From Verrucomicrobium sp. GAS474 (GTDB taxonomy: Bacteria > Verrucomicrobiota > Verrucomicrobiia > Methylacidiphilales > GAS474), in contig NZ_LT629781.1 in assembly GCF_900105685.1 (NCBI RefSeq), positions 992,001-1,056,000 of the forward strand: a stretch of 64,000 nucleotides of DNA, given 5' to 3'. The notes under the pieces are model-generated. The model did no database searches and was not told where the DNA came from. It worked only from the letters and a program-made list of their open reading frames with translations. Shown one piece after another: positions 1 to 64,000 of the stretch. The translations under genes and the position numbers were made by a program. How positions within the stretch are numbered: the first letter of the stretch is position 1; the number at the start of each line of letters is the position of its first letter.

Positions 1-264
1 GAGAGGCACCGCACCGAGGGCGGCATTCCGCGCCTCGAAGGGAACGTCGGGCCGCTTCACGAGCCCGGCGATGTCGCCCTCCAGGCAGCCGAAGACGAGG
101 CGGGCCTGGGAGGCGGTGTCGACGAGCTGGTTGCTCAGCCGCGTCGTCCGCGAGGTCGCCCCCGTCATCTGCGCGATGATGAACCCGAGGAGCGTCAGGA
201 GGACCATCGCGGGCAGGAGCTCGACGAGGGTGAAGGCCCGGGGATGGGTGGCCGGCTTTTTCAC
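1..264 (-). CDS. Prepilin-like protein, Verru_Chthon cassette C-like (3' end cut by window)
   Basis: The first 88 codons are visible; the gene runs off the left edge. The protein starts MKKPATHPRAFTLVELLPAM, a type IV prepilin leader with the F-T-L-x-E processing and N-methylation motif followed by a hydrophobic helix. The GTG start (264-262) overlaps the TGA stop of the upstream prepilin gene (GTGA), so translation is coupled. From gene order it is most like the third prepilin (C) of the Verru_Chthon cassette, secreted pseudopilins of unknown function found in Verrucomicrobia. The family assignment is inference; prepilin identity is clear from the leader. Confidence 0.75.
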   Translation of the reverse strand, partial: MKKPATHPRAFTLVELLPAMVLLTLLGFIIAQMTGATSRTTRLSNQLVDTASQARLVFGCLEGDIAGLVKRPDVPFEARNAALGAVPL

Positions 265-809
265 GGGGCGGGGAAGGAGACGTAACTCTCGGCGAAGCCC
301 GAGACGTGGGTCGGCGAGGTCAGCAGGGCGGGGTCGGTCGCGGCCTGGGACGGCCAGCCGACGACGAGCCGCGCCTCGACCGGCGCGTGCGCTCCGGCGG
401 CGGGGACCCGGGTGTAGAGGACCGAGACCTGGTAGGGCGAGGCGGGGAGCGCCGCGAGGTCGCGCGGCTGCTCCCGGTCGTCGAGGCCGGTGGAATAGCG
501 CGAGGAGACGGTGTTCGTCGCGAGGCCGGTGTTCGGCACCACCCGTCCGTTGGCGTCGACCATGTAGGGGAGCGCGAGGCCGAAGTGGCGGGACTTCCCG
601 CCGTTGGCCGCCGGATGGGTATTGCGGAGGTCGGCCTCGAGCTCGGTGAGGATGAAGACGGCGCGCGTCTCCTCGGACGAGATCCGGTTCGTCTTCAATC
701 CCATCGGAAGGAGCGCCAGCGTCGAGAGGAGCGCGAAGGAGATCACCGCCAGCGCGATCACCACCTCGATGAGGCTGAAGCCGTCGCGGACCCGCTTCAC
801 ACGCGCCAT
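261..809 (-). CDS. Prepilin-like protein, Verru_Chthon cassette B-like
   Basis: A 182-residue prepilin. After a short basic leader (ARVKRVRDG) comes FSLIEVVIALAVISFALL, with the Glu at position +5 of the mature protein, then LPMGLKTNRISSEETRA, which matches my memory of Verru_Chthon cassette protein B. The ATG at 809 is preferred to an upstream GTG at 818 because GGGAGG sits five bases before it. It lies between the D-like gene (13 bp upstream) and the C-like gene (4-bp overlap), forming one operon. The likely role is a minor pseudopilin exported through a type II secretion or type IV pilus-like machine. No ATPase or peptidase gene is in the window. Confidence 0.8.
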   Translation of the reverse strand: MARVKRVRDGFSLIEVVIALAVISFALLSTLALLPMGLKTNRISSEETRAVFILTELEADLRNTHPAANGGKSRHFGLALPYMVDANGRVVPNTGLATNTVSSRYSTGLDDREQPRDLAALPASPYQVSVLYTRVPAAGAHAPVEARLVVGWPSQAATDPALLTSPTHVSGFAESYVSFPAP

Positions 810-821
810 GCCTCCCACCGG

Positions 822-1475
822 TCAGAGGTTTTCCTTGCGGAGGACGGTGATCGCCCCCGTCATCCCGCCGACCCGGATGACGAAGGGATTCTTGCCGTCC
901 ATCGGGGCCGGGCGGTCGAGCGCCACCTTGATGAACCGGGCCGGGGAATCGGTCTGGACGCGGGCGACGCCGGAGGGGCCGAACTGGATGCACGCGTTGA
1001 ACCGGACCGCGCCGAGCCCGTTCACCTGCCGGACGAAGTGGGGGATGTCGGTATCGCGGGGGAGCGTGTCCGAGGCCGTCCCGAGGGCGTCGTTCGCATG
1101 GAAGTTGTCGAGGACGAGGGGCCGGGTGACGTAGGGCCATTTCGCCGCCGTCGCCATCGCGCCGCCGTCGGCGGCGGCGAGGGTCCCGTCGTTCGAGTAG
1201 AGGCAGAGCACCACGAAGGAGGGGCCGCTGTTCCCCGAGGCCCGGGTGATCTCGCCGAAGCCGACCCGCACGTAGGTGCCGTTCGCCATCGCGTAGGCCC
1301 GCGCCTGCTCCAGGGTCCGGGAAAGATCGATGATCGCCTTGTTCACCGAGCCGGACCCCGAGAGCGCCGTCACCACCGGCCCGGAAAGCGCCATCATCGT
1401 CCCCATGATCGCGACGACGACCAGCAGCTCGACGAGCGAAAAGCCGCGCGGCGGTTTCGGGGAAAGAGGACGCAT
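822..1475 (-). CDS. Prepilin-like protein, Verru_Chthon cassette D-like
   Basis: A 217-residue prepilin, first gene of the three-gene operon. The start is placed at the ATG at 1475 (MRPLSPKPPRGFSLVELLVV), which puts the leader peptide (ending in Gly before FSLVE) at the N-terminus; an upstream extension adds 24 residues of unlikely sequence. The hydrophobic helix spans about residues 12-32, followed by the GspH/FimT-like stretch IIDLSRTLEQARAYAMANGTYVRVGF. This resembles Verru_Chthon cassette protein D and GspH-type pseudopilins. The family name is from memory; the prepilin class is visible in the sequence. Confidence 0.8.
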   Translation of the reverse strand: MRPLSPKPPRGFSLVELLVVVAIMGTMMALSGPVVTALSGSGSVNKAIIDLSRTLEQARAYAMANGTYVRVGFGEITRASGNSGPSFVVLCLYSNDGTLAAADGGAMATAAKWPYVTRPLVLDNFHANDALGTASDTLPRDTDIPHFVRQVNGLGAVRFNACIQFGPSGVARVQTDSPARFIKVALDRPAPMDGKNPFVIRVGGMTGAITVLRKENL

Positions 1476-1736
1476 GGGATTGGTTGGGGGGGTTGTCAGG
1501 GATCTCCTCTCACGGGAATTTCCGGAGCCCGAACCCCGTGATTGCAAGAGTCGTCATTCATGATGACACAGCCTCCCGCTTTGGCCATCCCCATTCTATT
1601 CAAACATTTGAAATCCTCAGTTCCTTCCCTTCAAACGAAGGAGGGATTCCGGGAGACACTGCTGATGCTTAGCGACAAGGGGGATGACGAGGGGTAAAGT
1701 CACCTGTCTCCCCTGTTCGCCCTCGCCTTGCCCCTT
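1476..1736. other. Intergenic region between divergent genes
   Basis: About 260 bases between the prepilin operon (minus) and the kinase-like gene (plus). It must hold both promoters. I see no convincing -35/-10 pair or operator; the stretch 1560-1630 is more AT-rich than its surroundings and is the likeliest promoter zone. Confidence 0.4.
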
Positions 1737-2756
1737 ATGTCGAACCCCCTTCTGACCCCCGCCGAAATCGACGGCCTCGCCCCCGCCGACCTGCCCTCGT
1801 ACCGGATCGACCGCTATCAAGCCGAGGACGAACGGACGAGCCTGTCCGACTTCGCCGCAGGCGACGCCGCGCAGCTCCGTTCGCTCTACGCCACGCTCCT
1901 CGCGCTCTTCGAGCGGCTCAAGCCGGTTTACGGCGATCCCCTTCTCTGCCTCGAGGCGATCTTGCGCTACCTGAAGGAAGAAGACTGGTCCGCCTTCGTC
2001 GGCCCCCTCCGCCAGCTCGGGAAAGAGACTCTGGCCCGCCCCGGAACAGACCGGCTTCGCCGCGTCCTCCACGACTTGCGCGGCGGCGCCTTCCAGTCGC
2101 TCTCCCTGCGCCTCCAACTCATGGAGATCGCGGAACCCCGCCCCGAGGACGCCCAGCAGGCTTTCTTCCTCGTCCGCGACCACCTCAAGATCATGCGGAA
2201 CTGCGTCGCCGATCTCGATCTCGAGCGCTATGCGGCCGACTCCTCCCGCCAGGACCACGCCATCGGGCTCCTTGCCGAGAAATGGACGAAGGCGCCGTTC
2301 TGCGGCGAGGATCACCGGGCCACGGTCGACGTCCTCTGCCGCTACGCCGGCGTGATCTGCGAGTCGTGCCTCGAATTCAGCACGCTCGACCGAATCATCT
2401 ACAACCTGATGAACAACGCCGCCCGCTTCACCGCCGACGGCCGCGTCCTCCTGGCCATGGTGCCGACTCCCTCGGTCGAAAATCCCGAAAATGTCCGCTT
2501 CGTGATCGCCAACCGCATCGCCCCGGAACACGCCTCCACACTGCGGGATCGGTTCGGCGACCGCGTCGACGAGCTCCTGCGGGGCGGCTTCACCACCGGA
2601 GGCAACGGCCTGGGCCTCCGCATCTGCGCCGACTTCTGCGCCCAGGCCTATGGCTTGGCCGACTTCGATACCGCGCGGGACGGGGGTTACTTCGGGGCCC
2701 GGCTCCAGGACGATCTTTTCCTCGTCTGGTTCCATTGGCCGACGGCGGGCGATTAA
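1737..2756 (+). CDS. Histidine-kinase-like ATPase without sensor domain
   Basis: A 339-residue protein. The C-terminal half carries a GHKL ATPase fold: an N-box (LDRIIYNLMNNAARFTADG) and a G2-box (GGFTTGGNGLGLRICADF). A possible phosphoacceptor region, RRVLHDLRGGAFQSLSLRLQ, lies upstream, so this may be a cytosolic histidine kinase or an anti-sigma-type kinase with no membrane segment or recognised sensor. ATG 1737 is chosen over TTG 1728; neither has a good ribosome binding site. The gene is GC-rich like the host chromosome and would have been convergent with dnaN before transposon insertion. The partner is unknown. Confidence 0.7.
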   Translation: MSNPLLTPAEIDGLAPADLPSYRIDRYQAEDERTSLSDFAAGDAAQLRSLYATLLALFERLKPVYGDPLLCLEAILRYLKEEDWSAFVGPLRQLGKETLARPGTDRLRRVLHDLRGGAFQSLSLRLQLMEIAEPRPEDAQQAFFLVRDHLKIMRNCVADLDLERYAADSSRQDHAIGLLAEKWTKAPFCGEDHRATVDVLCRYAGVICESCLEFSTLDRIIYNLMNNAARFTADGRVLLAMVPTPSVENPENVRFVIANRIAPEHASTLRDRFGDRVDELLRGGFTTGGNGLGLRICADFCAQAYGLADFDTARDGGYFGARLQDDLFLVWFHWPTAGD

Positions 2757-2806
2757 GGCCCGAGCCCTCTCGGTTCCGGGCCATTTGCGATCCGGAGGCT
2801 CAAATC

Positions 2807-2850
2807 AAAACGCCTTGCCCGTTTGACGCGCAAACGAGACAAGGCGTTTT
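2807..2850 (+). terminator. Two-tier hairpin after the kinase-like gene
   Basis: The 11-bp outer arms AAAACGCCTTG (2807-2817) and CAAGGCGTTTT (2840-2850) enclose inner arms CGTTTG/CAAACG around a 5-base loop. It lies 50 bases past the stop at 2756 and ends in TTTT, so it may terminate that gene in both directions. Its right arm abuts the relic transposon end, so it could instead belong to that older element. Confidence 0.55.
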
Positions 2851-2895
2851 GAAGCATTACCCGAACCCTCGGTTCAAGTTATGCTTTTTTTGACA
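2847..2895 (+). mobile_element. Relic right end of an older Tn7-like element
   Basis: This 49-bp segment repeats the layout of the intact element's right end (33569-33617): TTTTGAAGCATTACCCG at its left, CAAGTTATGCTTTT near its right, and a terminal TGACA. The distance from TTTTGAAGCAT to the terminal ACA is 49 bp in both, while the bases between the two sites differ. It points in the same direction as the intact right end and directly abuts the left end of the intact element, so it is a separate, older end. Confidence 0.75.
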
Positions 2896-2899
2896 GATG
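2895..2899 (+). repeat. Target-site duplication AGATG, left copy
   Basis: AGATG immediately precedes the TGT terminus at 2900 and recurs at 33618-33622 immediately after the ACA terminus. Five bases is the duplication length of Tn7-family transposons. The first A is also the last base of the older relic end. Confidence 0.85.
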
Positions 2900-3031
2900 T
2901 GTCCAAAAAAGGAATTCCTGCACCTCGTCTAAAGCATAACTTGCGACATCCCCTTCAGAGGGGACGATCTCGGCGCGTGGTCGTTTTAAGTATAATTTGC
3001 GCGGCTTTGCCGATTTGAAGCATAAACCGAG
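2900..3031 (+). repeat. Transposon left end with three transposase-binding-site candidates
   Basis: Three related sites follow the TGT terminus: AAAGCATAACTTGCGA (2931-2946), TTTTAAGTATAATTTGCG (2984-3001) and TTTGAAGCATAAACCGAG (3014-3031). They share the core AAG(C/T)ATAA with the right-end sites and are the expected TnsB-type binding repeats. A short palindrome, CCCCTTCAGAGGGG, lies at 2950-2963. Confidence 0.75.
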
Positions 3032-3203
3032 AATTTCTAGATCTCGGGATGCCGACGAACTCCGTCAGCTACTGCTATTATCTTAGCTGTCGCGCAGTAG
3101 GGCTTGTTTTCATCTCGTTCTCTATTTTGCTCTATAACGAGAGAGAGGATTCAGGTGGGAATGGTCGCTCGACGAGATGTACTATGCGGGTTAGACCGTT
3201 GGT
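3032..3203. other. Non-coding stretch inside the left end
   Basis: An AT-rich stretch between the last left-end site and the first cargo gene. It probably holds the promoter of the TPR gene; no convincing promoter or ribosome binding site could be singled out. Confidence 0.4.
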
Positions 3204-3668
3204 ATGAGTGAACTTGATCGTTGTCGTCATGAGATTCTCGGCTATGTCGAACTAGGAATGTGGGAAGAGGCGAACGAGACCATCGATAACCTCCCTGCGG
3301 AACTAATAACCGATCTTACCATCTTGGGATGGCGAATGCGGGTCTATCAGGAGCTTGATGCCGTTGAATTGATGAAGACAGTGGCAACACATCTCATCAA
3401 AATGCAGCCCGAGAAACCCGAAAACTGGATCGGTTATGCCTATGCAGTACGGCACGTCGATGGCCTCGAAGCAACTCTCAGGGACCTTCGGACAGCAATC
3501 AAACGGTATCCAAACTATTCCGTGATCCATTTCGAGCTAGCTCTCCACGAGAGTTGGATGGGCATGCTTGATGAGGCTAAAGAGCATCTGCAGCGAGCCA
3601 TTCAGCTTGATCCAAAGCTTCGAGAAAAAGCCCTCACCGACTCGGAGCTCGCTCCGATGGTTGATTAA
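3204..3668 (+). CDS. Tetratricopeptide-repeat protein (cargo)
   Basis: A 154-residue, all-helical cytosolic protein with TPR-like helix pairs. The clearest is NYSVIHFELALHESWMGMLD followed by EAKEHLQRAIQLDP, with the typical A-x-L...A...A-I-x-L-x-P spacing; a weaker pair lies around residues 65-100. No signal peptide or enzyme motif. TPR proteins act as protein-binding scaffolds; the partner here is unknown. It is the first cargo gene after the left end, is transcribed alone, and is convergent with the TonB receptor gene. The start codon context is weak, but the N-terminus MSELDRCRHEIL fits the helical pattern. Confidence 0.7.
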   Translation: MSELDRCRHEILGYVELGMWEEANETIDNLPAELITDLTILGWRMRVYQELDAVELMKTVATHLIKMQPEKPENWIGYAYAVRHVDGLEATLRDLRTAIKRYPNYSVIHFELALHESWMGMLDEAKEHLQRAIQLDPKLREKALTDSELAPMVD

Positions 3669-3821
3669 GCTTCTTTACGATAACGTAAGTCCATCCTCGA
3701 TTGGGAGAAAAGAACACTTCGATTGAGTCACTAGCCAAGATAGAAAAAGTCATAAAGCTATTGTGAGAAGCCATAGTACAAATTTTATGTGCTGGCGTTA
3801 GTCCAATTAGACGAGCCTGTA

Positions 3822-5879
3822 TTACCAGCTTAGATCGAGTCCAATGCCTACGGTTCGAGGATCCCCGGGAACTTGGGTCTGAAGGCCGGAATCGATCAAC
3901 GTTGCGTATCGGGTTTCAGCGAGATTTTCTCCATAAACGTACAGGCTCCAGTGTTTGGTCTCATAACCGATTTTTGCTGCGAGTAGGCCGTATGCAGGCT
4001 GTTCGTAGAGAGGATTGTTGCTCTGTTCGAAATAAGTCTGACCTATTCCACGATAATCAACGTGCATCATCCATCCTGTGGAGTGCCGATATGTGGCTCC
4101 TAAAAGGAAAGTTTCCTCAGGGACGTAAGGCACGCGATTTCTGGCATAGCTTTGACCTGTGACACCATCATGATAGCTGTCAAAAGTAGCGAGAGTGAAG
4201 CCTACTCCAGCTTGGAGTGTTAGTTCTTTGAGTGGCTTGCCTTCCAGATTCCACTCTATGCCTCTGGAAGAGACTGCAGGAATATTAACGACATCAACCA
4301 ACGGAAACGTATAGCGTTCCAATTGGTAGTCGTAGGTCTTGTTCCAAAAAGCAGACACGGTCGATGTGAGCCGTTTTTCCAAGGCGTTCACCTGCCATCC
4401 AATAGAGTTGGCCCATGTCTTCTCCGAGCCGTATGGTTCTAAAGTTGTGGCTCCCGCAAATGGAGCAAAGCTTCCAGGACGGAATGTTAGGCCGCTGGAT
4501 GCCAAAATCGAGTGATGATCGCTGATGGTGTAAGTGCCGTTGATCGTGGTGGCAGCATTCAAATACTGTCTATCTTGACGATCAAAGAAACGATTGCCTG
4601 AGGTGTCAACGTAAGCGCGATTTCCAGAACGTTCGTCCAATTCAATCCGCCCTCCGACTTGGATAGTAAGTTTTTCTAAACGGCAAAATTCGATTTGGCC
4701 GAAACTTGCGTATCCGTTGTTTGTTTGATGTGTTCTGGAAAAAGTGCTGACGCCGCCAGAGAATACTTGGGCTGTATTTGGCTCTATCGTGACGTGTTCA
4801 TATGAGACGCCGGCAAACCAGTGGAAGGAGTCGATATTCTTAGAGCGAATACGAAGCTCTTGGACGTATTGGTTATTCTGAATGTCGATCTCTGAGAGAA
4901 TGGGAGAGCCTCCGAAACCAAGATCTGTTCGGTTAGGGCTCAGATCAAAAAGACGATGGCTTGTGATGAAGAGCACTTGGAACTCTTCAGCATCATAAGT
5001 TGTCTTCAGTGATTGTAGATTCGATTGAATATCGTTTTTGCCGTCAACCTGGGTGGCAATCTGATACCTTGGACCACTCAGGGGAACAAAACGCTGAACG
5101 CCGTCGTGTCCTTCCTCTTGTTCCAGATTCAAATCGAAGGAGAGTCGAGTTGTTGGCTGCCATCGTAGCGCTACCCGCCCTTGAAGGTCTTGTTGCCCAT
5201 CAGGGTGAGTGTTCAGGGTGACGTTCTTGAGGTAGCCATCGCGTTGTTCGTATCGAGTGGACGCAAGAAAAGAGACATCTTTGGAGAGAGGGCCGCTTAC
5301 TTGTTCGAATGTCTTGTAGTGCTCATGGCTTCCATACTCATTGTTGGAGGTCGCCGTCCAGAAATCGGTGGGTTGGACTTGTTTTACTTCGATGACACCT
5401 GCAGAGCCATTATGACCGAACGAGGATCCTTGAGGACCCTTGAGGATGTTAAGAGTTGCGATGGAGTCCGAGTTCAGGTGATTAGCATACGAATTGGTGA
5501 AAGGGACATCGTCAACATAAAGAACCAGCGTGGGGTCAGTGAAGTACAGAGAGTTCATGAGGCCTCGCGATCCCATGATGCTATTGAATGAATGAGCTCC
5601 TCCGTCCAATGAAGTCACGTTTGGACTGAGAGCGGTGAGATCTTGAGCTGACGTCACGTTCAAATCTCTGAGTTGCAACGAACTCAAAGTCTCTCCTCCA
5701 AGATCTGAATCCGGCTGTGCTGTTACGACGGTGGGCTGAAGGATCGTATCAGGCACGCCACGAGTAAGTGGCCCTGTGGTGGTATCTACCCCCATGGCTG
5801 CCATGGGCACGAATGCAAAGAGCGGGAGCGTCCAAGAAGGGATAGTAAACGTCCCATATCTTGTTCGTGGAGCCTTCAT
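3822..5879 (-). CDS. TonB-dependent outer-membrane receptor (cargo)
   Basis: A 685-residue receptor. A signal peptide (about 1-35, hydrophobic WTLPLFAFVPMAAMG) is followed by a plug domain (about 45-175, with LYVDDVPFTNSYANH and LNILKGPQGSSFGHNGSAGVIEV) and a beta barrel ending in the aromatic C-terminus GIGLDLSW. It imports a scarce substrate (siderophore, vitamin or signal) using TonB/ExbBD energy; a TolQ/TolR/TonB-type operon lies at 53.9-56.2 kb on the chromosome. ATG 5879 is preferred over TTG 5888. It is divergent from the DUF3574 gene and near the CoA-ligase operon, suggesting, as inference, that its ligand relates to that operon's product. Confidence 0.85.
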   Translation of the reverse strand: MKAPRTRYGTFTIPSWTLPLFAFVPMAAMGVDTTTGPLTRGVPDTILQPTVVTAQPDSDLGGETLSSLQLRDLNVTSAQDLTALSPNVTSLDGGAHSFNSIMGSRGLMNSLYFTDPTLVLYVDDVPFTNSYANHLNSDSIATLNILKGPQGSSFGHNGSAGVIEVKQVQPTDFWTATSNNEYGSHEHYKTFEQVSGPLSKDVSFLASTRYEQRDGYLKNVTLNTHPDGQQDLQGRVALRWQPTTRLSFDLNLEQEEGHDGVQRFVPLSGPRYQIATQVDGKNDIQSNLQSLKTTYDAEEFQVLFITSHRLFDLSPNRTDLGFGGSPILSEIDIQNNQYVQELRIRSKNIDSFHWFAGVSYEHVTIEPNTAQVFSGGVSTFSRTHQTNNGYASFGQIEFCRLEKLTIQVGGRIELDERSGNRAYVDTSGNRFFDRQDRQYLNAATTINGTYTISDHHSILASSGLTFRPGSFAPFAGATTLEPYGSEKTWANSIGWQVNALEKRLTSTVSAFWNKTYDYQLERYTFPLVDVVNIPAVSSRGIEWNLEGKPLKELTLQAGVGFTLATFDSYHDGVTGQSYARNRVPYVPEETFLLGATYRHSTGWMMHVDYRGIGQTYFEQSNNPLYEQPAYGLLAAKIGYETKHWSLYVYGENLAETRYATLIDSGLQTQVPGDPRTVGIGLDLSW

Positions 5880-5954
5880 GAAAAACAAGAGTGAGGGGCC
5901 TTTTTTCTCGCTCGGTGATCAACGAGTTTATAGAATTTGATTCCCTAAACTGCT

Positions 5955-6275
5955 GTGAGACAAATCAAGACAGAGTTATATATTGCGGTTGGAGATGAGA
6001 GATCAGAGCTATCTGAAGAGGCGTGGGAATTGTTCCTAAGCGAGATTGTCACTAGTCGCTTCCCAAAAGGCATTACCGTTCTTCCTGGAAGCGGGCAGTG
6101 GTTCAATCGTCATCTGGGGAAGCATCAGAATCTGAAGTTGAAGGTCGTTGTTATCATCCATGAATCCACGCCTCGCGATCGCGAAAAGATCGAGGAGATC
6201 CGTTCGACTTGGAAAGACCGCTATCCTTGCGAGTCCGTATTAAAAGTCGAACAAGAAGTAGAAGTTTCCTTCTAA
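5955..6275 (+). CDS. DUF3574-like protein (cargo)
   Basis: A 106-residue protein matching the DUF3574 pattern: an N-terminal KTELYIAVG strand, then the motif around EEAWELFLSEIVTSRFPKG, ITVLPGSGQWF, and a strand LKVVVIIHESTPRDREKIEEI. DUF3574 proteins are small, often exported or cytosolic, of unknown function; this one has no signal peptide. A GTG start is used (MRQIKTEL); no strong ribosome binding site. It is divergent from the TonB receptor and convergent with the ligase gene, whose stop lies 11 bp away. The family call is from memory. Confidence 0.65.
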   Translation: MRQIKTELYIAVGDERSELSEEAWELFLSEIVTSRFPKGITVLPGSGQWFNRHLGKHQNLKLKVVVIIHESTPRDREKIEEIRSTWKDRYPCESVLKVEQEVEVSF

Positions 6276-6286
6276 GAACAGCAGGA

Positions 6287-7555
6287 CTACTTCGTTTGGA
6301 CGGCCATCCTCAAATCCGCAATGCTCAATGCTTTCCCTGTTTTCTGATTCACTATCAGATCCTTGGTCTGGCCGATCTTGATTTCGATCGGTGCAATCAA
6401 TCCAGCAGCGATCATTTTGGCCAAAACGGGCTGAGCAGTGTGAAGGGCGCTATGAATGTGTGCCACAATGGTCTTTTCATCTACCGGAGGTTCTTCCGCC
6501 ACAAACAAGACAGTGAGTTGATCTCGTTCAGAGAAGCGTTTCACAACAAGCTGAACTCGAGAGAATGTGTGGCTTTGGCCGCGATTGGCCGCATTTAAAA
6601 TATCTGAAGGATAGATGTTTAGATCTGCTATCCGAGCAGATTCATTTCCCCGTCCCAGAAGTCGAAATTTGCGATATTTTACTCCGGACGATTCAATCCA
6701 GGCAGCTCGATCTCCCGTAGGATATCTGATGATGGGCATCAGCTTGCGAAGAAGATTGGTGATGACAATATGGCCGGAAATGTCCGGTTCATTGATGACT
6801 TTCCCATTATCATCAACGATCTCAAAAACGAGATGGTCACTAAAAGGGCGGTATTCGCCCATGAGGCAGGTGAAATCGGAGAAGCCAAGAATTCCTCCAT
6901 CAACGCTTCCGTACCCTAAAGGGCGAATTTTCGCTTTGGGAAAGAGTTTTTGAATAAGCCGAATTTGATCTGGGAAAAATGGCTCTCCAGCAAAAAGGAT
7001 AAGGTCGAGTTCGACGTTTACGTTTTGCTCGAGAAGAGACAAGAAAAGCTTATACAGTCTGGACGGCATGCCAGCGACCGCGGTTATTTGGAAGTCGGCC
7101 ATAATTTGCCCGACGAATTCATCAGACGACAAGAACCCCATTGGGAAGTGGAGCGTGTCAGGCATCATTTTCTCCAGGGAATAAGTCGCTGTTAGAAAGG
7201 CGGCATACAGATCCCCAGACGGAAAGAGATTCATAACCCGATGGCCATCGACCAAGCCGGCCGACGTAAAGGCCATAGCGGACACCTCCATGCAGGAAGA
7301 GTACTCGGAACGTGTCACGTACGAGAATTTCGGATTCCCACTGGTGCCACCACTGTTGAGAACAAGACCGCCAACTAAAGGGGCTGTGAGGATGTTTTGA
7401 CGGTTCTCACGATGTGCATTCCAAAAGGATGTTGGATCTACGATTGGTAGAACATCTAAAGACGAGTAGTCCGGGAGCGCGGAATAAAGTTTCTTGTAGA
7501 AGGGCGCTTTGGTTCGTGCTGCCTCGAAGATCTCCTCTATCGGAAAGACTTTCAT
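6287..7555 (-). CDS. PaaK/CapK-like adenylate-forming ligase (cargo)
   Basis: A 422-residue member of the AMP-binding superfamily, of phenylacetate-CoA ligase length. The nucleotide-binding loop LNSGGTSGNPKFSYVTR lies near residues 86-102. Later come IRPLGYGSVDGGILGF (adenine region), IRYPTGDRAAWI (the ribose-binding Asp region) and a small C-terminal domain (EIKIGQTKDL). Such enzymes activate an aryl or fatty acid as an acyl-AMP and transfer it to CoA or a carrier. A good AAGGAG precedes the ATG. It is the last gene of the ketosynthase, kinase and regulator run, starting 11 bp past the regulator's stop, so it may supply the starter unit for that ketosynthase (inference). The substrate cannot be read from the sequence. 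Confidence 0.8.
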   Translation of the reverse strand: MKVFPIEEIFEAARTKAPFYKKLYSALPDYSSLDVLPIVDPTSFWNAHRENRQNILTAPLVGGLVLNSGGTSGNPKFSYVTRSEYSSCMEVSAMAFTSAGLVDGHRVMNLFPSGDLYAAFLTATYSLEKMMPDTLHFPMGFLSSDEFVGQIMADFQITAVAGMPSRLYKLFLSLLEQNVNVELDLILFAGEPFFPDQIRLIQKLFPKAKIRPLGYGSVDGGILGFSDFTCLMGEYRPFSDHLVFEIVDDNGKVINEPDISGHIVITNLLRKLMPIIRYPTGDRAAWIESSGVKYRKFRLLGRGNESARIADLNIYPSDILNAANRGQSHTFSRVQLVVKRFSERDQLTVLFVAEEPPVDEKTIVAHIHSALHTAQPVLAKMIAAGLIAPIEIKIGQTKDLIVNQKTGKALSIADLRMAVQTK

Positions 7556-7566
7556 CTGTTTTCTCC

Positions 7567-8892
7567 TTATTTTCCGTTCGTGTATTTCTTGAGATTGAGC
7601 GTGTTAATCCGGTAAGACACTACACGAATCGTTGTTCCCAAGAGCTCAGCTGCTTTGGTGATGTTGCCCGAAGTTCGCTCCAACGTATGGACGATGATAG
7701 CTCTTTCAAAATCATCGACCATTTGCTCGTAGGTGAGACCTGTTTGAATAATCGTGGCAGGTAACGCTAAGGATATTTCCTTGGGAAGATGCGCAGGTTG
7801 GAGTTCCTTTTCGGTGCTGTAAACCAAGCAGGCCCGCTCGATCACATTGCGAAGTTCGCGAACGTTGCCGGGCCACGAATACATCTTCATGAATTGGATG
7901 GCCTCTGACCCGATGGCGGAAATTCCAGATTGTAGATTGTGGCGAAATTCGTGGACGAAGTGGTAAGCTAGGAGCGGCAGATCTTCGCGCCTTTCTCGCA
8001 GAGGAGGTATTTGGAGGTGATGGGCGTTAAGGTCTTCAGTGTTAGAATTGGGAGAATTCTTTAAGTAATCGTTAAAATTGTTTGAGCTGATAATCACTCG
8101 AGCACGGCATAAGGGCCCGTTTTCTTGAGCGCTCAGAGAGCTGAATATTCTTTCTTTGAGTGCACGAGAAATAACCTCTCCACCATCTAGATAGAGACAG
8201 CCCGATCCAGCCAAATCGACGGCCCCTTTGCTTGGAATGTGATCGGGGGTTGTTACGCCGAATAATTCCCGAACTAAGCTCTCTTCTGAATGTTGACGGC
8301 ACCGAACTGTGTAAAATGGTTCTGAAGATCGTGGTCCTAGCGCGTGAATGTGTCGAGCGATGAGCTCCTTCCCGACGCCCTTCTCCCCTGAGATAAAAAT
8401 GGGAACGTTGTCTTTGGCTAGTTCGTTGGCAATTCGCAGCATCTTTTGAAAAGGAGCGGAGATACCTATTGGGCTTCGAACAGGGAAAACCTCCTCTTCT
8501 CCTTTTTGTAAGATGGCTTGGGCGCGCGGTTCTCTTGAAGCAGCGATGGATTGCTGAACAAGATGTCGAAGTTCGTGGATATCGAATGGCTTAGCAATCA
8601 ATCCCACAGCACCTAGGCGTAATGCTTCGGCAAGAGTATTCTCCAAGCTAACGGCCGTGATCATTAATACCGGAATCCCCGGTATCAAATTTTTAAGTTC
8701 CTCTAAAAAAGTTAACCCACTGATTTCTGGTAATGCCTGATCTAGAAGAATGATGTCGAAACTTCCTTTACGTAGGATTTCTCGCGCTTCTTTGACGTCA
8801 CCCGCCAAGAACACGTTGTAGCGATCTTCCAAAACAGCTTTGATCGATTCCCTGGTCCCCGAGTCGTCATCGACACACAGAATATTTCGCAT
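7567..8892 (-). CDS. NtrC-family response regulator with degenerate AAA+ domain (cargo)
   Basis: A 441-residue regulator. The receiver (1-115) has D8-D9-D10, phosphoacceptor D51, T79 and K101 intact. The AAA+ domain (about 140-370) has Walker A GEKGVGKE (169-176), but the GAFTGA loop that contacts sigma-54 is absent (ELFGVTTPDHIPSKGAVDL replaces it) and Walker B reads LYLDGG, with Gly replacing the catalytic Glu. The arginine-finger region LRERREDLP and YSWPGNVRELRNVIERA remain. A Fis-type helix-turn-helix ends the protein (NITKAAELLGTTIRVVSYR). It is probably a DNA-binding regulator that no longer remodels sigma-54 polymerase. ATG 8892 is chosen over TTG 8901. Confidence 0.88.
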   Translation of the reverse strand: MRNILCVDDDSGTRESIKAVLEDRYNVFLAGDVKEAREILRKGSFDIILLDQALPEISGLTFLEELKNLIPGIPVLMITAVSLENTLAEALRLGAVGLIAKPFDIHELRHLVQQSIAASREPRAQAILQKGEEEVFPVRSPIGISAPFQKMLRIANELAKDNVPIFISGEKGVGKELIARHIHALGPRSSEPFYTVRCRQHSEESLVRELFGVTTPDHIPSKGAVDLAGSGCLYLDGGEVISRALKERIFSSLSAQENGPLCRARVIISSNNFNDYLKNSPNSNTEDLNAHHLQIPPLRERREDLPLLAYHFVHEFRHNLQSGISAIGSEAIQFMKMYSWPGNVRELRNVIERACLVYSTEKELQPAHLPKEISLALPATIIQTGLTYEQMVDDFERAIIVHTLERTSGNITKAAELLGTTIRVVSYRINTLNLKKYTNGK

Positions 8893-8915
8893 GGAGGGCA
8901 AAACAGCGGTCCCGC

Positions 8916-10436
8916 CTAAACGTCAGCGTGTTCGGGAAGTTTCTTGGAAAGCTCAAGCAAGGTTTCGATTTCGGAATCCACTAAAACGCTGAAGCTTGCA
9001 AGGAACTCTGGATCGCCCTTTTTCTCGGCGATAAGCTGACTGAAGCTTTTGATTGTGGAAAGGGCGTTCTTGATTCTGAAGGCAAGATCATTGGAAGGAT
9101 GTTGAAGATCTTTTGGTGACTGATGAATGATCTGGGTGCCGATGCGTTGAGGGGTTTCTTCGATGAGGACCATTGTGCCGATCTCATCGCCACGGGTTTC
9201 AAGATGGCGGGCTGTGATCTCGAGATGAAATCCATTAGGATCGTGGTATTCAACGCCGACCAGTCGCCCGTTGCTTTCGCTTGCGCGTCGCGCCACGTCG
9301 GCCACGCCTGAATGAATGGAATCAATTGATTTACGGGCTCCAGGCTTTGCGTTATCGAGCTTCAAAATCCTTTTAGCCTCACCATTAGCCCAGCTTACGG
9401 TGTGGTTTGAATCAATTAAAAGTAGTCCCGAGGGAACTGCATCAGCCATCCCTGCCAAAATGTGCTGTTGTTTCGTATTCTCGGTGAACTGGATAAGACC
9501 TTCGAGAATCCGCGCCACTTGATCGCTCACCTTAAGCAGTTTTTGGTGATCATTTCTGTCGTAGGAATCCCCGTTGGCTTTGGCTCCTAGAAAGAGCCAT
9601 CCAAGCAATGAGGAGTGAGCTGTAATAGGAATGACAATGTCAGCCCCCAGTGCTTCAAGAGTCTGGGCTAAAACCAGTCTATTTTCCGTTTGCTCGATGT
9701 TGCTCAGGAGCTTGCTACTGATGAGTTGCCCGTGTGTCTTTAACCATCGGACGAAAACATTGTTATGAGAAAATGCAGTCTGCCAGGCCTCTTCAGAGCA
9801 ACGAAGTCCTGCTCTCAGTGCGTAGTCTTCTCCACGAAGAGTGAAGATACCCACGCTGGTAGAGAGAAAGTGCGTGGTGAGTTCTTCGAGGGCGTCGTCG
9901 AGAACATCGAAGGGGCGCTGTAGTTTACCGAAGACGTCCGCAATCATGGGAATCTTCTGAAAGGGCAAAGTGTGCTGACCCGCGTTGATCGCAAGGGCAG
10001 GAATTTTGTTCTTCAGCTCGTTCACTTGCTGCGTGAGAGCATAATTGTCCGCAATGAGCTCGAGATGGCGGGTGGCTTGTTCAATGAGGGCTTGGAGGGA
10101 GGAACTAGGTGCATTGGAATCGAAGACGGCATAGATGCCTTGCGTGCTAGCTTCTCTGAAAGGAAAAGATTGGGGAGAACCGATCGCGATTGTCAGGCAT
10201 CCCGGCTTCCGTCTGGCCAGGGCTGTGATGAGCGGAACGGCCCCATCCAGATGTAGATCCACAATGGCGATACAGTGATTCCGTTTTTCTAGCCTGGTGA
10301 AGGCTTCTTGTGAGGTCTCTGCAGGCCAAAAGGCCAACAGGTCACTTAGATAACCCGTCAGGTTATCCACAAACTCAGGGTCGTCACTGCATAAAATGCA
10401 ATGCTGGCGATTGGTGGACGGAATAAAATCGTACAT
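8916..10436 (-). CDS. Receiver-GAF-PAS pseudo-histidine kinase (cargo)
   Basis: A 506-residue cytosolic protein. A receiver-like domain at 1-125 (HCILCSDDPEF, then IVDLHLDG with a candidate phosphoacceptor Asp) is followed by a GAF domain (about 165-310), a PAS domain (about 325-435) and a C-terminal helical segment LAFRIKNALSTIKSFSQLI that aligns with the dimerisation helix of the neighbouring kinase (VAHEIKNPLVAMKTFVQLL), but with Phe in place of the phosphoacceptor His. No ATPase domain follows. It is likely a sensing adaptor that dimerises with or modulates the full kinase encoded upstream. ATG 10436 is preferred over TTG 10445. Confidence 0.8.
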   Translation of the reverse strand: MYDFIPSTNRQHCILCSDDPEFVDNLTGYLSDLLAFWPAETSQEAFTRLEKRNHCIAIVDLHLDGAVPLITALARRKPGCLTIAIGSPQSFPFREASTQGIYAVFDSNAPSSSLQALIEQATRHLELIADNYALTQQVNELKNKIPALAINAGQHTLPFQKIPMIADVFGKLQRPFDVLDDALEELTTHFLSTSVGIFTLRGEDYALRAGLRCSEEAWQTAFSHNNVFVRWLKTHGQLISSKLLSNIEQTENRLVLAQTLEALGADIVIPITAHSSLLGWLFLGAKANGDSYDRNDHQKLLKVSDQVARILEGLIQFTENTKQQHILAGMADAVPSGLLLIDSNHTVSWANGEAKRILKLDNAKPGARKSIDSIHSGVADVARRASESNGRLVGVEYHDPNGFHLEITARHLETRGDEIGTMVLIEETPQRIGTQIIHQSPKDLQHPSNDLAFRIKNALSTIKSFSQLIAEKKGDPEFLASFSVLVDSEIETLLELSKKLPEHADV

Positions 10437-10457
10437 AGATTGCAAAACCCCTTTCGG

Positions 10458-10475
10458 ACTTACAAATTTGTAAGT
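10458..10475. promoter_or_regulatory. 18-bp perfect palindrome ACTTACAAATTTGTAAGT
   Basis: A perfect inverted repeat in the 101-bp gap between the histidine kinase stop (10538) and the pseudo-kinase start (10436). Both half sites read ACTTACAAA. It lacks a T-run, so an operator is likelier than a terminator; an internal promoter controlled by the cargo response regulator is possible. Confidence 0.6.
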
Positions 10476-10537
10476 TTCCTACAAATATGTGGGGCCAAGG
10501 AGTGAAAAGCAAGGGTGTACGAAAAGAGAGAATTAGT

Positions 10538-13018
10538 TTAACAAAAAACCAATTTGAAACTAGTTCCCTTGCCAGCCACGGTTTCGATGAATATCGCGGC
10601 GTGGTGGGCTTGTATGATTTCTCGAACGATCGAGAGACCTAGGCCATTGCCATCTGACTTAGAGGTGATGAAGGGTTGAAACAGTTTGGGAATGATTTCA
10701 GGCGGTATTCCATCACCTGTATCTTGCACGGTAACGATAACGATCTCTGGGGAGGGATCCTCTAATCTGGAATCATGGCCGATCATCCCTGTTCCATCAA
10801 AGTGATCAACAGATTCAGCGGTGAGCGTCAAATGCCCTCCGTCTTTCATAGCTTGGATAGCATTGAGTATAAGGTTGGAAAGGGCCTGCTGAATGCCCTG
10901 CCGCCGCCCTAAAACTAAAAGAGGCCCTTGAGGGAGATTGAGTTTAACGTGAATTCGGTTTTTGGTGATTTCGAGTCGATACAGCGCCAACATCGAACTG
11001 ACCACCTCACTGATATCGAGCATCTCAGTTTTCTGAGCTGCTGGTTTTGCCCAAACTAAGAGCTGATTCACGATCCCGTCGATGCGATTGATCTCCTTGC
11101 CAATGATAGTCGAAAAATGAGCGAGGAAGTTTTTGTCGTGAAATCGTTCCGGTAGGAGCTGGACAAACGTTTTCATGGCAACCAGAGGATTTTTGATCTC
11201 GTGGGCGACACTGGCTGACAAATTTCCCAAACTTGCCATGCGATCTGCTTGTAAAAGGTGGCGCTCCAAAAGTTTGATTTCCGAGAGATCGTGACAAATC
11301 AGGGAAGCGCCAAGAACTTTCCCCTGTTCATTTGTAAGTCTTCGGCAGGCGATGCGGATAGGAATCGGCCGGTCTGATCGATTGAAGAGAATCTCTTTAT
11401 TTCCAATTTCGTCGCCCGTCGTAAGGACTCCTTCGAAAAGTTCTCCGATGGGTTTTGGCAGCGTGCGAATATGAGCGCCTTCTTTTGGCAAGAGATCTCC
11501 CATGATCCTCTTGGATTCACGGTTCAAAACTGTGATGCGCCCATCTGAATCCGAGGAAATGATGCCATCGATAAGCTGATCCAGTACGGTGCTTTGATAT
11601 AAGCTGTTTTGCGAGAGCTCCGAGTAGAGCCGAATGATCGAGAGTCCCGATGTCAAATGATTCGCAAGCAGCTGAAGTGAGTCGACGTCTTCTTGATCGT
11701 AGAATTTGCCGGTGAGCCTCTCCCCCAGCAGAATAATCCCGACGGGCGTAGACTCTGAAAAAATGCCTATGATGAGGGCTGCCTGGAGAGTGCCGATATC
11801 CCGTAGCATGGGGTCATCTGAATTCAACTGCCGAGGTAGCATGTGAACAGCGATTGGGCGCCCATTCTGAGGTGACCGTGAGATGAACGATCTCAGATTC
11901 GAAAGCAGCTCTTCGGATGGAGGTAGAGATTCCCCGATGTGGCAGGTGGTTGGCTGGCAGAAGAAGTGTATCGAGCCTGTGTCGGTGCCGGCAATCGAGG
12001 CCATAGTTTGCAGCGACCTGAGGGAAAATTCCTCGATTGAACGTGTCTCAAGCGAAAGGTTTCCAAGCAGCTGAAGGCCCTTTTTCAAGTCGATGTTTCC
12101 CGGATTCACAAACAGCTTGTGAATGACTTTCTGAGAAATGCTCTTCGCTGGAGCCATCGACAAGGTGACAACAATTGTCGGGATCAGATGCGCAAGGAAT
12201 AGATTATCGAACGTAAGAAAATTGAAAGCCGCCTTCGTTGTCCACCACGTAAGAGCATACAAAGCGCTTAGATAGATGATCCAAAGCGTATAGGAAGCCA
12301 GCAGGCGAGCTAGCGTGCTAATACCAAGCAATCTCCGTGTTGAAATCCCGTACGCGATGATCAGATCAAGGATAAGGACCCAAAGTGGAGGGAGCTGGAT
12401 GACTTGGGAGTTTTTTAGAAATAGGGGAGCAATGCCAGCGGAAGTCATGGCTAGTCCGTTGAAGACGAGTACGCCGAGCAAGGCGTAATCCAGTTCCACT
12501 TGAGTGATGCCTCTGAGCCTTTTTCTAATTCGGATCCCTCGGATCACCGTGAAGATGAAGATGGAAACGTGGGCGACCGAGTAAAGCAGGAAGCCAGGCC
12601 CGTAGTTAGGGGTCGCAATGTTGATAAAACCGTCGGCGGAATAGGGAGCCGTGACCGAAATTAAGAAGAACCGAGTGAAGGCGAGGGTGGTACCACCAAT
12701 GATAAAAAGAGACCACGCGACGTTCCGACGCAGGACAGTCCAAAGAGGAAGTTGAGTGATAATCGCATCGCAAAGGATGTAAAGAGACAGGGGCATGAAT
12801 AGGCCGCTGACCGTACAGATGCGAATCCACGGCTCGATTTTTTCTGGGATGGTCTGCTGCAACCCTATCCAGACGCAGGAGAGCCATGTTGCGATACAGA
12901 CGCTTAGGAAAAGGAAGGCTTGATTGGTCGGGCGTTTGATTCCGCGCGAGGCAACCGAGAAGGCCAGAACCAGATTCAGAAGAAACGCAGCGCTGACCAA
13001 GTAGGAGGCGAGACTCAT
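10538..13018 (-). CDS. Membrane histidine kinase, 7TM-GAF-PAS type (cargo)
   Basis: An 826-residue sensor kinase. Seven to nine N-terminal membrane helices (about 1-295) are followed by a GAF domain (about 330-480), a PAS domain (about 490-590, VLDQLIDGIISSDSDGRITVLN), HisKA with SASVAHEIKNPLVAMKT (His near residue 606) and a complete HATPase domain (N-box LSNLILNAIQAMKDGG, G1 VQDTGDGIPP, G2 DGNGLGLSIVREI). The plan recalls PrsK-type kinases of PEP-CTERM systems, which pair with NtrC-like regulators, but no PEP-CTERM genes are nearby. Its ATG overlaps the ketosynthase stop (ATGA), so the two are co-translated. Probable partner: the response regulator two genes downstream. Confidence 0.88.
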   Translation of the reverse strand: MSLASYLVSAAFLLNLVLAFSVASRGIKRPTNQAFLFLSVCIATWLSCVWIGLQQTIPEKIEPWIRICTVSGLFMPLSLYILCDAIITQLPLWTVLRRNVAWSLFIIGGTTLAFTRFFLISVTAPYSADGFINIATPNYGPGFLLYSVAHVSIFIFTVIRGIRIRKRLRGITQVELDYALLGVLVFNGLAMTSAGIAPLFLKNSQVIQLPPLWVLILDLIIAYGISTRRLLGISTLARLLASYTLWIIYLSALYALTWWTTKAAFNFLTFDNLFLAHLIPTIVVTLSMAPAKSISQKVIHKLFVNPGNIDLKKGLQLLGNLSLETRSIEEFSLRSLQTMASIAGTDTGSIHFFCQPTTCHIGESLPPSEELLSNLRSFISRSPQNGRPIAVHMLPRQLNSDDPMLRDIGTLQAALIIGIFSESTPVGIILLGERLTGKFYDQEDVDSLQLLANHLTSGLSIIRLYSELSQNSLYQSTVLDQLIDGIISSDSDGRITVLNRESKRIMGDLLPKEGAHIRTLPKPIGELFEGVLTTGDEIGNKEILFNRSDRPIPIRIACRRLTNEQGKVLGASLICHDLSEIKLLERHLLQADRMASLGNLSASVAHEIKNPLVAMKTFVQLLPERFHDKNFLAHFSTIIGKEINRIDGIVNQLLVWAKPAAQKTEMLDISEVVSSMLALYRLEITKNRIHVKLNLPQGPLLVLGRRQGIQQALSNLILNAIQAMKDGGHLTLTAESVDHFDGTGMIGHDSRLEDPSPEIVIVTVQDTGDGIPPEIIPKLFQPFITSKSDGNGLGLSIVREIIQAHHAAIFIETVAGKGTSFKLVFC

Positions 13019-14235
13019 TCCTTAAAGCGAGCAAGTGCAATCGTACAATTACCGCCTCCCATTCCATGAGAGTTCACAAGCATAGTGTCGATTGAAACTT
13101 TGCGAGCGGCTCCCGGCACAAAATCGAGGTCGCAGATTGGATCCGGGATTTCGTAGTTGGCGGTGGGATGAACCATTTTACGGTCTATCGTTAAGGCAGA
13201 GGCCACCATTTGAAGCGCTCCTCCAGCAGCGAAAGGATTGCCGGTCACCCCCTTGATCGAGGAGATCATCACCTTCCGAGCATGCTGGCCAAAAACCTTC
13301 TTGATGGCATCACTTTCGACACGATCCATGTTTCGATCACTAGGCCCATGGGCATTGATGTATTGGACGCGATGGGTACTGATACTTCCGTCATCCATGG
13401 CTCCTTGCATCGATTCGACCAAACCTGATCCGTGCTCTCCATCATGCGGATCGAGGTTGGAGCGACAGCCAATCACCTCTGCGTAGATCGGAGCTTTGCG
13501 TGCCTTAGCATGCTTAAGCTCTTCAAAAATGCATACGCCCGCTCCTTCGGAAGCCAATCCTCGATCGCGTTTGAGGTCGAAAGGCCGACTGGCTTTCTCC
13601 GGGGGATCATTGCGGTCGGTCAGCATTCCGCAGGCTTCTAGATCCGCAAAAGGATGAAAGGCGATAGTGGAGTCGGATCCACCAGCCAGGATAATCTCTT
13701 CTTCACCGCTGCGAATGCGTTGATAAGCGATGCCCATTGCGTCCAAGCCTGCAGCGCAGGCTGTGGAAGTGGTCAGAGAGCGGGCGTGCAATCCAAAGTA
13801 TTCTGAGATCACGGTGCAGACCGAGTTCGCTGTTCCCGCAGGAATGAATAGAGGAGAGGGCGATGACCGCGGGACATGCTTCATCATGATGTCTAAGGGG
13901 CCTCCAGTGACGCCCATAACCAAGGATAGATTGGCGCGGAGTTTTCCATCTAGCTCGAGACGCGAGGATCTGAGGGCCATGACCGAAGACACGAGTCCAA
14001 AGAGCGCGTTCTTCCCGTAGCGATTTATTTTGATGCTCGAATCAAAATATTCGCTGGTATCGATTTTCCCTACCTCTCCGCCAATTTTACATTTGAGTGT
14101 CGAAACATCAAAGGACTTGATGTAGTCGATCGCACTATGGCCTAAAATTAAGTTAGACCAAAACTGCTCAACTCCAATGGCTTTTGGCGCTACAGCCCCC
14201 ACGCCTGTGATGACAACCCTTCGCTTTCTATACAT
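13015..14235 (-). CDS. Beta-ketoacyl-ACP synthase II-like protein with altered active site (cargo)
   Basis: A 406-residue ketosynthase of FabF length. The nucleophile motif STACAAGLDAMG gives Cys160, NAHG gives His296 and K328 is in place. The second catalytic His of FabF (TGH motif) is replaced: the sequence reads KGVTGNPFAAGG, with Asn333 exactly 37 residues after His296, as His340 is in FabF. The resulting Cys-His-Asn set resembles KAS III and chalcone-synthase-type enzymes. It probably condenses an unusual acyl starter in a small pathway together with the PaaK-like ligase. It is the first gene of the operon that continues into the kinase with a 4-bp overlap. Confidence 0.87.
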   Translation of the reverse strand: MYRKRRVVITGVGAVAPKAIGVEQFWSNLILGHSAIDYIKSFDVSTLKCKIGGEVGKIDTSEYFDSSIKINRYGKNALFGLVSSVMALRSSRLELDGKLRANLSLVMGVTGGPLDIMMKHVPRSSPSPLFIPAGTANSVCTVISEYFGLHARSLTTSTACAAGLDAMGIAYQRIRSGEEEIILAGGSDSTIAFHPFADLEACGMLTDRNDPPEKASRPFDLKRDRGLASEGAGVCIFEELKHAKARKAPIYAEVIGCRSNLDPHDGEHGSGLVESMQGAMDDGSISTHRVQYINAHGPSDRNMDRVESDAIKKVFGQHARKVMISSIKGVTGNPFAAGGALQMVASALTIDRKMVHPTANYEIPDPICDLDFVPGAARKVSIDTMLVNSHGMGGGNCTIALARFKE

Positions 14236-14380
14236 TAGGCCGATTTTCGTGGAAAATTAATGTTTAACAAAAGACTTGCATGAAGGGGTTTCACTTCGTG
14301 TGCTCATACGTTACGCTTTTGCAATGAGAGAGGCCAGTACATCTACTTCAAGAGAGGATTTGGAGCATGAAGAGGCATCA

Positions 14381-14743
14381 ATGAATGGATGCTGGAGAAA
14401 AGAGAAGATCGGATTTTGGTGTCCTGCTGACATCGAGCTCGCAATCCAAAAACTCGTAGACCAAGGGGCCTATCAAGATAAATCAAAAGCCTGCGTGGAT
14501 CTGATTCGAAAAGGTCTTAAAAATGCGGTGCCTATGGAGTTAAGCCAGCGTTTGGAAGAATTATCGCGAGTCCTTCTTCGTGATCCCGAGGTGATTGCAT
14601 CTCAATGCATTCAGGGAATGTTTGAGCTGATCGATACGGATGCGAATCAAGTTCCCTTGATTGTTGAGGAAATAAGACTCCGAGAAAGGCGTCGCAAAGC
14701 TTTCAAAAAAGCCTCAAAGATCGTCGATGATCCGCAGATCTGA
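14381..14743 (+). CDS. Probable ribbon-helix-helix protein (cargo)
   Basis: A 120-residue protein divergent from the ketosynthase operon. The segment IGFWCPADIELAIQKLVDQG followed by AYQDKSKACVDLIRKGL has the strand-helix-helix pattern of ribbon-helix-helix DNA-binding domains; the remainder is helical and charged. The start is uncertain: ATG 14381 has AGAGG five bases upstream, ATG 14324 gives 19 more residues, and TTG 14276 is possible. Being divergent and small, it could repress the operon that starts at 14235 (inference). No close family is recognised. Confidence 0.6.
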   Translation: MNGCWRKEKIGFWCPADIELAIQKLVDQGAYQDKSKACVDLIRKGLKNAVPMELSQRLEELSRVLLRDPEVIASQCIQGMFELIDTDANQVPLIVEEIRLRERRRKAFKKASKIVDDPQI

Positions 14744-15001
14744 CCTCTCGCCTCTGCACGGTTTACTAGAGTATTAATCCAACGATGAGGCTTGCATGCG
14801 GCTCATCTGCACATCGCCTTTAACGATGAACGGTACCTAGAAAACCGCTGCTCTCGCTTAGATCAAACTGGACGTCTCGATCACCAAGGTACGATGCGCG
14901 CTCCGCTCTGACCGCAGCCCCGTTGTCATGCGACCTTGGGGACTCGATCACCGTTTAGAAGCATAAAGCGCGTCTTTTTGCTCATCTTCGGGTCGGACGA
15001 C
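14744..15001. other. Intergenic region with an end-like motif
   Basis: No ORF here has coding character. It contains TTTAGAAGCATAAAGCG (14954-14970), which resembles the terminal sites of the transposon (TTTGAAGCATAAACCG). The region separates the signalling block from the defence block and may be an old junction. Confidence 0.4.
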
Positions 15002-15379
15002 CTACTCGTATCCGCGCATCCGACGCCGAAGCCAGCTTCCGACACCTTCTCCGGAGAGATAGAGGGTGGGGACGATGGCGAGGCCTGTCACAGCTAGCGC
15101 CGTCCCCACATTGTCGAGAGTACGATCCAGCCAAGGATAGGCGGGGCCATCAAAGTTCTGCTGATTCAGGTCTGGAATAGTGGGAGGAGCAAACAAAATA
15201 ACGCCAAGCCCAACGGCGACGAATACACCCGTAGCGATGCCCACATTACGCCCCCATTGCTCGTTCCATCTATCACGGGCGAACTGACCTAGACGCACCG
15301 CGATTACCACGACGGCTTCGACCGCCAACCACTTCTCGATGATAGTCATGCCGAAGTTGTAGCCCGAAGACTCCTTCAC
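15002..15379 (-). CDS. Small membrane protein (cargo)
   Basis: 125 residues with three hydrophobic segments: LAVEAVVVIAVRLGQFA (about 18-34), VGIATGVFVAVGLGVILFAP (about 46-65) and VGTALAVTGLAIVPTLYLSG (about 91-110). The tail is basic (SWLRRRMRGYE). The GTG start at 15379 is supported by AGGAG seven bases upstream. It lies just downstream of the defence-like operon on the same strand, 145 bp after the 551-residue gene. No family recognised; a membrane-acting effector or accessory protein is possible but unsupported. Confidence 0.6.
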   Translation of the reverse strand: MKESSGYNFGMTIIEKWLAVEAVVVIAVRLGQFARDRWNEQWGRNVGIATGVFVAVGLGVILFAPPTIPDLNQQNFDGPAYPWLDRTLDNVGTALAVTGLAIVPTLYLSGEGVGSWLRRRMRGYE

Positions 15380-15524
15380 GACAATCTCCTAAAAGGAGTA
15401 CCTCGTGACAAGTCAGCCTGCGGAGACTCCGGTTTGGGAAGCGACGAGGACGCCTAACAGGGGGGAAGGAGCTCAGGCCATTTAGGAAGTATGCAGTGCT
15501 AACTATCGATAACCATGTCACTTA

Positions 15525-17180
15525 CTAGCCTCGATACCGAATCAGTTCACCCGTCCATTTTTCGTGAAGCCCGGCCTCTCTTCCCAGCTTCACCCAGTGG
15601 ATCGCCAGTTTCAGCCTCCTAAAGACCAAGACTTTCCAATGGAGCGCACACCAGGCACTTCTCAGGATCAGCTTGGACTTTTCGAATGTCCGCCAATTCC
15701 ATCCCCACCATTCTTCGATCTTTGTCGGCCTTCTTTTCACCGGATCGGGCAGGTAGTCGAGAACGGACAAGAGGATTCCCACCGAAGATAGAAAGCAATG
15801 GACGTCACCCGACGCGTTCGCAAAAACCGGTTCGGTGATCTTGATGGGGAAGCGCGGCTCACTGTGTTTCCGGGAAATGATTCTGAGCATCTTCCGCTGC
15901 TTCTTGGGGTGAAGGGCGCCGATCATCTCGATGAGACGATTTTCGACCCTGGAGGGATCGCATTTCAGAATATGCCCAATGGCATGGCACATTTCGATTA
16001 CTCCGAGGCAGCCCGCGTTGGCCCGCCATTTGTATTTATACCGATGGCATTCGTGCACGAACAACGAAAACAAGCGGGTATTCGGTGTATCCAGCAGGCA
16101 TCCCAGGGCATTCAGGCTCAGATCAACTTCCCCCCCGATAAGCATCAAGGATCGCTTTGCCCGCTCCAATTGTTTTCCGGAAACGACCGCGATTTTGGAA
16201 TACGGCGAAGCCGATTCGTCCTTCAGGGCGAGGGCAGCCGAACCCCTCGCCGCCATCCTTGCCACGAGCCGGCACCCGACGCATTGCGGATTGGGATAGA
16301 TTCGGATCAACTGCCTTACCAGCAATCCGACCGAAAGAGTTTGATGCCGACTCGTGTTCCATAGCGTTTTGAAGATGCCTTTCGAAGAGTCTACGCCGAC
16401 TGAATGCTTTCCTTCCAAGTGGGTGGCCAATAATTGGGGCTGGGCGCAGTTGAATTTCCCAATACTTTTAAGGATCTTCTGCCGATCAACAGCCTTTGCC
16501 ATCCGCGTCATAACAAAGCACCAAGGCTTGGTTTTCGGCAGTTGCGCCATCTTGCAGCGATAACCCTCGGGCGTCTTGACCAGATCAGAGATCATCCACG
16601 TCTCCGCTTCGTCTACGTTGCCTAGCGTCATCGGGCATTCGTACAGGCTTGCCCTGATATCTTGGGAATGGGCCAGAATTTTCCCTTCGCTATCGAGCAT
16701 CCCGCACAGCCTATCAATCGCCAGGCCGAGCGGTGTGGGCGCGCCGAAGCCCACGTCTTTGAGATCGGCGGATCGTTGCACCCGATAGTCGACCGAGACC
16801 CACGGCTCTTTCTTGTATTTGAACGCCGTCAAAAAGCTGTACCTCCCGCTGGAGGCTTCCCGCGAGAAATAGTAGAGCGCCTCGACGGCGAACGGTGTGC
16901 CGTGGACTGTGTTGCCCCTGAGCATCTTTCCCCTGAATGGGTTGGGATGCGAATGGCAGCGGAACACGCGCTTCGGGATATAGGTTCGCGGATTAAACTC
17001 CTTCGAGCGGAAGGTCCATTCTCTCCACCTCAGGCGATACGCGATTGCCTCGAAGTCGTGCCGGATCGCCGAAGAACCAATCCGCTCGTCGGACTCCAAG
17101 GACGGCGGAGCGGAAAGACTTCTTTTCAACGAACAATTAGGCTCATCGTCATTTAAAATATATTCGTTCTTATTTTCCAA
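15525..17180 (-). CDS. Unrecognised 551-residue protein in the STAND operon (cargo)
   Basis: A soluble protein rich in Trp, Cys, Arg and Lys, with no Walker motif, HEPN, TIR or nuclease signature that I can identify. Notable stretches are GCLGVIEMCHAIGHILKC (about 390-407) and a Trp-rich segment KIEEWWGWNWRTFEKSK (about 490-506). The TTG start at 17180 overlaps the end of the 112-residue gene by 11 bp, so the two are translationally coupled. The three genes 23903 to 15525 form one operon, which suggests it is a partner of the large STAND protein, such as a regulator or effector. Function unknown. Confidence 0.65.
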   Translation of the reverse strand: MENKNEYILNDDEPNCSLKRSLSAPPSLESDERIGSSAIRHDFEAIAYRLRWREWTFRSKEFNPRTYIPKRVFRCHSHPNPFRGKMLRGNTVHGTPFAVEALYYFSREASSGRYSFLTAFKYKKEPWVSVDYRVQRSADLKDVGFGAPTPLGLAIDRLCGMLDSEGKILAHSQDIRASLYECPMTLGNVDEAETWMISDLVKTPEGYRCKMAQLPKTKPWCFVMTRMAKAVDRQKILKSIGKFNCAQPQLLATHLEGKHSVGVDSSKGIFKTLWNTSRHQTLSVGLLVRQLIRIYPNPQCVGCRLVARMAARGSAALALKDESASPYSKIAVVSGKQLERAKRSLMLIGGEVDLSLNALGCLLDTPNTRLFSLFVHECHRYKYKWRANAGCLGVIEMCHAIGHILKCDPSRVENRLIEMIGALHPKKQRKMLRIISRKHSEPRFPIKITEPVFANASGDVHCFLSSVGILLSVLDYLPDPVKRRPTKIEEWWGWNWRTFEKSKLILRSAWCALHWKVLVFRRLKLAIHWVKLGREAGLHEKWTGELIRYRG

Positions 17181-17508
17181 ATGAACGCTGTATCACCTCA
17201 AGGATAAGAGTGTTGAGCACGCATAACCCACTGAAACGAACGCCAGCTTTTCGCTCAGCGCGCCCGACAAACGCCTCGTTCGCTTCGCAAAGGGCTTCTA
17301 GGAGCGGTCGTTCTTGGTCTTTGCCTAAGAGCAAACTGAGGTCGACAGCATCCTCTAAGCGTGCCTGAAGATTGGAAATTAACGTTCCTTCTTGCAAGCC
17401 CAACTGGACATCCTCGACGGAAATGCTGTGAAGGTGCCCTTGCTCCAACGCGGCGTTGAGTTCGAATCCCAGGTACGTCAACGTGCTTAATCGCAGGCGG
17501 GTGGACAT
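17170..17508 (-). CDS. Small middle component of the STAND operon (cargo)
   Basis: 112 residues, helical (RLRLSTLTYLGFELNAALEQG at the start, ending CVLNTLILEVIQRSFGK), no signal peptide, no recognised family. It begins 5 bp after the stop of the 2130-residue STAND protein and overlaps the next gene by 11 bp. Its size and position between two large proteins recall the middle components of ABC-three-component conflict systems, but no ABC ATPase is present and the match is only positional. Confidence 0.65.
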   Translation of the reverse strand: MSTRLRLSTLTYLGFELNAALEQGHLHSISVEDVQLGLQEGTLISNLQARLEDAVDLSLLLGKDQERPLLEALCEANEAFVGRAERKAGVRFSGLCVLNTLILEVIQRSFGK

Positions 17509-17513
17509 AAATC

Positions 17514-20500
17514 TTAGCTCCGTTCCAAGGACTCGACGGATCCATTGGACCGGACGATGTAATATTTTGAGGTTCCAAGATCGTACGGACGGTCTTCTTT
17601 GGTCGATCGATAGGCAGAGTTATAATTTCGGCTTATGGTCGCTTCGATGAACAGGGCATGCCTCTTCTTTTTCAGGAGATGGCCGATCAAGTCGGCACGA
17701 ACTTCAAAATGGCGACCGGCAGAGCTATCAGAGTCGTTCTCTTTTTTCTCTCCCCAGACGATCATTCGGGCAGCTTCGCTACCATTCGCCAGAGTGAAGG
17801 AGGTGCGCAAGGAGTTGGGAGTCAATCCCAGGAGTTGGCACATCGCTTTGTTGAAGACAGAAAATCCAAGATTTATTCCCTTCCGTCGGGGGTCGGTATG
17901 CTGCCACTCGGCATCGCCATCGACCTCTTCCGCCCATGGCAGGAAGGTCACTCCTAAGCGTCGTTGCTCCTCCCGGGAATATCCATTGAGGAGTTCGGCG
18001 AGGGAAAGCGGTCGTGGACGTCTTTTAGAGATTAGCGCCGCGCCTAAGATAGCAATCTGATCTTCAGGGATCATGACTGCCCGGACATCATTGTTTCCCT
18101 GTCGACGATGGTCGGCGATTCCAGCATAACCTGACAACGTGATCCATTCTCTGGGCATGCCCTTTCGAACTCCGGCCAATTCTTCAAATTCCTCATCCGT
18201 TGGAGAAAACCACCTCTCCATTTCTGGAAACTGACGCCAATATTCGGGTTTGAGCGGCGTCGGGCTTCGAAAATCGGATACCCATTGAAAATGCGTTTGG
18301 GGCGATCCTATTTCAAGATTCACCCAGGACTGAAATGGATTCACGATCGACTCGCGCTCGTAAGATTCAATGAGCAGGGGTTCTCGATCTATTAGCTCTC
18401 CCATGACGCACATGAGCGCATGATATTCCAAATAGACCCTCGTCGTTTCAATTTCGGGCTCCTGCCCATGGTCATTGGATCGCTTCATCCAGTCGCTATC
18501 GGATGACAGTTCACGCGGATCCGACCACCAATCTTTGTCGGAATAGCCCCATCTATCACAAATCCATTTCTCGGCCAGTCTACAGAATTCTTCAGGCCAT
18601 TTTCCGAAGACCCGCCCGGCAGGAGAAAACCAGTATGGCACCGTATCCATCTCGCTGAAGGAAAAGCGGCCTTTTTTAGCTGACTCTTCCCGCTCGGAAA
18701 GCGCCTGCCATTCCGGTCTGAGAAGGCAGGACTTCGGTTCATGGAGGCCACTTACCCTCTCCAATTCCTCGCTTGATCCATTCCAAAATCCTTCACTAGC
18801 CAATTTTTCGAGAATCTCCTTAGCAACCTGTCGAACGAAGACATGGGGGAATTCCGGATCCAACGCCACTTTGACTATCTTAGTGCCATGAGAAGCCACG
18901 CGTCGCATGTCATCTTCTGCTATGTGCCGCAGGAAGAGCAGTAGCCACATGCGGGCCGACATCCAGAAGAACTCCAAACGAGGAGAGCGAAAGGCTCCAG
19001 CCTCTTTGGAGGGCAGCTTTTCGACCAGCGCACCTAGGAGATCAGAGCCTTGCTTCGCGCGAATCAAAGACCTCGCAGAATGAAGTGCCTGCCATCTAAT
19101 CTTTTTTTCCGAATGGCCTAAAAAGCTCCATAGGAACAAGGCCAATGCCTCGTTCAAATGGGCTGGGGGTGCCAAAGGAGGCTTGGCAAGTGGCTTTGCC
19201 TTTTCCTGTGCCAACTTCCCTTCTAAACGGGTCATCCACCATTGGAAAACGGCCAGGATCGCCGTGGAATTTAACCGTTTGGCTAGGACATGGGCGACGT
19301 TGATCACTTCGACAACGGACAAAGAATCACTGTTCTGCGCCGCGGCGGAGATCAGTAATTGAGTCTCTCTTCCCTGACAGACGTCGGCGGCAAGAATTTC
19401 CTCTACGTCTTGAATAGAAGTGCTCCATTCCGCTTCGTATCGAGTCAGGGCGGGGAGATGCGACGCTATGAAACGGAAAACTCCCTGGGGAGCCCATGCC
19501 TCGACTTCAGGGGTGTGTCGCCATTGTCGCAGAAGACTCATAAACGACTTGGCGATCTCCCTGTGGATAACGATGTTGTCGGGATCTTGGACTAGCGCTT
19601 CCAAGAACGCAGGACGCTGATTGGCGAGAAGCTCTCTGGCGATCTCCTGTATCAGATGATCCACGCCATCTTTATGACGGGAACGCCACGCTGCACTTAG
19701 GGCGTCGGACAGCCCCGAAAAATCGTTCGCCATCGCTTCCTGTACAATGGGGAATGATTTGGCCTCCGTCTTTAATGAAACCGAGGAATATCCTCCTCCC
19801 TGATTACTTTCCAACGACGACAGGAATGCGGCAAACTTTTCTAACTCGATGATTTCTCTTTGCTCGGCAAGATGATGCTCCTTCGCCCAGGTGATGATCG
19901 CATCGGCATGCATCTTTCTCTCGGATAGCGGAATATCGCGACGAATACTCAGGCTGATTCTCTCGATCAGCCGGATCAACTCCGAACGTTTCCCTGATCC
20001 CTGCTCATAAAGTCGATCCAATAGTCGCAAGTAGACTCGATATTGAGAATCATGTGGAAGGGCAAAATTGAGTAAGGCGAGAATCCCATCCCATTCTAAT
20101 AGGTCCAAATCGATCGCCGCATCCACTAGGCCAAAAATCCCATCACCTATCCAATGAAGCCCCTCATCGTCCCACCGGGCGGCGGTCGCCAAGCCCAAGG
20201 GAAAGTCCAACAGCGAAATGGTTCGGATAAATTCTCGTTTTGGTAGTGAGGATGAGTCGGAAACGAACGGGACCTGTTGTTCCAAAATATCTACCAAACG
20301 CACCGCACTTTGGGTCGCCTCTGAGGGCAAGATGGCTTTGGCCAAAATCTGCCCTATGACCGACGTCAGCTTGAGAATCGGGATGGAATCGTCATCGAGA
20401 GAACTCGTCGAAGCGAGAGCTCGTCGATAATACGCCTCACCTGTCTCGGGTTTCAGTGTCGCTGCGGCACAACGCAACAGATTGCTACGACGTTCAGCTG

Positions 20501-23500
20501 CAGGAGCCGGGGTGCGGGAGATCACCTCCACCGCTTTTTCGATCAATCGTTCCGTGACGAGGCCATAGGCGGAAGACACACGTAGCTGTTCCGCCAACAA
20601 TAAATTCGCATGAGAGGCTCCTGCCTGTACGAGCGCCTCGCTCGCGTCGCTTATCTCGTCAAAGAAGGACGAGGCGTCGCCTTGGCAAAACAATAGGGCT
20701 TGCGTCGAAAGCTTGATCCACTCGAAAAAGGTGGTGTCCGTCTTGAACCACCTCTGCTTAGCGTGCCCGCGCCGCTTTTGGAGATCCTTGCGGAGTTCAG
20801 GCAGGATTTTCTCAACAGAAGAGAGCGTATGGATCACGGCCGCTCGGCGAGCGTAGGCTTCGAGAGTCGAAGAGAATTCTTCCAGGTGATAGGACTCCCA
20901 TCCTCTTTCCTCCCGTTCGGTAACCGGAGGAGTTATCGACTTCAGAGTGATGTCGGATCCTCGAATGACGCTTTGCAAGCAATGAACCCGTAGCGGAAGA
21001 TCCCAGTCCGATCGATGGATGTGAGAAACGGGAGAAGCTTTTGGAAAGGGTTGAGGGAAACGTTCAAAAAGCCACAGGATCAATTCCGGAGTTTCACCCG
21101 AATAGAGTGCTAGCTCGCCAAAGGAAACGATGTTCTTGGCGAGATGCTCACGACGCCTCTTGCCAATGGGAGTCTGTTGTAAGTCACGCAGAGTTCGCTG
21201 AACCAGCGTTTTTTCCGGAATGCCTCCTTGATCCCAGATTTCCGCCAAGACGATGATCCTAGCCCAGGCGGGGAGATCCAAGACTTCCAAGTGGCCACAT
21301 AGTCGGGAGGGAAGCTCGCTCTTTGCCAGTCGGCACGCGAGTTTTTGAGTCAACTCCGGCCATATCCGAATCGGTTTCCATCTTTTCAGCCGCTGGACGA
21401 CAGCCTTTTCGCCGTACAAGAAATAAACGGCCTCCAGTTCGAACGCGATGTCGTCGGTCGTGATATTCCATAATGACCTTTCCGAGGACATCTTCGTTTC
21501 CTGGATCATTACTGAGCGAACGTTCAACCACGCTTTCCCCTGATCAAATAGGGTGACGGCCTCTTCCCGACGATTTTCTTCTCTCGCCTGCACTGCCGCA
21601 AGTCGCCAACAGGCGGGACCATAGAGAGGGCCATCTTTGAGTTGCCGAAAAAGCTCGGCCACGACATCGGGATCGCCGTATCGGGAGGCGAGCTCGGGAT
21701 GTTCGGCAATGGCAGCTTTTAACGAGGCGTCTGATCGAATGAAGTCGGTCGAGAGCAGGAGAAGGCGCAACGCATTTTCAGCATCGTCGAGATGCCCCGC
21801 ACTCTGCAGGGCCAGTTTCAGCCGTCGACGAGCCACGCTTAGACGTTTGATTACGTCCTGAATGCACAAGGAGATTGGCCGCTGAACGGCTAAGTCGATC
21901 AAGTCGCGATGGCGGTTAGCCTGATAAAGATGATCCGCGATCGAAACCGCACTGAAGACATCAGTCTCCAACCGTTCGAGGAGGCATTCCGCTAGGATGC
22001 CGTGCGCTATGGCGAGCGATTCTTCGGTGACTTTTCCATTAAGCCATACATCAAAGTCTTCGTCCCGGAAGCAAAGAGAATCGTTCTCGATATGAATTCC
22101 TGGAGAAAGAGCCTGGCACGCAGCCTTCGTCTCCTGCATAGAAAGCCTCCATGCTTTAGAAAGGATTTCCAAGGGAGCTGGTCGAGATAGGGCAATAAGA
22201 AGACTGGTCTTTTCCTGGACGTCAGAGGCGAAGTGAGAAGAAAAATCGTTGTATAGATCCGAGAAGAGATCTTCGGAGGTTCTGCGGACACGCTCCAGAA
22301 GAACGGGCAGGGTGCTTTCGGGACGACGTCGCAGCGCATCGACGATCGTGGGAGCAGCAGGTTTACTGGTAAGGTAATAGAACTGGACTCGCGGATTTCC
22401 CCCCGTTTTGGTGTGGAAGGTCTGGCACTGCTCGTCCGTGGCGAGTGGATAGCGATTCCGAAGGTTTTGGGATGATGCCTGAAGATCGAAACCCTCCAGG
22501 AGAAGTTCGTGGGTTCCAGCGGGCGGTTTTAGCCCGGCGCAGCGATGAGTGCGGCTGGTGACAATCAGAGCGCAATGTGGCGGGAGAGAAAGCCCCCAGA
22601 GTCGTTCCAAAAAGAACGAAGACCCTTCTTTTCGAGCCATTTCAAATGCGTTGTCGGCAGCGTCGATAACCAGAACAAGCCATGCCCCTTCCTGCTGAAA
22701 GACGCGGGAAACATCTTCGACGAGGCGCTTGAGGTGACGTTCACGGGCAACGTCATCGGAGGACAGGAGCTGAAATGGCATTCCGCATTTCACCGCGATC
22801 TCGTTGGTGATTTGGGGGAGGCATCCTTTCGCCAAATGGCGGACAGAACCGAAATGGCAATCCCCTCCGCCAAAGCAATCGTAGACGACAACACACGATC
22901 CTTCTGGAAGATGTTTGCACAGGGATAAAGCAGTCGTCGTTTTTCCCACTCCCGCTCCGGCGTGCGCGAGGACGCGGCCGCTGCTGGACGCGAGGACCAC
23001 TTCGGCCAACCGCTTGGCATCGCTGGATTCAATGAGGGCCTTAGGGAAAGAAAAAACCGGAGGTTCGGGAAACAAGTGGTCGAGAGAACCAACCCCCAGG
23101 CAGGCCAACACTTCATTCAAACCCAAACCGAGTTGGCCAACTGTATCGGGGAGAGCCTGCTTTCTAACCAGAGAGGTCAACGCGGACACCGCGTCACCCG
23201 GGCTGCTGATCCCGGTTGCGCCAACCTCTTGGATCAGCTTAATGCGTTGCAGCTCCCTAGACTCTTCTCCGCAGTGGGAAAGGTCGAGATGAGTCACAAA
23301 GGACGTAAATAGAGAGCCTTTGAATTTGGTCGCCTTTTTGAATCGGGTAAGGAGGTCCTTGGCGGAAGCGTCAGCCTTCCGGGAAAAGGCTTGAAGAGTC
23401 TTTCCGTTTCGCAGGTGAATCTGAAGACGGGTTAAGGTCTCAAGCACTTCGGGGGAAATCGGCTGATTGCTTACCAGGCGAAGGCTTATTTTGGCATTCA

Positions 23501-23903
23501 ATGCCTCGGAGGAATGCTTCTCGCAAAGGCCTTGATACGCCCTCGCAAGCCCCGCAATGAGGCTGGGCCCTTTGGACGACTCACAGAGGCGCGCGGCAGT
23601 CCACGGGATAGTGGGATGCCGGGTGCTGTATTTGAGCTGTTCGATGACAATTCGGTCGGCCGTCTGGATGGTATCTCCTCCGAAATAGCTCGTGAGATCA
23701 ACGGCTAGATAGTGACCTTTCGAGTCTTGAGAGGACTGTTCACGTGAGACTCCCTCCATGATGACGCGACGCAGCTGACTCTTCGGGATCAGCATTTGCA
23801 CGATTCGTCGTGCCGCCCATAGGAAGTGAAAGTCGTGGCCTGCTTGAGATTCCCTGACTCCTCCGGGAAAAGATCCTGAATGTTCCATGGCTCGCTGAGT
23901 CAT
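17514..23903 (-). CDS. Giant STAND NTPase with N-terminal Cap4-type nuclease, candidate antiphage sensor (cargo)
   Basis: 2129 residues. N-terminal nuclease-like domain (about 15-200): counted from the TTG at 23906, E51 in IMEGVSREQ, D70 in YLAVDLTSYFGG and the QxK of IEQLKYS (Q90, K92) fit the E...D...QxK pattern of Cap4/DUF4297 PD-(D/E)xK enzymes. A P-loop NTPase follows (Walker A HAGAGVGKTTTA near 318, VYDCFGGGDCHFG, Walker B LVLVIDAADNA near 410, then SRTHRC), then about 1600 residues of helical repeats. This is the nuclease-STAND-repeat plan of Avs-type proteins that detect phage proteins and then cleave DNA. It is much longer than typical Avs2-4 proteins. ATG 23903 is preferred over TTG 23906. 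The defence role is inferred from architecture. Confidence 0.82.
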   Translation of the reverse strand: MTQRAMEHSGSFPGGVRESQAGHDFHFLWAARRIVQMLIPKSQLRRVIMEGVSREQSSQDSKGHYLAVDLTSYFGGDTIQTADRIVIEQLKYSTRHPTIPWTAARLCESSKGPSLIAGLARAYQGLCEKHSSEALNAKISLRLVSNQPISPEVLETLTRLQIHLRNGKTLQAFSRKADASAKDLLTRFKKATKFKGSLFTSFVTHLDLSHCGEESRELQRIKLIQEVGATGISSPGDAVSALTSLVRKQALPDTVGQLGLGLNEVLACLGVGSLDHLFPEPPVFSFPKALIESSDAKRLAEVVLASSSGRVLAHAGAGVGKTTTALSLCKHLPEGSCVVVYDCFGGGDCHFGSVRHLAKGCLPQITNEIAVKCGMPFQLLSSDDVARERHLKRLVEDVSRVFQQEGAWLVLVIDAADNAFEMARKEGSSFFLERLWGLSLPPHCALIVTSRTHRCAGLKPPAGTHELLLEGFDLQASSQNLRNRYPLATDEQCQTFHTKTGGNPRVQFYYLTSKPAAPTIVDALRRRPESTLPVLLERVRRTSEDLFSDLYNDFSSHFASDVQEKTSLLIALSRPAPLEILSKAWRLSMQETKAACQALSPGIHIENDSLCFRDEDFDVWLNGKVTEESLAIAHGILAECLLERLETDVFSAVSIADHLYQANRHRDLIDLAVQRPISLCIQDVIKRLSVARRRLKLALQSAGHLDDAENALRLLLLSTDFIRSDASLKAAIAEHPELASRYGDPDVVAELFRQLKDGPLYGPACWRLAAVQAREENRREEAVTLFDQGKAWLNVRSVMIQETKMSSERSLWNITTDDIAFELEAVYFLYGEKAVVQRLKRWKPIRIWPELTQKLACRLAKSELPSRLCGHLEVLDLPAWARIIVLAEIWDQGGIPEKTLVQRTLRDLQQTPIGKRRREHLAKNIVSFGELALYSGETPELILWLFERFPQPFPKASPVSHIHRSDWDLPLRVHCLQSVIRGSDITLKSITPPVTEREERGWESYHLEEFSSTLEAYARRAAVIHTLSSVEKILPELRKDLQKRRGHAKQRWFKTDTTFFEWIKLSTQALLFCQGDASSFFDEISDASEALVQAGASHANLLLAEQLRVSSAYGLVTERLIEKAVEVISRTPAPAAERRSNLLRCAAATLKPETGEAYYRRALASTSSLDDDSIPILKLTSVIGQILAKAILPSEATQSAVRLVDILEQQVPFVSDSSSLPKREFIRTISLLDFPLGLATAARWDDEGLHWIGDGIFGLVDAAIDLDLLEWDGILALLNFALPHDSQYRVYLRLLDRLYEQGSGKRSELIRLIERISLSIRRDIPLSERKMHADAIITWAKEHHLAEQREIIELEKFAAFLSSLESNQGGGYSSVSLKTEAKSFPIVQEAMANDFSGLSDALSAAWRSRHKDGVDHLIQEIARELLANQRPAFLEALVQDPDNIVIHREIAKSFMSLLRQWRHTPEVEAWAPQGVFRFIASHLPALTRYEAEWSTSIQDVEEILAADVCQGRETQLLISAAAQNSDSLSVVEVINVAHVLAKRLNSTAILAVFQWWMTRLEGKLAQEKAKPLAKPPLAPPAHLNEALALFLWSFLGHSEKKIRWQALHSARSLIRAKQGSDLLGALVEKLPSKEAGAFRSPRLEFFWMSARMWLLLFLRHIAEDDMRRVASHGTKIVKVALDPEFPHVFVRQVAKEILEKLASEGFWNGSSEELERVSGLHEPKSCLLRPEWQALSEREESAKKGRFSFSEMDTVPYWFSPAGRVFGKWPEEFCRLAEKWICDRWGYSDKDWWSDPRELSSDSDWMKRSNDHGQEPEIETTRVYLEYHALMCVMGELIDREPLLIESYERESIVNPFQSWVNLEIGSPQTHFQWVSDFRSPTPLKPEYWRQFPEMERWFSPTDEEFEELAGVRKGMPREWITLSGYAGIADHRRQGNNDVRAVMIPEDQIAILGAALISKRRPRPLSLAELLNGYSREEQRRLGVTFLPWAEEVDGDAEWQHTDPRRKGINLGFSVFNKAMCQLLGLTPNSLRTSFTLANGSEAARMIVWGEKKENDSDSSAGRHFEVRADLIGHLLKKKRHALFIEATISRNYNSAYRSTKEDRPYDLGTSKYYIVRSNGSVESLERS

Positions 23904-23976
23904 CAATAGGGGGAATCACTGTACGCAGAAATCTATTTCATAATGACCTAAGTCACTTTCGAAATCGCTCGCTCAT

Positions 23977-24705
23977 CTATGCGAGATAGTCGGCTAAAAA
24001 ATTGGTTACTCCCTGAATCATCTGCTCAACATCCGTCTTTTTGAACTGATCGAATTCGCCATGGGCTGCTTTATTCCGAATGTCAGCCCAGGCACGAAGC
24101 TGTTTAGCTTTGAGCTCATTAAACGCTCCACTCGTCTTTAAATCATCGATAAGCGGCCCGAGCGTCTTCGGCTCTCCATTAGACTTAATAATTTCTAGCG
24201 GCGGTTGCTGTTGGCCACAGAGGGTTCGTAGACCTTTCTCCAATACGGCACCCGCCAATACCGCTGCAGGCACGTGGTCAACTGAGCTGGTTTGCGTTCC
24301 TCGCAAAAGCGATTCGGCTTGTCCCATGTAGTCGGCCGCCACTTCAGCTTCGATTTTTAGAAAGATGCTATCGAGAAACCCTTTTTCCAAGTCATCACGA
24401 AATGCCTCTAAAATGCCTAGAGAGTATTGTACTTCCGGCTTTTTCCCCCCGGCTTTAGAAAAAATGTCAATTTGTTGACCAAACTTCGAATCTGATTTTA
24501 CGAAAGGGTCGAACAACGTCAGACAGTTAGTCTTCCACCGTGCCAGACGTTGAGAATCCCAATCGTAGCTGGTGTAGCTTATGTGAACGTTGCCCCGCGT
24601 ATGAGGAGGGATAACTCGAATGGATTCGACAAAAGCTTTTCCTTCCAAAATTAGTTCGTCGCATCGAGTAATAATCAATACTCGCGCTTTGCTTGTGGCA
24701 TTCAT
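23977..24705 (-). CDS. HEPN-like protein (cargo)
   Basis: About 242 residues from the ATG at 24705 (MNATSKARVLIITRCDEL); an ATG at 24768 would add 21 residues of unlikely sequence. The C-terminal half looks like a HEPN or DUF4145-type helical domain: AAVLAGAVLEKGLRTLCG, a middle helix LGPLIDDLKTSGAFNELKAK, and WADIRNKAAHGEF carrying the R-N-x3-H motif typical of HEPN RNases. It lies 73 bp upstream of the STAND gene on the same strand, so it may be the first gene of that operon. It could act as a toxin-like RNase or a nucleic-acid-binding accessory. Confidence 0.65.
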   Translation of the reverse strand: MNATSKARVLIITRCDELILEGKAFVESIRVIPPHTRGNVHISYTSYDWDSQRLARWKTNCLTLFDPFVKSDSKFGQQIDIFSKAGGKKPEVQYSLGILEAFRDDLEKGFLDSIFLKIEAEVAADYMGQAESLLRGTQTSSVDHVPAAVLAGAVLEKGLRTLCGQQQPPLEIIKSNGEPKTLGPLIDDLKTSGAFNELKAKQLRAWADIRNKAAHGEFDQFKKTDVEQMIQGVTNFLADYLA

Positions 24706-24768
24706 TAGTTTCTTATTTGTAAACGAACAGGCCAAAGGCACTTGTCGTGAGCCGCTCATGAGTGGCAT

Positions 24769-25059
24769 CTTTCACTGGCTTTTTTCTACGATCTCGATCG
24801 GAGGTCTCTTTCTTCAGCTTCGCGTAAGCGCACTCATACGTGAATCCTAAGAGAAGACGGAGTGTAAGGCTAGAATAAGGGAGTTCCTAGCCAAGCGAGG
24901 CACCATCTGCGACATGCCCTCCCGCATCCCCACTTTATCTAGATTCGTTTAACGACAATGGTATTGGTCGCTTACGGCTGATCTAGATCTTTTTGACCGA
25001 CCAACGGGCCCTGACTTTGATCCGTAATGCCTTAATCGATCCCGACCTAGGGGCGGTCG
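24769..25059. other. Intergenic region
   Basis: AT-rich and without a convincing gene. It should contain the promoter of the HEPN/STAND genes (minus strand). Nothing else is recognised. Confidence 0.35.
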
Positions 25060-25287
25060 TTAACAGTCGCGACAAAGCTCTTCCCACGAGGTGCCCAACG
25101 TTTTGCGAATCCGAGACAATGTGGAAAATGCAGGGGCCTTTGATCCAGCCTCTAGGGCTTGCCAATATTTCAGACTCACGCCCACCTTCTCGGCTGCCTT
25201 TTCCTGCGTGACCTTTAAGGCCGTACGAAGGCGCTTTAGGTTTCTGCCGAGATGTTTGTAAGGCGCACTGGATGCCACGCCCTCCAA
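25060..25287 (-). CDS. XRE-family helix-turn-helix regulator (cargo)
   Basis: 75 residues, almost entirely an HTH_3 domain: LGRNLKRLRTALKVTQEKAA, EKVGVSLKYWQALEAGSKAP, then FSTLSRIRKTLGTSWEELC. The T-Q-E-K-A-A and Y-W-Q-A-L-E-A-G residues are the usual turn and recognition-helix pattern. Small lone Cro/C-type regulators commonly control defence genes or mobile-element functions; its position upstream of the HEPN/STAND genes on the same strand suggests that role, as inference. Confidence 0.8.
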   Translation of the reverse strand: MEGVASSAPYKHLGRNLKRLRTALKVTQEKAAEKVGVSLKYWQALEAGSKAPAFSTLSRIRKTLGTSWEELCRDC

Positions 25288-25395
25288 GGATGGCGATCCC
25301 TATTCCGTCAAGAACCATCCAATAGATGGTAATTCTTGACGGCGTTTCCGTCGACCTCTACGAAAGATATAAGCAGTGACGCTGCTCAAGGCTCT

Positions 25396-25743
25396 ATGAG
25401 AAAACTCGTCAAAATCTCTGTCGCGATCCTCTCTGCCACCTGGATTGGAATGTCTTTGCAGGGATGTGACTTTGATATCAGTGGGACAAAGCACTTGTCT
25501 GGAGTTTACGTCGGCGGAGTGGACACCGGTGATACGGCAGGTTTCAGAATCTCTTTCGAGGGAAACACCACTTTGAAAGTAAGACGCCTCTCTTGGCCCG
25601 CTGACCGACCTTCGTTCATCATGATCTATACGATTTCGGATAAGGAAATCGTTTGGCAGGGAAAGGTCGTTGGCGAAATCCAAAGCCCCTCGAAGATCGA
25701 TTTCTTTCCAGGTGGAGCACACGCCTTGTTGATTAAGCAGTAG
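25396..25743 (+). CDS. Small lipoprotein (cargo)
   Basis: 115 residues. The N-terminus MRKLVKISVAILSATWIGMS ends in the lipobox LQGC, so the mature protein starts at a lipidated Cys and is anchored in a membrane facing the periplasm. The remaining roughly 90 residues are beta-rich (GVYVGGVDTGDTAGFRISFE and EIVWQGKVVGEIQ) with no recognised family. ATG 25396 is chosen because it places the signal peptide at the N-terminus; the upstream in-frame extension is not signal-like. Monocistronic and divergent from the XRE gene. Role unknown. Confidence 0.7.
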   Translation: MRKLVKISVAILSATWIGMSLQGCDFDISGTKHLSGVYVGGVDTGDTAGFRISFEGNTTLKVRRLSWPADRPSFIMIYTISDKEIVWQGKVVGEIQSPSKIDFFPGGAHALLIKQ

Positions 25744-26047
25744 ACGCCAAGGGATAGCACCGGTCTTCACGCTCCCAGGCCATGTGCAGTTTTACTGGAA
25801 AGGCCCTTTTTACGGGGCAGTAAAATAGCCTCTTTTAGTAAAATGGGCTTCTTTTACTAATCCAATGATAAGGCCGGCATGTAGTAGATCTGTATATTGC
25901 GCTTAGACACCGGACAGTCCTTCCGAAGAACTGGCACCTCTGCCTTTCAACCTCTCCCGATGTTCCAAGCATATATCGCGCGAAGATTCTGTCGTTCGTG
26001 TGTCGCTGCCATTTTCGAGACAACCCGTGAATGCGAAAATCGTTCGA
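25744..26047. repeat. Intergenic region with nested TTTTACT/AGTAAAA inverted repeats
   Basis: TTTTACT (25790-25796) pairs with AGTAAAA (25819-25825); a second hairpin pairs TTAGTAAAA (25835-25843) with TTTTACTAA (25852-25860), so four copies of one heptamer alternate in orientation within 71 bp. They could be terminators of the lipoprotein gene or paired operators for the phosphoesterase gene. No other gene is seen here. Confidence 0.6.
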
Positions 26048-26785
26048 ATGCCACCCATACTAGGCAGCACCCATCCATCCCTTGTGCCGTTTTCTTCCAT
26101 TCCCGCCGTGACATATGCTGTCGGGGACATTCACGGTCGAGCTGATCTCTTGAAAGAGCTTCTCTTTATGATCCTCACCCATCGAAAGCAGATCCATGGT
26201 TCTGCCAAAATCGTTTTCCTGGGGGACTACGTTGATCGTGGCCCCGATGAAGCTCGAGTCATCGATATTCTCCGTTCCAAAAAGCTTCGAAAAGACTTTG
26301 ACGAAGTGGTGATTCTGAAAGGCAATCACGAACTCATGTTGATCGACGAACTAACCTCATACATGGCTGATAAAACCAAAATATCGGAAGGGAAATTTTC
26401 GGTAGCGAAACTGTATACTCGAGATTACGACGCCTTCACGATCAGTCTTCGAACATTGAGAGATTTCTTGGAAAAGATGCCTCTCTTTCATTCGGACGGA
26501 ATCCGACTCTTCACCCATGCTGGAGTTGGGCCGACGTCAGAGATTGGATCGTGGTCCGCTGATGATCTCTTGTGGTATTGCGGCCCGGTACAGGACCTAA
26601 CAGGGCGCTTGGTGGTTCACGGTCACACGATTGTCTGGGATGGCCCTGTGGCAAACCGATCTGCCGTGAACGTGGACACAGGAGCCTTTATGAGTGGCCG
26701 TCTTACTGTCGCAATTTTTGAAGGCTCGTCCAGGCAGCCGACTTTTCTGTCGACAATGCCCACCGATTCTCCAACAACCCTCTAA
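26048..26785 (+). CDS. Calcineurin-like metallophosphoesterase (cargo)
   Basis: A 245-residue protein with the full PPP/PrpA-type metal-binding set: VGDIHGRADLL, FLGDYVDRGPDE, LKGNHELM, then LFTHAGVGP and VHGHTIVWDGP. This is the serine/threonine protein phosphatase or diadenosine tetraphosphatase fold; the short length favours a bacterial PrpA-like phosphatase acting on phosphoproteins or nucleotides. The start could be ATG 26048 or GTG 26000; neither has a good ribosome binding site. It is convergent with the next gene, whose stop overlaps its end by 4 bp. Confidence 0.82.
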   Translation: MPPILGSTHPSLVPFSSIPAVTYAVGDIHGRADLLKELLFMILTHRKQIHGSAKIVFLGDYVDRGPDEARVIDILRSKKLRKDFDEVVILKGNHELMLIDELTSYMADKTKISEGKFSVAKLYTRDYDAFTISLRTLRDFLEKMPLFHSDGIRLFTHAGVGPTSEIGSWSADDLLWYCGPVQDLTGRLVVHGHTIVWDGPVANRSAVNVDTGAFMSGRLTVAIFEGSSRQPTFLSTMPTDSPTTL

Positions 26786-27345
26786 GCCAATGGATAGCCG
26801 AGCGCCAAGAGGTAGTAATCACCAGGAACCTCATCATTCTGCTCTCGCCTGCTAACAAATGGAGAAGGACGCATTGGTTTTGGCAAAAGATTATTTTTTA
26901 TATCCTCTGAAACAAATGGAAGAAGCTGCAGAGCGGTTTCTTTTCCCACCTTTCCCAAGCCATATATGAGTAGGTCGTATTTTTCTAAGCCACCCAGGAC
27001 TGATGAAACATGTTCTTTGTACTCTTTAGTGGCAATGACTCTCAGCAATGTAATACAGGGAGCTTCAAAAACTCCTTTTTCTTCCGTCGTAAGGAACAAT
27101 CCGATCATCATGGGATTTTGAATTGGATCAATTTGACCGCCATCAGAATTCTTTCCGTATTCCGTGTGATTGATCACATATTTTTCAAAATCCTCCCATG
27201 TGGGTAAATCATGCAAAGGAAAGCGTCTGCCACCCAAATCCATTTTTGGAGAATTCATTCGCCTAGATTTACTTAAAATCCAGATTAAGACAAAACAAGA
27301 GATTAGAACCAAGGGGCAAAAAACCATAAAATGAGAAAAAGTCAT
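26782..27345 (-). CDS. Membrane-anchored protein of unknown function (cargo)
   Basis: About 187 residues. An N-terminal anchor (SHFMVFCPLVLISCFVLIWI) is followed by a basic stop (LSKSRRMN) and a soluble domain with DLPTWEDFEKYVINHTEYGK and KYDLLIYGLGKVGKETALQLL; the last looks like an alpha/beta nucleotide-binding segment but is not a canonical P-loop. No family recognised. ATG 27345 is preferred to 27399 because the hydrophobic anchor then lies at the N-terminus; TATAAT lies just upstream, so the leader would be very short. Low GC marks it as foreign to the host. Confidence 0.6.
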   Translation of the reverse strand: MTFSHFMVFCPLVLISCFVLIWILSKSRRMNSPKMDLGGRRFPLHDLPTWEDFEKYVINHTEYGKNSDGGQIDPIQNPMMIGLFLTTEEKGVFEAPCITLLRVIATKEYKEHVSSVLGGLEKYDLLIYGLGKVGKETALQLLPFVSEDIKNNLLPKPMRPSPFVSRREQNDEVPGDYYLLALGYPLA

Positions 27346-27419
27346 TTCTCTATTATAGCCTGGCCGACGCACCCTCGATGTTCCCTTCCAGTTCTCCATC
27401 TGTTCGTTTAGTTCTCGAT

Positions 27420-28070
27420 TTAGCGAGCTCTTCGAAGGCGTCTTATCCGTTCAGCCTCTCGCTGATTTTCTTGGGTCGCTAAAGTTACGAGTCGTTCTCG
27501 AGCTTCTATGTTGAAGAGATCCACATTCTCGTAGACGAGGCGAAGACGATTTAACACAGCGACCAGATCCAGAATCTCATCTCTTTCTTCGTTCAGTAGC
27601 TTCCATGCCTCTCGCCGTGTTAGATCTCGGGAAATTGCCAAGGCTCTCATCGATTGCTCTCCATTGGCCTCAAGTACCCGCCAAAAGGTTTGGCTTCGAT
27701 TCCGGGTTTCTGGATGGAAGAAGAGCTCTATGGGATGCGCGTAGTCGGACTTATGCATGCCCCATCGCTTTTGATTCAGAGAGATCAAAATGGCTTCGGA
27801 GAGATGCATCTTCTCCATCAAGGTTTCGAAAGGTTCCGACTCCGAACGCTTTCCCTCTTTTTCTAGCTCCTCTCGCATATAGGCCAAAACCGCTTCCCGC
27901 AGGCGGCGCTCATACAACTCGGGGAGGGCGGCCAGATAGAACTCCATTGCCTCCTGGATAACCGCACTGTTCGGCTTCCCCAAGAGGACGGCGGCGATAG
28001 CCAGCCGCCGCCGTAAGAAACGGGGTAGGCTGATCCAGAATTTCGTGAGAGGAAGGCCCGAATCCGGCAC
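27420..28070 (-). CDS. Ribbon-helix-helix-like protein of unknown function (cargo)
   Basis: 216 residues. The N-terminus KFWISLPRFLRRRLAIAAVL followed by GKPNSAVIQEAMEFYLAAL looks like a ribbon-helix-helix DNA-binding domain; the rest is helical and highly charged, ending RIRRLRRAR. The GTG start at 28070 has AAGG close upstream. It is the cargo gene nearest the transposition operon and is divergent from it, so a regulator of the tns genes is a reasonable guess but unproven. Confidence 0.6.
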   Translation of the reverse strand: MPDSGLPLTKFWISLPRFLRRRLAIAAVLLGKPNSAVIQEAMEFYLAALPELYERRLREAVLAYMREELEKEGKRSESEPFETLMEKMHLSEAILISLNQKRWGMHKSDYAHPIELFFHPETRNRSQTFWRVLEANGEQSMRALAISRDLTRREAWKLLNEERDEILDLVAVLNRLRLVYENVDLFNIEARERLVTLATQENQREAERIRRLRRAR

Positions 28071-28465
28071 GTACCTTCATAGCCTTGAAATCGGCGCTCC
28101 CTCAGAACGAAGGTCAACCGATATCAGCCCTCACTTTTGTTGCAGAAGTGGAGGCGTCCTAATCTTGCCCCAGAGAAAAGCCCCTTCGTAAGGTCGTCGT
28201 AGTGTTCCGCATGAACGAAACGCGGAGCCGAACCTGAACACTATGACTGCTCTTTTAATGGCCGATGGTCGCGCACCCCCGTCCGTGAGGATTTGATCGC
28301 GACAAAAAAAGAACCCCGAGTTGGAGCTCGGGGCCTTTTTCAACCGGGCGGAGCCGGTGGGCAAACTATCTGATCGCAGCCTACTTCTCCCCGCCCCCTT
28401 AGTCAAACCTTTAGTAATCAAGGAGGTCCACGCTTTGTCTCGTGGCTTTCTTGAGGAGAACCTGC
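28071..28465. other. 395-bp non-coding region upstream of the transposition operon
   Basis: No credible coding sequence on either strand. It holds a bidirectional terminator (28314-28333) in the middle and the tnsAB promoter and ribosome binding site at the right. The part 28131-28310 could encode a short terminated transcript. Confidence 0.45.
28314..28333. terminator. Bidirectional intrinsic terminator upstream of tnsAB
   Basis: CCCCGAG and CTCGGGG arms around a six-base loop. On the plus strand the stem is followed by CCTTTTTC, on the minus strand by TTCTTTTTTTG, so it can stop transcription both ways and would shield the transposase operon from read-through. Confidence 0.8.
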
Positions 28466-31138
28466 ATGACACCGATCGAGTTTGAAGCATGGGCCGTTGC
28501 CCAGAACCTTTCCCCTGCCGGGAGAGCCGTTGTTGAACGTATCCGCACCAGTCCGCCGTCACGGCGGGTGAATAGCTCCGGAGGAAACGTCTCTGGAACC
28601 TTCAGTTCCTCCAAGATGGGGGTGACCATCCAGTTCGAGAGCCACACCCTCGAGCTGCCCCTGATCCATCTCTTGGAATACGATGACGATGTCCTCGAAT
28701 ACTACGATCAGCCCGAAGCGATCCCGTTCTCGTACACCAGGCCGGACGGGCGGAAGATCGGCTTCAATTCGGTACCCGACTTCTTCGTCCTGAAGCGCCA
28801 CTGGGCCGGATGGATTGAGGCCAAGCCCTCATCGAAGCTGGAAGAAATCTGCCTCAAAGCCCCTGCTCGCATATCCAAAGACAGGGACGGGCGGTGGACT
28901 TGTCCTCCGGCCGTGACTTACGCGAAGCCGCTTGGTCTCGACTTCGTATTGGTGACCGACAACGACGTCAATCCGACCCTCGCCGGCAACCTGGAACTCT
29001 TGAGTCGCTATCGTTCGGAAAAATGCGCCTCCGCGTTGATTCTCCAAGCCCAATGTTTGGTGGGCGATCATCCCGGCATCGCGCTTCGAGATCTAATGGA
29101 TGTTCTGGAGTGTGCCCGAGAGGACATGTTCCGGCTCATCGCAACCCAATGTCTCTACGTCGATCTCTTCAGCCATCGTCTTAGCCACACCCAAGATGCG
29201 CAGGTGTTCGTTTCCGTCAGGCAGGCGCGATCTTGGACGAGCAGCGCCACTCCCCTCCCTGGCATCAATTTGATCCGGGTGGAACCAGGAAACATGATCG
29301 AATGGAATGGCACCAAGCACCGTATCGTAAATGCACACAACGGGCTCGTTTCGCTCGAAGCTTTGGACGGCTCGATTCAGGAAATCCGGGAAGACGCTTT
29401 TTCTGGGTTGGTGGTGAAAGGTCGTATTAAACCCATTAGCTCCGAGCCATCCCCTGCGCCATCGAGCCAGGCCAAGCTGCTCAAGAACCTGAGTCCTACC
29501 GATCTGGAGAGGATCACCGCGCGCCAAAAAATTCTGTCGGGCGAGATCAAGGCCAAGTTGGCGCCGAGTACCCTTTACCGATGGAAGGCGGCGCAAAGAG
29601 AATCCGCGATGACCCATGGCTCGAGTGCGCTTGGCTTGGCCGGCAAGCAGCACTTGCGTGGCAATCGCAAAAAGAAGCTCCCCGCCTATCTCTACGAGGA
29701 GATGCAAAATTTCATCAAGGATCACTTCGAAACCCTCACGGCCAAAAGCGCCCATGCCGTTTATCTTCTCTTTCGAAATCACTGTATAGAAAAGGGCATC
29801 AAGCCGCCCAGCGATCCGACCTTCCGCGCCGCCATCAAAGTTCGCTCCGGCCATAACCAGAAGAAAAGCCGGGAAGGACACCGCGGAGCCTACGCGACAA
29901 AGGAGTTCTCGTATGACACGCTGGATCTTTCGTCACGCCACGGCGACGCCCCCTTCCATATCGGCCATGTGGATCACACGGAAATCGATCTCGAGGCGGT
30001 CGATGAAGAGACCGGGCAATGTCTCGGTCGAGCTTGGTTGACAGTCTTGATCGATGCCTACTCTCGCCGGGTGCTGGCTTTCGTCCTGACCTTCGATCCT
30101 CCTTCCTACCGTTCCTGCATGCTTGTGATTCGCCATTGCGTGGCGCGGCATGGGCGCATTCCCAAATTCATCGTTCTCGATGGTGGCCCTGAATTCAAAT
30201 CGGGCTATTTCGAAGGACTCCTCGCCATGATGGAATGCCACAAGAAAGTGCGGCCTCCGGCCCAACCGCGTTTTGGAGCGGTGTTGGAGCGGCTTTTCGG
30301 AACCACAACGACGCAGTTCTTCCATAACCTTCGTGGGAATACCAAGCTGACGAAGCGCTCCCGCACGGTAACGAAGCAAACCGATCCCAAGCGGCTCGCC
30401 GTCTGGACCCTGCGAGAACTCTTCTGCCGACTCGAAGAATATTTTTTCAACGTCTACGACTGCCTTTCGCACACGACTCTTCTGCGGTCCCCTCGGGAAG
30501 CCTTCGTGGCCGGAATGAAGGAAGGTGCGTCACGGGGATTCGTTCAGAGGCAACTTATCCCTTACGACGAAGGCTTCCGAATCCTGACGTTACCGGGAGC
30601 TCCCCGGGGATCCTGCAAGGTCCATCCCACCAAAGGCGTACAGGTCGGCTACGTCCGCTATTGGAACGACTTGTTTCGCGGTGCCGAGGCGCACGGAAAG
30701 AAAATCTCCGTCCGTTACGATCCGCTGGATCTTTCGACGGCCTACGCTTACGTCAAAACGCAGTGGGTTCTTTGTCGCTCCTGGGATTGGTCGATCACGA
30801 CCGGAACCTCCGAGAAAGAACTCCGTCTCGCCTCCATCGCCTATCGGCAGAGGTTGGGAGAGCATGCCAAGAGTCGGACGCTGAATATGAACAAGTTGGG
30901 AGCGTTTCTCAAAGAAACCAGCGATCACGAAGTCCTCTTACAACGGCGCAGGGATCGCGCCTTGGCCGGGGTTCTCGAAGAAGCCGATACGATGATCCAG
31001 ATACTGCCCGTCGAGGCGCCGAGTTCGGAGGCCTCCGTAGTGTCCTCTATGAATGCACCCGTTGATTCTTCCGATCGGAATTCGGCTCCCGAAACTCCAC
31101 CAGCCCGACCTTTCATCGAACCTTACGAAGAGCTTTGA
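28466..31138 (+). CDS. tnsAB: TnsA-TnsB fusion transposase
   Basis: 890 residues fusing both Tn7 cleavage subunits. The TnsA-like domain (about 55-170) has THTLEL-type E63 within SHTLELPLIHLLEYDDDV, the DQP motif, VPDFF (D105) and WIEAK (E118, K120), the acidic and Lys residues of the nuclease that cuts the 5' ends. The TnsB-like part has helix-turn-helix segments and an RNaseH-fold core with D503 (HVDHTE), D572 (LDGGPEF) and E608 (VLERLF), a D,D-35-E triad that cuts and joins the 3' ends. With both active, transposition should be cut-and-paste. The ATG at 28466 has GAGGAG eight bases upstream. First gene of the tns operon. Confidence 0.92.
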   Translation: MTPIEFEAWAVAQNLSPAGRAVVERIRTSPPSRRVNSSGGNVSGTFSSSKMGVTIQFESHTLELPLIHLLEYDDDVLEYYDQPEAIPFSYTRPDGRKIGFNSVPDFFVLKRHWAGWIEAKPSSKLEEICLKAPARISKDRDGRWTCPPAVTYAKPLGLDFVLVTDNDVNPTLAGNLELLSRYRSEKCASALILQAQCLVGDHPGIALRDLMDVLECAREDMFRLIATQCLYVDLFSHRLSHTQDAQVFVSVRQARSWTSSATPLPGINLIRVEPGNMIEWNGTKHRIVNAHNGLVSLEALDGSIQEIREDAFSGLVVKGRIKPISSEPSPAPSSQAKLLKNLSPTDLERITARQKILSGEIKAKLAPSTLYRWKAAQRESAMTHGSSALGLAGKQHLRGNRKKKLPAYLYEEMQNFIKDHFETLTAKSAHAVYLLFRNHCIEKGIKPPSDPTFRAAIKVRSGHNQKKSREGHRGAYATKEFSYDTLDLSSRHGDAPFHIGHVDHTEIDLEAVDEETGQCLGRAWLTVLIDAYSRRVLAFVLTFDPPSYRSCMLVIRHCVARHGRIPKFIVLDGGPEFKSGYFEGLLAMMECHKKVRPPAQPRFGAVLERLFGTTTTQFFHNLRGNTKLTKRSRTVTKQTDPKRLAVWTLRELFCRLEEYFFNVYDCLSHTTLLRSPREAFVAGMKEGASRGFVQRQLIPYDEGFRILTLPGAPRGSCKVHPTKGVQVGYVRYWNDLFRGAEAHGKKISVRYDPLDLSTAYAYVKTQWVLCRSWDWSITTGTSEKELRLASIAYRQRLGEHAKSRTLNMNKLGAFLKETSDHEVLLQRRRDRALAGVLEEADTMIQILPVEAPSSEASVVSSMNAPVDSSDRNSAPETPPARPFIEPYEEL

Positions 31139-31140
31139 CC

Positions 31141-32292
31141 ATGAATACGACTGATACCTCTGAGAATCTTCCGGCCAGGATCGACTATACGAAATCGGCT
31201 GTGGAGCGACGCGAGGCCTTCTTTGCCTTCAAGACAAAACACAACCACCTCGATAATGCGTTCAAAACCATCATGGGGATCATCCGCACCCCCGACTGCG
31301 GGAGGCTAGGGATCGGGATCGGACCGACCGGTGCGGGCAAATCGACTCTTTTGAGGTCAGCTCGACGGAAGATCGAGCTCGAACTCGGAGACGAGCTGCT
31401 TGCGGATCCTTCGCGGATTCCGTCGGTCATCGTTACCGCCTGCCCTTCGGAAAACCACGCTTTCAATTGGCGGTTGTTCTATCTCCGCGTATTGGCCGGC
31501 TGTCGAGAGATCGCGGCTCAGCAGAAGATACCGATCGAGTTTCTGGATGGTCGACCGCTTTTCCGCCAAATGGCAAAGGCAGATACGGCTGCTGGCCTCC
31601 GCGAGGCGGTCTGCGAGGTTCTGCTGCAACGGCGTCCACGCGCACTTTTCGTGGATGAGGCGCAACATATCCTCAAGACAGGGAGCGGTGAACACCTCCA
31701 AAGCCAGCTCGACGTCCTGAAGACGTTGGCCGACGAATGCAAAGTGCCGATCATTCTTTTCGGGACCTATTCGCTATTGATCCAGCATGAGATGAACGGA
31801 CAACTCGGACGTCGCTCAACGACGATCCACTTCCCACGATACCGATTCCACGTTCCTGAAGAACTGGCCTGCTTTGACCGGGTGTTGGCAACCTTCACGG
31901 CGAAGATTCCGACCGAAGCTCTCCCGGACTTGATGCGGCATCGGGATTTTCTCTTCGAGAGATCGCTCGGTTGCATCGGCATGCTCAAGGAGACCCTCGT
32001 GCGAGCCGTGAACATGGCGATCTCGGAAAAAGCCGCCACCGTGACTGAAAGCCATCTGCGGAGATCCGCTCTCGATGCCAGGAAGTGCGAAGCCATCCTG
32101 CGTGAAATCCTTCAAGGGGAATCTCTTTTCGAGAAGAAGGCGGAAGACGCCGCAGCACAGCGTCTTCGGAGTTCTCTGCAAATGGAAGTTCCGGTTCGTG
32201 AAATTGCCGCCAAGAAAGCTTCGGGCTTCCCTCGCAAACCAGGTCAACGTAACCCCACGCGTGATCCAGTCGGCATGCCTCAGGCTTTATGA
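31141..32292 (+). CDS. tnsC: TnsC/TniB-type AAA+ ATPase regulator of transposition
   Basis: 383 residues. Walker A GPTGAGKS (61-68) and Walker B ALFVDEAQHIL, then a sensor stretch LFGTYSLL, identify the AAA+ TnsC/TniB family. It forms filaments on target DNA and passes the TniQ-selected site to the transposase. ATG 31141 with GAAGAG eight bases upstream is preferred; a TTG at 31135 would overlap the tnsAB stop (TTGA). The C-terminal tail is basic (KKASGFPRKPGQRNPTRDP), typical of the transposase-interacting end. Its stop overlaps the next start by 4 bp. Confidence 0.9.
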   Translation: MNTTDTSENLPARIDYTKSAVERREAFFAFKTKHNHLDNAFKTIMGIIRTPDCGRLGIGIGPTGAGKSTLLRSARRKIELELGDELLADPSRIPSVIVTACPSENHAFNWRLFYLRVLAGCREIAAQQKIPIEFLDGRPLFRQMAKADTAAGLREAVCEVLLQRRPRALFVDEAQHILKTGSGEHLQSQLDVLKTLADECKVPIILFGTYSLLIQHEMNGQLGRRSTTIHFPRYRFHVPEELACFDRVLATFTAKIPTEALPDLMRHRDFLFERSLGCIGMLKETLVRAVNMAISEKAATVTESHLRRSALDARKCEAILREILQGESLFEKKAEDAAAQRLRSSLQMEVPVREIAAKKASGFPRKPGQRNPTRDPVGMPQAL

Positions 32293-33419
32293 TCGATGAG
32301 GAGATCCCGTTCGACGAGCTACCCCTCGACATTCCTCCGCGAACATCTCTCTTTCGGCTGGTTCCATTCGGAATTGGAACGCCAGAAGTGGAGAGTTTCG
32401 CCGGTTGGCTGACTCGATTGGCTCGAGCTCATCGGGTGAGCGTTCGAACTCTGCTCCTGCAGGTGCTCCCCCATGAAGAAGGCAGGTACGCCGCAGCAGG
32501 AAAGAGTGGCCGATGGCGGGTTCGGTGCAATGTGCTGAATGTCCCAGGCAGAATCCTTCCACCTCTCGCCCAGACAACGGGGATCTATGATCTTTCCTCG
32601 TTATCGCTGGAACGTTGGTTTGGTTGTCTCTCCCGTTTGGGCCTGCTTCGTCATCGTCGAGCGTGGTGTCCGGAATGTCTGCGAGAGAAGCCTTATGAAA
32701 GGCTGCTGTGGACGCTGCGCCCTGTGCAAATGTGTTCGGTTCACCAGCTTCCTTTGGAAGAGCACTGCCCATTTTGCGGACACTCTCCACCACGGCTGAA
32801 TCTGGGATCGTCTCTCGAAATCTGTCCCCAGTGTCGGCAAGGAATCGCTTTTTCTCCCAAGCAGTCTCGGGATCTTTCCGAATGGGACGCCCACGTGGCA
32901 AAAGCCGTGGGAAGCTTAGTCGCGCTAGAAAAACCGATGCGAATGAATTCACCGGCACTCATCGGCGAAGGAATCCGGAATGCTCTGCCTACTTGGTCGC
33001 AGGGAGAAATCACCCGAATGCTGGGAGTTTCCGACAACCGTTTTGCCTTGCTGCGTTCCCGCAACAAGACGTTGCCTTTGGAGTTTTTGTGCCGGGTTTC
33101 GTTTGTCCTTCGTGTCAGCGTTCCATCTCTTCTAACAGGAGATCCGGACACCTGGACTCCGGCAAGCCCGAGAAAAGGCCTTTGGAAGCAGGCGCAGCGG
33201 CTTTTGGTCGAGAGTGATCCACTCCTTCGGCAATGTCTTGAGCAACTCATCGATGAAGGATGCCCCTCCCTTCGAGAGGCCTCGCTTCGCTTGGGGAGAT
33301 CGCGGACGACGCTGTTGCGCCATTTTCCGGAAGAGTGCTCCGAACTGCTGAGACGGTCTGGCAATCGTTACGCGTGGCGCATTCCAAAAGTCGTGGAGAC
33401 GGCACCGCGTCTTTTATAA
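32289..33419 (+). CDS. tniQ: TniQ/TnsD-family target selector
   Basis: 376 residues. The TniQ N-terminus (GTPEVESFAGWLTRLARAHR) is followed by zinc-ligand pairs WCPECL, MCSVHQ, HCPFCG and ICPQCR, then a helix-turn-helix-rich C-terminal part (MLGVSDNRFALLRSRN and SLREASLRLGRSRTTLLRHF). TnsD-type members bind a chromosomal attachment site and recruit TnsC. Given where this element sits, its binding site should be the 3' end of dnaN (inference). ATGA overlap with tnsC; 198 bp separate its stop from the right terminus. It is shorter than Tn7 TnsD (508 residues) but longer than CRISPR-associated short TniQ forms are in some systems. Confidence 0.88.
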   Translation: MIDEEIPFDELPLDIPPRTSLFRLVPFGIGTPEVESFAGWLTRLARAHRVSVRTLLLQVLPHEEGRYAAAGKSGRWRVRCNVLNVPGRILPPLAQTTGIYDLSSLSLERWFGCLSRLGLLRHRRAWCPECLREKPYERLLWTLRPVQMCSVHQLPLEEHCPFCGHSPPRLNLGSSLEICPQCRQGIAFSPKQSRDLSEWDAHVAKAVGSLVALEKPMRMNSPALIGEGIRNALPTWSQGEITRMLGVSDNRFALLRSRNKTLPLEFLCRVSFVLRVSVPSLLTGDPDTWTPASPRKGLWKQAQRLLVESDPLLRQCLEQLIDEGCPSLREASLRLGRSRTTLLRHFPEECSELLRRSGNRYAWRIPKVVETAPRLL

Positions 33420-33542
33420 CCCTCTCGGCAAAAACTCTCGCCTTATGGCTGAGCTATTTTTAGGAGGCTTAAAAACAGCCGTTCGAGCGAAAAATCGGTT
33501 TCCGCAATTTCTCTTAACTCCTGATCTTCAGAATCTTCTGCG

Positions 33543-33617
33543 CTTTAAGTATAAAACGCACGATGCTGTTTTGAAGCATAACCTGCGGATTTTTCGCAAG
33601 TTATGCTTTTTCTGACA
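33543..33617 (+). repeat. Transposon right end with three transposase-binding-site candidates
   Basis: CTTTAAGTATAAAACGC (33543-33559), TTTTGAAGCATAACCTGCG (33569-33587) and CGCAAGTTATGCTTTT (33595-33610, the reverse complement of AAAAGCATAACTTGCG), then the TGACA terminus. The terminal site is inverted relative to the left end's first site, as expected; the two inner sites face the other way. Confidence 0.8.
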
Positions 33618-33622
33618 AGATG
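33618..33622 (+). repeat. Target-site duplication AGATG, right copy
   Basis: Identical to 2895-2899 and directly follows the ACA terminus of the right end. Nine bases then separate it from the dnaN stop codon. Confidence 0.85.
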
Positions 33623-33631
33623 ACGGGAGGA

Positions 33632-34726
33632 CTAGGCCGTCCGCATCGGCATGATCACGTACAGGAAGGGCTTCTGGTACTTGATGACGCCGGGGCTGAG
33701 TTCGTCGATGAAGTCGAAGAAGATCTCGTCGCTCTCGATGTTCTTCAACGGGTCCATGAGGAAGTAGGGGTTGAAGGCGATGGTGAAGTCCTTGCCGGTG
33801 TAGGCGATGGAGAGGGTTTCCTTTGCTTCGCCGACGTCGGGGGTGTTCGAGCTGATCTCGAGGTTGTTCTTCGAGAAGGCGAGCTTGATCGAGGTCGACT
33901 TGTCGTTGGCGAGGAGGGAGACGCGATGGACGGCGCTGAGGAGGACGTCGCGGTCGAGGACGATGCGGTCCTTGGCCTCGGCGGGGATGACCTGGCGGTA
34001 GTTGGGATACTTGCCGTCGATGAGTTTGGAGAAGATGACGACGTTGCCGAGGTCGAAGACGATCTGGTTCTCGGAGAGGGAGAGGGTCAGGGGCTCGTCG
34101 CCGCCGAGGACGCGCTGGAGCTCGTTGACGGCCTTGGTGGGGAGGATGACGTCGCCTTCGTTGCCGGGAGGGAATTCGAGTTCCTGCTCGATGAGGGCGA
34201 GGCGGCGGCCGTCGGTGGCGACGACGGTGAGCTTGCCTTCCTTGAAGGAGAGGAGGACGCCGTTGAGGACGTAGCGGCTCTCGTCCTGGGACATGGCGTA
34301 GGAGGTCTTCTTCAGCATCTCCTTGAAGGTGCCCTGGGTGAGCTTGAAGACCTTGGCGCCGTCGGTCTTGGGGAAGGCGGGATATTCTTCCTCGGGGAGG
34401 CCCATGATGCGGAAGAAGGAGGCGCCGGAACGGATGAGGGCGTTCTGCTTGGAGTCGACCTCGATGGTGATCTCGGAGGCGGGGAGTTCCTTGGCGATGG
34501 AGAAGAGGCGGCGGGCGGGGAGGGTGGTGCCGCCGGCTTTCTCGACGGTGGCGTCGACGACGGCGCGGATGCCGACGTCGAGGTCGGTGGCGGAGACGGT
34601 CAGCTTGCCGTTCTCGACCTTCAGCAAGGCGTTGGAGAGGATGGGGAGGGTCGTCCGGTTGGTGACGACGTTCTGGACGGCCTGGAGACCGTTAAGGAGG
34701 GCTTCCTTGCTGATGATGCACTTCAT
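33632..34726 (-). CDS. dnaN: DNA polymerase III sliding clamp, beta subunit
   Basis: 364 residues with the three-fold clamp plan: MKCIISKEALLNGLQAVQNV (start), TLPILSNALLKVENGKLTVS, GRRLALIEQE, and the conserved C-terminus KPFLYVIMPMRTA. The clamp encircles DNA and tethers polymerase III and repair enzymes. dnaA and recF are not beside it here. The C-terminal coding region, which is among the best conserved in the family, lies 14 bp from the transposon's right terminus and would make a durable attachment site. The transposon leaves the gene intact. Identity is certain from the sequence. Confidence 0.97.
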   Translation of the reverse strand: MKCIISKEALLNGLQAVQNVVTNRTTLPILSNALLKVENGKLTVSATDLDVGIRAVVDATVEKAGGTTLPARRLFSIAKELPASEITIEVDSKQNALIRSGASFFRIMGLPEEEYPAFPKTDGAKVFKLTQGTFKEMLKKTSYAMSQDESRYVLNGVLLSFKEGKLTVVATDGRRLALIEQELEFPPGNEGDVILPTKAVNELQRVLGGDEPLTLSLSENQIVFDLGNVVIFSKLIDGKYPNYRQVIPAEAKDRIVLDRDVLLSAVHRVSLLANDKSTSIKLAFSKNNLEISSNTPDVGEAKETLSIAYTGKDFTIAFNPYFLMDPLKNIESDEIFFDFIDELSPGVIKYQKPFLYVIMPMRTA

Positions 34727-35050
34727 GATGGGGGTGACTCGGTTTGGTGTGTTGGGATCGGTCGATTTCGGGGATGGGTCTCGGGCTCGGCTCTGTTATT
34801 TGAAAAAAGTTCGTTTCGTTTTCTTCATCTTCTTCTAGGTGCGAATAACACGAGAAAGGAGAGTCAAAGAGCTTACAACGATGGGATTAGGAATCTTACA
34901 GGATGTGAGAAACTTTCAAGCGAATAGCGAAGAGGGAAGAGGAAATCGGAGGGTAAAATGGGTTATTGGAGGAAGGAGGGGAGATGTTGGAAAGTTGTTG
35001 GAAGGTTACCCGCAGAGTGTTGGAGGAAGAGAGACGCCGAGGCTTCGCCG
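34727..35050. other. dnaN upstream region
   Basis: 324 bp, purine-rich on the plus strand and more AT-rich near dnaN. It should contain the dnaN promoter (minus strand). I looked for DnaA boxes (TTATNCACA) and found none, so it is not an obvious origin. Confidence 0.45.
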
Positions 35051-35285
35051 ATAGGAGTCAGGCCGCATGGGTACTGCTCCCCCTACAGTACGTACCCTCG
35101 GGCGTACCGGAACCATCCGATTTTAATCCAGTGAGGAGATAAGGCGCAGGGGGAAACGCGTCCGCCTAGTTGAGGCCCTCAGAACAGGAGGTCACGGAGG
35201 GGCGAAGCCCCTCTGTGGCTATAAAGCGGGTTACCTCCAGCTGTACCGGGTCGACCGCGCAGGTCCCGAAGGGCCGCCCCGCTCC
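35051..35285 (+). repeat. Dispersed intergenic repeat, copy R1
   Basis: Begins GATAGGAGTCAGG, contains GTACCCTCGGGCGTACCGG, CATCCGATTTTAATCCAG, a GGAGGGGCGAAGCCCCTCT hairpin and CCTCCAGCTGTACCGGG, and ends GAAGGGCCGCCCC. It shares this order with six other copies in the chromosomal part of the window. Non-coding; lies between dnaN and the PAS gene. Confidence 0.85.
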
Positions 35286-35335
35286 GTGGCGCCTCCCAGC
35301 GTATATCTCCCATACGCCTCATCCCCCAAGCGTCC

Positions 35336-35503
35336 CTACCCCGGCCGCCAGATCAAAACCGGTCTCTCCCGCAATTTCTCCCGTTCCGCCTCCTTTTCCC
35401 TGCGCGCCCATTCCGCTGCGGAGAGGATCAGCGGCATCCCTTCCGTGCGCGTCGGCTTCGTTCCCTTTTTCCCGTTGCGCCTTCCCCGTCCGTATCCCTT
35501 CAT
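35336..35503 (-). CDS. 55-residue basic protein coupled to the PAS gene
   Basis: The ATG at 35503 overlaps the TGA stop of the PAS gene (ATGA), so it would be translated by coupling. The product begins MKGYGRGRRNGKKGTKPTR and continues with a charged helix around SAAEWARREKEAEREKL, ending RPVLIWRPG. No family recognised. Host-like codon use, exact 4-bp overlap and a plausible helix argue that it is real; short length and low complexity argue for caution. Confidence 0.5.
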   Translation of the reverse strand: MKGYGRGRRNGKKGTKPTRTEGMPLILSAAEWARREKEAEREKLRERPVLIWRPG

Positions 35504-36993
35504 GGGGTCGGGCTCTCCCCCGGGGCTCCCCATCCGATGAAGCAATGATATTCCCGCCCTCCGAGGGAGAGGGCGTGGGCGGTCGCCTCGGCGCTGAGGA
35601 GGGTTCCATCGCGGGTCTGGAAGGTGGTCTCGATCTGAAACGTGCCGTAGTCCCGCGCCTCGGTCCGGTGGAGGGACCAGGCGGCGTGGCCGAGGGCGGG
35701 GGCGATCTCGCTGATGTGGCGTCCGCGCAGGAGGGTGAGGGGGCGGCTGAGGGCCTCGCAGAAGGGCCGGTTTGCATGGAGGAGATGGCCTTCGCCGTCG
35801 GTCCACATCACCCATTCGCCGCCTGCCGTGACGCCCATTGTCTGGCCCCGGCCTCGGCTTCGTTCACCGAGGCGATCGAGGGCGAAGTAGGCGAGGGCCG
35901 CGCCCGCGCCGGTTTCCTCCCGCAGCGCGGCGTTGCGGAAGGCGAGGACGACGGCGCCGCTCTGGCCCCACGGGATCGGCGCGGCGTGGAGATCGACGGG
36001 GAGCGGCGGGCGATGGTCGGCGGGGGTCGGCGCGGATGAAGGGGATGTCTCCAAATGAGCCGCTTCCTGCCGCAGAAAATAACGGCCTTCGACGATCCCG
36101 CCTTCCTCGCGGAGCCGGAGGAGGAGGCGGTCGGCCTCGGCCTCCGCCTCGGGCGGAAAAAGGGCGGAGAGATGGCGGCCGACGAAGGGAACGGGAAGGG
36201 CCTCGCCGCCGGGATTCGCCGGAGAAGGATTGGGCGGGACGGCCGCCGGATGGAGGAGGGCGACGAGGGCGCGGTTCACAAGGAGGAGGGTGCCGGTCGC
36301 GCTTTGGACGGCGGCGAGGGGGATCGGCGCGTGGTCGAAGAGGGACCGGTATTTTTCCTCCGAGGCGCGGAGGCGGCGGAGCTCGCCGTCGCGCTCGCGC
36401 TCGAGGCGGGCCTGCCACAGCGTTTCCTGCGCCTGCCCGGAGAGGCGGACGGTGGCCCGCGCATGGGCCTGCTGCGAGGCGCGGCGGAGGGCGCGGTCGA
36501 CGAGGAGGGGGAGGGCGGCCCAGTCCCGCTGGGCGAGGAGATCGGTCGCCCCGGCGCGGAGGGCCTCGACGGCGTCCTCGGCCTCGATCTTCCGGACGAG
36601 GAGGAGGAGCGGGACGTCGGGGAGGTATTCGCGGATCAGCCGCAGGAGGGCGAGGCGGCCGGTGAGGCCGAGGGTATCGTCGTCGAGGCAGAGGATGAGG
36701 TCGGGCGGGATCGGATGATCGGGGGCGTCAGCCGATTCCGCGGGAGCCGGGGTTTCGGGCTCGAACGCCAGGAGGCGGGGAAGGGGGCCGCCGGTCGATT
36801 GCAATAAAGGGAGGAGGGAGGCGAGGGAGACCCAATGCCACTCGTGGGAGCGGCCTTCGTGGGAAGCGACGGTGTCGATCCGGGCGAGGTGGGATTGGGC
36901 GGCCTGGCGGTCGTGGGCGAGAACGAGGCCGCGGCAACGGGGGAATCCGGGATGGGAGCGGTCGGCTGTCGTCCGGTTTACCAATGTCTCCAT
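35500..36993 (-). CDS. Receiver-like and double PAS protein without output domain
   Basis: 497 residues, soluble. A receiver-like fold at about 20-170 (DLILCLDDDTLGLTGRLALL, later AVEALRAGATDLLAQRDW) is followed by a coiled linker (ERERDGELRRLRASEEKYRSLF), a PAS domain (about 215-345) and a second PAS domain (about 375-490, MWTDGEGHLLHANRPFCEAL). No kinase, cyclase or DNA-binding domain follows, so it probably signals by protein contact. GC-rich host-type codon use. The 55-residue ORF downstream is translationally coupled. Confidence 0.78.
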   Translation of the reverse strand: METLVNRTTADRSHPGFPRCRGLVLAHDRQAAQSHLARIDTVASHEGRSHEWHWVSLASLLPLLQSTGGPLPRLLAFEPETPAPAESADAPDHPIPPDLILCLDDDTLGLTGRLALLRLIREYLPDVPLLLLVRKIEAEDAVEALRAGATDLLAQRDWAALPLLVDRALRRASQQAHARATVRLSGQAQETLWQARLERERDGELRRLRASEEKYRSLFDHAPIPLAAVQSATGTLLLVNRALVALLHPAAVPPNPSPANPGGEALPVPFVGRHLSALFPPEAEAEADRLLLRLREEGGIVEGRYFLRQEAAHLETSPSSAPTPADHRPPLPVDLHAAPIPWGQSGAVVLAFRNAALREETGAGAALAYFALDRLGERSRGRGQTMGVTAGGEWVMWTDGEGHLLHANRPFCEALSRPLTLLRGRHISEIAPALGHAAWSLHRTEARDYGTFQIETTFQTRDGTLLSAEATAHALSLGGREYHCFIGWGAPGESPTP

Positions 36994-37148
36994 TCGCGAT
37001 AGAGAATACTATAAAAAGTAAATAAATGTCCACCATTATTGATACTAATATCGGCTTGGATGGGATCTTGTGTGAATGCCGACACACCCCGGAGGGGGTC
37101 GGGACCGAAAAAGAGGGTATAGCCCCCTTGCCGCCGATCAAAACGCCT

Positions 37149-39002
37149 CTAAACGGCCTCCAAGGCCGCGCGTTTGGCTTCGAGCTCTTCCCAACGGGAA
37201 AAGGCGGTCGCGATGCGGGCTTCGAGGGCGGTCAACTCGGCTTGGACGGCGGAAAAGGCTTTGCCCGTCGGGTCCTGCTGGTAAAGGGCGGGATCGGCGA
37301 GTTTCGCGGCGAGGGCGGCCTGCTCGACCTCGTAGGCTTCGAGCTGGGCGGGGAGTTCCTCGAGCTCGCGCTTCTCCTTGTTCAGCATCTTCGCCTCCTT
37401 CCCCTTCGGAACGGGAATGGCGGCGGTCTTGGAAGTCGCCTTCGAGGTGACGGTGAGGTTGGCGGTCGCCTCTTTCTCGGCGGCGCTCTGCTTCAGCCAA
37501 TCGGCATAGCCGCCGATGTACTCGCCGACGCGGCCGCCGCCCTCGAGGACGAGGGTCCCGGTGACGACGTTGTCGAGGAAGGCGCGGTCGTGGGAGACGA
37601 GGATCAGCGTCCCCTCGAACTGGACGAGGAGCTCCTCGAGGAGTTCGAGCGTCTCGGCGTCGAGGTCGTTCGTCGGCTCGTCCATGACGAGGACGTTCGC
37701 GGGCTGGAGGAAGAGCCGGGCCAGGAGGAGCCGGTTCCGCTCGCCGCCGGAGAGCCGCTTCGCGGGCATCCGGATGCGGTCGGGGTGGAAGAGGAAGTCG
37801 GAGAGGTAGCTGTGGATGTGCTTCGCGCGGCCCTGGAACTGGACGGTCTCGGCATCGCCGGCGACGTTCTGGGCGACGGTCTTCGCGTCGTCGATCTGGT
37901 CGCGGAGCTGGTCGAGGTAGACGATCTGGAGATTGGTCCCGAGCTTCACCTCGCCCGAGTCGGGGGCGAGCTTCCCGAGGAGGAGCTTCAGCAGGGTCGT
38001 CTTGCCGCCGCCGTTCGGCCCGATGAGGCCGATCTTGTCGCCGCGCCAGAGGGTGGTGGTGAGGTTCGCGACGATCGGTTCGCCGTTGCCGTTCGGGTAG
38101 CTGAAGGAGATATCCTTCGCCTCGATGACCTTCTGGCCGGAGAGGGAGCCGGTGGAGACCTCGATCTTCGCGGTTCCCTGGCGCTCGCGGCGCTGGCTCC
38201 GCTCGACGCGCATCGCCTCGAGGGAACGGACGCGGCCCTCGTTGCGGGTGCGGCGGGCCTTCACGCCCTGGCGGATCCACGCCTCCTCCAGCGCCAGCTT
38301 CTTGTCGAAGGTGGCCCACTGCTTTTCCTCGGCCTCGAGCCACGCGGCCTTGCGGATGAGGTACTCGTCGTAATTGCAGGCCCAGCTCGAGATCTTGCCC
38401 CGGTCGAGCTCGACGATCCGGGTGGCGAGCTTCCGGAGGAAGGAGCGGTCGTGGGTGACGAAGAAGAGGGTCGGCTTCGCCTTCAGGAGGAATTCCTCGA
38501 GCCAGAGGATCGAGGCGAGGTCGAGGTGGTTCGTCGGCTCGTCGAGGAGGAGGAGGTCGGGCTGGCCGGCGAGGGCCTTCGCCAGGAGGACGCGCCGCTT
38601 CAGACCGCCGGAGAGGGAGCCGAAGGGGGCGTCGGTGTAGGTGATGAGGCCCATGTCGGTCATCAGGTCTTCGAGGCGGACGTCGGTCTCCCACTGTTCC
38701 TCGTGGCCGTGGGTCTCGATGTCGGGATGGAGGCCGCTGCGGATCATGTCGATCACGGAGCCGGAGAGATTGCCGGGGACTTCCTGGTCGAGGCGCGTCG
38801 TCCACGTCCCGGCCTGCCGGATCACCTCGCCGCTGTTCGGGGTCTCCTCGCCGGTGAGGAGGCGCATGAGGCTCGTCTTCCCCGCGCCGTTGCGGCCGAG
38901 GAGACAGACCCGCTCGCCCGCGTCGATCTGGAAGTCGGCGGCGTTGAGGAGGGGGTTGGCGTCGTATTTGAGGGTGACGCCGCGGAGTTGGAGGAAGGGC
39001 AT
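37149..39002 (-). CDS. ABC-F family ATPase (Uup-like)
   Basis: 617 residues with two ABC domains and no membrane segment: Walker A GRNGAGKTS with signature GSLSGGLKRR, a linker rich in Arg and Lys, then Walker A GPNGGGKTT with signature RLSGGERNR and Walker B VLVMDEPTNDLDAET. A C-terminal coiled coil (NKEKRELEELPAQLEAYEVE onward) is typical of Uup. ABC-F proteins act at the ribosome or, for Uup, in genome stability. ATG 39002 is chosen because MPFLQLRGVTL is the normal start; the upstream extension is not homologous. Confidence 0.9.
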   Translation of the reverse strand: MPFLQLRGVTLKYDANPLLNAADFQIDAGERVCLLGRNGAGKTSLMRLLTGEETPNSGEVIRQAGTWTTRLDQEVPGNLSGSVIDMIRSGLHPDIETHGHEEQWETDVRLEDLMTDMGLITYTDAPFGSLSGGLKRRVLLAKALAGQPDLLLLDEPTNHLDLASILWLEEFLLKAKPTLFFVTHDRSFLRKLATRIVELDRGKISSWACNYDEYLIRKAAWLEAEEKQWATFDKKLALEEAWIRQGVKARRTRNEGRVRSLEAMRVERSQRRERQGTAKIEVSTGSLSGQKVIEAKDISFSYPNGNGEPIVANLTTTLWRGDKIGLIGPNGGGKTTLLKLLLGKLAPDSGEVKLGTNLQIVYLDQLRDQIDDAKTVAQNVAGDAETVQFQGRAKHIHSYLSDFLFHPDRIRMPAKRLSGGERNRLLLARLFLQPANVLVMDEPTNDLDAETLELLEELLVQFEGTLILVSHDRAFLDNVVTGTLVLEGGGRVGEYIGGYADWLKQSAAEKEATANLTVTSKATSKTAAIPVPKGKEAKMLNKEKRELEELPAQLEAYEVEQAALAAKLADPALYQQDPTGKAFSAVQAELTALEARIATAFSRWEELEAKRAALEAV

Positions 39003-39051
39003 GGGGAGGGGGGGCCGGTGGGCCGTGGGGAGGGTGAAAAGGGGGAAGGAC

Positions 39052-39666
39052 TCAGGATTCGTCGTGGCCGTGTTTCCCGGTGACGTCGAAGCTGACCCCC
39101 CCGTCGGCGAGGAGACGGGCCTTTTCACGCTGCCGCCGCTCGTACCAGTTCAGGAGGCGGAGGGTGGCGAAGTAGGTGATGACGCAGAGGGGGAGGGAAA
39201 GGATCGAGGTGCCGACGAGCATCGGATAGAGCGACTTCAGGAGGATGATGAGGTGATGATAGAAATTGTGGCCGACCTCGGAGAGGTAATGGAGGGTGAC
39301 GCCCAGGTCTTCCCACCAATCCTCGGGGGCCTCGACGACGGGGAGGCGGACCTGCTTCACCAGCTTCGGATGGGCGACGTTATGGCGGTGGAGGAGGAAG
39401 TTCCCGAGGTGATATCCCGCCATGAGGAAGAGGGGATAGATCGGGAGGAAGAGATCGTGGAGGGTGACGGCGACGAGGGCGGCGATCTTGTTCGCGCGGG
39501 TGACCCAGGCGGTGAGGAAGGAGCAGAGGGTCTTCAGCCCGAAGAGGGGGGTGAAGCCCCAGAAAAACCCGATGGCGATGCCGAGGGCGATGGCGTGCTT
39601 GCTCCCCTTCTGGGTGGCGACGAGGTGGAGCTTCCCCTTGATCCAGGAGATCACTTTGGTTTTCAT
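39052..39666 (-). CDS. DUF2062 family membrane protein
   Basis: 204 residues. The DUF2062 signature GSKHAIALGIAIGFFWGFTP lies at about 21-40, followed by hydrophobic segments around 44-60, 70-95 and 145-170 (LYPMLVGTSILSLPLCVITY). The C-terminal tail is charged. An inner-membrane protein of unknown role. It starts 50 bp upstream of the ABC-F gene on the same strand, so the two may be co-transcribed. A perfect parS palindrome lies just upstream of its start. Confidence 0.85.
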   Translation of the reverse strand: MKTKVISWIKGKLHLVATQKGSKHAIALGIAIGFFWGFTPLFGLKTLCSFLTAWVTRANKIAALVAVTLHDLFLPIYPLFLMAGYHLGNFLLHRHNVAHPKLVKQVRLPVVEAPEDWWEDLGVTLHYLSEVGHNFYHHLIILLKSLYPMLVGTSILSLPLCVITYFATLRLLNWYERRQREKARLLADGGVSFDVTGKHGHDES

Positions 39667-39700
39667 GCGAAAATCGGAAGGAAAAGGGAGACCGACTTAT

Positions 39701-39716
39701 TGTTCCACGTGGAACA
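39701..39716. other. parS-type ParB binding site TGTTCCACGTGGAACA
   Basis: A perfect 16-bp palindrome that matches the bacterial parS consensus; flanking bases extend the symmetry to 39697-39720. It sits between the DUF2062 start and the mnmG stop. ParB loads here as a CTP clamp to organise and segregate the origin region. Confidence 0.9.
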
Positions 39717-39736
39717 ATAACCCCGATGAGGGGGGT

Positions 39737-41611
39737 TCAAGCTTTACCTGTAGGCCCCCGCTTTGTCCAGACAAGGAGCAAAGCAATATCACTTGGGTTG
39801 ATCCCACTCATGCGGGCCGCCTGGCCGAAGGTCCGGGGGGCGATCGCCTTCAGCTTCGCCCGGGCCTCGGTCTTCAACCCCTGGATCGCGTCGTAGTCGA
39901 GCCAGGCCGGGATCTCCTTTTCCTCGCTCGCCCGGGCCTTCTCGATCTGGAGCCGCTCCCGGTCGATATACCCGGCATACTTGATCTCGGTCTCGATCTG
40001 GACGGCGACGTCGTCGGGGATCGAGCGGAAGGCCTCGGGGAGGTGGCTCCAGTCGTAGTCGGGCCGCTTCAGCCAGACGGAGAGGGGCTGGTTCAGGCCG
40101 TCGCGGTCGAGCTTCGTCGCGGCGAGCTCGGCCCGGGCGCTCTCGATCCGGGCGCGCTTCTCGCGGAGCTTCTCGACGCGGCGGGGGGAGGCGAGGCCGA
40201 TCTCGGCCCCGATCTCGGTCAGCCGGAGGTCGGCGTTGTCCTGCCGGAGGAGGAGGCGGTGCTCGGCCCGGGAGGTGAACATCCGGTAGGGCTCGGTCGT
40301 CCCCTTCGTGACGAGGTCGTCGACGAGGACCCCGATATAGGCCTGGTCCCGTCCGAGGAGCATCGGCGGCTTCCCCTGGGCCTTCCGCGCGGCGTTGATC
40401 CCGGCGTAGAGGCCCTGGGCCGCCGCCTCCTCGTAGCCCGAGGTCCCGTTCAGCTGTCCGGCGAAGAAGAGCCCCTCGACCCGCTTCGTCTCGAAGGAGG
40501 AGTGAAGCTGGGTCGGCTGGCAGAAGTCATACTCGACGGCGTAGCCGGGCCGGACGATCTCGGCGTTCTCGAGCCCGGGGATCGAACGGATGAAGGCGTA
40601 TTGGACCTCGAAGGGGAGGCTGGTCGAGCAGCCGTTGATGTAATACTCCCCGGTATGGAGCCCCTCCGGCTCGAGGAAGATCTGGTGCCGGTCCTTGTCG
40701 GCGAAGCGGACGACCTTGTCCTCGATCGAGGGGCAGTAGCGGGGGCCGACCCCCTCGATCACCCCGCAATACATCGGCGACTTGTCGAGGTTGGCCCGGA
40801 TGATCTCGTGGGTCTGCTCGGTCGTGTGGGTGATCCAGCACGGCAATTGTTCCACGTGGAACATTCCGTTCGACCAATAATTGAGGGTGAAGAGGTCGTT
40901 CTTTCCCTTCTCGATCGATTCGGGGAGGTAAGAGAAGAGAGGTGCGGGGACGTCGCCGTGCTGGGGGGCCATCTTCGAGAAGTCGATCGACGGGCCGTTG
41001 AGGCGGGGAGGGGTCCCGGTCTTCAGGCGGCCCAACTCGAAGCCGAGGCGGCGGAGGGCATCGGAGAAGCCGCTCGCCCCGTCGCCCATCCGGCCCCCGG
41101 CCTGGTTCTTCAACCCGACGTGGAGGAGCCCCTGGAGGAAAGTCCCGGTGGTGACGACGACGGTGCGGGCGCGATAAGTCACGCCAAGCTGGGTCACGAT
41201 TCCGGTGATCCGGTCATTCTCGACCACGAGGTCGGCGATGTGGCCCTGCTTCAGGTCGAGGTTCGGTTGATGCTCGATCGTCGCCTTCGCCCGGAATTGG
41301 TAGGCCTTCTTGTCGCACTGGGTCCGGGGGGCGCGGACCGAAGGTCCTTTACCTGCGTTAAGCATCCGGAACTGGATTCCCGTCGCGTCGGCATTGAGCC
41401 CCATCTCCCCGCCGAGGGCGTCGATCTCCCGGACGAGGTGGCCCTTCGCGAGGCCGCCGATCGCCGGGTTGCACGACATCTGCCCGACGGTGTCGAGGTT
41501 CATCGTCAGGAGGAGCGTCCGGCACCCCATCCGGGCCGCCGCCAGCGCCGCCTCGACCCCCCCGTGGCCGGCGCCGACAACCGCGACGTCGTAATGGGTG
41601 GGATAGATCAT
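39737..41611 (-). CDS. mnmG: tRNA uridine 5-carboxymethylaminomethyl modification enzyme, FAD-binding
   Basis: 624 residues, usual MnmG length. The N-terminal FAD motif (DVAVVGAGHGGVEAALAAAR) is followed by SCNPAIGGLAKGHLVREIDA, TGTFLQG, the PMYCGVIEGVGPRYCPSIED signature and the C-terminal helical domain. With MnmE it modifies the wobble U34 of tRNAs. An internal parS site encodes the residues MFHVEQ (about 250-256), slightly displacing the usual sequence there. mnmG is usually origin-proximal, which fits the parS sites. The ATG at 41611 gives the expected MIYPTHYDVAVVGAG start. Confidence 0.96.
   Translation of the reverse strand: MIYPTHYDVAVVGAGHGGVEAALAAARMGCRTLLLTMNLDTVGQMSCNPAIGGLAKGHLVREIDALGGEMGLNADATGIQFRMLNAGKGPSVRAPRTQCDKKAYQFRAKATIEHQPNLDLKQGHIADLVVENDRITGIVTQLGVTYRARTVVVTTGTFLQGLLHVGLKNQAGGRMGDGASGFSDALRRLGFELGRLKTGTPPRLNGPSIDFSKMAPQHGDVPAPLFSYLPESIEKGKNDLFTLNYWSNGMFHVEQLPCWITHTTEQTHEIIRANLDKSPMYCGVIEGVGPRYCPSIEDKVVRFADKDRHQIFLEPEGLHTGEYYINGCSTSLPFEVQYAFIRSIPGLENAEIVRPGYAVEYDFCQPTQLHSSFETKRVEGLFFAGQLNGTSGYEEAAAQGLYAGINAARKAQGKPPMLLGRDQAYIGVLVDDLVTKGTTEPYRMFTSRAEHRLLLRQDNADLRLTEIGAEIGLASPRRVEKLREKRARIESARAELAATKLDRDGLNQPLSVWLKRPDYDWSHLPEAFRSIPDDVAVQIETEIKYAGYIDRERLQIEKARASEEKEIPAWLDYDAIQGLKTEARAKLKAIAPRTFGQAARMSGINPSDIALLLVWTKRGPTGKA
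40848..40863. other. Second parS-type site, inside the mnmG coding sequence
   Basis: TGTTCCACGTGGAACA again, identical to the copy at 39701 and 1147 bp away. Read on the minus strand it encodes the codons for M-F-H-V-E-Q within MnmG. Confidence 0.9.
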
Positions 41612-41694
41612 GGGCTTCGGGGAAAGCCGGTCAGCTTATCCGAAAGCGGGAGGCGAGGCAAGGCCACCCCGTGCCGTTCCCTGCAGAACAGCCT

Positions 41695-42525
41695 TTAGCC
41701 GTCGAGCCAGGGGAAGAGCGGCCACCGCGTCGCGAGCCAGCGGAGCGCCTGCGGGGCCCAGGCGTGGTTCGCCAGCCCGAGCCCGTGTGCGCCCTTTTCA
41801 TAGACGTGGAGCGCGAAGGGGACTCCCTGCGCCCGGAGGGCCGAAGCGAAGGCGATGCTGTTCTCGACCGGGACGGGGGCGTCCTCGACCGTGTGCCAGA
41901 GGAAGGTCGGCGGGGTCCGGGGGGTGACCTGCTTTTCCGCGCTCAGCTCGCGCCAGAGCGATTCGGGCGCATCGGGGCCGAGGAGGTTCGTCCGGGAGCC
42001 GACGTGGGTGAACGATTCGACGAAGGAGATGACCGGGTAGCAGAGGATGCCGACATCGGGACGGGAGGAGACCCGCTCGACCGGATCGGCGGCCGTCGCG
42101 TCCCCGGCGGTCCATTTCGTGAGGAGGGTCGAGGCGAGGTGGCCGCCCGCCGAGGAGCCGATCACGCCGATCTTGCCGGGATCGATGCCGAGGGCGGCGG
42201 CGTTCGCGCGGAGCGTGCGGAGCGCCCGGGCCGCGTCGTCGAGCATCGCCGGATGGCGATACCCCGTCGAGCCGAGGCGGTAATTGAGGACGAAGGCCGA
42301 GATCCCGTTCCGGGCGAACCACTCCGCATAACCCTGCCCCTCATGCCCCGCGTGAGTGCCGTAGCCGCCCCCCGGGAGAACGAGGAACGCCGGATGGGCC
42401 GCCCCATCAGCCCGTTTTCCCCCCCAAGCCGGGAAGGGAGTCAGCTTCGGTTCATGAAGATCACCGGAACCCAGAGAGCCGGGAACCGTCGTCCAGATGG
42501 GAAAAGGGGCAGTGAGAGAGGCCAT
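41695..42525 (-). CDS. Alpha/beta hydrolase (acetyl esterase/lipase type)
   Basis: 276 residues. An oxyanion-hole motif LVLPGGGYGTHAGHEG, the nucleophile elbow GVIGSSAGGHLAS (GxSxG), a candidate Asp in WHTVEDAPVPV and the catalytic His in YEKGAHGLG make a complete hydrolase triad. It resembles bacterial BD-FAE-like or polysaccharide-acetyl esterases that remove acetyl or short acyl groups. No signal peptide is visible from ATG 42525 (MASLTAPFPIW), which is preferred to 42561. The gene lies 84 bp downstream of mnmG's start on the same strand and faces repeat copy R2. Confidence 0.85.
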   Translation of the reverse strand: MASLTAPFPIWTTVPGSLGSGDLHEPKLTPFPAWGGKRADGAAHPAFLVLPGGGYGTHAGHEGQGYAEWFARNGISAFVLNYRLGSTGYRHPAMLDDAARALRTLRANAAALGIDPGKIGVIGSSAGGHLASTLLTKWTAGDATAADPVERVSSRPDVGILCYPVISFVESFTHVGSRTNLLGPDAPESLWRELSAEKQVTPRTPPTFLWHTVEDAPVPVENSIAFASALRAQGVPFALHVYEKGAHGLGLANHAWAPQALRWLATRWPLFPWLDG

Positions 42526-42653
42526 CTTCGAGGGATAACGCCGGAAGGGGGCAAGAGGCAAGTCAATAGGAGAGGGGGATCATAGCAGTAAGAACACCGT
42601 GGTATCCCAAGCGCCGATCTTCCAAACGCCCCTCTCCCATACGCTTCTCTCCC
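42526..42653. other. Short non-coding stretch
   Basis: Contains several CTCCCA(A/T)(A/G)CG-type short repeats leading into dispersed repeat R2. No gene. Confidence 0.4.
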
Positions 42654-42885
42654 GATAGGAGTCAGGGCGTATGGGTACCGCTCCCCCTTCAGTACGTACC
42701 CTCGGGCGTACTGGAACCATCCGATTTTAATCCAGTTCGGAGACGAGGCGCAGGGGGAAACGCGTCCGCCTAGTTGAGGCCCTCAGAACAGGAGGTCACG
42801 GAGGGGCGAAGCCCCTCTGTGGCGTTAAAGCGGGTTACCTCCAGCTGTACAGGGTTGACCGCGCAGGTCCCGAAGGGCCGCCCCA
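42654..42885 (+). repeat. Dispersed intergenic repeat, copy R2
   Basis: Same order of blocks as R1: GATAGGAGTCAGGGCGTATG, GTACCCTCGGGCGTACTGG, CATCCGATTTTAATCCAG, a CACGGAGGGGC/GCCCCTCTGTG hairpin, CCTCCAGCTGTACAGGG, CCCGAAGGGCCGCCCC. Non-coding. Confidence 0.88.
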
Positions 42886-42953
42886 CCCCCTAGCGCCCCC
42901 CACCGTGCATCTCCTAAGCCCCCCCCCAAAAAAAATCCCCTTGCCCCCCACCA

Positions 42954-42970
42954 ACTTTGTGATACAAAGT
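42954..42970. promoter_or_regulatory. 17-bp operator ACTTTGTGATACAAAGT, site 1
   Basis: An inverted repeat (ACTTTGT, 3-bp spacer, ACAAAGT) 9 bp before the ATG of the membrane protein gene at 42980. A matching site lies before the gene at 44029. Presumed target of the winged-helix regulator encoded between them; at this position binding would block initiation. Confidence 0.8.
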
Positions 42971-42979
42971 ACCAACATC

Positions 42980-43675
42980 ATGACTGACTCACGGACTGCC
43001 GAGGAGAACCTGAATCTCATCCGTTCCCTCATGGAACGCTCGACCCTTTACCGGACGGTTTCGGTTCCCGGCGCGGCGTGGGGCGGGTTTCTGAGTGTCG
43101 GGGCCTGGCTGGTCTCGCGGGGTTGGGATTTGGAAAACCCGCAGGGGCGCCACACGTTCCTCGGCCTTTGGATCGTCGTCCTCGCGCTCACCGTCGCGGG
43201 GAATCTCTTCTTCCTCACCCGCGAGGCGCGGCAGACCGGACGGGCGACGTTTTCGCCCGGATACTGGACGGCGGGCCGGAGCCTCTTCCCCTCCTTTTTC
43301 TGTGCCGGATTCTTCACCCTCGCCCTGGGGTTCTTCCCCCTGGGGCGCGCGGCGGCGGCGGCGGTGCCGTTCCTGCTCGCGCTGATCTGGATTTTATTCT
43401 ACGGCCTCGGCCTCCTCGCCACGCAGCATTTCGCGCCGCGTTCCATCGTCGTGCTCGGCGGGCTGTTCCTGCTGACGCCGCTGCTCTGGCTGCTGATCGT
43501 CGGCTCCCTGACGGTTTATGCTCCCGATTCCTGGCTCCGCGCCCACCTGCCGGTCCATCCCTCCGCCCTCATGGCCCTCACCTTCGGCGGCTACCACCTC
43601 GGCTACGCGCTGATCGTCCCTCTGCTGGAGCGGAAGAACGGGCCGGGGAAGGAGGAACCGCCCCATGGACTTTGA
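42980..43675 (+). CDS. Membrane protein of the winged-helix regulator operon
   Basis: 231 residues. An N-terminal soluble stretch (TAEENLNLIRSLMERSTLYR) is followed by six hydrophobic segments: about 33-50, 62-80, 104-125, 131-152, 155-175 and 195-215. No family name recalled with confidence. It is preceded by the 17-bp operator and overlaps the regulator gene by 11 bp, so the pair forms one operon. This membrane protein plus small winged-helix regulator arrangement is common in bacteria. ATG 42980 is chosen; upstream extension is not coding-like. Confidence 0.78.
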   Translation: MTDSRTAEENLNLIRSLMERSTLYRTVSVPGAAWGGFLSVGAWLVSRGWDLENPQGRHTFLGLWIVVLALTVAGNLFFLTREARQTGRATFSPGYWTAGRSLFPSFFCAGFFTLALGFFPLGRAAAAAVPFLLALIWILFYGLGLLATQHFAPRSIVVLGGLFLLTPLLWLLIVGSLTVYAPDSWLRAHLPVHPSALMALTFGGYHLGYALIVPLLERKNGPGKEEPPHGL

Positions 43676-43967
43676 CCGCCTCGACAAGACGATCCACGAG
43701 AAGAGCCGTCTCGCGATCCTTTCGCTCCTCGCCGCGCCCGCGCGGTCCGATTGGCCCTTCGCCGACCTCAAGGCCGAGCTGAAGATGAGCGACGGCAACC
43801 TCGTGACCCATCTCCGTACCCTCCACCAGGCCGGATACGTGGCGATCACGAAGGAGGTGACCGACCGCCCCCTCACGCGGTACGCCCTCACCGAAAAGGG
43901 CCGCACCCACTTCAAGGAATACATCGATCTGCTCGAACAAATCATCCGGCAGACGCGGGGCCTCTGA
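43665..43967 (+). CDS. Winged-helix transcriptional regulator (ArsR/HTH_34-like)
   Basis: 100 residues, almost all a winged helix: DKTIHEKSRLAILSLLAAP, FADLKAELKMSDGNLVTHLR, TLHQAGYVAITKEVTDRPLT and YALTEKGRTHFKEYIDLLE. This matches the small HTH_34 regulators that usually repress a linked membrane protein gene. Its likely operators are the two matching 17-bp palindromes at 42954 and 43994, which flank its own operon and the next gene, giving autoregulation. The ATG overlaps the preceding gene by 11 bp. Confidence 0.87.
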   Translation: MDFDRLDKTIHEKSRLAILSLLAAPARSDWPFADLKAELKMSDGNLVTHLRTLHQAGYVAITKEVTDRPLTRYALTEKGRTHFKEYIDLLEQIIRQTRGL

Positions 43968-43993
43968 CCCGCGCTTCTTCTTCGTCTCCACAC

Positions 43994-44010
43994 ACTTTGC
44001 CACACAAAGT
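43994..44010. promoter_or_regulatory. 17-bp operator ACTTTGCCACACAAAGT, site 2
   Basis: Identical in layout to site 1 (ACTTTGY, 3-bp spacer, ACAAAGT), 18 bp before the ATG at 44029. Fourteen of the 17 positions match site 1. Confidence 0.78.
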
Positions 44011-44028
44011 TAACCTGAAAAACCGCGC

Positions 44029-45714
44029 ATGAATATCCTGACTCCCACCGCCTCCGCTCCCACCGGGATGCCTGCCGTGACACCGGCTTCCTCGGCTCCC
44101 GCCTCCTCGTATTCAACCCTGCGCTCGGGCCGGGTGGTGGCCGCGCTGGTGATGGCGGTCGCGGCCTCCGATTTTCTGGTTACGGGTTCGTTGGGGGAGC
44201 CCTTGCTCGTGCCGGGGACCGGCTTCGGCTGCTTCTTTGCCGTGCTGGCCGGGTTGATCCTCTGGGTGCGGCCTGCGGAAAACCGGCGGGCGATGCCGCT
44301 TTGGCTCCCCCCGCTCTTCGCGGGAGCGGTGGGGGCGGCGGTCTTCGATTGCTCGTTCACGAATTTTTGCGTCCTCGCCGTCCTCCTCTTCGGGCTCGCC
44401 GGGGCGACGTTCTTCGCCGGGCCGGGCTATTTCTGGCAGCAGGTGCTGGCGCAGACCGCAGCCTACGTCGGCGCGCCGCTGCGGCCCGTGATCGTCGGGG
44501 GCGATTTTCTCCATGCCTGCTTCGCCTCCCGCGCCGCCGCCGGGGAGGGGAAGCCGGGCCTCCGCCGCCGCTTCTTCCGCCTCGCCTCGGTCTTCCTTCC
44601 GGCGGCGGCGCTCGCCCTGCTCTTCGCCTTCTTCCTGGGGACGGGGAATGCGGTGCTGGGATGGTGGTTCGGCCATGGCTTCGGCGCGCTTTGGAAATGG
44701 GTGACGGGCTTCGACCTCTCGGCGGCCCGGCTCTTCGGCTGGTTCGCCGCGGGGATCGTCGTCCTCCCCCTCCTCGCTCCGGCGCGGCGGCGGGGCTCGT
44801 GCTATTTCGGCTGGGGCTGGACGACGCGGCTCCACCGCTTCGCCGACGCCCCGTCCCCGGCGGCGGCGCGGACGAGCGACCTCCGCGCGCTCGCCATCCT
44901 CGGCACGCTGAACGCCCTCTTCCTCGCCGCGAACGCGATCGACCTCCGCTACCTCTGGCTCCGGCAGGCGATCCCGGAAGGGGTGAACGCGGCGCAGTTC
45001 GTCCATGCCGGGACCGGCCTCCTCATCTGCACCACGCTCCTCACCGGCGTCGTCCTCGCCCTCCTCTTCAACCGCGCCCCGGCGCGGACGGCGGGGAGGG
45101 CCGTCCGGCTCCTCGCCTACGGCTGGATCGCGCAGAATCTCTTCCTCCTGGCGAGCGTCGTTCTCCGGCTGAAGCTCTACACCGACGCCTACGGGCTGAC
45201 CGACACGCGGCTCAGCCTCCTCGCCTTCCTCCTCCTCGTCGCGGCGGGATTCGCCCTCCTGACGGTGAAGATCGCCCGGGAGAAATCGGCGGCGTGGCTC
45301 CTCGGCGGGTGCGCCACGGCGGCCTTCGTCCTTTTCTACGGCGTCCAGTTCCTCGACTTCGGCGGGATCGCCGCCCGGTACAACGTCGCCCGGTGGGAGG
45401 CCGATCCGGGAGCGTCCGCCCCCCTCGACGTCGGCTACCTCGCCAACGTCGGTTCGGGCGGATGGGAACCGCTCCGCCGCGTGGCTGAAAGCGCCCGCGC
45501 CCACCCGGCAGCCGCCGACCAGGCGCGGCGCGCGCTGGAGCAGGCCCGGGCGCGGTTCGATACCGAGGCGGGGCGGAAGGATTGGCGGTTGTGGCAGGGG
45601 AGGGCGGCGAGGAATCGGGTTTTTCTCGATTTCCTTCCTCCGGGTCCGGCGCTGCTTCAGGAGGGTGCTTCGGGGCCCGGGTCGGGGGAGATGGTTCTTC
45701 CTAGCCGTCCTTAG
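44029..45714 (+). CDS. DUF4173/DUF4153-like multi-pass membrane protein
   Basis: 561 residues with about a dozen membrane helices. The segment ILGTLNALFLAANAIDLRYLW, followed by GVNAAQFVHAGTGLLI and KLYTDAYGLTDTRLSLLAFL, is the DUF4173 signature as I recall it. The C-terminal roughly 90 residues are soluble, with a short helix-repeat feel (EPLRRVAESARAHPAAADQA). Function unknown. It carries the second 17-bp operator, so it is probably co-regulated with the upstream operon. ATG 44029. Confidence 0.82.
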   Translation: MNILTPTASAPTGMPAVTPASSAPASSYSTLRSGRVVAALVMAVAASDFLVTGSLGEPLLVPGTGFGCFFAVLAGLILWVRPAENRRAMPLWLPPLFAGAVGAAVFDCSFTNFCVLAVLLFGLAGATFFAGPGYFWQQVLAQTAAYVGAPLRPVIVGGDFLHACFASRAAAGEGKPGLRRRFFRLASVFLPAAALALLFAFFLGTGNAVLGWWFGHGFGALWKWVTGFDLSAARLFGWFAAGIVVLPLLAPARRRGSCYFGWGWTTRLHRFADAPSPAAARTSDLRALAILGTLNALFLAANAIDLRYLWLRQAIPEGVNAAQFVHAGTGLLICTTLLTGVVLALLFNRAPARTAGRAVRLLAYGWIAQNLFLLASVVLRLKLYTDAYGLTDTRLSLLAFLLLVAAGFALLTVKIAREKSAAWLLGGCATAAFVLFYGVQFLDFGGIAARYNVARWEADPGASAPLDVGYLANVGSGGWEPLRRVAESARAHPAAADQARRALEQARARFDTEAGRKDWRLWQGRAARNRVFLDFLPPGPALLQEGASGPGSGEMVLPSRP

Positions 45715-45744
45715 GATGGATCTCTCTTCGGGAGGGGGCGCGGG

Positions 45745-45945
45745 TTGGCGGGGGGTGCTCCTTCGGGACCGGGCAGAGACCCTGTACAGCTGGAGGCCAC
45801 CCGCGCGTTTTTAAAGATGCAAGAGGGGCTGCGCCCCTCCTGCACCTCCCCCTCTGATAGGCCTGAACTGGAAAAACTGTTTCTCTTCAGGCGGCACCTC
45901 GTGATATGGCCACCGTCCGCTAGTTCCCCGCAGCGCTTGGGAGGA
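45745..45945 (-). repeat. Dispersed intergenic repeat, divergent copy R3
   Basis: Inverted and more diverged. It keeps CCTGTACAGCTGGAGG, the hairpin GCAAGAGGGGCTGCGCCCCTC and the short repeat GCGCTTGGGAG, but the left part is altered. Its stem pairs TGCAGGAGGGGC with GCCCCTCTTGCA, a compensatory variant of the other copies. Confidence 0.7.
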
Positions 45946-46190
45946 ACTACGCGTCCTAGTGCGGAGGAAGAGGACAGAAATATAGGGCAAATACCCTAGA
46001 AAAGGCCCTATTACGAAAAAGATTCAGAAGACCGTACCTTTTTTTGAACGAAACGGCGGTTGCGGTATCTATCCCTTTGTTAGCAGCAGCGTTTGTTTCT
46101 TCTCCTTTGTTGAAAAAAAGAGGGCGCCCCGGTCGGGGCGCCTCTTTTTTTTGCCTTTTTTCCTCCTCCGTTCTGCTTGGATGGCAGGCC
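45946..46190. other. AT-rich non-coding region before the NUDIX gene
   Basis: No credible gene. It contains the terminator at 46120-46152 and a T-rich run; the NUDIX promoter is probably here. Confidence 0.45.
46120..46152 (+). terminator. Strong intrinsic terminator
   Basis: A GC-rich stem (GAGGGCGCCCC against GGGGCGCCTC, loop GGTC) followed by eight T. It lies just 39 bp before the NUDIX start, so it either ends an upstream transcript or attenuates the NUDIX gene. Confidence 0.85.
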
Positions 46191-46805
46191 ATGGCGCGTA
46201 CCCTTCTTGAAATCTCCCGCGAACTGGCCGCGATCTCCCAGGCGGGGCTCGCCTACAGCCGCGATTTCCATGACCGGGAACGGTTCGAGCAATTGCGCGG
46301 CCTCGCCTCGGAACTGGTGCAGGCGCTCCCGGGCAAGGCCGACTTCGCCTGGCCTTCCGGGGAGGGGTATCCGACGCCGAAGGTCGACGTCCGCGCCCTG
46401 GTGATCCGGGGCGGGGAAATCCTCCTCGTCCGCGAGAGGGCGACGGGCCGCTGGTCGGCCCCCGGCGGCTGGGCCGACGTGAACCTGACCCCGGCGGAGA
46501 ACGCCCGCAAGGAATGCCGCGAGGAGGCGGGCATCGAGATCGAGGTGGAGCAGCTCTCGGCGGTCCTCGACCGGGACCGGGCGGGCCACCTGCCGATCGC
46601 CTGGTCGGTCTACAAGCTCTACTTCCTCTGCCACCCCCTCGACGACACGCCCGTCGCCGCCGGTCCCGAAGTCCTCGACGCCCGCTACTTCCGCCGCGAG
46701 GCCCTCCCCGACGACCTCGACCTGGAACGGATCACGGCCGAGGAAATCGAGCGCGGCTTCCGCCTCCGGGAAGAGGGTTCGATTCCGACGTTCTTCCAGT
46801 CCTAA
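46191..46805 (+). CDS. NUDIX hydrolase
   Basis: 204 residues. An N-terminal helical domain (LLEISRELAAISQAGLAYSR) of the NUDIX_N_2 type precedes the NUDIX box GGWADVNLTPAENARKECREEAGIEIE (G-x5-E-x7-R-E-x2-E-E), and a C-terminal AxxYFRREALPDDL. Such proteins hydrolyse ADP-ribose, nucleoside diphosphate sugars or related compounds. ATG 46191 (MARTLLEISREL) is preferred to an upstream in-frame extension with AT-rich, non-coding character. It is followed 9 bp later by a membrane protein gene on the same strand. Confidence 0.88.
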   Translation: MARTLLEISRELAAISQAGLAYSRDFHDRERFEQLRGLASELVQALPGKADFAWPSGEGYPTPKVDVRALVIRGGEILLVRERATGRWSAPGGWADVNLTPAENARKECREEAGIEIEVEQLSAVLDRDRAGHLPIAWSVYKLYFLCHPLDDTPVAAGPEVLDARYFRREALPDDLDLERITAEEIERGFRLREEGSIPTFFQS

Positions 46806-46814
46806 TCCGCCTCC

Positions 46815-47507
46815 ATGGATCATCCCCAGAGTCCCCCTCCTCGCTTGCCGAAGTTCGTCTCGGATGGGTTTCTTTTCTTCCGGGTCCCGCCGGGGCTCTG
46901 GCGGGGATGCTGGATACTCTTCCTTTTGCTGATCGTGATCTTGTTCGGTGCCGCAATCCGGGGCCTAGGCTATCTCCTGCTGCAGATCCCTCATGTCCAG
47001 GCCGCGTTCGGCCTCCTGCTCCTCGCGGTTATCATCGACGCCGGGGTGAATTATGGGGCGCGCAAGAAGGCGACGCCGAAACAAAAACTTCTGAAGGAAA
47101 TCCAACTCCGTCTCGATCCGTTCCTGGCCGCCCGGGGATTCCACCGGCTCACCGGGGAAGAGCGGCCCGACCGGAACCCGTTGCTTTATTACTTCGTCCG
47201 GGAAGACGGCGGACGGACTGATCTCCTGCGGCTCCAATTCGACAAATACGGAAGGGCGAAGTTCTCCATCCGTCTGCAAGAAGGCACACGGCAGGCCGCC
47301 TTGGTTCCGTCACGGTATTCTTTCGGCTGGTTCCGACCCCGGAAACTTTTCGTCCTTTTCGGGCCCCGCGGTTACCCCGCGGTCGTTCGCCGGATTGAGC
47401 GGCTTTTCCCTGAATGCGAGGCGTTCTGGAGAGGCGGGGACGAGGGGCCTCATCTTCGGCGCCCCCTTGTTCTTCCCCCGGCCCGCAAGCCCGACGCCGG
47501 TTCCTGA
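46815..47507 (+). CDS. Membrane-anchored protein of unknown function
   Basis: 230 residues. Two adjacent hydrophobic segments at about 30-50 (CWILFLLLIVILFGAAIRGL) and 55-75 (PHVQAAFGLLLLAVIIDAGV) form a hairpin; the rest is soluble and basic, with FLAARGFHRLTGEERPDRNP and RKLFVLFGPRGYPAVVRRIE. No family recognised. Starts 9 bp after the NUDIX stop, so possibly an operon. Host-like composition. Confidence 0.65.
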   Translation: MDHPQSPPPRLPKFVSDGFLFFRVPPGLWRGCWILFLLLIVILFGAAIRGLGYLLLQIPHVQAAFGLLLLAVIIDAGVNYGARKKATPKQKLLKEIQLRLDPFLAARGFHRLTGEERPDRNPLLYYFVREDGGRTDLLRLQFDKYGRAKFSIRLQEGTRQAALVPSRYSFGWFRPRKLFVLFGPRGYPAVVRRIERLFPECEAFWRGGDEGPHLRRPLVLPPARKPDAGS

Positions 47508-47555
47508 ATGGTTCCGCCGCTTGCACCGCTTATCTCGAGGCGGTAGTTTTCCCGC

Positions 47556-48941
47556 GTGGATCTCTTCTCCGTTCCCGATTCCCCCTCTTCCTCCTCGGCG
47601 CGCAGCCAGAAGGCGGCGGACGAGCGGCGGGCGAATCCCCGGGCTCCCCTCGCGGCGCGGCTCCGGCCCCGGACGCTCGACGAGGTCCACGGGCAGGAAC
47701 ATCTCCTCGGTCCCGGCAAGCCGCTCCGCCGCCTGATCGAGGCCGATCGCCTCACCTCGATCCTCCTCTTCGGCCCGCCCGGCGTCGGGAAGACCTCCCT
47801 CGCGGAGGCCATCGCGGCGTCGACGCAAAGCCGCTTCGAGCGGTTGAACGCCGTCGAGGCGACCGTCGCGACGTTGCGGCAGGCCCTCGCCGCCGCCGAT
47901 CTCCGCTTCCGGCAGGGCGGGACGCGGACCCTCCTCTTCATCGACGAGATCCACCGCTTCAACAAATCGCAGCAGGACGTCCTCCTCCCCGACGTCGAGA
48001 GCGGCGCGGTCTGCCTCATCGGGGCGACGACCCACAATCCTTCCTTCTACGTGAACGGGCCGCTCGTCTCCCGCTCCCAGGTCTTCGCGCTGGAGCCGCT
48101 CCCGGAGGAGACCCTCTCCGTCCTGATCGACCGCGCCCTGACCGACAAGGAGCGGGGCCTCGGCACCCTCCCCATCGACCTCGATCCCGCCGCCCGCGCC
48201 CACCTGATCCACGTCTCCGAGGGCGACGCGCGGCGGCTGCTGAACGCCCTCGAACTCGCCGCCCTCAGCACGCCGCCGCTCAAGACGGGGGAGAAGGCGG
48301 GCCGCATCGTCGTCGACCTCGCCGCGATCGAGGCCTGCGTCCAGCGGAAGGTCCCCGTCTACGACAAGGACGAGGACGGCCACTACGACACGATCTCCGC
48401 CTTCATCAAGTCGGTCCGCGGCAGCGACCCCGACAGCGCGATCTATTGGCTCGCGAAGATGCTCGTCGCCGGGGAGGACCCCCGCTTCATCGCGCGGCGG
48501 CTCGTCATCCTTTCCGCCGAGGACATCGGGATGGCCGACCCGCGCGCGATCTCGGTCGCCGTCGCGGCGCAGCAGGCCTTCGAGTCGCTCGGCATGCCCG
48601 AGGGCCGCATCCCCCTCGCCGAGGCGACGGTCTACCTCGCCACCGCGCCGAAGAGCAACGCCGCCTACATGGCCCTCAACGCCGCGATGGAGGCGGTGAA
48701 GACCGAGAGCACCGTCGCGATCCCGAAGGCCCTCCGCGACGCCCATTACAAGGGGGCCGAGGCCCTCGGCCACGGCAAGGGCTACCAGTACAGCCACGAT
48801 TACGAGGGGGCGATCTCCGGGACCGAGTTCGGCGTCGCCCCCGGCACCTTCTACACGCCGACGGGACGCGGATACGAAAAGATCGTGAAGGAGCGGCTCG
48901 ATTACTGGCTCGACCTGAAGAAGCAAAGACGGGAAGAATAA
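47556..48941 (+). CDS. rarA: Replication-associated recombination protein A (AAA+ ATPase)
   Basis: 461 residues. A clamp-loader-type AAA+ core: RPRTLDEVHGQEHLLGPGKP, Walker A GPPGVGKTS, Walker B LLFIDEIHRFNKSQQD, then IGATTHNPSFYVNGPLVSRS and SEGDARRLLNALE. The C-terminal MgsA part has DPRFIARRLVILSAEDIGMA and GEGRIPLAEATVYLATAPKS-like sequence. RarA helps stalled replication forks. The GTG start at 47556 gives an N-terminal extension before the first motif. Identity is firm. Confidence 0.94.
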   Translation: MDLFSVPDSPSSSSARSQKAADERRANPRAPLAARLRPRTLDEVHGQEHLLGPGKPLRRLIEADRLTSILLFGPPGVGKTSLAEAIAASTQSRFERLNAVEATVATLRQALAAADLRFRQGGTRTLLFIDEIHRFNKSQQDVLLPDVESGAVCLIGATTHNPSFYVNGPLVSRSQVFALEPLPEETLSVLIDRALTDKERGLGTLPIDLDPAARAHLIHVSEGDARRLLNALELAALSTPPLKTGEKAGRIVVDLAAIEACVQRKVPVYDKDEDGHYDTISAFIKSVRGSDPDSAIYWLAKMLVAGEDPRFIARRLVILSAEDIGMADPRAISVAVAAQQAFESLGMPEGRIPLAEATVYLATAPKSNAAYMALNAAMEAVKTESTVAIPKALRDAHYKGAEALGHGKGYQYSHDYEGAISGTEFGVAPGTFYTPTGRGYEKIVKERLDYWLDLKKQRREE

Positions 48942-48948
48942 CGTCGTC

Positions 48949-49338
48949 ATGCATCCCTTGATCGCCGCCGTTCTCGGGAAGGATTGGGACGCCTTGAAGA
49001 CACTCGCCGCGTCGGGGGAGGGCCTCGACGACACGGACGAAGAGGGCTTCTCGGCCCTCACCCACGCCGCCCATCGCGGGAACCTGGAAGCCGCCCGCAT
49101 CCTTCTCGACGCCGGGGCCGATCCCGATGTCCAGGACGCGAAGAACACCTTTCCCACGCCGCTGAGCGCCGCCGCCTTCCACGGCCATTTTTCCATCGTG
49201 AAGCTCCTGGTCGCGCACGGGGCCGACGTGACGCGCTGCGCCGGGCTCTGGCAGGTCCCGGCGGAGGTCTACGCGCGGCGGCAGGGACACCACGCCGTCT
49301 CGGAGTACCTCCAGTACTGCCAGCCCCGCGAGGCATAG
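48949..49338 (+). CDS. Ankyrin-repeat protein
   Basis: 129 residues with three ankyrin repeats: DTDEEGFSALTHAAHRGNLE, ARILLDAGADPDVQDAKNTF and PLSAAAFHGHFSIVKLLVAH with GADVTRCAG. It is soluble, with no signal peptide. Ankyrin repeats bind other proteins; the target is unknown. It starts 8 bp after rarA on the same strand, so it may be co-transcribed. Confidence 0.85.
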   Translation: MHPLIAAVLGKDWDALKTLAASGEGLDDTDEEGFSALTHAAHRGNLEAARILLDAGADPDVQDAKNTFPTPLSAAAFHGHFSIVKLLVAHGADVTRCAGLWQVPAEVYARRQGHHAVSEYLQYCQPREA

Positions 49339-49407
49339 GGTGCGTCGCTCCGCGCCGATTTCTTTCTCGCCCTCCGGCGGCAAAGGCGGGAAGAATAGCC
49401 GCCTCCC

Positions 49408-50214
49408 ATGAAAGTCATCTTCCTAGGCGATGTGGTCGGCGAGCCGGGCCGCGACGCCCTCCGCGTCGCCATCCCCCGCCTCAAGGAGCAGTACGCGCCC
49501 GACATCGTCGTCGTGAACGGGGAGAACGCCGCCGGCGGCCACGGCATCACCCCGCGCCTCGCCTACGACCTCATGCGGGCCGGGGCCGACGCCGTCACCC
49601 TCGGCGACCACACGTGGGACCAGAAGGAAATCTTCGGCTTCTTCGCGCAGGAGCCCCGGCTCATCCGCCCGATGAACTACCCGCCCGGGACGCCCGGCCA
49701 GGGCTGGGTCATCGTCCAGGGGAACGGCAAGAAGCTCGCCGTCATCAACGCGCTGGGCCGCACCTTCATGGGGCCCGACGTCGACAATCCGTTCCTCATG
49801 ATCAAGCCGCTCCTCGAGGGCCTCCGCCGCGAGACGCCGTGCATCCTCGTCGACTTCCACGCCGAGGCGACCTCGGAGAAGATCGCCTTCGGCCGCCACA
49901 TCGACGGCCAGGCGAGCGTCGTCGTCGGCACCCACACCCACGTCCAGACCGCCGACGAGACGATCCTCCCCGGCGGCACCGCCTACCTGACCGACGCCGG
50001 GTTCACCGGCGCGCACGACGGCGTCATCGGCCGCGAGGTCGCGCCGGTCATCCAGAAATTCGTCACCCTCATGCCGAGCAAGTTCCCCCTCGCCACCCAG
50101 GGCCTCCAGGCCGACGGCCTCTTCGTCGAGATCGACGAAGAGACGGGCCGCGCCCTGCGGATCGAGCGCTTCCAGGCGAAGGTCTCCGCGCAGGCCGTCG
50201 CGGAGGCGAAGTAA
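49408..50214 (+). CDS. YmdB/TIGR00282-family metallophosphoesterase
   Basis: 268 residues with the complete family set: IFLGDVVGEPGRDALR, VVNGENAAGGHGIT, TLGDHTWDQKEIF, VDFHAEATSEKIAFGRHIDG, VVGTHTHVQTADE and TDAGFTGAHDGVIGREV. This is the YmdB-type dimetal cyclic nucleotide phosphodiesterase family. It starts ATGAAAGTCATC and ends 8 bp before dusB, so the two are likely co-transcribed. Confidence 0.93.
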   Translation: MKVIFLGDVVGEPGRDALRVAIPRLKEQYAPDIVVVNGENAAGGHGITPRLAYDLMRAGADAVTLGDHTWDQKEIFGFFAQEPRLIRPMNYPPGTPGQGWVIVQGNGKKLAVINALGRTFMGPDVDNPFLMIKPLLEGLRRETPCILVDFHAEATSEKIAFGRHIDGQASVVVGTHTHVQTADETILPGGTAYLTDAGFTGAHDGVIGREVAPVIQKFVTLMPSKFPLATQGLQADGLFVEIDEETGRALRIERFQAKVSAQAVAEAK

Positions 50215-50222
50215 CCCTGCCT

Positions 50223-51401
50223 ATGACGACCCTCGGCGCCGATCTCCAGATTGGCTCCGTCCGGCTCGACGGGAACCTGATCCTCGCGCCGCTGGCGGGG
50301 TATACGAACCTGCCCTTCCGCCTCGTCATCCGCGAACTGGGGCGGGAGAAATTCGGCGGCTTCGGCGGGGTCGGCCTCTGTGTCACCGACCTCGTCAACG
50401 CCCGCTCCCTCGTCGAGCGGAACCCGAAGGCCCTGCAGCTCATCGCCAGCCGCCCCGAGGACCGGCCCCTCTCGGTCCAGCTCTTCGGCTCGGTCCCGGA
50501 GGAGATGGTCGAGGCGGCGAAGTTCGTCGAGCAGCAGGGGGCGGCCCTCATCGACATCAACATGGGATGCCCCGTCCGCAAGGTCTGCAAGGTCGGCGGC
50601 GGCTCCGCGATGATGACCGAGACGGCCCGCACCGCCGCCCTCGTCGCCGGGATGGTGAAGGCCGTCGGCGTCCCGGTGACCTGCAAGATGCGCCTCGGCT
50701 GGGACGACGCGAACCTCACCGCGCCCGAGCTGGCCCGGGCGCTGGAGGAGGCCGGGGCCGCCGCGATCATGATCCACGGGCGGACCCGGGCGCAGGGCTT
50801 CGACGGGACGGTGAACCTCCCCGGCATCCGCGCCGTCGTCGAGGCGGTGAAGTCGATCCCGGTGATCGGGAACGGCGACGTGACGACGCCCCAGGCCGCG
50901 CGGGCGATGCTCGAGGAGACGGGATGCGCGGGCGTCTCGATCGGGCGCGGCGCGTTCTACGATCCGTGGCTCTTCTCCCGCATCCGCGCCTACCTGGCGA
51001 CGGGGACGATCCCGCCCGAGGCCTCGTTCGGGGAGCGGGTCCGGGTGATGACGCGCCACCTCGACCTCATGGTCGAGGTCTTCGGCGAGGCCCACGGCTG
51101 CCGCCTCTTCCGCAAGGTCGCCCCGTGGTACACGAAACGCTTCGGCCCGAGCGCCTTCTTCAACAAGCGGGTGGTGCGGCTGAACGACCGCGCCGAGTAC
51201 GACGCGATCCTCGGGGAGTACCTCGCGTGGCGCGCCCCATTCCTCGACGCCGACGGCGTCACCCTCCAGGCGAAATTCGCGCCGCCGCCGATGGCGGAGA
51301 ATTTCTCCCGCATTCCGCTGGGGAGCGATGCCGCCGATAATCCCGAGGCGGCGAATCGGACGGCGATTCCGGTGCCGTCGGGGCCGCAGGAGTGGTGGTA
51401 G
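50223..51401 (+). CDS. dusB: tRNA-dihydrouridine synthase B-type
   Basis: 392 residues. FMN-binding barrel with APLAGYTNLPFR, DINMGCPVRKVCKVGGGSAM (catalytic Cys in GCP), CKMRLGWDD, IHGRTRAQGF, IGNGDVTTPQ and GVSIGRGAFYDP. It reduces uridines in tRNA to dihydrouridine. It is longer than E. coli DusB (321), with extra C-terminal residues. The ATG at 50223 gives MTTLGADLQIGSV. Followed by dispersed repeat R4. Confidence 0.93.
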   Translation: MTTLGADLQIGSVRLDGNLILAPLAGYTNLPFRLVIRELGREKFGGFGGVGLCVTDLVNARSLVERNPKALQLIASRPEDRPLSVQLFGSVPEEMVEAAKFVEQQGAALIDINMGCPVRKVCKVGGGSAMMTETARTAALVAGMVKAVGVPVTCKMRLGWDDANLTAPELARALEEAGAAAIMIHGRTRAQGFDGTVNLPGIRAVVEAVKSIPVIGNGDVTTPQAARAMLEETGCAGVSIGRGAFYDPWLFSRIRAYLATGTIPPEASFGERVRVMTRHLDLMVEVFGEAHGCRLFRKVAPWYTKRFGPSAFFNKRVVRLNDRAEYDAILGEYLAWRAPFLDADGVTLQAKFAPPPMAENFSRIPLGSDAADNPEAANRTAIPVPSGPQEWW

Positions 51402-51416
51402 GGGGTGGGGGGTGGG

Positions 51417-51646
51417 GCGGCCCGTTGGGGCTGGCGGGGTCGACCCTGTACAGCTGGAGGCGACCCGCTTTATAGCCCAAGAGGGGCTTTGCCCCTCCTG
51501 GAACCTCCCCTTCGGAGGGCCTTGGCTAGGCGGACGCGCTTGGGCGGCGCCTCGTCTCCTAACTGGATTAAAATCCGCTGCTTCCCGAGCGTCCGAGGGT
51601 ACGTACTGAAGGGGGAGCAGTACCAAGACGCCCTGACTCCTATTGG
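51417..51646 (-). repeat. Dispersed intergenic repeat, copy R4
   Basis: Inverted copy with CCTGTACAGCTGGAGG, the hairpin CCAAGAGGGGC/GCCCCTCCTGG, CTGGATTAAAATCCG and GAGGGTACGTACTGAAGGGG. Followed by short TGGGAGAG repeats to about 51683. Non-coding. Confidence 0.87.
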
Positions 51647-51712
51647 GAGAGGGCTCTATGGGAGAGGACTGCTTGGGAGAGTATCGCCTTCCGAAGGAGG
51701 TGGCGGCTTCCC

Positions 51713-52930
51713 CTACCGCGCCGTCTTGCTCTTTGCTTTGGCTGCTGTCTCGGGTTTTGCCTTGGCGGTAGCAGGAGCCGTCTTCGGCTTTGGCTTCGCG
51801 CTCTTCTTGCCCTTGGGCTCTTCCGCTTCGGGGTGGGCGGGGGCTTTTTTCGGTTTGGGCTCTTTCTCTTTTCTTCCCGTCGTTTCCTTCCCGTGCGCTT
51901 CCTTGAAGCCGGGGTAGAAGCGTTCCGCGTCGTGCTGCCATTGGGCGACTTTCGCCTCGAGGTCGGCGACTTCGGCGCGGGCGTGCTGGATCTGGTTCGG
52001 GAGGGTCTTCGCGGTGTGGCGGTGGAGGCGGTCGAGCCGTTCCTCGGAATCGACGAAGGTGGAGAAGGCCCAGCCGGGATCCTTCTTCAGGTGCATCACC
52101 TTCTGCGTCTGCCGGTGGATCGAGGTGCCGAGGCGGGCGGCGCGGTCGAGGATGTGGGAGACGGGGATGTCCTGCCCCTTCAGGAGCGCGGTCTCGTCCT
52201 CCTCGTCGCCGAGGCAGAGGGTCTCGATCGATTCGAGGAGCTCGAGGTCGCCCGCCTGGTAGGCGTGCTGGGCGGCGTGCCACCGCTCCCGCATGAGGGG
52301 GGTGACTTCGGCGTTGTGATCGGGGTGGAGGCGGCGGACGAGGGCGCGGTAGGCGCTTTTCAACCGAGCTTCCTTTTCGGCGGGGAGCTTCGGGCCGCGG
52401 CGGCCGCCGGAGGAGGACTGCCCTTCCTCGTCGCCGTCGCCGGCGGAGGCCTCGGCCTCCTCGGGCTCGGGTTCGGGCTCGTCGGGGTCTTTCTCCCCTT
52501 CCTTCGCCTGCTCCTCGGCGCGGCGCTTCAGCTCGCGCTCCAGGATATCGCGGTAGGCGGCGGCGCTGCTCTGGCTGTTGAGCCAGGTCCGGGTCTCGAC
52601 CTCGAAGATGAGGTCGCGGAGGCGGTTGACCTCGGCGCGGGCGCTCCGCAGCTCGGCGACGAGGGGGCCGAAGTTCGCCTGGAGCCACTGCTCGTACTTC
52701 GGCTTGTCCTCCTGGTGGAAGCGGGCGGCGAGGCGCTGGAGCTCGGCGAAGCGGTCCCGGGCCTGCTTGTACTTCTTCCGGGCCTCGGCGCGGATCGGGC
52801 CGGCGTCGAGGAGGACGAGGGGGCCGAAGCGGGCGTGGAGGAGGATCGCCGCCGCCGGGGAGGCGAGGACGCTGCTGGGGCGCGCCGGGCGGCCGCTTTG
52901 TTTCAGGTATCGGGAACGGAAGGCAGTCAT
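51713..52930 (-). CDS. Coiled-coil protein with a DnaJ-like J domain
   Basis: 405 residues. Coiled-coil N-terminal part (ARKKYKQARDRFAELQRLAA and onward), an acidic, low-complexity stretch, then a J-domain: LKSAYRALVRRLHPDHNAEV with the HPD tripeptide and ERWHAAQHAYQAGDLELLES. Continues with a coiled segment (IQHARAEVADLEAKVAQWQH) and a Lys/Pro/Ala-rich tail. The HPD motif suggests a DnaK co-chaperone. No Zn-finger domain is present. Codon use is host-like. Confidence 0.8.
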   Translation of the reverse strand: MTAFRSRYLKQSGRPARPSSVLASPAAAILLHARFGPLVLLDAGPIRAEARKKYKQARDRFAELQRLAARFHQEDKPKYEQWLQANFGPLVAELRSARAEVNRLRDLIFEVETRTWLNSQSSAAAYRDILERELKRRAEEQAKEGEKDPDEPEPEPEEAEASAGDGDEEGQSSSGGRRGPKLPAEKEARLKSAYRALVRRLHPDHNAEVTPLMRERWHAAQHAYQAGDLELLESIETLCLGDEEDETALLKGQDIPVSHILDRAARLGTSIHRQTQKVMHLKKDPGWAFSTFVDSEERLDRLHRHTAKTLPNQIQHARAEVADLEAKVAQWQHDAERFYPGFKEAHGKETTGRKEKEPKPKKAPAHPEAEEPKGKKSAKPKPKTAPATAKAKPETAAKAKSKTAR

Positions 52931-52973
52931 GTCACTCGCGGAATCGGGGGGGAAGGTATCGACTGCAAATAAG

Positions 52974-53831
52974 CTATAACCGGGCCAAATCCCGGAAAAC
53001 TTCTCCGGCGACGCGGAAGGCGCCCCGCCAGGAATAGCGGAACCCGTCGCCGACGCCTTCGCGCGTCAGGACGCCGACCTGGACGTTGTAGTGGAGTTGC
53101 CGCGCCAGCACCGTCTCGAGGCGGCGGCGGACCGGCTCGAGGCCGACGGCGGGGAGGAGCGCGGCGGCGGCGGCCTCCACCCCGTTCAGCCGGAGGAGTT
53201 CGCCGTGCTCGTCGAAGAGGTCCTCGAGCGTCGGGCAGCGGAGCGCCCGGTGGAGGGTGAGGCGGGGCGGGGTCTTCAGGCCGTAGCTGAGGGGATAGTT
53301 CCACGTCATCCAATACCGGCCATGGCCCCGGCCCCCCTCCTGCGAGAGGAAGGCGGCGAAGTGGAACCCGCCCGCGCTTTCCCCGTTGCCGCCGTTCTCC
53401 CCGATCCAGCCGACGAAGGCCTGGTGGAGGCCGTCCTCGCGGTCGAAGAGGCGGAAGAATTGGCGCTGGGGGGCGGGGAGGAGGTCGCAATCGCCGACGT
53501 GGCGGAAGCCGAGGGCCTCCATCTCCCCGGTCAACGCCTCGAGGTCGGGGAAGGCCCCGCTTCCCACGGGGGTGAAGGCGTCCTCGAGGCGGCGGACGCG
53601 GGGGATCTGGAGGCGGCGGAGGACCGAGATCAGCTCCCACAGGGGGAAGACGATCCAGAGGAGGAGCCCCGCGAGGCCCGCCCACCAGGCCCCGGAGAGG
53701 GCCCAGACGAGGACGCCGGTGCTCAGCCAGAGGACGAGGAAGCCGATCTTCCGGGCCGCCACGGGACGGAACTGGAGGAGCCCCACCCCGAGGCAGACGA
53801 GCGCGAGGCAGAGGAAAAGGTGCGGAACCAT
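52974..53831 (-). CDS. Membrane protein of unknown function
   Basis: 285 residues. N-terminal hydrophobic segments at about 2-22, 30-45 and 48-68 (FLVLWLSTGVLVWALSG and WWAGLAGLLLWIVFPLWELI); the remaining 200 residues are soluble, with GFRHVGDCDLLPAPQRQFFR and LSYGLKTPPRLTLHRALRCP. No family recognised. It is divergent from the TolQ-like gene, separated by 87 bp. Confidence 0.7.
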   Translation of the reverse strand: MVPHLFLCLALVCLGVGLLQFRPVAARKIGFLVLWLSTGVLVWALSGAWWAGLAGLLLWIVFPLWELISVLRRLQIPRVRRLEDAFTPVGSGAFPDLEALTGEMEALGFRHVGDCDLLPAPQRQFFRLFDREDGLHQAFVGWIGENGGNGESAGGFHFAAFLSQEGGRGHGRYWMTWNYPLSYGLKTPPRLTLHRALRCPTLEDLFDEHGELLRLNGVEAAAAALLPAVGLEPVRRRLETVLARQLHYNVQVGVLTREGVGDGFRYSWRGAFRVAGEVFRDLARL

Positions 53832-53918
53832 GAGAAAAGAGGAGCCTGGGCTATTGGGCTAATTACAAGCGTTCAAGATTTGACGCCCCCCGCGTTCGAT
53901 CCCAAACTGATACAGAGT

Positions 53919-54686
53919 ATGGGTTCTTCCTTGATGGTCAATTTTTTTGCGGCGGGCGGGCTTCTCTTTGCTTTCGAGCACTCGACCCCCGCGGGGCGCT
54001 TCGTCATCGGCACGCTCCTCATCGCCTCCCTGGTCAGCTGGTCGGTCATCGCCTCGAAGTGGAGCGAGATCCGGCTGGCGAAGAAGCAGACCGCCCGCTT
54101 CCTCGCGAAATTCCGGGCGAGCCGCAAGCCCCTCCAGGTCTTCCTCTCCCGCGAGACCTTCCACGGCTCCCCCATCTACGAGGTCTACCGCGCCGGGTGC
54201 CGCGAGCTCTGCTACCACCTCACCGGCTCCGCCGAGATCGACGAGATGACCGTCCAGCGCCTCGCCTCGGCCCCGCCCCTCTCGCCGACCGCCTTCAGCG
54301 CCGTCGAGTCGGCCCTCGGCCGGGAGGTCGGCGTCCGCGGGCTCCAGCTCGACGCCCGGATGATCTTCCTCGCCACCGCCGTCAGCGGCGGCCCCTTCCT
54401 CGGCCTCCTCGGCACCGTCTGGGGCGTCATGGACACCTTCAGCGACATCGCCGAGGCGGGCAAGGCGAGCCTCGCCGCGATGGCCCCGGGCGTCTCCGGC
54501 GCCCTCATCACCACCGTCACCGGCCTCCTCGTCGCGATCCCCGCGATGTTCGGCTACAACTACCTCGTCTCGACGATCCGCAGCCTCACCGTCGAGATGG
54601 ACAACTTCGCCGCCGAGCTCGCCGCCTCCTTCGGCCACCGCTACGCGGCCGGGGAGTCGTTCGCCGCGAGGGCCGATCGGGAGTAA
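53919..54686 (+). CDS. TolQ/ExbB-type proton channel protein
   Basis: 255 residues with three membrane helices: NFFAAGGLLFAFEH and FVIGTLLIASLVSWSVIASK near the N-terminus, FLATAVSGGPFLGLLGTVWG, and GALITTVTGLLVAIPAMFGY; the GLLGTVWGVMDTF and TTVTGLLVAIPA motifs are the family hallmark. It forms the stator with the TolR-like partner. ATG 53919 is chosen as the first in-frame start giving a family-like N-terminus; alternative ATG 53934. It is the first gene of a TolQ/TolR/TonB operon, the spacing to the next gene being 24 bp. Confidence 0.9.
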   Translation: MGSSLMVNFFAAGGLLFAFEHSTPAGRFVIGTLLIASLVSWSVIASKWSEIRLAKKQTARFLAKFRASRKPLQVFLSRETFHGSPIYEVYRAGCRELCYHLTGSAEIDEMTVQRLASAPPLSPTAFSAVESALGREVGVRGLQLDARMIFLATAVSGGPFLGLLGTVWGVMDTFSDIAEAGKASLAAMAPGVSGALITTVTGLLVAIPAMFGYNYLVSTIRSLTVEMDNFAAELAASFGHRYAAGESFAARADRE

Positions 54687-54710
54687 GGGGATTCACTCCC
54701 GCGCATCGCC

Positions 54711-55142
54711 ATGGCCCTCAAACGCTACACGCAAAGCAACTCCCATTCGACGATGGCGGAGCTGAACGTCACGCCGATGCTCGACCTCGCGTTCACCCTC
54801 CTCATCATCTTCATCATCACGACGCCCCTCATGGAGGGGAACATCGAGATCAACCTCCCCACCGCGACCCCCACGAAGGCGACCGACGAGAAGCCCGACG
54901 TGAAGACCGTCGAGGTCGACAAGAAGGGGGTCATCCACTTCGGCGGGAAGATCGTCACCGTCGACGCCCTCCGCCGCGACCTGGAGAAACTCCACCAGGC
55001 CGATCCCAAGGTCGCCGTCATCATCCGGGCCGACCGCGACCTCCGCTACCAGACCCTCGTCGACGTCTTCGATGCCCTCCAGCGGGCGAACATCACCCGC
55101 CTCGGGCTGACCCACCTCGACGAGGCCTCCCCCCGCCACTGA
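54711..55142 (+). CDS. TolR/ExbD-type protein
   Basis: 143 residues. A single membrane helix with the conserved proton-relaying Asp: AELNVTPMLDLAFTLLIIFI. The soluble domain includes VEVDKKGVIHFGGKIVTVDA and DPKVAVIIRADRDLRYQTLV, typical of ExbD/TolR. The TonB-like gene starts 7 bp after its stop. Confidence 0.93.
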   Translation: MALKRYTQSNSHSTMAELNVTPMLDLAFTLLIIFIITTPLMEGNIEINLPTATPTKATDEKPDVKTVEVDKKGVIHFGGKIVTVDALRRDLEKLHQADPKVAVIIRADRDLRYQTLVDVFDALQRANITRLGLTHLDEASPRH

Positions 55143-55149
55143 TCCCGTC

Positions 55150-56196
55150 GTGAACCAAATCGTTCGCGCCCCCCGCCCCGCCGCTCCCGCGCCGAAGCCG
55201 CCCCCGGGCGGCCCGCTCCCCTTCCGCCGCGCCCTCCTCTGGGTCGCCGTCGCCCACGTCGTCGTCCTCCTCGCCTTCCTCCTCCAGCGCGCGGCGACGA
55301 AACCGGTCGAGCCCCCGCCCGGGCCGGTCATGGAATTCATCCCCCTTCCCCCCGTCGCGCAGCCGCGCGGCAGCGCCCCCGCCGCGCCTGATCCCGCCCC
55401 GGCCTCGGTCCCGCCGCCGACCCCGACCCCGCCTCAACCCCAGCCCGACCCGACGCCCGAGACCCCCGCGCCTCCGGCTCCGACCCCCGATCCGACGCCG
55501 ACGCCCACCCCCGCCGTCGACGCCCCGAGCGACATCGTGATCCCGAAGACGCCCAAGCCCGAACCGAAAAAGGTCGAGCCCAAGGCTGAAACCAAGCCGA
55601 AACCGGAACCGGCCAAGGCCGAAAAGCCGATCCCGCCCGAGAAACCGGAGAAGACGGAAAAAGCGGAGAAGACGCCCAAGCCGGTCAAACCCGCCGAGCA
55701 CAAGCCGCAGGTCAGCCTCACCCCCGTCACCCGCCCGTCCGCCCCGTCGCAGGCTGCGGCCCAGGCCCCGACCACGGCACCCTCGCGTCCCGCCGCCGCC
55801 TCGGGGAACGGCCCGGGGCTGAAGGCATCGGGCGTCTCCGACCAGCTCAGCAAGGCCCTCCAGGGCTCGGGCGCGACGGCCCCCGTCACCGTCGGCCCCG
55901 CCGGCGGCGGGGGAGGGGGCGGCAACGGAAGCTGGTACTACGGCCTCATCCGGGACGAGATGTACCGCGCCTGGGACCAGCCCGTCGATCTCTCCGGCAA
56001 GGGCTATGCCACCATCATCCGCGTCACCCTCGCCGACGACGGCCGGATCACCGGTTCCTCCATCGAGCGGAGCTCCGGCAACACCGCCTTCGACCAATCA
56101 GCCCTCGCCGCCGCCCGCCGCGTCAACCGCCTCTCGAAGCCGAAGCCCGCCGACATCGCCGACAGCGTGACCATCGCATTCAGGTTGCTGGATTAG
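55150..56196 (+). CDS. TonB/TolA-type energy transducer
   Basis: 348 residues. An N-terminal membrane anchor (RALLWVAVAHVVVLLAFLLQ), a long Pro-rich and Lys/Glu-rich periplasmic spacer, a Gly-rich hinge (about 255-262), then a C-terminal TonB-like domain: SWYYGLIRDEMYRAWDQPVD, RVTLADDGRITGSSIERSSG and FDQSALAAARRVNRL. It may energise the TonB-dependent receptor on the transposon or act as TolA. The GTG start at 55150 is used. No tolB or pal follows; repeat R5 does. Confidence 0.88.
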   Translation: MNQIVRAPRPAAPAPKPPPGGPLPFRRALLWVAVAHVVVLLAFLLQRAATKPVEPPPGPVMEFIPLPPVAQPRGSAPAAPDPAPASVPPPTPTPPQPQPDPTPETPAPPAPTPDPTPTPTPAVDAPSDIVIPKTPKPEPKKVEPKAETKPKPEPAKAEKPIPPEKPEKTEKAEKTPKPVKPAEHKPQVSLTPVTRPSAPSQAAAQAPTTAPSRPAAASGNGPGLKASGVSDQLSKALQGSGATAPVTVGPAGGGGGGGNGSWYYGLIRDEMYRAWDQPVDLSGKGYATIIRVTLADDGRITGSSIERSSGNTAFDQSALAAARRVNRLSKPKPADIADSVTIAFRLLD

Positions 56197-56225
56197 GAGA
56201 AGAAGTAGCAAAGCGCTCCTCTCCC

Positions 56226-56463
56226 GATAGGAGTCTGGGCGTATGGGTACCGTCTACCCCTTCAGTACGTACCCTCGGGCGTACCGGAACCATCCGATTT
56301 TAATCCAGTGAGGAGATAAGGCGCAGGGGGAAACGCGTCCGCCTAGTTAAGGCTCTCAGAACAGGAGGTTCCAGGAGGGGCGGAGCCCCTCTTGGGCTAT
56401 AAAGCGGGTCGCCTCCAGCTGTACAGGGTCGACCGCGCAAGTCCCGAAGGGCCGCCCCGCTCC
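56226..56463 (+). repeat. Dispersed intergenic repeat, copy R5
   Basis: GATAGGAGTCTGGGCGTATG, GTACCCTCGGGCGTACCGG, CATCCGATTTTAATCCAG, a CCAGGAGGGGC/GCCCCTCTTGG hairpin (loop GGA), CCTCCAGCTGTACAGGG and CCCGAAGGGCCGCCCC. Non-coding, between the convergent tonB-like gene and recQ. Confidence 0.88.
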
Positions 56464-56472
56464 CCGCCCCCC

Positions 56473-58323
56473 TCAATCATTCCGATACGTCCGAATCGAC
56501 TCCAAAAACGCCTCGCCGAATTCCGCCAGCTTCTTCTGCCCCACCCCCCCGATCTGGCCGATCTCCTCGAGGCTGAACGGCAGGTCCCGCGCCATGAGGC
56601 GGAGGGTAACGTCGGAGAAGATGACGTAAGCCGGGACGTTCCGCTGGTCGGCCAGTTCCTTGCGGAGGGTACGGAGGCGCTGGAAGAGCTGCTCGTCGCA
56701 GGCGATGGCCCCGGCGGCGGAGGCGGCGCGGGGGGCGCGGCCTTCCTTTTCCGCCATGGCGCGGGCCGAGGCGGCGACGGGCTTCACGAGGCGGATCGGG
56801 GTCCGGTCCCGGAGGACGGTCCGCCCGGCCTCGGTCAGCTCGACGACCGAGATCTCCCCCTCGGTCTGGCGGGCGAACCCGGCGCGGATGAGCTGGCGGC
56901 CGATCTCCTGCCACTCGGCGCGGGGGAGGTCTTTGCCGATGCCGTAGGTGCTGAGCTGGTCGTGGCCCCAGCGGAGGAGCTTCTCGCCCTTGCCGCCGGT
57001 GAGGATCTCGGCGAGGTGGGTGAGGCCGACGCCGAAGCCCCCCGACTGCCGGACGCGGAAGACGGTGGAGAGGAATTTCTGCGCGGGGACGGTCGCGTCG
57101 TAGCTCTCGCGCGGCTCGTTGCAGTTGTCGCACGCCTGGCATTCGCCTTCCCATTTCTCGGCGAAGTAGCCGAGGAGGGCGCGGCGGCGGCAGCCGTCGT
57201 CCTCGGCGTAGTCGATCATCTGGCGGAGCTGGGCGTGGGCGGCCTTCCGCTCGTCGGGATCGGTCTTCTCGTCGATGAAGTTGCGCTGCTTGATCGCGTC
57301 GCCCGCGCTGAAAAGGAGGAGGCACTCGGCGGGGAGGCCGTCGCGCCCGGCGCGGCCCGTCTCCTGGTAGTAGCCCTCGACGTTCTTCGGGAGGTCGTAG
57401 TGGACGACGAAGCGGACGTTCGGCTTGTTGATCCCCATGCCGAAGGCGATGGTGGCGCAGACGACGCGGACCTCGTCGCGGAGGAAGAGCTCCTGGTTCT
57501 TCGCCCGCGTCGCGGGGTTCAGGCCCGCGTGGTAGGGGACGGCGCTGATGCCGTCCTTCTCGAGCTTCCCGGCGACCTCCTCCGTCGCCTTGCGGCTCTG
57601 GCAGTAGATGATCCCGGCCTCGCCCCGCCGCCCGGCGAGGAAGCGGAGGAGGGTGGCGTAGGCCCCGGCCTTCGGCGAGACGCGGTAGGTGAGATTGGGC
57701 CGGTTGAAGCTGGCGACGAAGTGGCGCGCGCCGTCGAGGCGGAGCTGGCGGGAGATGTCGGCGCGGACCCGCTCGGTCGCCGTGGCGGTGAGGGCGAGGA
57801 CGGGGACGCCGGGGAAGCGGTCGCGCAGCTCGGCGATGCGGCGGTATTCGGGGCGGAAGTCGTGGCCCCACTCGCTGATGCAGTGGGCCTCGTCGACGGC
57901 GAGGAGGGAGACGTTCCACTCGGCGAGGTTTTCCAGCATGCCGGGGAGGACGAGCCGCTCCGGCGCGATGTAGAGGAGCTTCACCTCGCCCTTGTGGAGG
58001 GCGCGGAAGCGGGCGCGGGCCTCGTCGCCGTCGAGGGTCGAGTTGAGGTAGGTGGCGGCGACGCCCGAGGCGACGAGGGAATCGACCTGGTCCTTCATCA
58101 GCGCGATGAGGGGGGAGATGACGACGGTGAGTCCCGGCAGGAGGAGCGCGGGGAGCTGGAAGCAGAGCGATTTCCCGCCGCCCGTCGGCAGCAGCGCGAA
58201 GGCGTCGCGCCCGGCGAGGATCTCCCCGACGATCTCTTCCTGCAGCGGGCGGAACGTGTCGTAGCCGAAGACCTCCTTCAGGATCGTGTGGGGGGTCGGG
58301 GCGATGGAGGCGGCGGAAGACAT
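56473..58323 (-). CDS. recQ: ATP-dependent DNA helicase RecQ
   Basis: 616 residues. Motif I LLPTGGGKSLCFQLP, motif II VDEAHCISEWGHDFRPEY, motif VI QETGRAGRDGLP, the zinc-binding Cys set of the RecQ-C region (YFAEKWEGECQACDNCNEPR), the RQC winged helix and a C-terminal HRDC domain (EQLFQRLRTLRKELADQRNV). Complete RecQ architecture; it unwinds DNA in recombination and repair. Start ATG 58323. Confidence 0.96.
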   Translation of the reverse strand: MSSAASIAPTPHTILKEVFGYDTFRPLQEEIVGEILAGRDAFALLPTGGGKSLCFQLPALLLPGLTVVISPLIALMKDQVDSLVASGVAATYLNSTLDGDEARARFRALHKGEVKLLYIAPERLVLPGMLENLAEWNVSLLAVDEAHCISEWGHDFRPEYRRIAELRDRFPGVPVLALTATATERVRADISRQLRLDGARHFVASFNRPNLTYRVSPKAGAYATLLRFLAGRRGEAGIIYCQSRKATEEVAGKLEKDGISAVPYHAGLNPATRAKNQELFLRDEVRVVCATIAFGMGINKPNVRFVVHYDLPKNVEGYYQETGRAGRDGLPAECLLLFSAGDAIKQRNFIDEKTDPDERKAAHAQLRQMIDYAEDDGCRRRALLGYFAEKWEGECQACDNCNEPRESYDATVPAQKFLSTVFRVRQSGGFGVGLTHLAEILTGGKGEKLLRWGHDQLSTYGIGKDLPRAEWQEIGRQLIRAGFARQTEGEISVVELTEAGRTVLRDRTPIRLVKPVAASARAMAEKEGRAPRAASAAGAIACDEQLFQRLRTLRKELADQRNVPAYVIFSDVTLRLMARDLPFSLEEIGQIGGVGQKKLAEFGEAFLESIRTYRND

Positions 58324-58398
58324 GGGGAACGCTCCACTTTCCCAGAGCGGCCCCCCCGGTACAAGGCGAAAGGGGGGCGAAGGCAGGCTACGGAAGCG

Positions 58399-59391
58399 CT
58401 ACACCAGGACGTCGCCCGCCGTGACCGCCTCGACGCGGCCTCCCTCGCGGCGGAGCAGTAACGCCCCGCCCGCGTCGAGGCCGACGGCGTGGCCCTGGAT
58501 CGTCCCGCCCGGCGTACGGACGGAGACCATCCGGCCGAGCGAGAAGCAGCGGGAGGCCCACGCCTCGCGGACTTCCTCGAAGGGATCGGCGAGCCGCTTC
58601 TCCAGCTGGAGGAGGAGGGCGGCGAGGAGGTCGATGCGGCGGGGCGCGCCCTCCCCGGCGATCAGCTTCAGCGAGGTGGCGATCTCGGCGATGTCGTCGG
58701 GGAAATCGGAGCGGGTCTGGCGGCAGTTGATCCCGATGCCGACGACGGCGAAGACGATCGCCTCGGCGTCGGCCTGGATCTCGGTGAGGATCCCGCCGAG
58801 TTTCTTCCCCTCGTGGAAGAGATCGTTCGGCCACTTGATCTCGATCTTCCCGGCCTCGGCGGGGAGGAGCGAGTCGATCGCCTCGGCGGCGGCCAGCGCG
58901 GCGACGATGGTCAGCCGCGCCACGTGGCCGAGGGGCCAGCCCGGGCGGAGGAGGAGGGAGAACCAGAGGCCCTCCCCGCTCTTGGAATGCCACTTCCGTC
59001 CCTGCCGTCCGCGCCCCTTCGTCTGCCGTTCGGCCGCGATGACGAGGCCCGCCGCCGCGCCGCCCTGGGCCTCGCGGAGGGCAAGGTCGTTCGTCGACTG
59101 GGTCTCGCGGAAGACGACCGCGCGCCAGTCGATCCGGCCTTTCGCCGCGACCGGCAGCCGCGCCGCGAGCTCGTCGGCGACGAGCAGGTCGGGCAGCCCC
59201 TCCTCCATCCGGTAGCCCTGGTGCGGCAGCGAGGCGATGGGATAGCCGAGTTCCTGGAGCGAGGCGATGTGCTTCCAGATCGCCGTCCGGCTCACCCCGC
59301 ACCGCTCGGCCAGCACTTCCCCCGAAAGCGGCGTCGCCCGGTCGGCGAGGAGCGCGCGGAGGATTTCGACGTCGAGGTTCGAGGCAGGCAT
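58399..59391 (-). CDS. birA: Bifunctional biotin ligase and biotin repressor
   Basis: 330 residues. An N-terminal winged helix (LSGEVLAERCGVSRTAIWKH) followed by the ligase: STNDLALREAQGG, the biotin-binding loop TKGRGRQGRKWHS, IKWPNDLFHEGKKLGGILTE and VVGIGINCRQ, then a small C-terminal SH3-like domain. It attaches biotin to carboxylase carrier protein; the helix-turn-helix suggests repression of biotin genes. ATG 59391 (MPASNLDVEIL) is preferred over an upstream extension that runs into the repeats. Confidence 0.94.
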   Translation of the reverse strand: MPASNLDVEILRALLADRATPLSGEVLAERCGVSRTAIWKHIASLQELGYPIASLPHQGYRMEEGLPDLLVADELAARLPVAAKGRIDWRAVVFRETQSTNDLALREAQGGAAAGLVIAAERQTKGRGRQGRKWHSKSGEGLWFSLLLRPGWPLGHVARLTIVAALAAAEAIDSLLPAEAGKIEIKWPNDLFHEGKKLGGILTEIQADAEAIVFAVVGIGINCRQTRSDFPDDIAEIATSLKLIAGEGAPRRIDLLAALLLQLEKRLADPFEEVREAWASRCFSLGRMVSVRTPGGTIQGHAVGLDAGGALLLRREGGRVEAVTAGDVLV

Positions 59392-59483
59392 GTCGAGGGA
59401 AGTTGTAGCGGTGGGGAAGAGGGAGAGCGAGAGTGGAATGGAGGGACAGGGCAGCGGATTTCTCTGCCATACGTTTCTCTCCC

Positions 59484-59718
59484 GATGGGAGTCTGGGCGC
59501 ATTGGCCCCGTCTCTCCCTATCGCTCGTACCCTCGGGCGTACCGGAACCATCCGATTTTAATCCAGTTCGGAGACGAGGCGCCGCCAAAGCGCGTCCGCC
59601 TAGCTAAGGCCCTCCGAAGGGGAGGTTCGAGGAGGGGCGAAGCCCCTCTTGGGCTATAAAGCGGGTTACATCCAGCTGTAACAGGGTTGACCGCGCAAGC
59701 CCCGAAGGGCGGTTCCCG
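59484..59718 (+). repeat. Dispersed intergenic repeat, copy R6
   Basis: Direct-orientation copy (GATGGGAGTCTGGGCGC to CCCGAAGGGCGG), with an AGGAGGGGCGAAGCCCCTCTT hairpin whose basal pair has one mismatch. It forms a large inverted pair with R7, 133 bp away. Confidence 0.85.
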
Positions 59719-59850
59719 TTCCGCGATCCCTTTCCCCGTGCGCCCTATCTCCCAAGCGTTCCGTTTGCCAAGCGCATGGGAGAGGGGCGCTTGGGAGATG
59801 AAGCGTATGGGACACGGAGCGCATGGGAGATCCACGCTGGGTAGCACCAC
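59719..59850. repeat. Array of short GCGY(A/T)TGGGAGA units between R6 and R7
   Basis: Units such as AGCGCATGGGAGAGG, GCGCTTGGGAGATG, GCGTATGGGACACG and GCGCATGGGAGATC alternate, with complementary forms TCTCCCAAGCG, so the stretch can fold on itself. No gene. Confidence 0.7.
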
Positions 59851-60090
59851 GGAGCGGGGCAGCCCTTCGGGACCTGCGCGGTCAACCCGGTACAGCTGGA
59901 GGTAACCCGCTTTAACCCCACAGAGGGGCTCCGCCCCTCCGTGACCTCCTGTTCTGAGGGCCTCAACTAGGCGGACGCGTTTCCCCCTGCGCCTTATCTC
60001 CTCACTGGATTAAAATCGGATGGTTCCAGTACGCCCGAGGGTACGTACTGAAGGGGGAGACGGTACCCATACGCCCTGACTCCCATCAGG
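59851..60090 (-). repeat. Dispersed intergenic repeat, copy R7
   Basis: Inverted copy: GGAGCGGGGCAGCCCTTCGG, CCGGTACAGCTGGAGG, the hairpin CACAGAGGGGC/GCCCCTCCGTG, CTGGATTAAAATCGGATGG, CCGAGGGTACGTACTGAAGG. Followed by more TGGGAGAG units to 60118. Confidence 0.88.
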
Positions 60091-60165
60091 AGAGAAGCGT
60101 ATGGGAGAGAAGCGCCTGGAAGAATGGCCGCATCGGATCCGCCGGCACCCCCTGCTCAACAAAAA

Positions 60166-60197
60166 CACTTGCACTATAAATCTATATATCCTATAGA
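60166..60197 (+). promoter_or_regulatory. Promoter of the ssu operon, apparently leaderless
   Basis: TTGCAC, then 17 bases, then TATAGA ending at 60197. The ATG of ssuA lies at 60205, only 7 bases after the -10 box, so transcription probably begins at or next to the start codon; there is no ribosome binding site. Confidence 0.55.
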
Positions 60198-60204
60198 CAT
60201 TATC

Positions 60205-61155
60205 ATGATTCGCTTTTTCTTTAAACCATCCTCTTTCCTCGCCCTCGGTCTTTTGGCTCTGACTACGGCTCAGGGGTGGAGTGAGACGGTTCTTCGCGTC
60301 GGCTATCAGAAATCGAGCACGCTTTTTGCCCAGAAGGCCGATGGGACGTTCGAGAAGGCGTTGGCGAAGGAGGGGGTGAAGGTCGAGTGGAAGGAGTTCA
60401 CCTCGGGGCCGCCGCTCCTGGCGGCGCTGGCGGGCGGGTCGCTCGACTTCGGCGAGGTCGGCGACGCTCCCGGCATCTTCGCCCAGGCCGCCGACGCGCC
60501 GATCCGCTATGTCGGCTACCTCCACGCCAGCCCCCACAGCGTCGGCATCCTCGTCCCGAAGAACTCGACGATCACCTCGGTCGCGCAGCTGAAGGGGAAG
60601 AAGGTCGCCTGGGCGCAGGGCTCCAGCGCCCACTTCTTCCTCGCGAAGGCGCTCCAGAAGGGGGGCCTCGCCCTTGCCGACGTGACGCCGGTCTACCTCC
60701 AGCCGCCCGAGGCGCGGGTCGCCTTCGACAGCGGCTCGGTCGACGCGTGGGCGATCTGGGACCCGTTCTTCTCCGCCGCCGAGGTCGGCAGCCACGGGAA
60801 GCTGATCGTCGACGGCGAGGGCCTCGTCCCCTTCTACGGCTTCTACTTCGCCTCGACGGCCTTCCTCGACGGCGACGGGAAGAAGCTCCTCCCGGCGATC
60901 TTCGCCGAGGCGAACGCCTTCGCCGCCCGCGTCGGGCAGGATCACGAGAAGACGGCGCAGCTCTACGCCCAGCAGCTCGGCCTCCCGATCGAGGTCGCCC
61001 GCCTCTTCGAGAAGCGGAAGGAGCGGTACGGCGCCTATCCGATCGACGCCGCGGCCATCGCCTCGCAGCAGGAGGCCGCCGATCTCTTCTTCGCCCAGGG
61101 GATCATCAAGAAGCCGGTGAAGATCGGCGACTACGTCTGGGCTCCGGCGAAGTAG
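60205..61155 (+). CDS. ssuA: Alkanesulfonate ABC transporter substrate-binding protein
   Basis: 316 residues. A signal peptide ([20 protein letters not shown], cleavage likely after GWS or so) precedes [40 protein letters not shown] and [19 protein letters not shown]. This is the SsuA/TauA periplasmic binding protein fold; together with the ssuD, ssuC and ssuB genes that follow it takes up alkanesulfonates as a sulfur source. Start ATG 60205, with almost no leader. 43 bp separate it from ssuD. Confidence 0.93.
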
Positions 61156-61198
61156 CCGCTCTGCCCCGCCTCTTCCGCCTGCACCACCACCCAAGGCC

Positions 61199-62404
61199 AT
61201 GTCGACCTCCTCCTCCGCCCTCGATCTCTTCTGGTTCATCCCGACCCACGGCGACGGCCGCTACCTCGGCGGGGGGAGCGGCGCGGGGGGGCGGCGGATC
61301 GACCACGCCTACCTCACGCAGGTGGCGCAGGCCGCCGACGCGCTCGGCTTCGGCGGGGTGCTGCTGCCGACGGGGCGCTCCTGCGAGGACGCGTGGGTCG
61401 TCGCCTCGTCGCTGATTGCGGCGACGCGGCGGCTCCGCTTCCTCGTCGCGCTCCGGCCCGGCCTTGTCCCGCCCTCGCTCGGCGCGCGGATGGCGGCGAC
61501 GTTCGATCGCCTCTCGCAGGGCCGCCTCCTGCTGAACATCGTCACCGGCGGCGATCCCGTCGAGATGGCGGGCGACGGCCTCTTCCACGCCCACGACACG
61601 CGCTACGAGATCACCGACGAGTTCCTCGACGTCTGGCGCCGGGAAATGGCGGGCGAGACGGTCGACTACGCCGGGAAGCACATCGAGGTCCGGGGCGGGA
61701 AGATCGTCTTCCCGCCGAGCCAGAAACCCTATCCGGCGCTTTACTTCGGCGGCTCCTCCCCCACGGCGCTCGAGATCGCAGCGAAGCACGTCGACGTCTA
61801 CCTCACCTGGGGGGAGCCGCCCGCGCAGGTCGCGGAGAAGATCGCCCTCGCCCGCGCGGCGGCGGCGAAGCAGGGCCGCAAAAGCGACCGGCCTTTGCGC
61901 TTCGGCATCCGCCTCCACGTCATCGTCCGCGAGACCGAGGCGGAGGCGTGGGCCGCCGCCGACGCGCTCCTCTCCCGCCTCGACGAGGCGACCCTCGCGA
62001 AGGCGCGGGAGACCCTTTCCCGCCTCGATTCGGCGGGGCAGAAGCGGCAGCTCGAGCTGAGCGGCGGAAACGGCAAAAACGGGCTCTCGAAGGCCCGCGC
62101 CGATCTCGAGATCAGCCCGAACCTCTGGGCCGGCGTCGGCCTCGTCCGCGCCGGGGCCGGGACCGCCCTCGTCGGGAGCGCGCGCCAGGTCGCCGACCGG
62201 ATCGAGGAATACCGCGCCCTCGGCATCGACACCTTCATCCTCTCCGGCTACCCCCACCTCGACGAGGCCTACCGCGTCGCCGAGCTCCTCTTCCCCCTCC
62301 TCCCCGTCCGCCGCCCGGCGATCCCCGATCCCGACGCGCAGGACCCGGGCGCGGGGGAGATCGTCGCCCACGAGTTTCGCCCCGAGGCGGCGGCGGCCCG
62401 CTAG
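61199..62404 (+). CDS. ssuD: FMNH2-dependent alkanesulfonate monooxygenase
   Basis: 401 residues, luciferase-like monooxygenase. [71 protein letters not shown] and [15 protein letters not shown] are typical of SsuD. It releases sulfite from alkanesulfonates with FMNH2 supplied by an SsuE-type reductase, which is not visible in the window. Between ssuA and ssuC, spacing 12 bp to ssuC. Identity firm. Confidence 0.95.
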
Positions 62405-62416
62405 TTCATCGCGCCG

Positions 62417-63274
62417 ATGCCCATGCACCAGCCCCTCCACCCCTCGCCCGCCGCCGCTCCCGGACGTCTCCGCCCGGCCTGGCCCGCCTGGCTCCGCTCG
62501 CGGGAGGGGCGGCAGTGGTTCGTCCCGGCCCTCCTCCTCGTCGCGTGGGATCTCGGGTTCCGCTTCGGCCTCTTCCACACGAATCTTTTCCCGACCCCCG
62601 AGGGCGTCGTCAACGCGGTCGTCCGGCTCTGGCAGAACGGCGAGCTGGTCCGCGACCTCACGATCAGCACGGAGCGGGCCCTCGCGGGCTTCGCCCTCGG
62701 CGGCGCGATCGGCTTCGGCCTCGGCCTCCTCAACGGCCTCTTCCGCGTCGGCGAGGAGCTCCTCGACACGACGATCCAGATGGTGCGGAACGTCCCCCAC
62801 CTCGCCCTCATGCCGCTCGTCATCCTCTGGTTCGGCATCGGCGAGTCGACGAAGGTCTTCCTCGTCGCCCTCGGCGTCTTCTTCCCGATCTACCTGAACA
62901 CCTTCCACGGCATCCGCTCGATCGATCCCGACCTCGTCCAGATGGGCCGCATCTACGGCCTCACCCGGTGGCAGCTCTTCCGCCACATCATCTTCCCCGG
63001 GGCGCTCCCCTCGATCCTCAACGGCATCCGCTTCTCCCTCGGCCTGATGTGGCTCACCCTCATCGTCGCGGAGACCGTCGCGTCGAGCTCCGGCATCGGC
63101 TACATGTCGATGAACGCGCGGGAATTCCTCCAGACCGACGTCATCCTCCTCGGCATCCTCCTCTACGCCCTCCTCGGCAAGATCGCCGACAGCCTCGTCC
63201 GCCTCCTGGAGCGGCGGCTCCTTCGCTGGCACCCGACCCAGGCCAAGCTTTCGGCCCAACCCAAGACCGCATGA
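62417..63274 (+). CDS. ssuC: Alkanesulfonate ABC transporter permease
   Basis: 285 residues. Six membrane helices; the permease EAA motif reads [20 protein letters not shown] with [20 protein letters not shown] next. The N-terminal 30 residues are Pro/Ala-rich and cytoplasmic. SsuC-type permease. The stop overlaps the ssuB start by 4 bp (ATGA). Confidence 0.94.
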
Positions 63275-64000
63275 GCGCCCCTTCCCCTTCTTCCCCCAAC
63301 GGCCTCCGCCTCGAGGTCTCCCACGTCACGAAGCGGTTCGGCGCGAACACCGTCCTCCACGACCTCTCGTTCACCGCGGAGCCGGGGGAATTCCTCGCCA
63401 TCGTCGGGAAGAGCGGCTCGGGGAAGAGCACCCTCCTCCGCCTCCTCTCCGGCCTCGACACGCCCGACGCGGGGACCCTCCTCGCCGACGGCAGGCCCAT
63501 CGGCCTCAACGGGCCGTCGAACCGGGACACGCTGGTCCTCTTCCAGGACTCGCGCCTCCTCCCGTGGAAGCGGGTCGTCGACAACGTCGGCCTCGGCCTC
63601 GACGGGACGAAGGGATGGAAGGAGACCGCCGAGGCGATGCTCCGCCACGTCGGCCTCGACGCCAAGAGCGGGGAATGGCCCGCCCTCCTCTCCGGCGGTC
63701 AGCGCCAGCGGGTCGCCCTGGCCCGCGCCCTGATCCGCCAGCCCCGCCTCATGCTCTTCGACGAGCCCCTCGGCGCGCTCGACGCCCTCACGCGGCTCGA
63801 CATGCAGGGCCTCATCGAGGGCCTCTGGGCGGAGCAGCGCTTCACCTCGGTCTTCATCACCCACGACGTCGAGGAGGCCGTCGCCCTCGCCGACCGGGTC
63901 CTCCTCCTCGAGGTGGGCCGGATCGTCCTCGACCGGAAGGTCGCCCTCTCCCGTCCGCGCCTCCGGACGAATCCGGTCTTCTCCGAGCTGAAGGCCGAGA
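63271..64000 (+). CDS. ssuB: Alkanesulfonate ABC transporter ATPase, 3' end cut by window
   Basis: 243 codons visible. Walker [13 protein letters not shown], a Q-loop [12 protein letters not shown], signature [17 protein letters not shown], Walker [17 protein letters not shown] and the H-loop [10 protein letters not shown]; these give the SsuB/TauB nitrate-sulfonate-taurine ATPase family. ATG 63271 overlaps the ssuC stop. The gene continues past 64000; nothing suggests a frameshift. Confidence 0.94.

Follow-up and report, generated by a model that had tools for sequence, protein, structure and literature searches.

A surviving right end beside a Tn7-like element points to sequential insertion of related elements at dnaN in Verrucomicrobium sp. 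GAS474

Multiple ends are described as arising when one Tn7-like element inserts inside or beside another, the insertion beside an earlier element leaving extra left or right ends (PMC8649781, citing Peters et al. 2014). Tn7 itself strongly inhibits second insertions nearby, and the sequence that it recognises is left intact after insertion (PMC11406308). Among the closest described systems are the Tn7-like elements with a fused TnsAB, which include the type I-B2 and I-D CASTs (PMC10293859, PMC11406308); a further relative is the element of a Peltigera cyanobiont (L070). The fused TnsAB, TnsC and TniQ/TnsD are shared by these systems and the locus described here. The I-B2 and I-D CASTs dock at tRNA genes and carry CRISPR parts, whereas here a single TniQ and the gene dnaN are found, and no Cas families were seen among the proteins scanned. 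The locus also differs from the adjacent or nested elements of PMC8649781 in that the earlier element is cut to approximately 50 bp and in that the docking gene is dnaN.

In this work we analyzed a window of 64,000 nucleotides (positions 992001-1056000 of a single-contig 3.76-Mb genome) that carries a complete Tn7-like element, hereafter the resident, and immediately to its left a segment resembling its right (R) end. We consider, with a probability of roughly 0.85, that what remains in this segment is the right tip of an older member of the same TnsAB family, which occupied the dnaN spot before the resident. Successive use of one docking site was already known in this family, and the locus adds a further example. 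No open-access paper among those searched gave dnaN as a docking gene; the present data point to this role for TnsAB-fusion Tn7-like elements, as seen in two distant species within one order.

The resident element and its docking gene

The features of the resident, in window coordinates, are as follows.

2895-2899, no strand: left copy of the target duplication AGATG, whose first base is the last base of the relic (read from the sequence)
2900-3033, plus strand: left (L) end with three transposase sites, at 2928, 2984 and 3014 (site matrix)
28442-31138, plus strand: tnsAB, fused transposase (Pfam TnsA N-terminal domain, rve, Mu C-terminal domain)
31135-32292, plus strand: tnsC, TniB-type ATPase (Pfam TniB, AAA)
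32289-33419, plus strand: tniQ/tnsD, presumed reader of dnaN (Pfam TniQ; 46-47% identical to that of the dnaN-adjacent element of G016)
33459-33617, plus strand: right end with three transposase sites, at 33543, 33570 and 33593 (site matrix, R-end comparison)
33618-33622, no strand: right copy of the target duplication AGATG (read from the sequence)
33632-34726, minus strand: dnaN, docking gene, whose stop codon and the R terminus of the resident are 14 nt apart (TIGR00663, E 8e-107)

The resident is 31 kb long, opens with TGTCC at 2900, closes with TGACA at 33617 and has the hallmarks of a Tn7-like element: TnsA, TnsB, TnsC and TniQ/TnsD are all encoded, the termini are of the TGT/ACA type and are bordered by the 5-bp target duplication AGATG, each end carries several transposase sites (three in both cases), and the element occupies a fixed spot by a conserved gene, the R end facing dnaN in two members of the order that are only distantly related. 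The genes tnsAB, tnsC and the single tniQ adjoin the right end, and dnaN reads towards the R terminus. The second of these order members is Verrucomicrobiales bacterium Cf509_bin41 (G016/L062), whose dnaN-adjacent element has TnsAB and TniQ proteins 47-48% and 46% identical, respectively, to those of the resident, the same R-end geometry, and an R end that faces dnaN at a distance of 19 nt; it differs in that no relic was seen, and the part examined did not reveal its left end.

Among the cargo of the resident, the gene at 17514-23906 encodes an Avs3a-like defence NTPase of 2130 amino acids (PADLOC E 3e-144). A lone sequence resembling a transposase site lies inside the element at 14951-14977, near a step in GC content, and is a possible trace of an internal junction; a third end at 14955 was rejected since a single internal site is insufficient.

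A relic right end, probably of a distinct lineage

The segment to the left of the resident contains the following features.

2807-2850, no strand: terminator-like hairpin where the third site of the intact R end would sit (fold -22.7 kcal/mol, z -5.5)
2847-2895, plus strand: relic R end of an older Tn7-like element, which ends at 2895 on the side of dnaN (38 of 53 positions as in the resident R end; the 44-nt family geometry is kept exactly)
2848-2867, plus strand: relic transposase site 2, TTTGAAGCATTACCCGAACC (matrix score 22.7)
2871-2890, minus strand: relic transposase site 1, AAAAAAGCATAACTTGAACC (matrix score 22.6)

From the terminus inwards, the relic reads TGTCAAAAAAAGCATAACTTGAACCGAGGGTTCGGGTAATGCTTCAAAACGCC and the resident R end TGTCAGAAAAAGCATAACTTGCGAAAAATCCGCAGGTTATGCTTCAAAACAGC; the ungapped comparison, which takes in 2847-2895 and the inner flank, gives the 38 identical positions out of 53. 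When both strands of 304 kb were scanned the runner-up, with 30/53, came from the R end matched to its own palindrome, and the next match reached 29. The two relic sites, scored with a matrix that was built without them, also stand well above the best value obtained among five simulated 304-kb sequences (16.3). The R-end core common to the TnsAB family consists of AAGCATAA, a spacer, an inverted TTATGCTT, six bases and ACA, and the relic is an exact fit: its core is of 44 nt as in the resident R end, with two inverted transposase sites followed by TGACA, so that the core length, the inverted site pair and the ACA terminus by which membership in the family is judged are all present. The R ends of G016, cyanobacteria and acidobacteria also have a core of 44 nt, and those of Firmicutes one of 42-43 nt. 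Re-reading of the sequence confirmed the original prediction regarding the coordinates of the segment, the order, spacing and orientation of its sites and the overlap with AGATG.

The prediction had also described the sequence between the relic sites as diverged, and this holds: relic and resident agree at 30 of 32 positions in the sites, but at 2 of 13 in the spacer (Fisher P 5e-7). GAACC is the suffix of the two relic sites, as opposed to TGCGA in the resident sites. Conserved sites around a diverged spacer are the pattern of two lineages whose ends have both been functional, whereas a dead copy should lose identity evenly along its length. This bears on the idea that the segment is a duplicated and decayed copy of the resident's own R end, which would account for the shared family and geometry and would predict equal decay in sites and spacer. 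Furthermore, the R end found in another genome of the same genus (G002) is identical to that of the resident at 47 of 53 positions and to the relic at 37 of 53. We therefore regard a decayed copy as quite improbable; judged from the conserved sites, the diverged spacer and the common GAACC suffix, the relic most likely is the end of a distinct, related lineage within the TnsAB family.

The relic is a truncated, not an intact, end. The third site of the resident R end lies 27 bp further in; inward of the relic site pair no clear equivalent was seen, and the near-perfect hairpin at 2807-2850 takes its place. The relic segment itself also forms a hairpin with TTTTTTT behind it (-11.6 kcal/mol, z -3.9), as would an ordinary terminator of host transcription with a fortuitous likeness to an R end; nonetheless, a terminator needs neither AAGCATAAC nor the TGACA terminus nor the exact 44-nt geometry, the intact R ends fold likewise, and within the chromosome the site motif is found only in these ends, AAGCATAACYTG having only four exact matches in 3.76 Mb (one in the relic, one in the resident L end and two in the resident R end). 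A chance terminator is thus strongly disfavoured, and we give it very little credence. The relic has the hairpin and T-rich tail in common with the R ends of the resident and of G002, and the T-run is absent from some members of the TnsAB family. In those ends that have them, the hairpin and T tail might insulate dnaN from transcription leaving the tns operon.

Inferred order of insertions and probable fate of the older element

If the resident and one AGATG are set aside, the relic terminus falls 13 nt from the stop codon of dnaN, one base nearer than that of the resident. These distances agree with the proposal, made from the sequence alone, that two related elements used one point, here taken to be anchored at dnaN, with the older one there first. 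Should targeting be anchored in dnaN, each new arrival would come to lie between the gene and the previous occupant, and for this reason the outer relic would be the older. In the mechanism that we infer, TniQ/TnsD would read the end of dnaN and direct insertion approximately 13-14 nt past the stop codon, with the right end facing the gene. The older element would have been the first to dock beyond dnaN, and would then have lost its left end and most of its body. A second, related element with somewhat different ends would have landed one base off, on the dnaN side of the relic, and so displaced the latter outwards. Sequential insertion is well supported, with the right end as its one line of evidence; counted against it are the small remainder of the older element, approximately 50 bp, the lack of a third site and of an old left end, and the fact that in the same-genus genome G001 the dnaN neighbourhood is not syntenic, which makes that genome of little information as an empty-site comparator. 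The locus represents a docking site reused with base-level precision.

The prediction had proposed a search for an older left end; a site-cluster scan of 203 kb leftwards found none, and no target duplication belonging to one. Within 40 kb leftwards GATGA followed by TGTC occurs three times, in no case with a site cluster, and these were rejected as the old left end; a weak site pair at 914.46 kb of the genome is on the wrong strand. Given that no left end appears in those 203 kb, the old body and left end were apparently deleted, although the left end could possibly be far displaced or strongly diverged. Either would apply if the old element were undeleted and the genes to the left were its cargo: in G002, genes likewise reach the R end without tns genes, and the histidine kinase adjoining the relic has no match in two same-genus genomes. 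In contrast, the genes left of the relic have a host-like GC content (0.675, compared with 0.515 in the resident), another family of the order has orthologues of the kinase (50-53%), encoded on contigs other than that of dnaN, and the 203 kb contain no left-end-like cluster. Retained cargo is on balance unlikely, if less so than either a chance terminator or a decayed copy. Of the predicted deletion, the loss of the body stands, but that the left genes were never part of the older element is not established by their GC content.

The second insertion had been described as occurring despite target immunity, a qualification that the data do not support: given its short length, its two clear sites and its separate lineage, the relic calls for no breach of immunity, and it may have been cut down before the second insertion took place. 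More tentatively, and with the odds against it, target immunity in the dnaN-associated lineage could be specific to the end sequence or weak, so that shifted suffixes (GAACC and TGCGA) would let related elements stack at one site, the R ends persisting as a record of past occupants and some perhaps being kept as hairpin and T-run terminators facing dnaN. The locus is a natural case for asking how alike two ends must be for mutual exclusion.

Parallel arrangements in other genomes

In contig 552 of G002 (L164:4281-4580), a full R end, 5 bp (ACAAC) and a full L end follow one another, arranged as at the dnaN locus and flanked by LacI/MFS genes on one side and metal-transport genes on the other; no tns genes were found in this genome, and the array represents either stacked non-autonomous elements or remnants. 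In the cyanobacterium Plectonema cf. radiosum (L071:8300-8481) two diverged R ends that face alike are 99 bp apart. Altogether, a second end lies within 100 bp in 3 of approximately 11 R ends with downstream sequence, in what is a non-random sample. An R-like array by dnaN in G012 was left uncounted, as it is on a 4-kb contig of a genome without a tnsAB match and its extra arrays may belong to an insertion sequence. Viral contigs and plasmids gave only marginal hits to TnsAB or the ends.

At L141:17066-17110 an R end is followed, a few bases on, by what may be the ends of another type of Tn7-like element, placed around AATGG, a possible case of mixed stacking. A more distant TnsAB-TnsC-TniQ cluster (L058:1621-12372, in G015) is situated approximately 5 kb past dnaN and is transcribed the opposite way relative to this gene. 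At L128:1736-2123 a related R end lies approximately 30 bp from the tmRNA gene, which suggests ssrA as a further docking gene in the TnsAB family.

Follow-up and report, generated by a model that had tools for sequence, protein, structure and literature searches.

How well a cell is supplied with acyl thioesters is a key indicator of its state, and we know of few bacterial acyl-thioester sensors and of none with a ketosynthase fold. Ketosynthase domains of the KS0 type, found in trans-AT polyketide synthases, pass chains on. In the synthase-sensor pairs CqsA/CqsS, LqsA/LqsS, and LuxM/LuxN, the gene for an enzyme lies beside the gene for a multi-TM histidine kinase.

The locus described here comes from a window of 64,000 nucleotides, the whole stretch of DNA that was analysed, in the genome of Verrucomicrobium sp. 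GAS474 (one contig, 3.76 Mb). It contains the following genes:

13015-14235, minus strand: KAS II-like protein, a putative pseudo-ketosynthase (KS); Pfam, NCBIfam, alignment, AF2 model, Foldseek
10538-13018, minus strand: membrane histidine kinase (HK) with 7TM, GAF, PAS, HisKA, and HATPase parts; ORF, Pfam
8916-10445, minus strand: HK2, with pseudo-receiver, GAF, PAS, and DHp-like hairpin; Pfam, alignment, model
7567-8901, minus strand: NtrC-type response regulator, receiver-AAA-HTH_8; Pfam, motif alignment
6287-7555, minus strand: PaaK-like adenylate-forming ligase; NCBIfam, identity to plasmid ligases
3822-5888, minus strand: TonB-dependent receptor; Pfam, NCBIfam

As in CqsA/CqsS, LqsA/LqsS, and LuxM/LuxN, the KS gene adjoins that of a multi-TM histidine kinase; however, the enzyme folds are unrelated, and the operon-linked KS proteins lack condensing residues. 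With PrsK/PrsR, AtoS/AtoC, and ZraS/ZraR, the operon shares the HisKA-HATPase core, the receiver-AAA-Fis regulator, and, in its relatives, a sigma-54-type promoter, but it adds a second kinase and the KS. The kinase and regulator of the window score far below the NCBIfam equivalog cut-offs for PrsK/PrsR of the XrtA system (71.3 versus 300 and 190 versus 502.6 bits, respectively). The parts of the operon are of known kinds; their combination is new as far as we know, and we know of no precedent for a kinase operon joined to a dead ketosynthase. A full-text literature search, with subscription journals mostly outside its coverage, turned up no account of KS and kinase genes joined in such an operon.

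A conserved operon of Verrucomicrobiota

The genes are transcribed from the minus strand in the order KS, HK, HK2, NtrC-type regulator, and ligase. All five ORFs are open, with junctions ranging from a 4-bp overlap, between KS and HK, to a 92-bp gap, and the TonB-dependent receptor follows on the same strand 398 bp past the ligase. Five closely packed genes on one strand, the KS/HK overlap, and an adjoining receptor had all been noticed in an earlier, sequence-only reading of this DNA, and the ORF coordinates agree with it on each count. The Pfam and NCBIfam annotations are concordant with the gene names except for the ligase, which has no Pfam match and a weak NCBIfam one.

HK2 of the window is matched in 53 of the 387 genomes of the phylum sample (E<=1e-8); by a table count, 49 of these, the window's own included, align over most of its length. 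In 19 of 20 retrieved regions KS adjoins the kinases, and the 20th begins within the kinase gene. When the GTDB genome collection was scanned with an alignment of the HK2 N terminus, 80 loci were retained; the scan was carried by one pattern, [LVI]QK[TA]LAE[TN][LV], which would miss divergent HK2 proteins such as that of the window. All loci that carry a taxon name belong to Verrucomicrobiota in the GTDB sense (Chthoniobacterales/Spartobacteria, Kiritimatiellia, Lentisphaerae, and Pontiella), and a few titles read just "bacterium" or "PVC group". As far as sampled, the KS-kinase system is confined to Verrucomicrobiota.

Where 1.3 kb or more of upstream DNA is available (54 loci), KS lies directly upstream of HK in 53, 50 of them by the ORF caller and three rescued through another frame choice; the other 26 of the 80 loci were excluded from this count, 21 with HK less than 1.3 kb from a contig end and 5 with no clear HK. 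An apparent absence of KS from four loci was discarded for the three with KS in another frame choice, leaving a single locus (L083) that has the kinases, FadL, and a regulator and is truly devoid of KS. KS and HK most often overlap by 4 bp (18 of 50 loci), as they do in the window. The bare KS-HK-HK2(-RR) architecture is almost certainly a conserved operon of this phylum. The sequence-only reading had proposed such a neighbourhood search to separate a functional module from chance assembly. Its outcome favors a module made of KS, HK, HK2, and the NtrC-type regulator and goes against including the ligase and the TonB receptor, neither of which is found around the operons in the first 20 relatives' loci.

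When the nearest four genes on the divergent strand are considered in 42 loci, a receiver-HisKA-HATPase protein is encoded in 41, an outer-membrane protein of the FadL/TodX type in 20, and an FAD-binding oxidase in 10. Genes for an FAD oxidase, a methyltransferase, and radical-SAM proteins occur near the KS operon in some loci. A simple motif test found no carrier-protein gene near the KS operons. Scored with a sigma-54 matrix after twelve overlapping locus pairs were removed from the count, 18 of 26 unique loci have a -24/-12 site (p<=0.05) that faces FadL, versus 2 of 26 with one that faces KS; for the receiver-kinase, the corresponding figures are 13 of 22 loci versus 4 of 22 in the opposite direction. 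Upstream of the window KS, no -24/-12 site stood out. A clear NtrC-type regulator directly follows HK2 in just 11 of the 48 loci that have a gene there. Therefore, the output of the relatives' operons is not uniform, and part of the family must use an output other than an NtrC-type regulator.

The ketosynthase and its broken condensing triad

Pfam and the AF2/Foldseek comparison support a thiolase/KAS fold for the window KS. The AF2 model (pLDDT 89) matches FabF with a Foldseek TM of 0.95, and the identity to bacterial FabF structures is mostly 33 to 36%, so that the label KAS II-like, given to it before any searches, agrees with Pfam, NCBIfam, and the predicted fold. Its score is nevertheless below the NCBIfam fabF equivalog cut-off (334.6 versus 493.75 bits). 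According to PMC7138838, Cys163, His303, His340, and Phe400 of FabF are catalytic and gate residues, and loop 2 comprises residues 265 to 275. In the numbering of Escherichia coli FabF, the window KS retains Cys163, His303, and Lys335 and has Asn in place of His340.

For the wider comparison, rows shorter than 380 aa, below 450 bits, or with identical C termini were left out, which reduced 74 rows (4 host paralogues included) to 64. The active-site Cys is kept in all 60 distinct operon-linked KS proteins, that of the window included, and the Lys in 57, with Arg in the remaining 3. At the position of His303, 32 proteins have His, 25 have Tyr, and 3 have Asn; at that of His340, 50 have Asn, 4 have Cys, 3 have Ser, and 3 have His. 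In contrast to FabF, these proteins have thus lost His340 (57/60) and/or His303 (28/60); the two His residues never occur together, and the intact Cys-His-His triad is found in none of the 60. The control set, 22 paralogous KAS proteins drawn from nine genomes, retains the four active-site residues without exception. The loss of the condensing triad from the operon-linked KS can be regarded as virtually certain, and it rules out that these proteins are ordinary FabF. A Cys-His-Lys-Asn center is found in 25 of the 60, the window KS among them.

Further differences from FabF lie in the pocket and gate. The window KS has Phe229 replaced by Gly, Thr305 by Pro, Thr307 by Asp, Gly310 by Met, and Phe400 by Met, and its loop 2 is shortened. 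Mapped on E. coli FabF, the KS proteins of its 59 relatives show Phe229 changed to Gly in 56, Thr305 to Pro in 53, and Thr307 to Asp or His in 58; at least 55 have a bulky L, M, I, or V at position 310, only 14 retain Phe400, and in gate loop 2 all 59 lack position 270, as does the window KS. In PMC7138838, bulky substitutions at position 310 of FabF reduced crosslinking with long-chain acyl carriers more than with short-chain ones. In a phylogenetic tree, the operon KS and the window KS form one group with support of 100/100, apart from the paralogues. Because the triad is lost, the FabF gate and pocket residues are changed, and the clade is separate while the FabF fold is kept, we call the KS a predicted condensation-dead ketosynthase, not a usual condensing enzyme. 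The proposal that it extends an acyl acid does not agree with a triad kept by none of the 60 proteins.

Retention of the Cys and, in all but three proteins, the Lys while the condensing His residues are lost would also suit a non-elongating acyltransferase that moves an acyl group from a carrier or CoA to another molecule, the kinases merely regulating a lipid modification. In PMC4661987, loss of the HGTGT histidine marks KS0 domains; the operon KS share with these the loss of a condensing His and keep an acylatable Cys. However, the operon KS are free-standing type II proteins encoded with kinases, no polyketide synthase is found near the window KS, and the latter loses His340 and keeps the HGTGT-type His303. 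The FAD oxidase, methyltransferase, and radical-SAM genes of some loci would fit such a role, but the neighborhood contains no constant acceptor enzyme, and the genes that accompany KS most regularly encode kinases instead of biosynthetic enzymes, which makes an acyltransferase unlikely.

The KS might instead make a diffusible acyl signal that the neighboring membrane kinase senses in a quorum-sensing-like manner, as in CqsA/CqsS or LuxM/LuxN. Cys-His-Asn is the triad of KAS III, and by this analogy the 25 Cys-His-Lys-Asn members, including the window KS, might still condense; the position of an enzyme gene in one operon with a multi-TM kinase, as well as an outer-membrane channel for hydrophobic compounds alongside it in the relatives, fits the same idea. 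Nevertheless, the Tyr (25/60) and Asn (3/60) variants at the first His argue against condensation as the shared function of these proteins, the second His is replaced by Cys or Ser in 7 of the 60, the conserved residues Phe229 and Thr307 have been replaced, and the motif search located no nearby carrier-protein gene, so that a signal synthase appears quite improbable. Of the earlier suggestion of production and sensing of a small molecule, the sensing half gains from the pairing of an acyl-enzyme fold with a sensor and from the relatives' channel, whereas the production half stays hypothetical, and the simple motif test found no carrier-protein gene nearby.

Proposed signaling scheme

The reading preferred here, to which we give a little less than an even chance, is a predicted two-component phosphorelay with a built-in pseudo-ketosynthase as its input, of which the window holds a mobile, rewired copy. 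After rows under set length and score limits were left out for HK2, HK, and the regulator, the H-box histidine is present in 64 of 64 HK proteins and in 77 of 77 relatives' HK2 proteins, which are complete kinases, and the GAFT motif is present in 17 of the 18 NtrC-type regulators of the relatives.

In this phosphorelay, KS would bind a lipophilic acyl group or acid, probably covalently, and the conserved Cys makes formation of an acyl-cysteine possible. The bound group would be signaled by KS to the membrane kinase; together with HK2, this kinase would set the phosphorylation state of the regulator, which in turn would switch the channel genes, so that uptake or handling of a hydrophobic compound would follow its supply. 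It is fair to infer that a lipophilic acid is sensed. The frequent replacement of Thr305 and Thr307, which lie on the phosphopantetheine side, weakens the case for acyl-ACP as the donor. Two further points count against the scheme: the output after HK2 varies among the loci, and locus L083 has kinases, FadL, and regulator but no KS.

A condensing enzyme that, within a conserved operon, gives up its condensing residues but never its Cys and nearly always lies beside the same kinases would illustrate clearly how an enzyme can become a signaling component; the operon also opens a way to study how Verrucomicrobiota regulate their genes. More tentatively, and with a good deal of doubt, the operon may represent a new class of signaling pseudo-enzymes, in which a ketosynthase has become an acyl receptor whose acyl-Cys state feeds a membrane phosphorelay that switches an outer-membrane lipid channel via sigma-54; this class would be confined to Verrucomicrobiota as sampled, its rewired form being spread by a Tn7-like element.

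The window copy and its Tn7-like carrier

The region of the window that contains the operon is delimited by the following features:

2900-33617, no strand: Tn7-like element, TGTCC...TGACA, 30,718 bp; end motifs, boundary sequence
2895-2899, no strand: left copy of the 5-bp target-site duplication, AGATG; boundary sequence
33618-33622, no strand: right copy of the 5-bp target-site duplication, AGATG; boundary sequence
28442-31138, plus strand: TnsAB-type fused transposase; domain matches
31135-32292, plus strand: TnsC/TniB-type ATPase; domain matches
32289-33419, plus strand: TniQ target selector; domain matches

The ends TGTCC and TGACA are bordered by AGATG; therefore, the operon is cargo of a 30,718-bp Tn7-like element. 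The G+C content is about 48 to 56% over approximately 2.8 to 34 kb, versus a background of about 68%. Mobility of the module, suspected earlier, is borne out by this element with its 5-bp duplication and low G+C.

The window HK (positions 10538 to 13018) has an intact H-box and ATPase core, and the receiver of the regulator (positions 7567 to 8901) is intact as well. In contrast to the complete kinases of the relatives, the window HK2 contains neither a phosphoacceptor H-box histidine nor a HATPase domain. In its model, whose pTM is low (0.41), the receiver-like, GAF, and PAS domains are accompanied by a hairpin of two helices. The name pseudo-kinase is therefore apt for this copy but not for the family. 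In the regulator, the Fis-type HTH is kept, but the AAA+ domain is degenerate: it has no GAFTGA loop, and the Walker-B Glu is changed to Gly. The description of this protein as NtrC-like thus holds for its receiver-AAA-HTH_8 type and not for the features of an NtrC-type sigma-54 activator. A host devoid of sigma-54 was considered as a reason for the loss of GAFTGA and rejected, since the host has RpoN (22 of 23 genomes searched were positive).

The ligase scores far below the PaaK equivalog cut-off (53.8 versus 646.3 bits). It is 31 to 35% identical, over its full length, to plasmid ligases that lie with LuxE/LuxC genes, and in the three plasmid loci examined both LuxE and LuxC genes accompany the related ligases; because of this company, the protein would fit the activation of a carboxylic acid. 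Unlike those loci, the window contains no LuxE or LuxC gene, the ligase itself being the sole match. No relatives of the ligase are found in the 386 other Verrucomicrobiota genomes at E<=1e-20; it was rejected as a core part of the module and is an addition specific to the window copy. With the ligase outside the core and the triad of KS lost, the evidence does not bear out the earlier notion that two enzymes of the module could activate and extend an acyl or aryl acid.

No FadL or receiver-kinase gene adjoins the window operon, and the TonB-dependent receptor may take the place that the FadL channel has in the relatives. From the loss of the HK2 His and ATPase parts, the loss of GAFTGA, the nonadjacent FadL, and the added ligase, we read the window copy as rewired. 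HK2 would retain sensing and dimer parts only, and the regulator, while still able to bind DNA, should have lost its capacity to activate sigma-54 RNA polymerase; the output of this copy would not depend on sigma-54. If the ligase and the receptor are functionally linked to the operon, an activated acid would come from the former and outer-membrane entry, in place of FadL, from the latter. The same losses, the long branch of the window KS (1.35), the missing FadL and receiver-kinase neighbors, and a ligase with no relative at E<=1e-20 in the rest of the phylum sample mean that the copy may instead be decaying, as an operon captured by the Tn7-like element and shedding parts next to unrelated cargo, but the five open, tightly joined ORFs, the intact HK core and receiver, and losses that are domain-clean and not frameshifts make this improbable.

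The element that carries the rewired copy resembles Tn7-like transposons with fused TnsAB in its TnsA and TnsB parts, TnsC, TniQ, TGT..ACA ends, 5-bp duplication, and repeated end motifs similar to TnsB sites at the left and right ends. It differs from them in its insertion site, the right end of the element and the end of the dnaN gene being 14 bp apart; a term search of the text of PMC10293859 returned no mention of a dnaN-end insertion site. In the three relatives where dnaN was detected, the joined flanks align on the dnaN side only, with no alignment of the far flank. TnsAB relatives (E<=1e-30) are found in 4 of the 386 other genomes of the phylum sample. Other vehicles were discarded: the window HK2 has no plasmid match, for the HK2 of a relative no plasmid match covers 80% of the protein, and viral contigs yielded nothing that would indicate spread by phages. 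The element also has on board a protein that matches Avs3a, so that a signaling module moves together with an Avs3-like defense gene. An additional copy resembling the right end lies directly outside the left end of the element, at positions 2846 to 2895.

Insertion site and defense cargo of the Tn7-like element

A gap of 14 bp separates the Tn7-like element that carries the ketosynthase-kinase operon from the end of dnaN, the beta clamp gene (region 33618-34726), and the 3' end of this gene may be the recognition target of the element's TniQ protein. The following features adjoin the element or lie within it:

2846-2895, additional right-end-like transposon copy, directly outside the left end
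17514-23906, Avs3a-like protein (2130 aa; full-length match to the PADLOC Avs3a model, E 2.8e-144)
23977-24768, cargo gene, weak match to HEPN/DUF4145
26000-26785, cargo gene, calcineurin-like phosphoesterase

The right-end-like copy looks as if the same site had been taken by two elements. The Avs3a-like gene lies within the element; PADLOC returned no match for the HEPN/DUF4145 and phosphoesterase genes.

Neighbors of the operon in other Verrucomicrobiota

In comparison locus L041, positions 1994-4429 encode a protein with a weak Pfam match to the lantibiotic dehydratase N-terminal domain. Like this gene, minus-strand genes for proteins of ~660 to 865 aa adjoin the receiver-kinase gene in many Chthoniobacterales loci, whereas in Kiritimatiellia their place is occupied by FadL and an FAD oxidase. 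Genes for B12-binding radical SAM proteins and BchU-like methyltransferases adjoin some of the operons (L028:16738-18405, L043:4111-5580, and L031:6946-8037). A single locus, L083:5164-13361, combines the receiver-kinase, FadL, both histidine kinases (HK and HK2), and the regulator, yet lacks the ketosynthase.

PaaK-like ligases on plasmids

Plasmids from Salmonella enterica, Streptomyces, and Streptantibioticus carry genes for PaaK-like ligases, relatives of the operon's last gene product, close to LuxE- and LuxC-type genes (L012:11389-16266, L013:15001-22442, and L159:8001-15367), a possible acid-to-aldehyde gene set.

Follow-up and report, generated by a model that had tools for sequence, protein, structure and literature searches.

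A Tn7-like transposon with fused TnsA-TnsB very probably has its attachment site at the 3' end of dnaN

Few sites read by a protein have been documented for Tn7-like transposons, namely glmS, tRNA genes and parE, while comM and yhiN are used by other or unknown means (PMC11406308). The locus described here raises the question of whether the 3' end of dnaN, encoding the sliding clamp, is another such attachment site, as an initial annotation had proposed. All coordinates are positions in the window, the stretch of 64,000 nt that was analyzed, and its genome is called G000 where genomes are compared. Reading the sequence directly delimited a Tn7-like transposon of 30.7 kb at 2900-33617, with TGTC...GACA termini, lying next to dnaN and to a second, older transposon end:

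2852-2895 (-): older right-type transposon end (relic), an exact match to the 44-bp end layout, abutting the newer element
2895-2899: left copy of the target-site duplication, AGATG, which overlaps the older end by one base (2895)
2900-3040 (+): left end of the element, with the TGTCC terminus starting at 2900 and three direct putative TnsB-type sites, AAGCATAAC at 2932, AAGTATAAT at 2988 and AAGCATAAA at 3018
33540-33617 (-): right, dnaN-proximal end, with a TGTC terminus and sites at 33600 (near the terminus), 33574 (inverted) and 33547 (third)
33618-33622: right copy of the target-site duplication, AGATG
33634-33632 (-): stop codon of dnaN
33632-34726 (-): dnaN, DNA polymerase III beta subunit (sliding clamp; TIGR00663 at 357 bits, and Pfam)

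The right terminus, ...TTTTTCTGACA, has its last base at 33617, which leaves 14 bp between it and the dnaN stop, as the initial annotation had stated. Its claim that removal of the element joins 2899 to 33623 is likewise borne out by the 5-bp AGATG duplication at both flanks. When the sequence was scanned from the dnaN side, the 2900/33617 pair was the only candidate combining a target-site duplication with terminal inverted repeats in the 104 kb examined. The dnaN-proximal end is compact, with the terminus-near site followed by an inverted site 26 bp further inward, and the far (left) end spreads its three direct sites over ~130 bp. TGT...ACA termini, arrays of putative TnsB sites at both ends and a 5-bp duplication mark the element as Tn7-like. 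The window contains exactly two copies of a 44-bp end layout, TGTC-N6-ASCATAAMTTG-N15-WWATGCTT, at 2852-2895 and 33574-33617, and the layout was absent from 100 shuffles with up to 3 mismatches allowed. An end-like match of 28/50 near 15002 was rejected as chance.

The transposition proteins are encoded in the order TnsA-TnsB, TnsC, TniQ from the element interior toward dnaN, a TnsC regulator thus being accompanied by a TniQ-family selector as in Tn7-like transposons:

28442-31138 (+): TnsA-TnsB fusion transposase, 898 aa (Pfam Tn7_TnsA-like_N, rve and Mu-transpos_C)
31135-32292 (+): TnsC AAA+ ATPase, 385 aa (Pfam TniB/AAA_22)
32289-33419 (+): TniQ/TnsD-type target selector, 376 aa (Pfam TniQ, 2.2e-16)

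Within the fusion, the TnsA part carries Tn7_TnsA-like_N at residues 81-173, and the TnsB part has the domains of a DDE transposase, with rve at residues 527-609 (a match below the Pfam cut-off, yet with E=5e-6) and a Mu-type C-terminal domain at 722-778. TnsAB matched chain M of PDB 9bw1 with E=6.9e-195, and TnsC matched PDB 9g0f (1.8e-60) and the TnsC of 8fcu (2.4e-60). TniQ, the single match to this protein in the whole genome, has TnsD of PDB 8v32 as its closest solved relative: a two-row TniQ profile aligned with it over profile positions 15-373 (E=5e-37), including a C-terminal helix-turn-helix-like segment (PSLREASLRLGRSRTTLLRHFP against PTMEEVGKRLGHHNRTISRHFP). PDB 9bw1 and 8v32 come from a type I-B2 CRISPR-associated transposon (CAST). 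The AlphaFold prediction for TniQ, made from a 3-row alignment, had a mean pLDDT of 43.8 and was set aside.

The remainder of the element is cargo:

3204-28070: TPR protein, TonB-dependent receptor plug protein, NtrC-type regulator, histidine kinase, ketoacyl synthase, Avs3a, HEPN-type protein and others (Pfam and PADLOC)

The TonB-receptor plug protein, the NtrC-type regulator, the PAS histidine kinase and the ketoacyl synthase lie within 3822-14235. The element likely carries an anti-phage NTPase, because a 2130-aa protein at 17514-23906 (-) matches PADLOC Avs3a end to end (E=2.8e-144); the gene that follows it encodes the HEPN-type protein (23977-24768). Just outside the tns genes, 26000-26785 (+) encodes a calcineurin-like phosphatase of the ApaH/PrpE type.

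TniQ relatives were sought across the order (62 genomes), the class and the phylum. The sole close relative, with 46% identity over nearly the whole protein, was found in a metagenome-assembled genome from a different family of the same order (Verrucomicrobiales bacterium Cf509_bin41, G009), in an element whose TnsAB and TnsC are 47% and 49% identical to those of the window. There dnaN lies on the same side in the same orientation, and the transposon end, with TGTCG at its terminus, lies 19 bp beyond the stop codon. The G009 contig does not reach the left end of its element; in the ~21 kb that could be compared, TnsAB, TnsC and TniQ were the only proteins found in both elements, and the C-terminal part of TniQ is 45% identical between them. 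In a genome from a third family (G003), the contig with dnaN is 3,952 bp long and has an end with this layout 18 bp beyond the stop codon, and no tns genes. Upstream of that end, at 1801-1950 of locus L069, are more end-like repeats (TTATGCTTCC, TTATGGGTT, TTTATGGTTTC), perhaps the remains of further insertions. Insertions beside one gene, on one side, in one orientation and at a near-fixed distance are therefore represented by two ends in G000 and by G009 and G003. The distances from the dnaN stop are 13-14 bp in G000 and 18-19 bp in G003 and G009, up to 6 bp apart, and the bases at the insertion points of the three dnaN sites differ (AGATG, AGAGC and CTTGT).

A search of 384 genomes of the class for the end layout, with up to 2 mismatches, found five places and nothing elsewhere. 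Three of them are beside dnaN (G000, G009 and G003), and the other two, namely the relic in G000 and a junction in G007 that is described below, directly adjoin a left end belonging to a different copy; the pattern was derived from dnaN-adjacent ends and is biased toward finding such ends. A joint pattern, in which a spacer links the coding end of dnaN to a TGTC...CATAA end, matched in five of the 384 genomes, three of which are the dnaN sites and two of which match at loci without dnaN, and reverse-pattern controls of this joint pattern gave 0 matches. The proposal that the 3' end of dnaN is a Tn7-like attachment site gains support from G009 (+19), G003 (+18) and the 384-genome end search, and across order, class and phylum no close TniQ relative was seen at an unrelated site, the only one being that of G009 at +19.

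Within the flanks seen, none of the more distant TniQ relatives (23-38% identity) adjoined dnaN. One of them, in G226 (L076, 7885-8116), has a tRNA-Met gene 157 bp past the reading frame, in keeping with the tRNA sites of this transposon group. In several the similarity is largely confined to the TniQ domain and the C-terminus is a different one, as in the case of 589 aa at a Bryobacterales locus (L020); such differing C-termini would be expected of a modular target selector, and the same modularity of TniQ has been described (PMC10293859). In G033 (L051, 7721-17372), dnaN is followed at 4.5-9.6 kb by a divergent TnsAB/TnsC/TniQ module that reads away from it. We rejected this locus as evidence for a dnaN site, given identities of 28% for TnsAB and 27% for TniQ, the opposite orientation and ends that were not found. 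IMG/VR held no TniQ relative and no exact match to the end layout.

If dnaN is the attachment gene, the sequence recognized may lie in its conserved coding end:

33635-33694 (-): proposed TniQ-read region, the last 60 coding bp of dnaN (PGVIKYQKPFLYVIMPMRTA), proposed from codon conservation

Over 30 loci of the order, codon positions 1, 2 and 3 of these 60 bp are conserved at 0.94, 0.93 and 0.73. TnsD of Tn7 binds the final 36 bp of glmS, and the transposon is inserted ~25 bp further on, whatever bases are there (PMC2918618). The dnaN sites resemble those of Tn7 in having variable insertion bases at a nearly constant distance from the conserved coding end (PMC2918618). The simplest account is that TniQ reads dnaN, because the coding end is conserved, the insertion bases vary, the distance stays within 13-19 bp and TnsAB, TnsC and TniQ are the only proteins that were found in both elements. 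We infer that TniQ would read dnaN within roughly its last 60 coding bases, a role that is suggested by homology to TnsD and by the proteins common to both elements. In this mechanism, the single TnsD-like TniQ would recognize DNA close to where the dnaN coding sequence ends, the dnaN-bound TniQ would recruit TnsC, and TnsAB would insert the element ~13-19 bp beyond the stop in a single orientation, leaving dnaN intact. Taken as a whole, the element is very probably a TnsAB-fusion cut-and-paste Tn7-like transposon for which the dnaN 3' end is the attachment site, read by a single TnsD-like TniQ.

Other accounts of this adjacency would give the reading of dnaN to something else, or to nothing. 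TniQ could be an adaptor at a genuine dnaN attachment site, with a second protein (like TnsF with the TniQ of Tn6022) or a host factor reading the gene. TniQ proteins of ~400 aa have been linked with direct target selection (PMC10293859), so that a partner is possible for a TniQ of only 376 aa, and TniQ and TnsD form a continuum in which some members may need one (PMC10293859). We nevertheless hold this to be quite improbable, as no other protein was found to be common to the window element and the ~21 kb of the G009 element, the alignment with TnsD runs through the C-terminal helix-turn-helix-like segment, and the C-terminal part is conserved between the two dnaN-site TniQs. The solved-structure relatives of TnsAB and TnsC belong to CRISPR-associated transposons, which could mean that the element is an RNA-guided CAST in which a spacer, rather than TniQ, matches dnaN. 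This idea has next to no credence from us: no Cas family was found among the element proteins scanned (small ORFs were not scanned individually), the element has no direct repeats of at least 22 bp within 200 bp and no Rfam match, and there is one TniQ only. The flank of dnaN could also be a tolerant, general island hotspot beside which the element lies incidentally, since dnaN flanks vary widely across the order and the sequences of two congeners diverge from 9 bp after the dnaN stop (L055 of G038 against L054 of G040, G038 having ~3.9 kb extra that includes an HD-motif protein, with no transposon ends seen). General tolerance accounts for neither the fixed orientation nor the near-fixed distance of three same-family ends, which point the same way at 13-19 bp beyond the stop in three bacterial families, with none elsewhere in 384 genomes, and this makes a mere hotspot very improbable.

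The older end bears on whether the site has been used repeatedly. The relic, ...TTTTTTTGACA, stops at 2895, and excision of the newer element would place it 13 bp past the dnaN stop, with the same orientation as the current right end, so this part of the initial annotation also holds. It is not a chance match, because it is identical to the current right end at 37/50 positions, whereas no other 50-mer in the window, on either strand, exceeds 29, and because its layout is absent from the shuffles. The dnaN site was thus probably used twice in G000, the older insertion surviving as one end. A left end of that insertion was found neither by motif in 40 kb leftward nor by searching the genome with the left end, and the latter search returned no second full copy. 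A composite of the same type, a right end, five bases and a left end, is present in another genome of the genus (G007, contig C552, L115 4281-4574), where ACAAC separates the ends of two copies and the left end is 79% identical to that of the window element. MFS and LacI genes adjoin the older end there, in place of tniQ, and dnaN was not found in the G007 assembly. The genome G006, also of this genus, was considered as a source of an empty site and rejected; an aldo/keto reductase gene lies 12 bp after its dnaN and the left flanks are non-syntenic, and therefore there is no clean before/after pair.

Rather than successive insertions, the double end at 2852-2904 could reflect one event, either an aberrant or one-ended transposition or an inherited ancestral double end. 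The junction type shared with G007 is possibly ancestral in the genus, and the older copy's left end is missing from 40 kb leftward, with no second full copy genome-wide. We regard a single event as unlikely, given that the old and current right ends have diverged to 37/50, that the bases between the ends differ (AGATG in G000, sharing one base with the old end, and ACAAC in G007) and that the DNA inside the two left ends is unrelated. Because the junction bases and the DNA beyond the left ends differ, G000 and G007 likely represent two independent re-uses of the position, though both may have inherited one old event. Such double ends in both genomes also suggest that target immunity may be absent or bypassed.

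Several known systems are close to this element. The right end of Tn7 faces the target gene, as the compact end does in the window element too, and the tns genes of Tn7 read away from the target gene, whereas those of the window element read toward it. With Tn7 at glmS (attTn7), the element shares insertion past the stop of an essential conserved gene, fixed orientation and a 5-bp duplication; Tn7 is guided by a protein, and the same is proposed here. The window element departs from prototype Tn7, with its glmS site and separate TnsA and TnsB, in its dnaN site, its TnsA-TnsB fusion and its one short TniQ, and no TnsE was recognized, although TnsE was not sought specifically. PmcCAST (Tn7744), a type I-B2 CAST, likewise has a natural TnsA-TnsB fusion, with homologous TnsAB (6.9e-195), TnsC and TniQ/TnsD, and the window element falls within the TnsAB-fusion clade of the I-B2 and I-D CASTs. 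PmcCAST differs in that it encodes Cascade, carries a further TniQ and inserts at a tRNA gene (PMC11406308). The window element has one TniQ and a dnaN site, there are no tRNA genes in the window, and neither Cascade genes, among the proteins scanned, nor a CRISPR array were found in the element. In Tn7017, an I-F3 CAST, a parE-targeting TniQ/TnsD similarly directs insertion beside a conserved housekeeping gene (PMC11406308), but Tn7017 belongs to another transposon branch, has two TniQ proteins and is CRISPR-associated. Tn6022 is also Tn7-like, with a TniQ and a conserved target gene, comM, but it employs a TnsF as a separate protein and lands within comM itself (PMC10293859), whereas here no accessory protein common with G009 was found and the target gene is intact.

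Our literature search, which covered main texts and openly accessible papers, with supplements and closed papers outside its scope, turned up no account of dnaN serving Tn7-like elements as an attachment site, and dnaN is unmentioned in the main texts of PMC10293859, PMC8649781 and PMC11406308. The element thus belongs to a known transposon group and uses an attachment gene for which we found no report, which does not establish absence from the literature. A new site at an essential replication gene would mean a new natural target selector, and a compact one, in which a single TniQ and no CRISPR parts were found. It would also mean that the TnsAB-fusion group, the source of the I-B2 and I-D CASTs, uses a protein-coding target besides tRNA genes, a point relevant to how specificity is encoded in the TniQ C-terminus. 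We put forward more tentatively, as something that may or may not prove right, that a TnsAB-fusion lineage in this Verrucomicrobiota order has come to use dnaN through one compact TniQ that would both read the gene and recruit TnsC, with copies landing beside old ones to build a growing array of islands carrying defense genes such as Avs3. The flank of dnaN appears to be a safe landing site for this transposon family, and the spot just past dnaN could become an insertion site for these bacteria.
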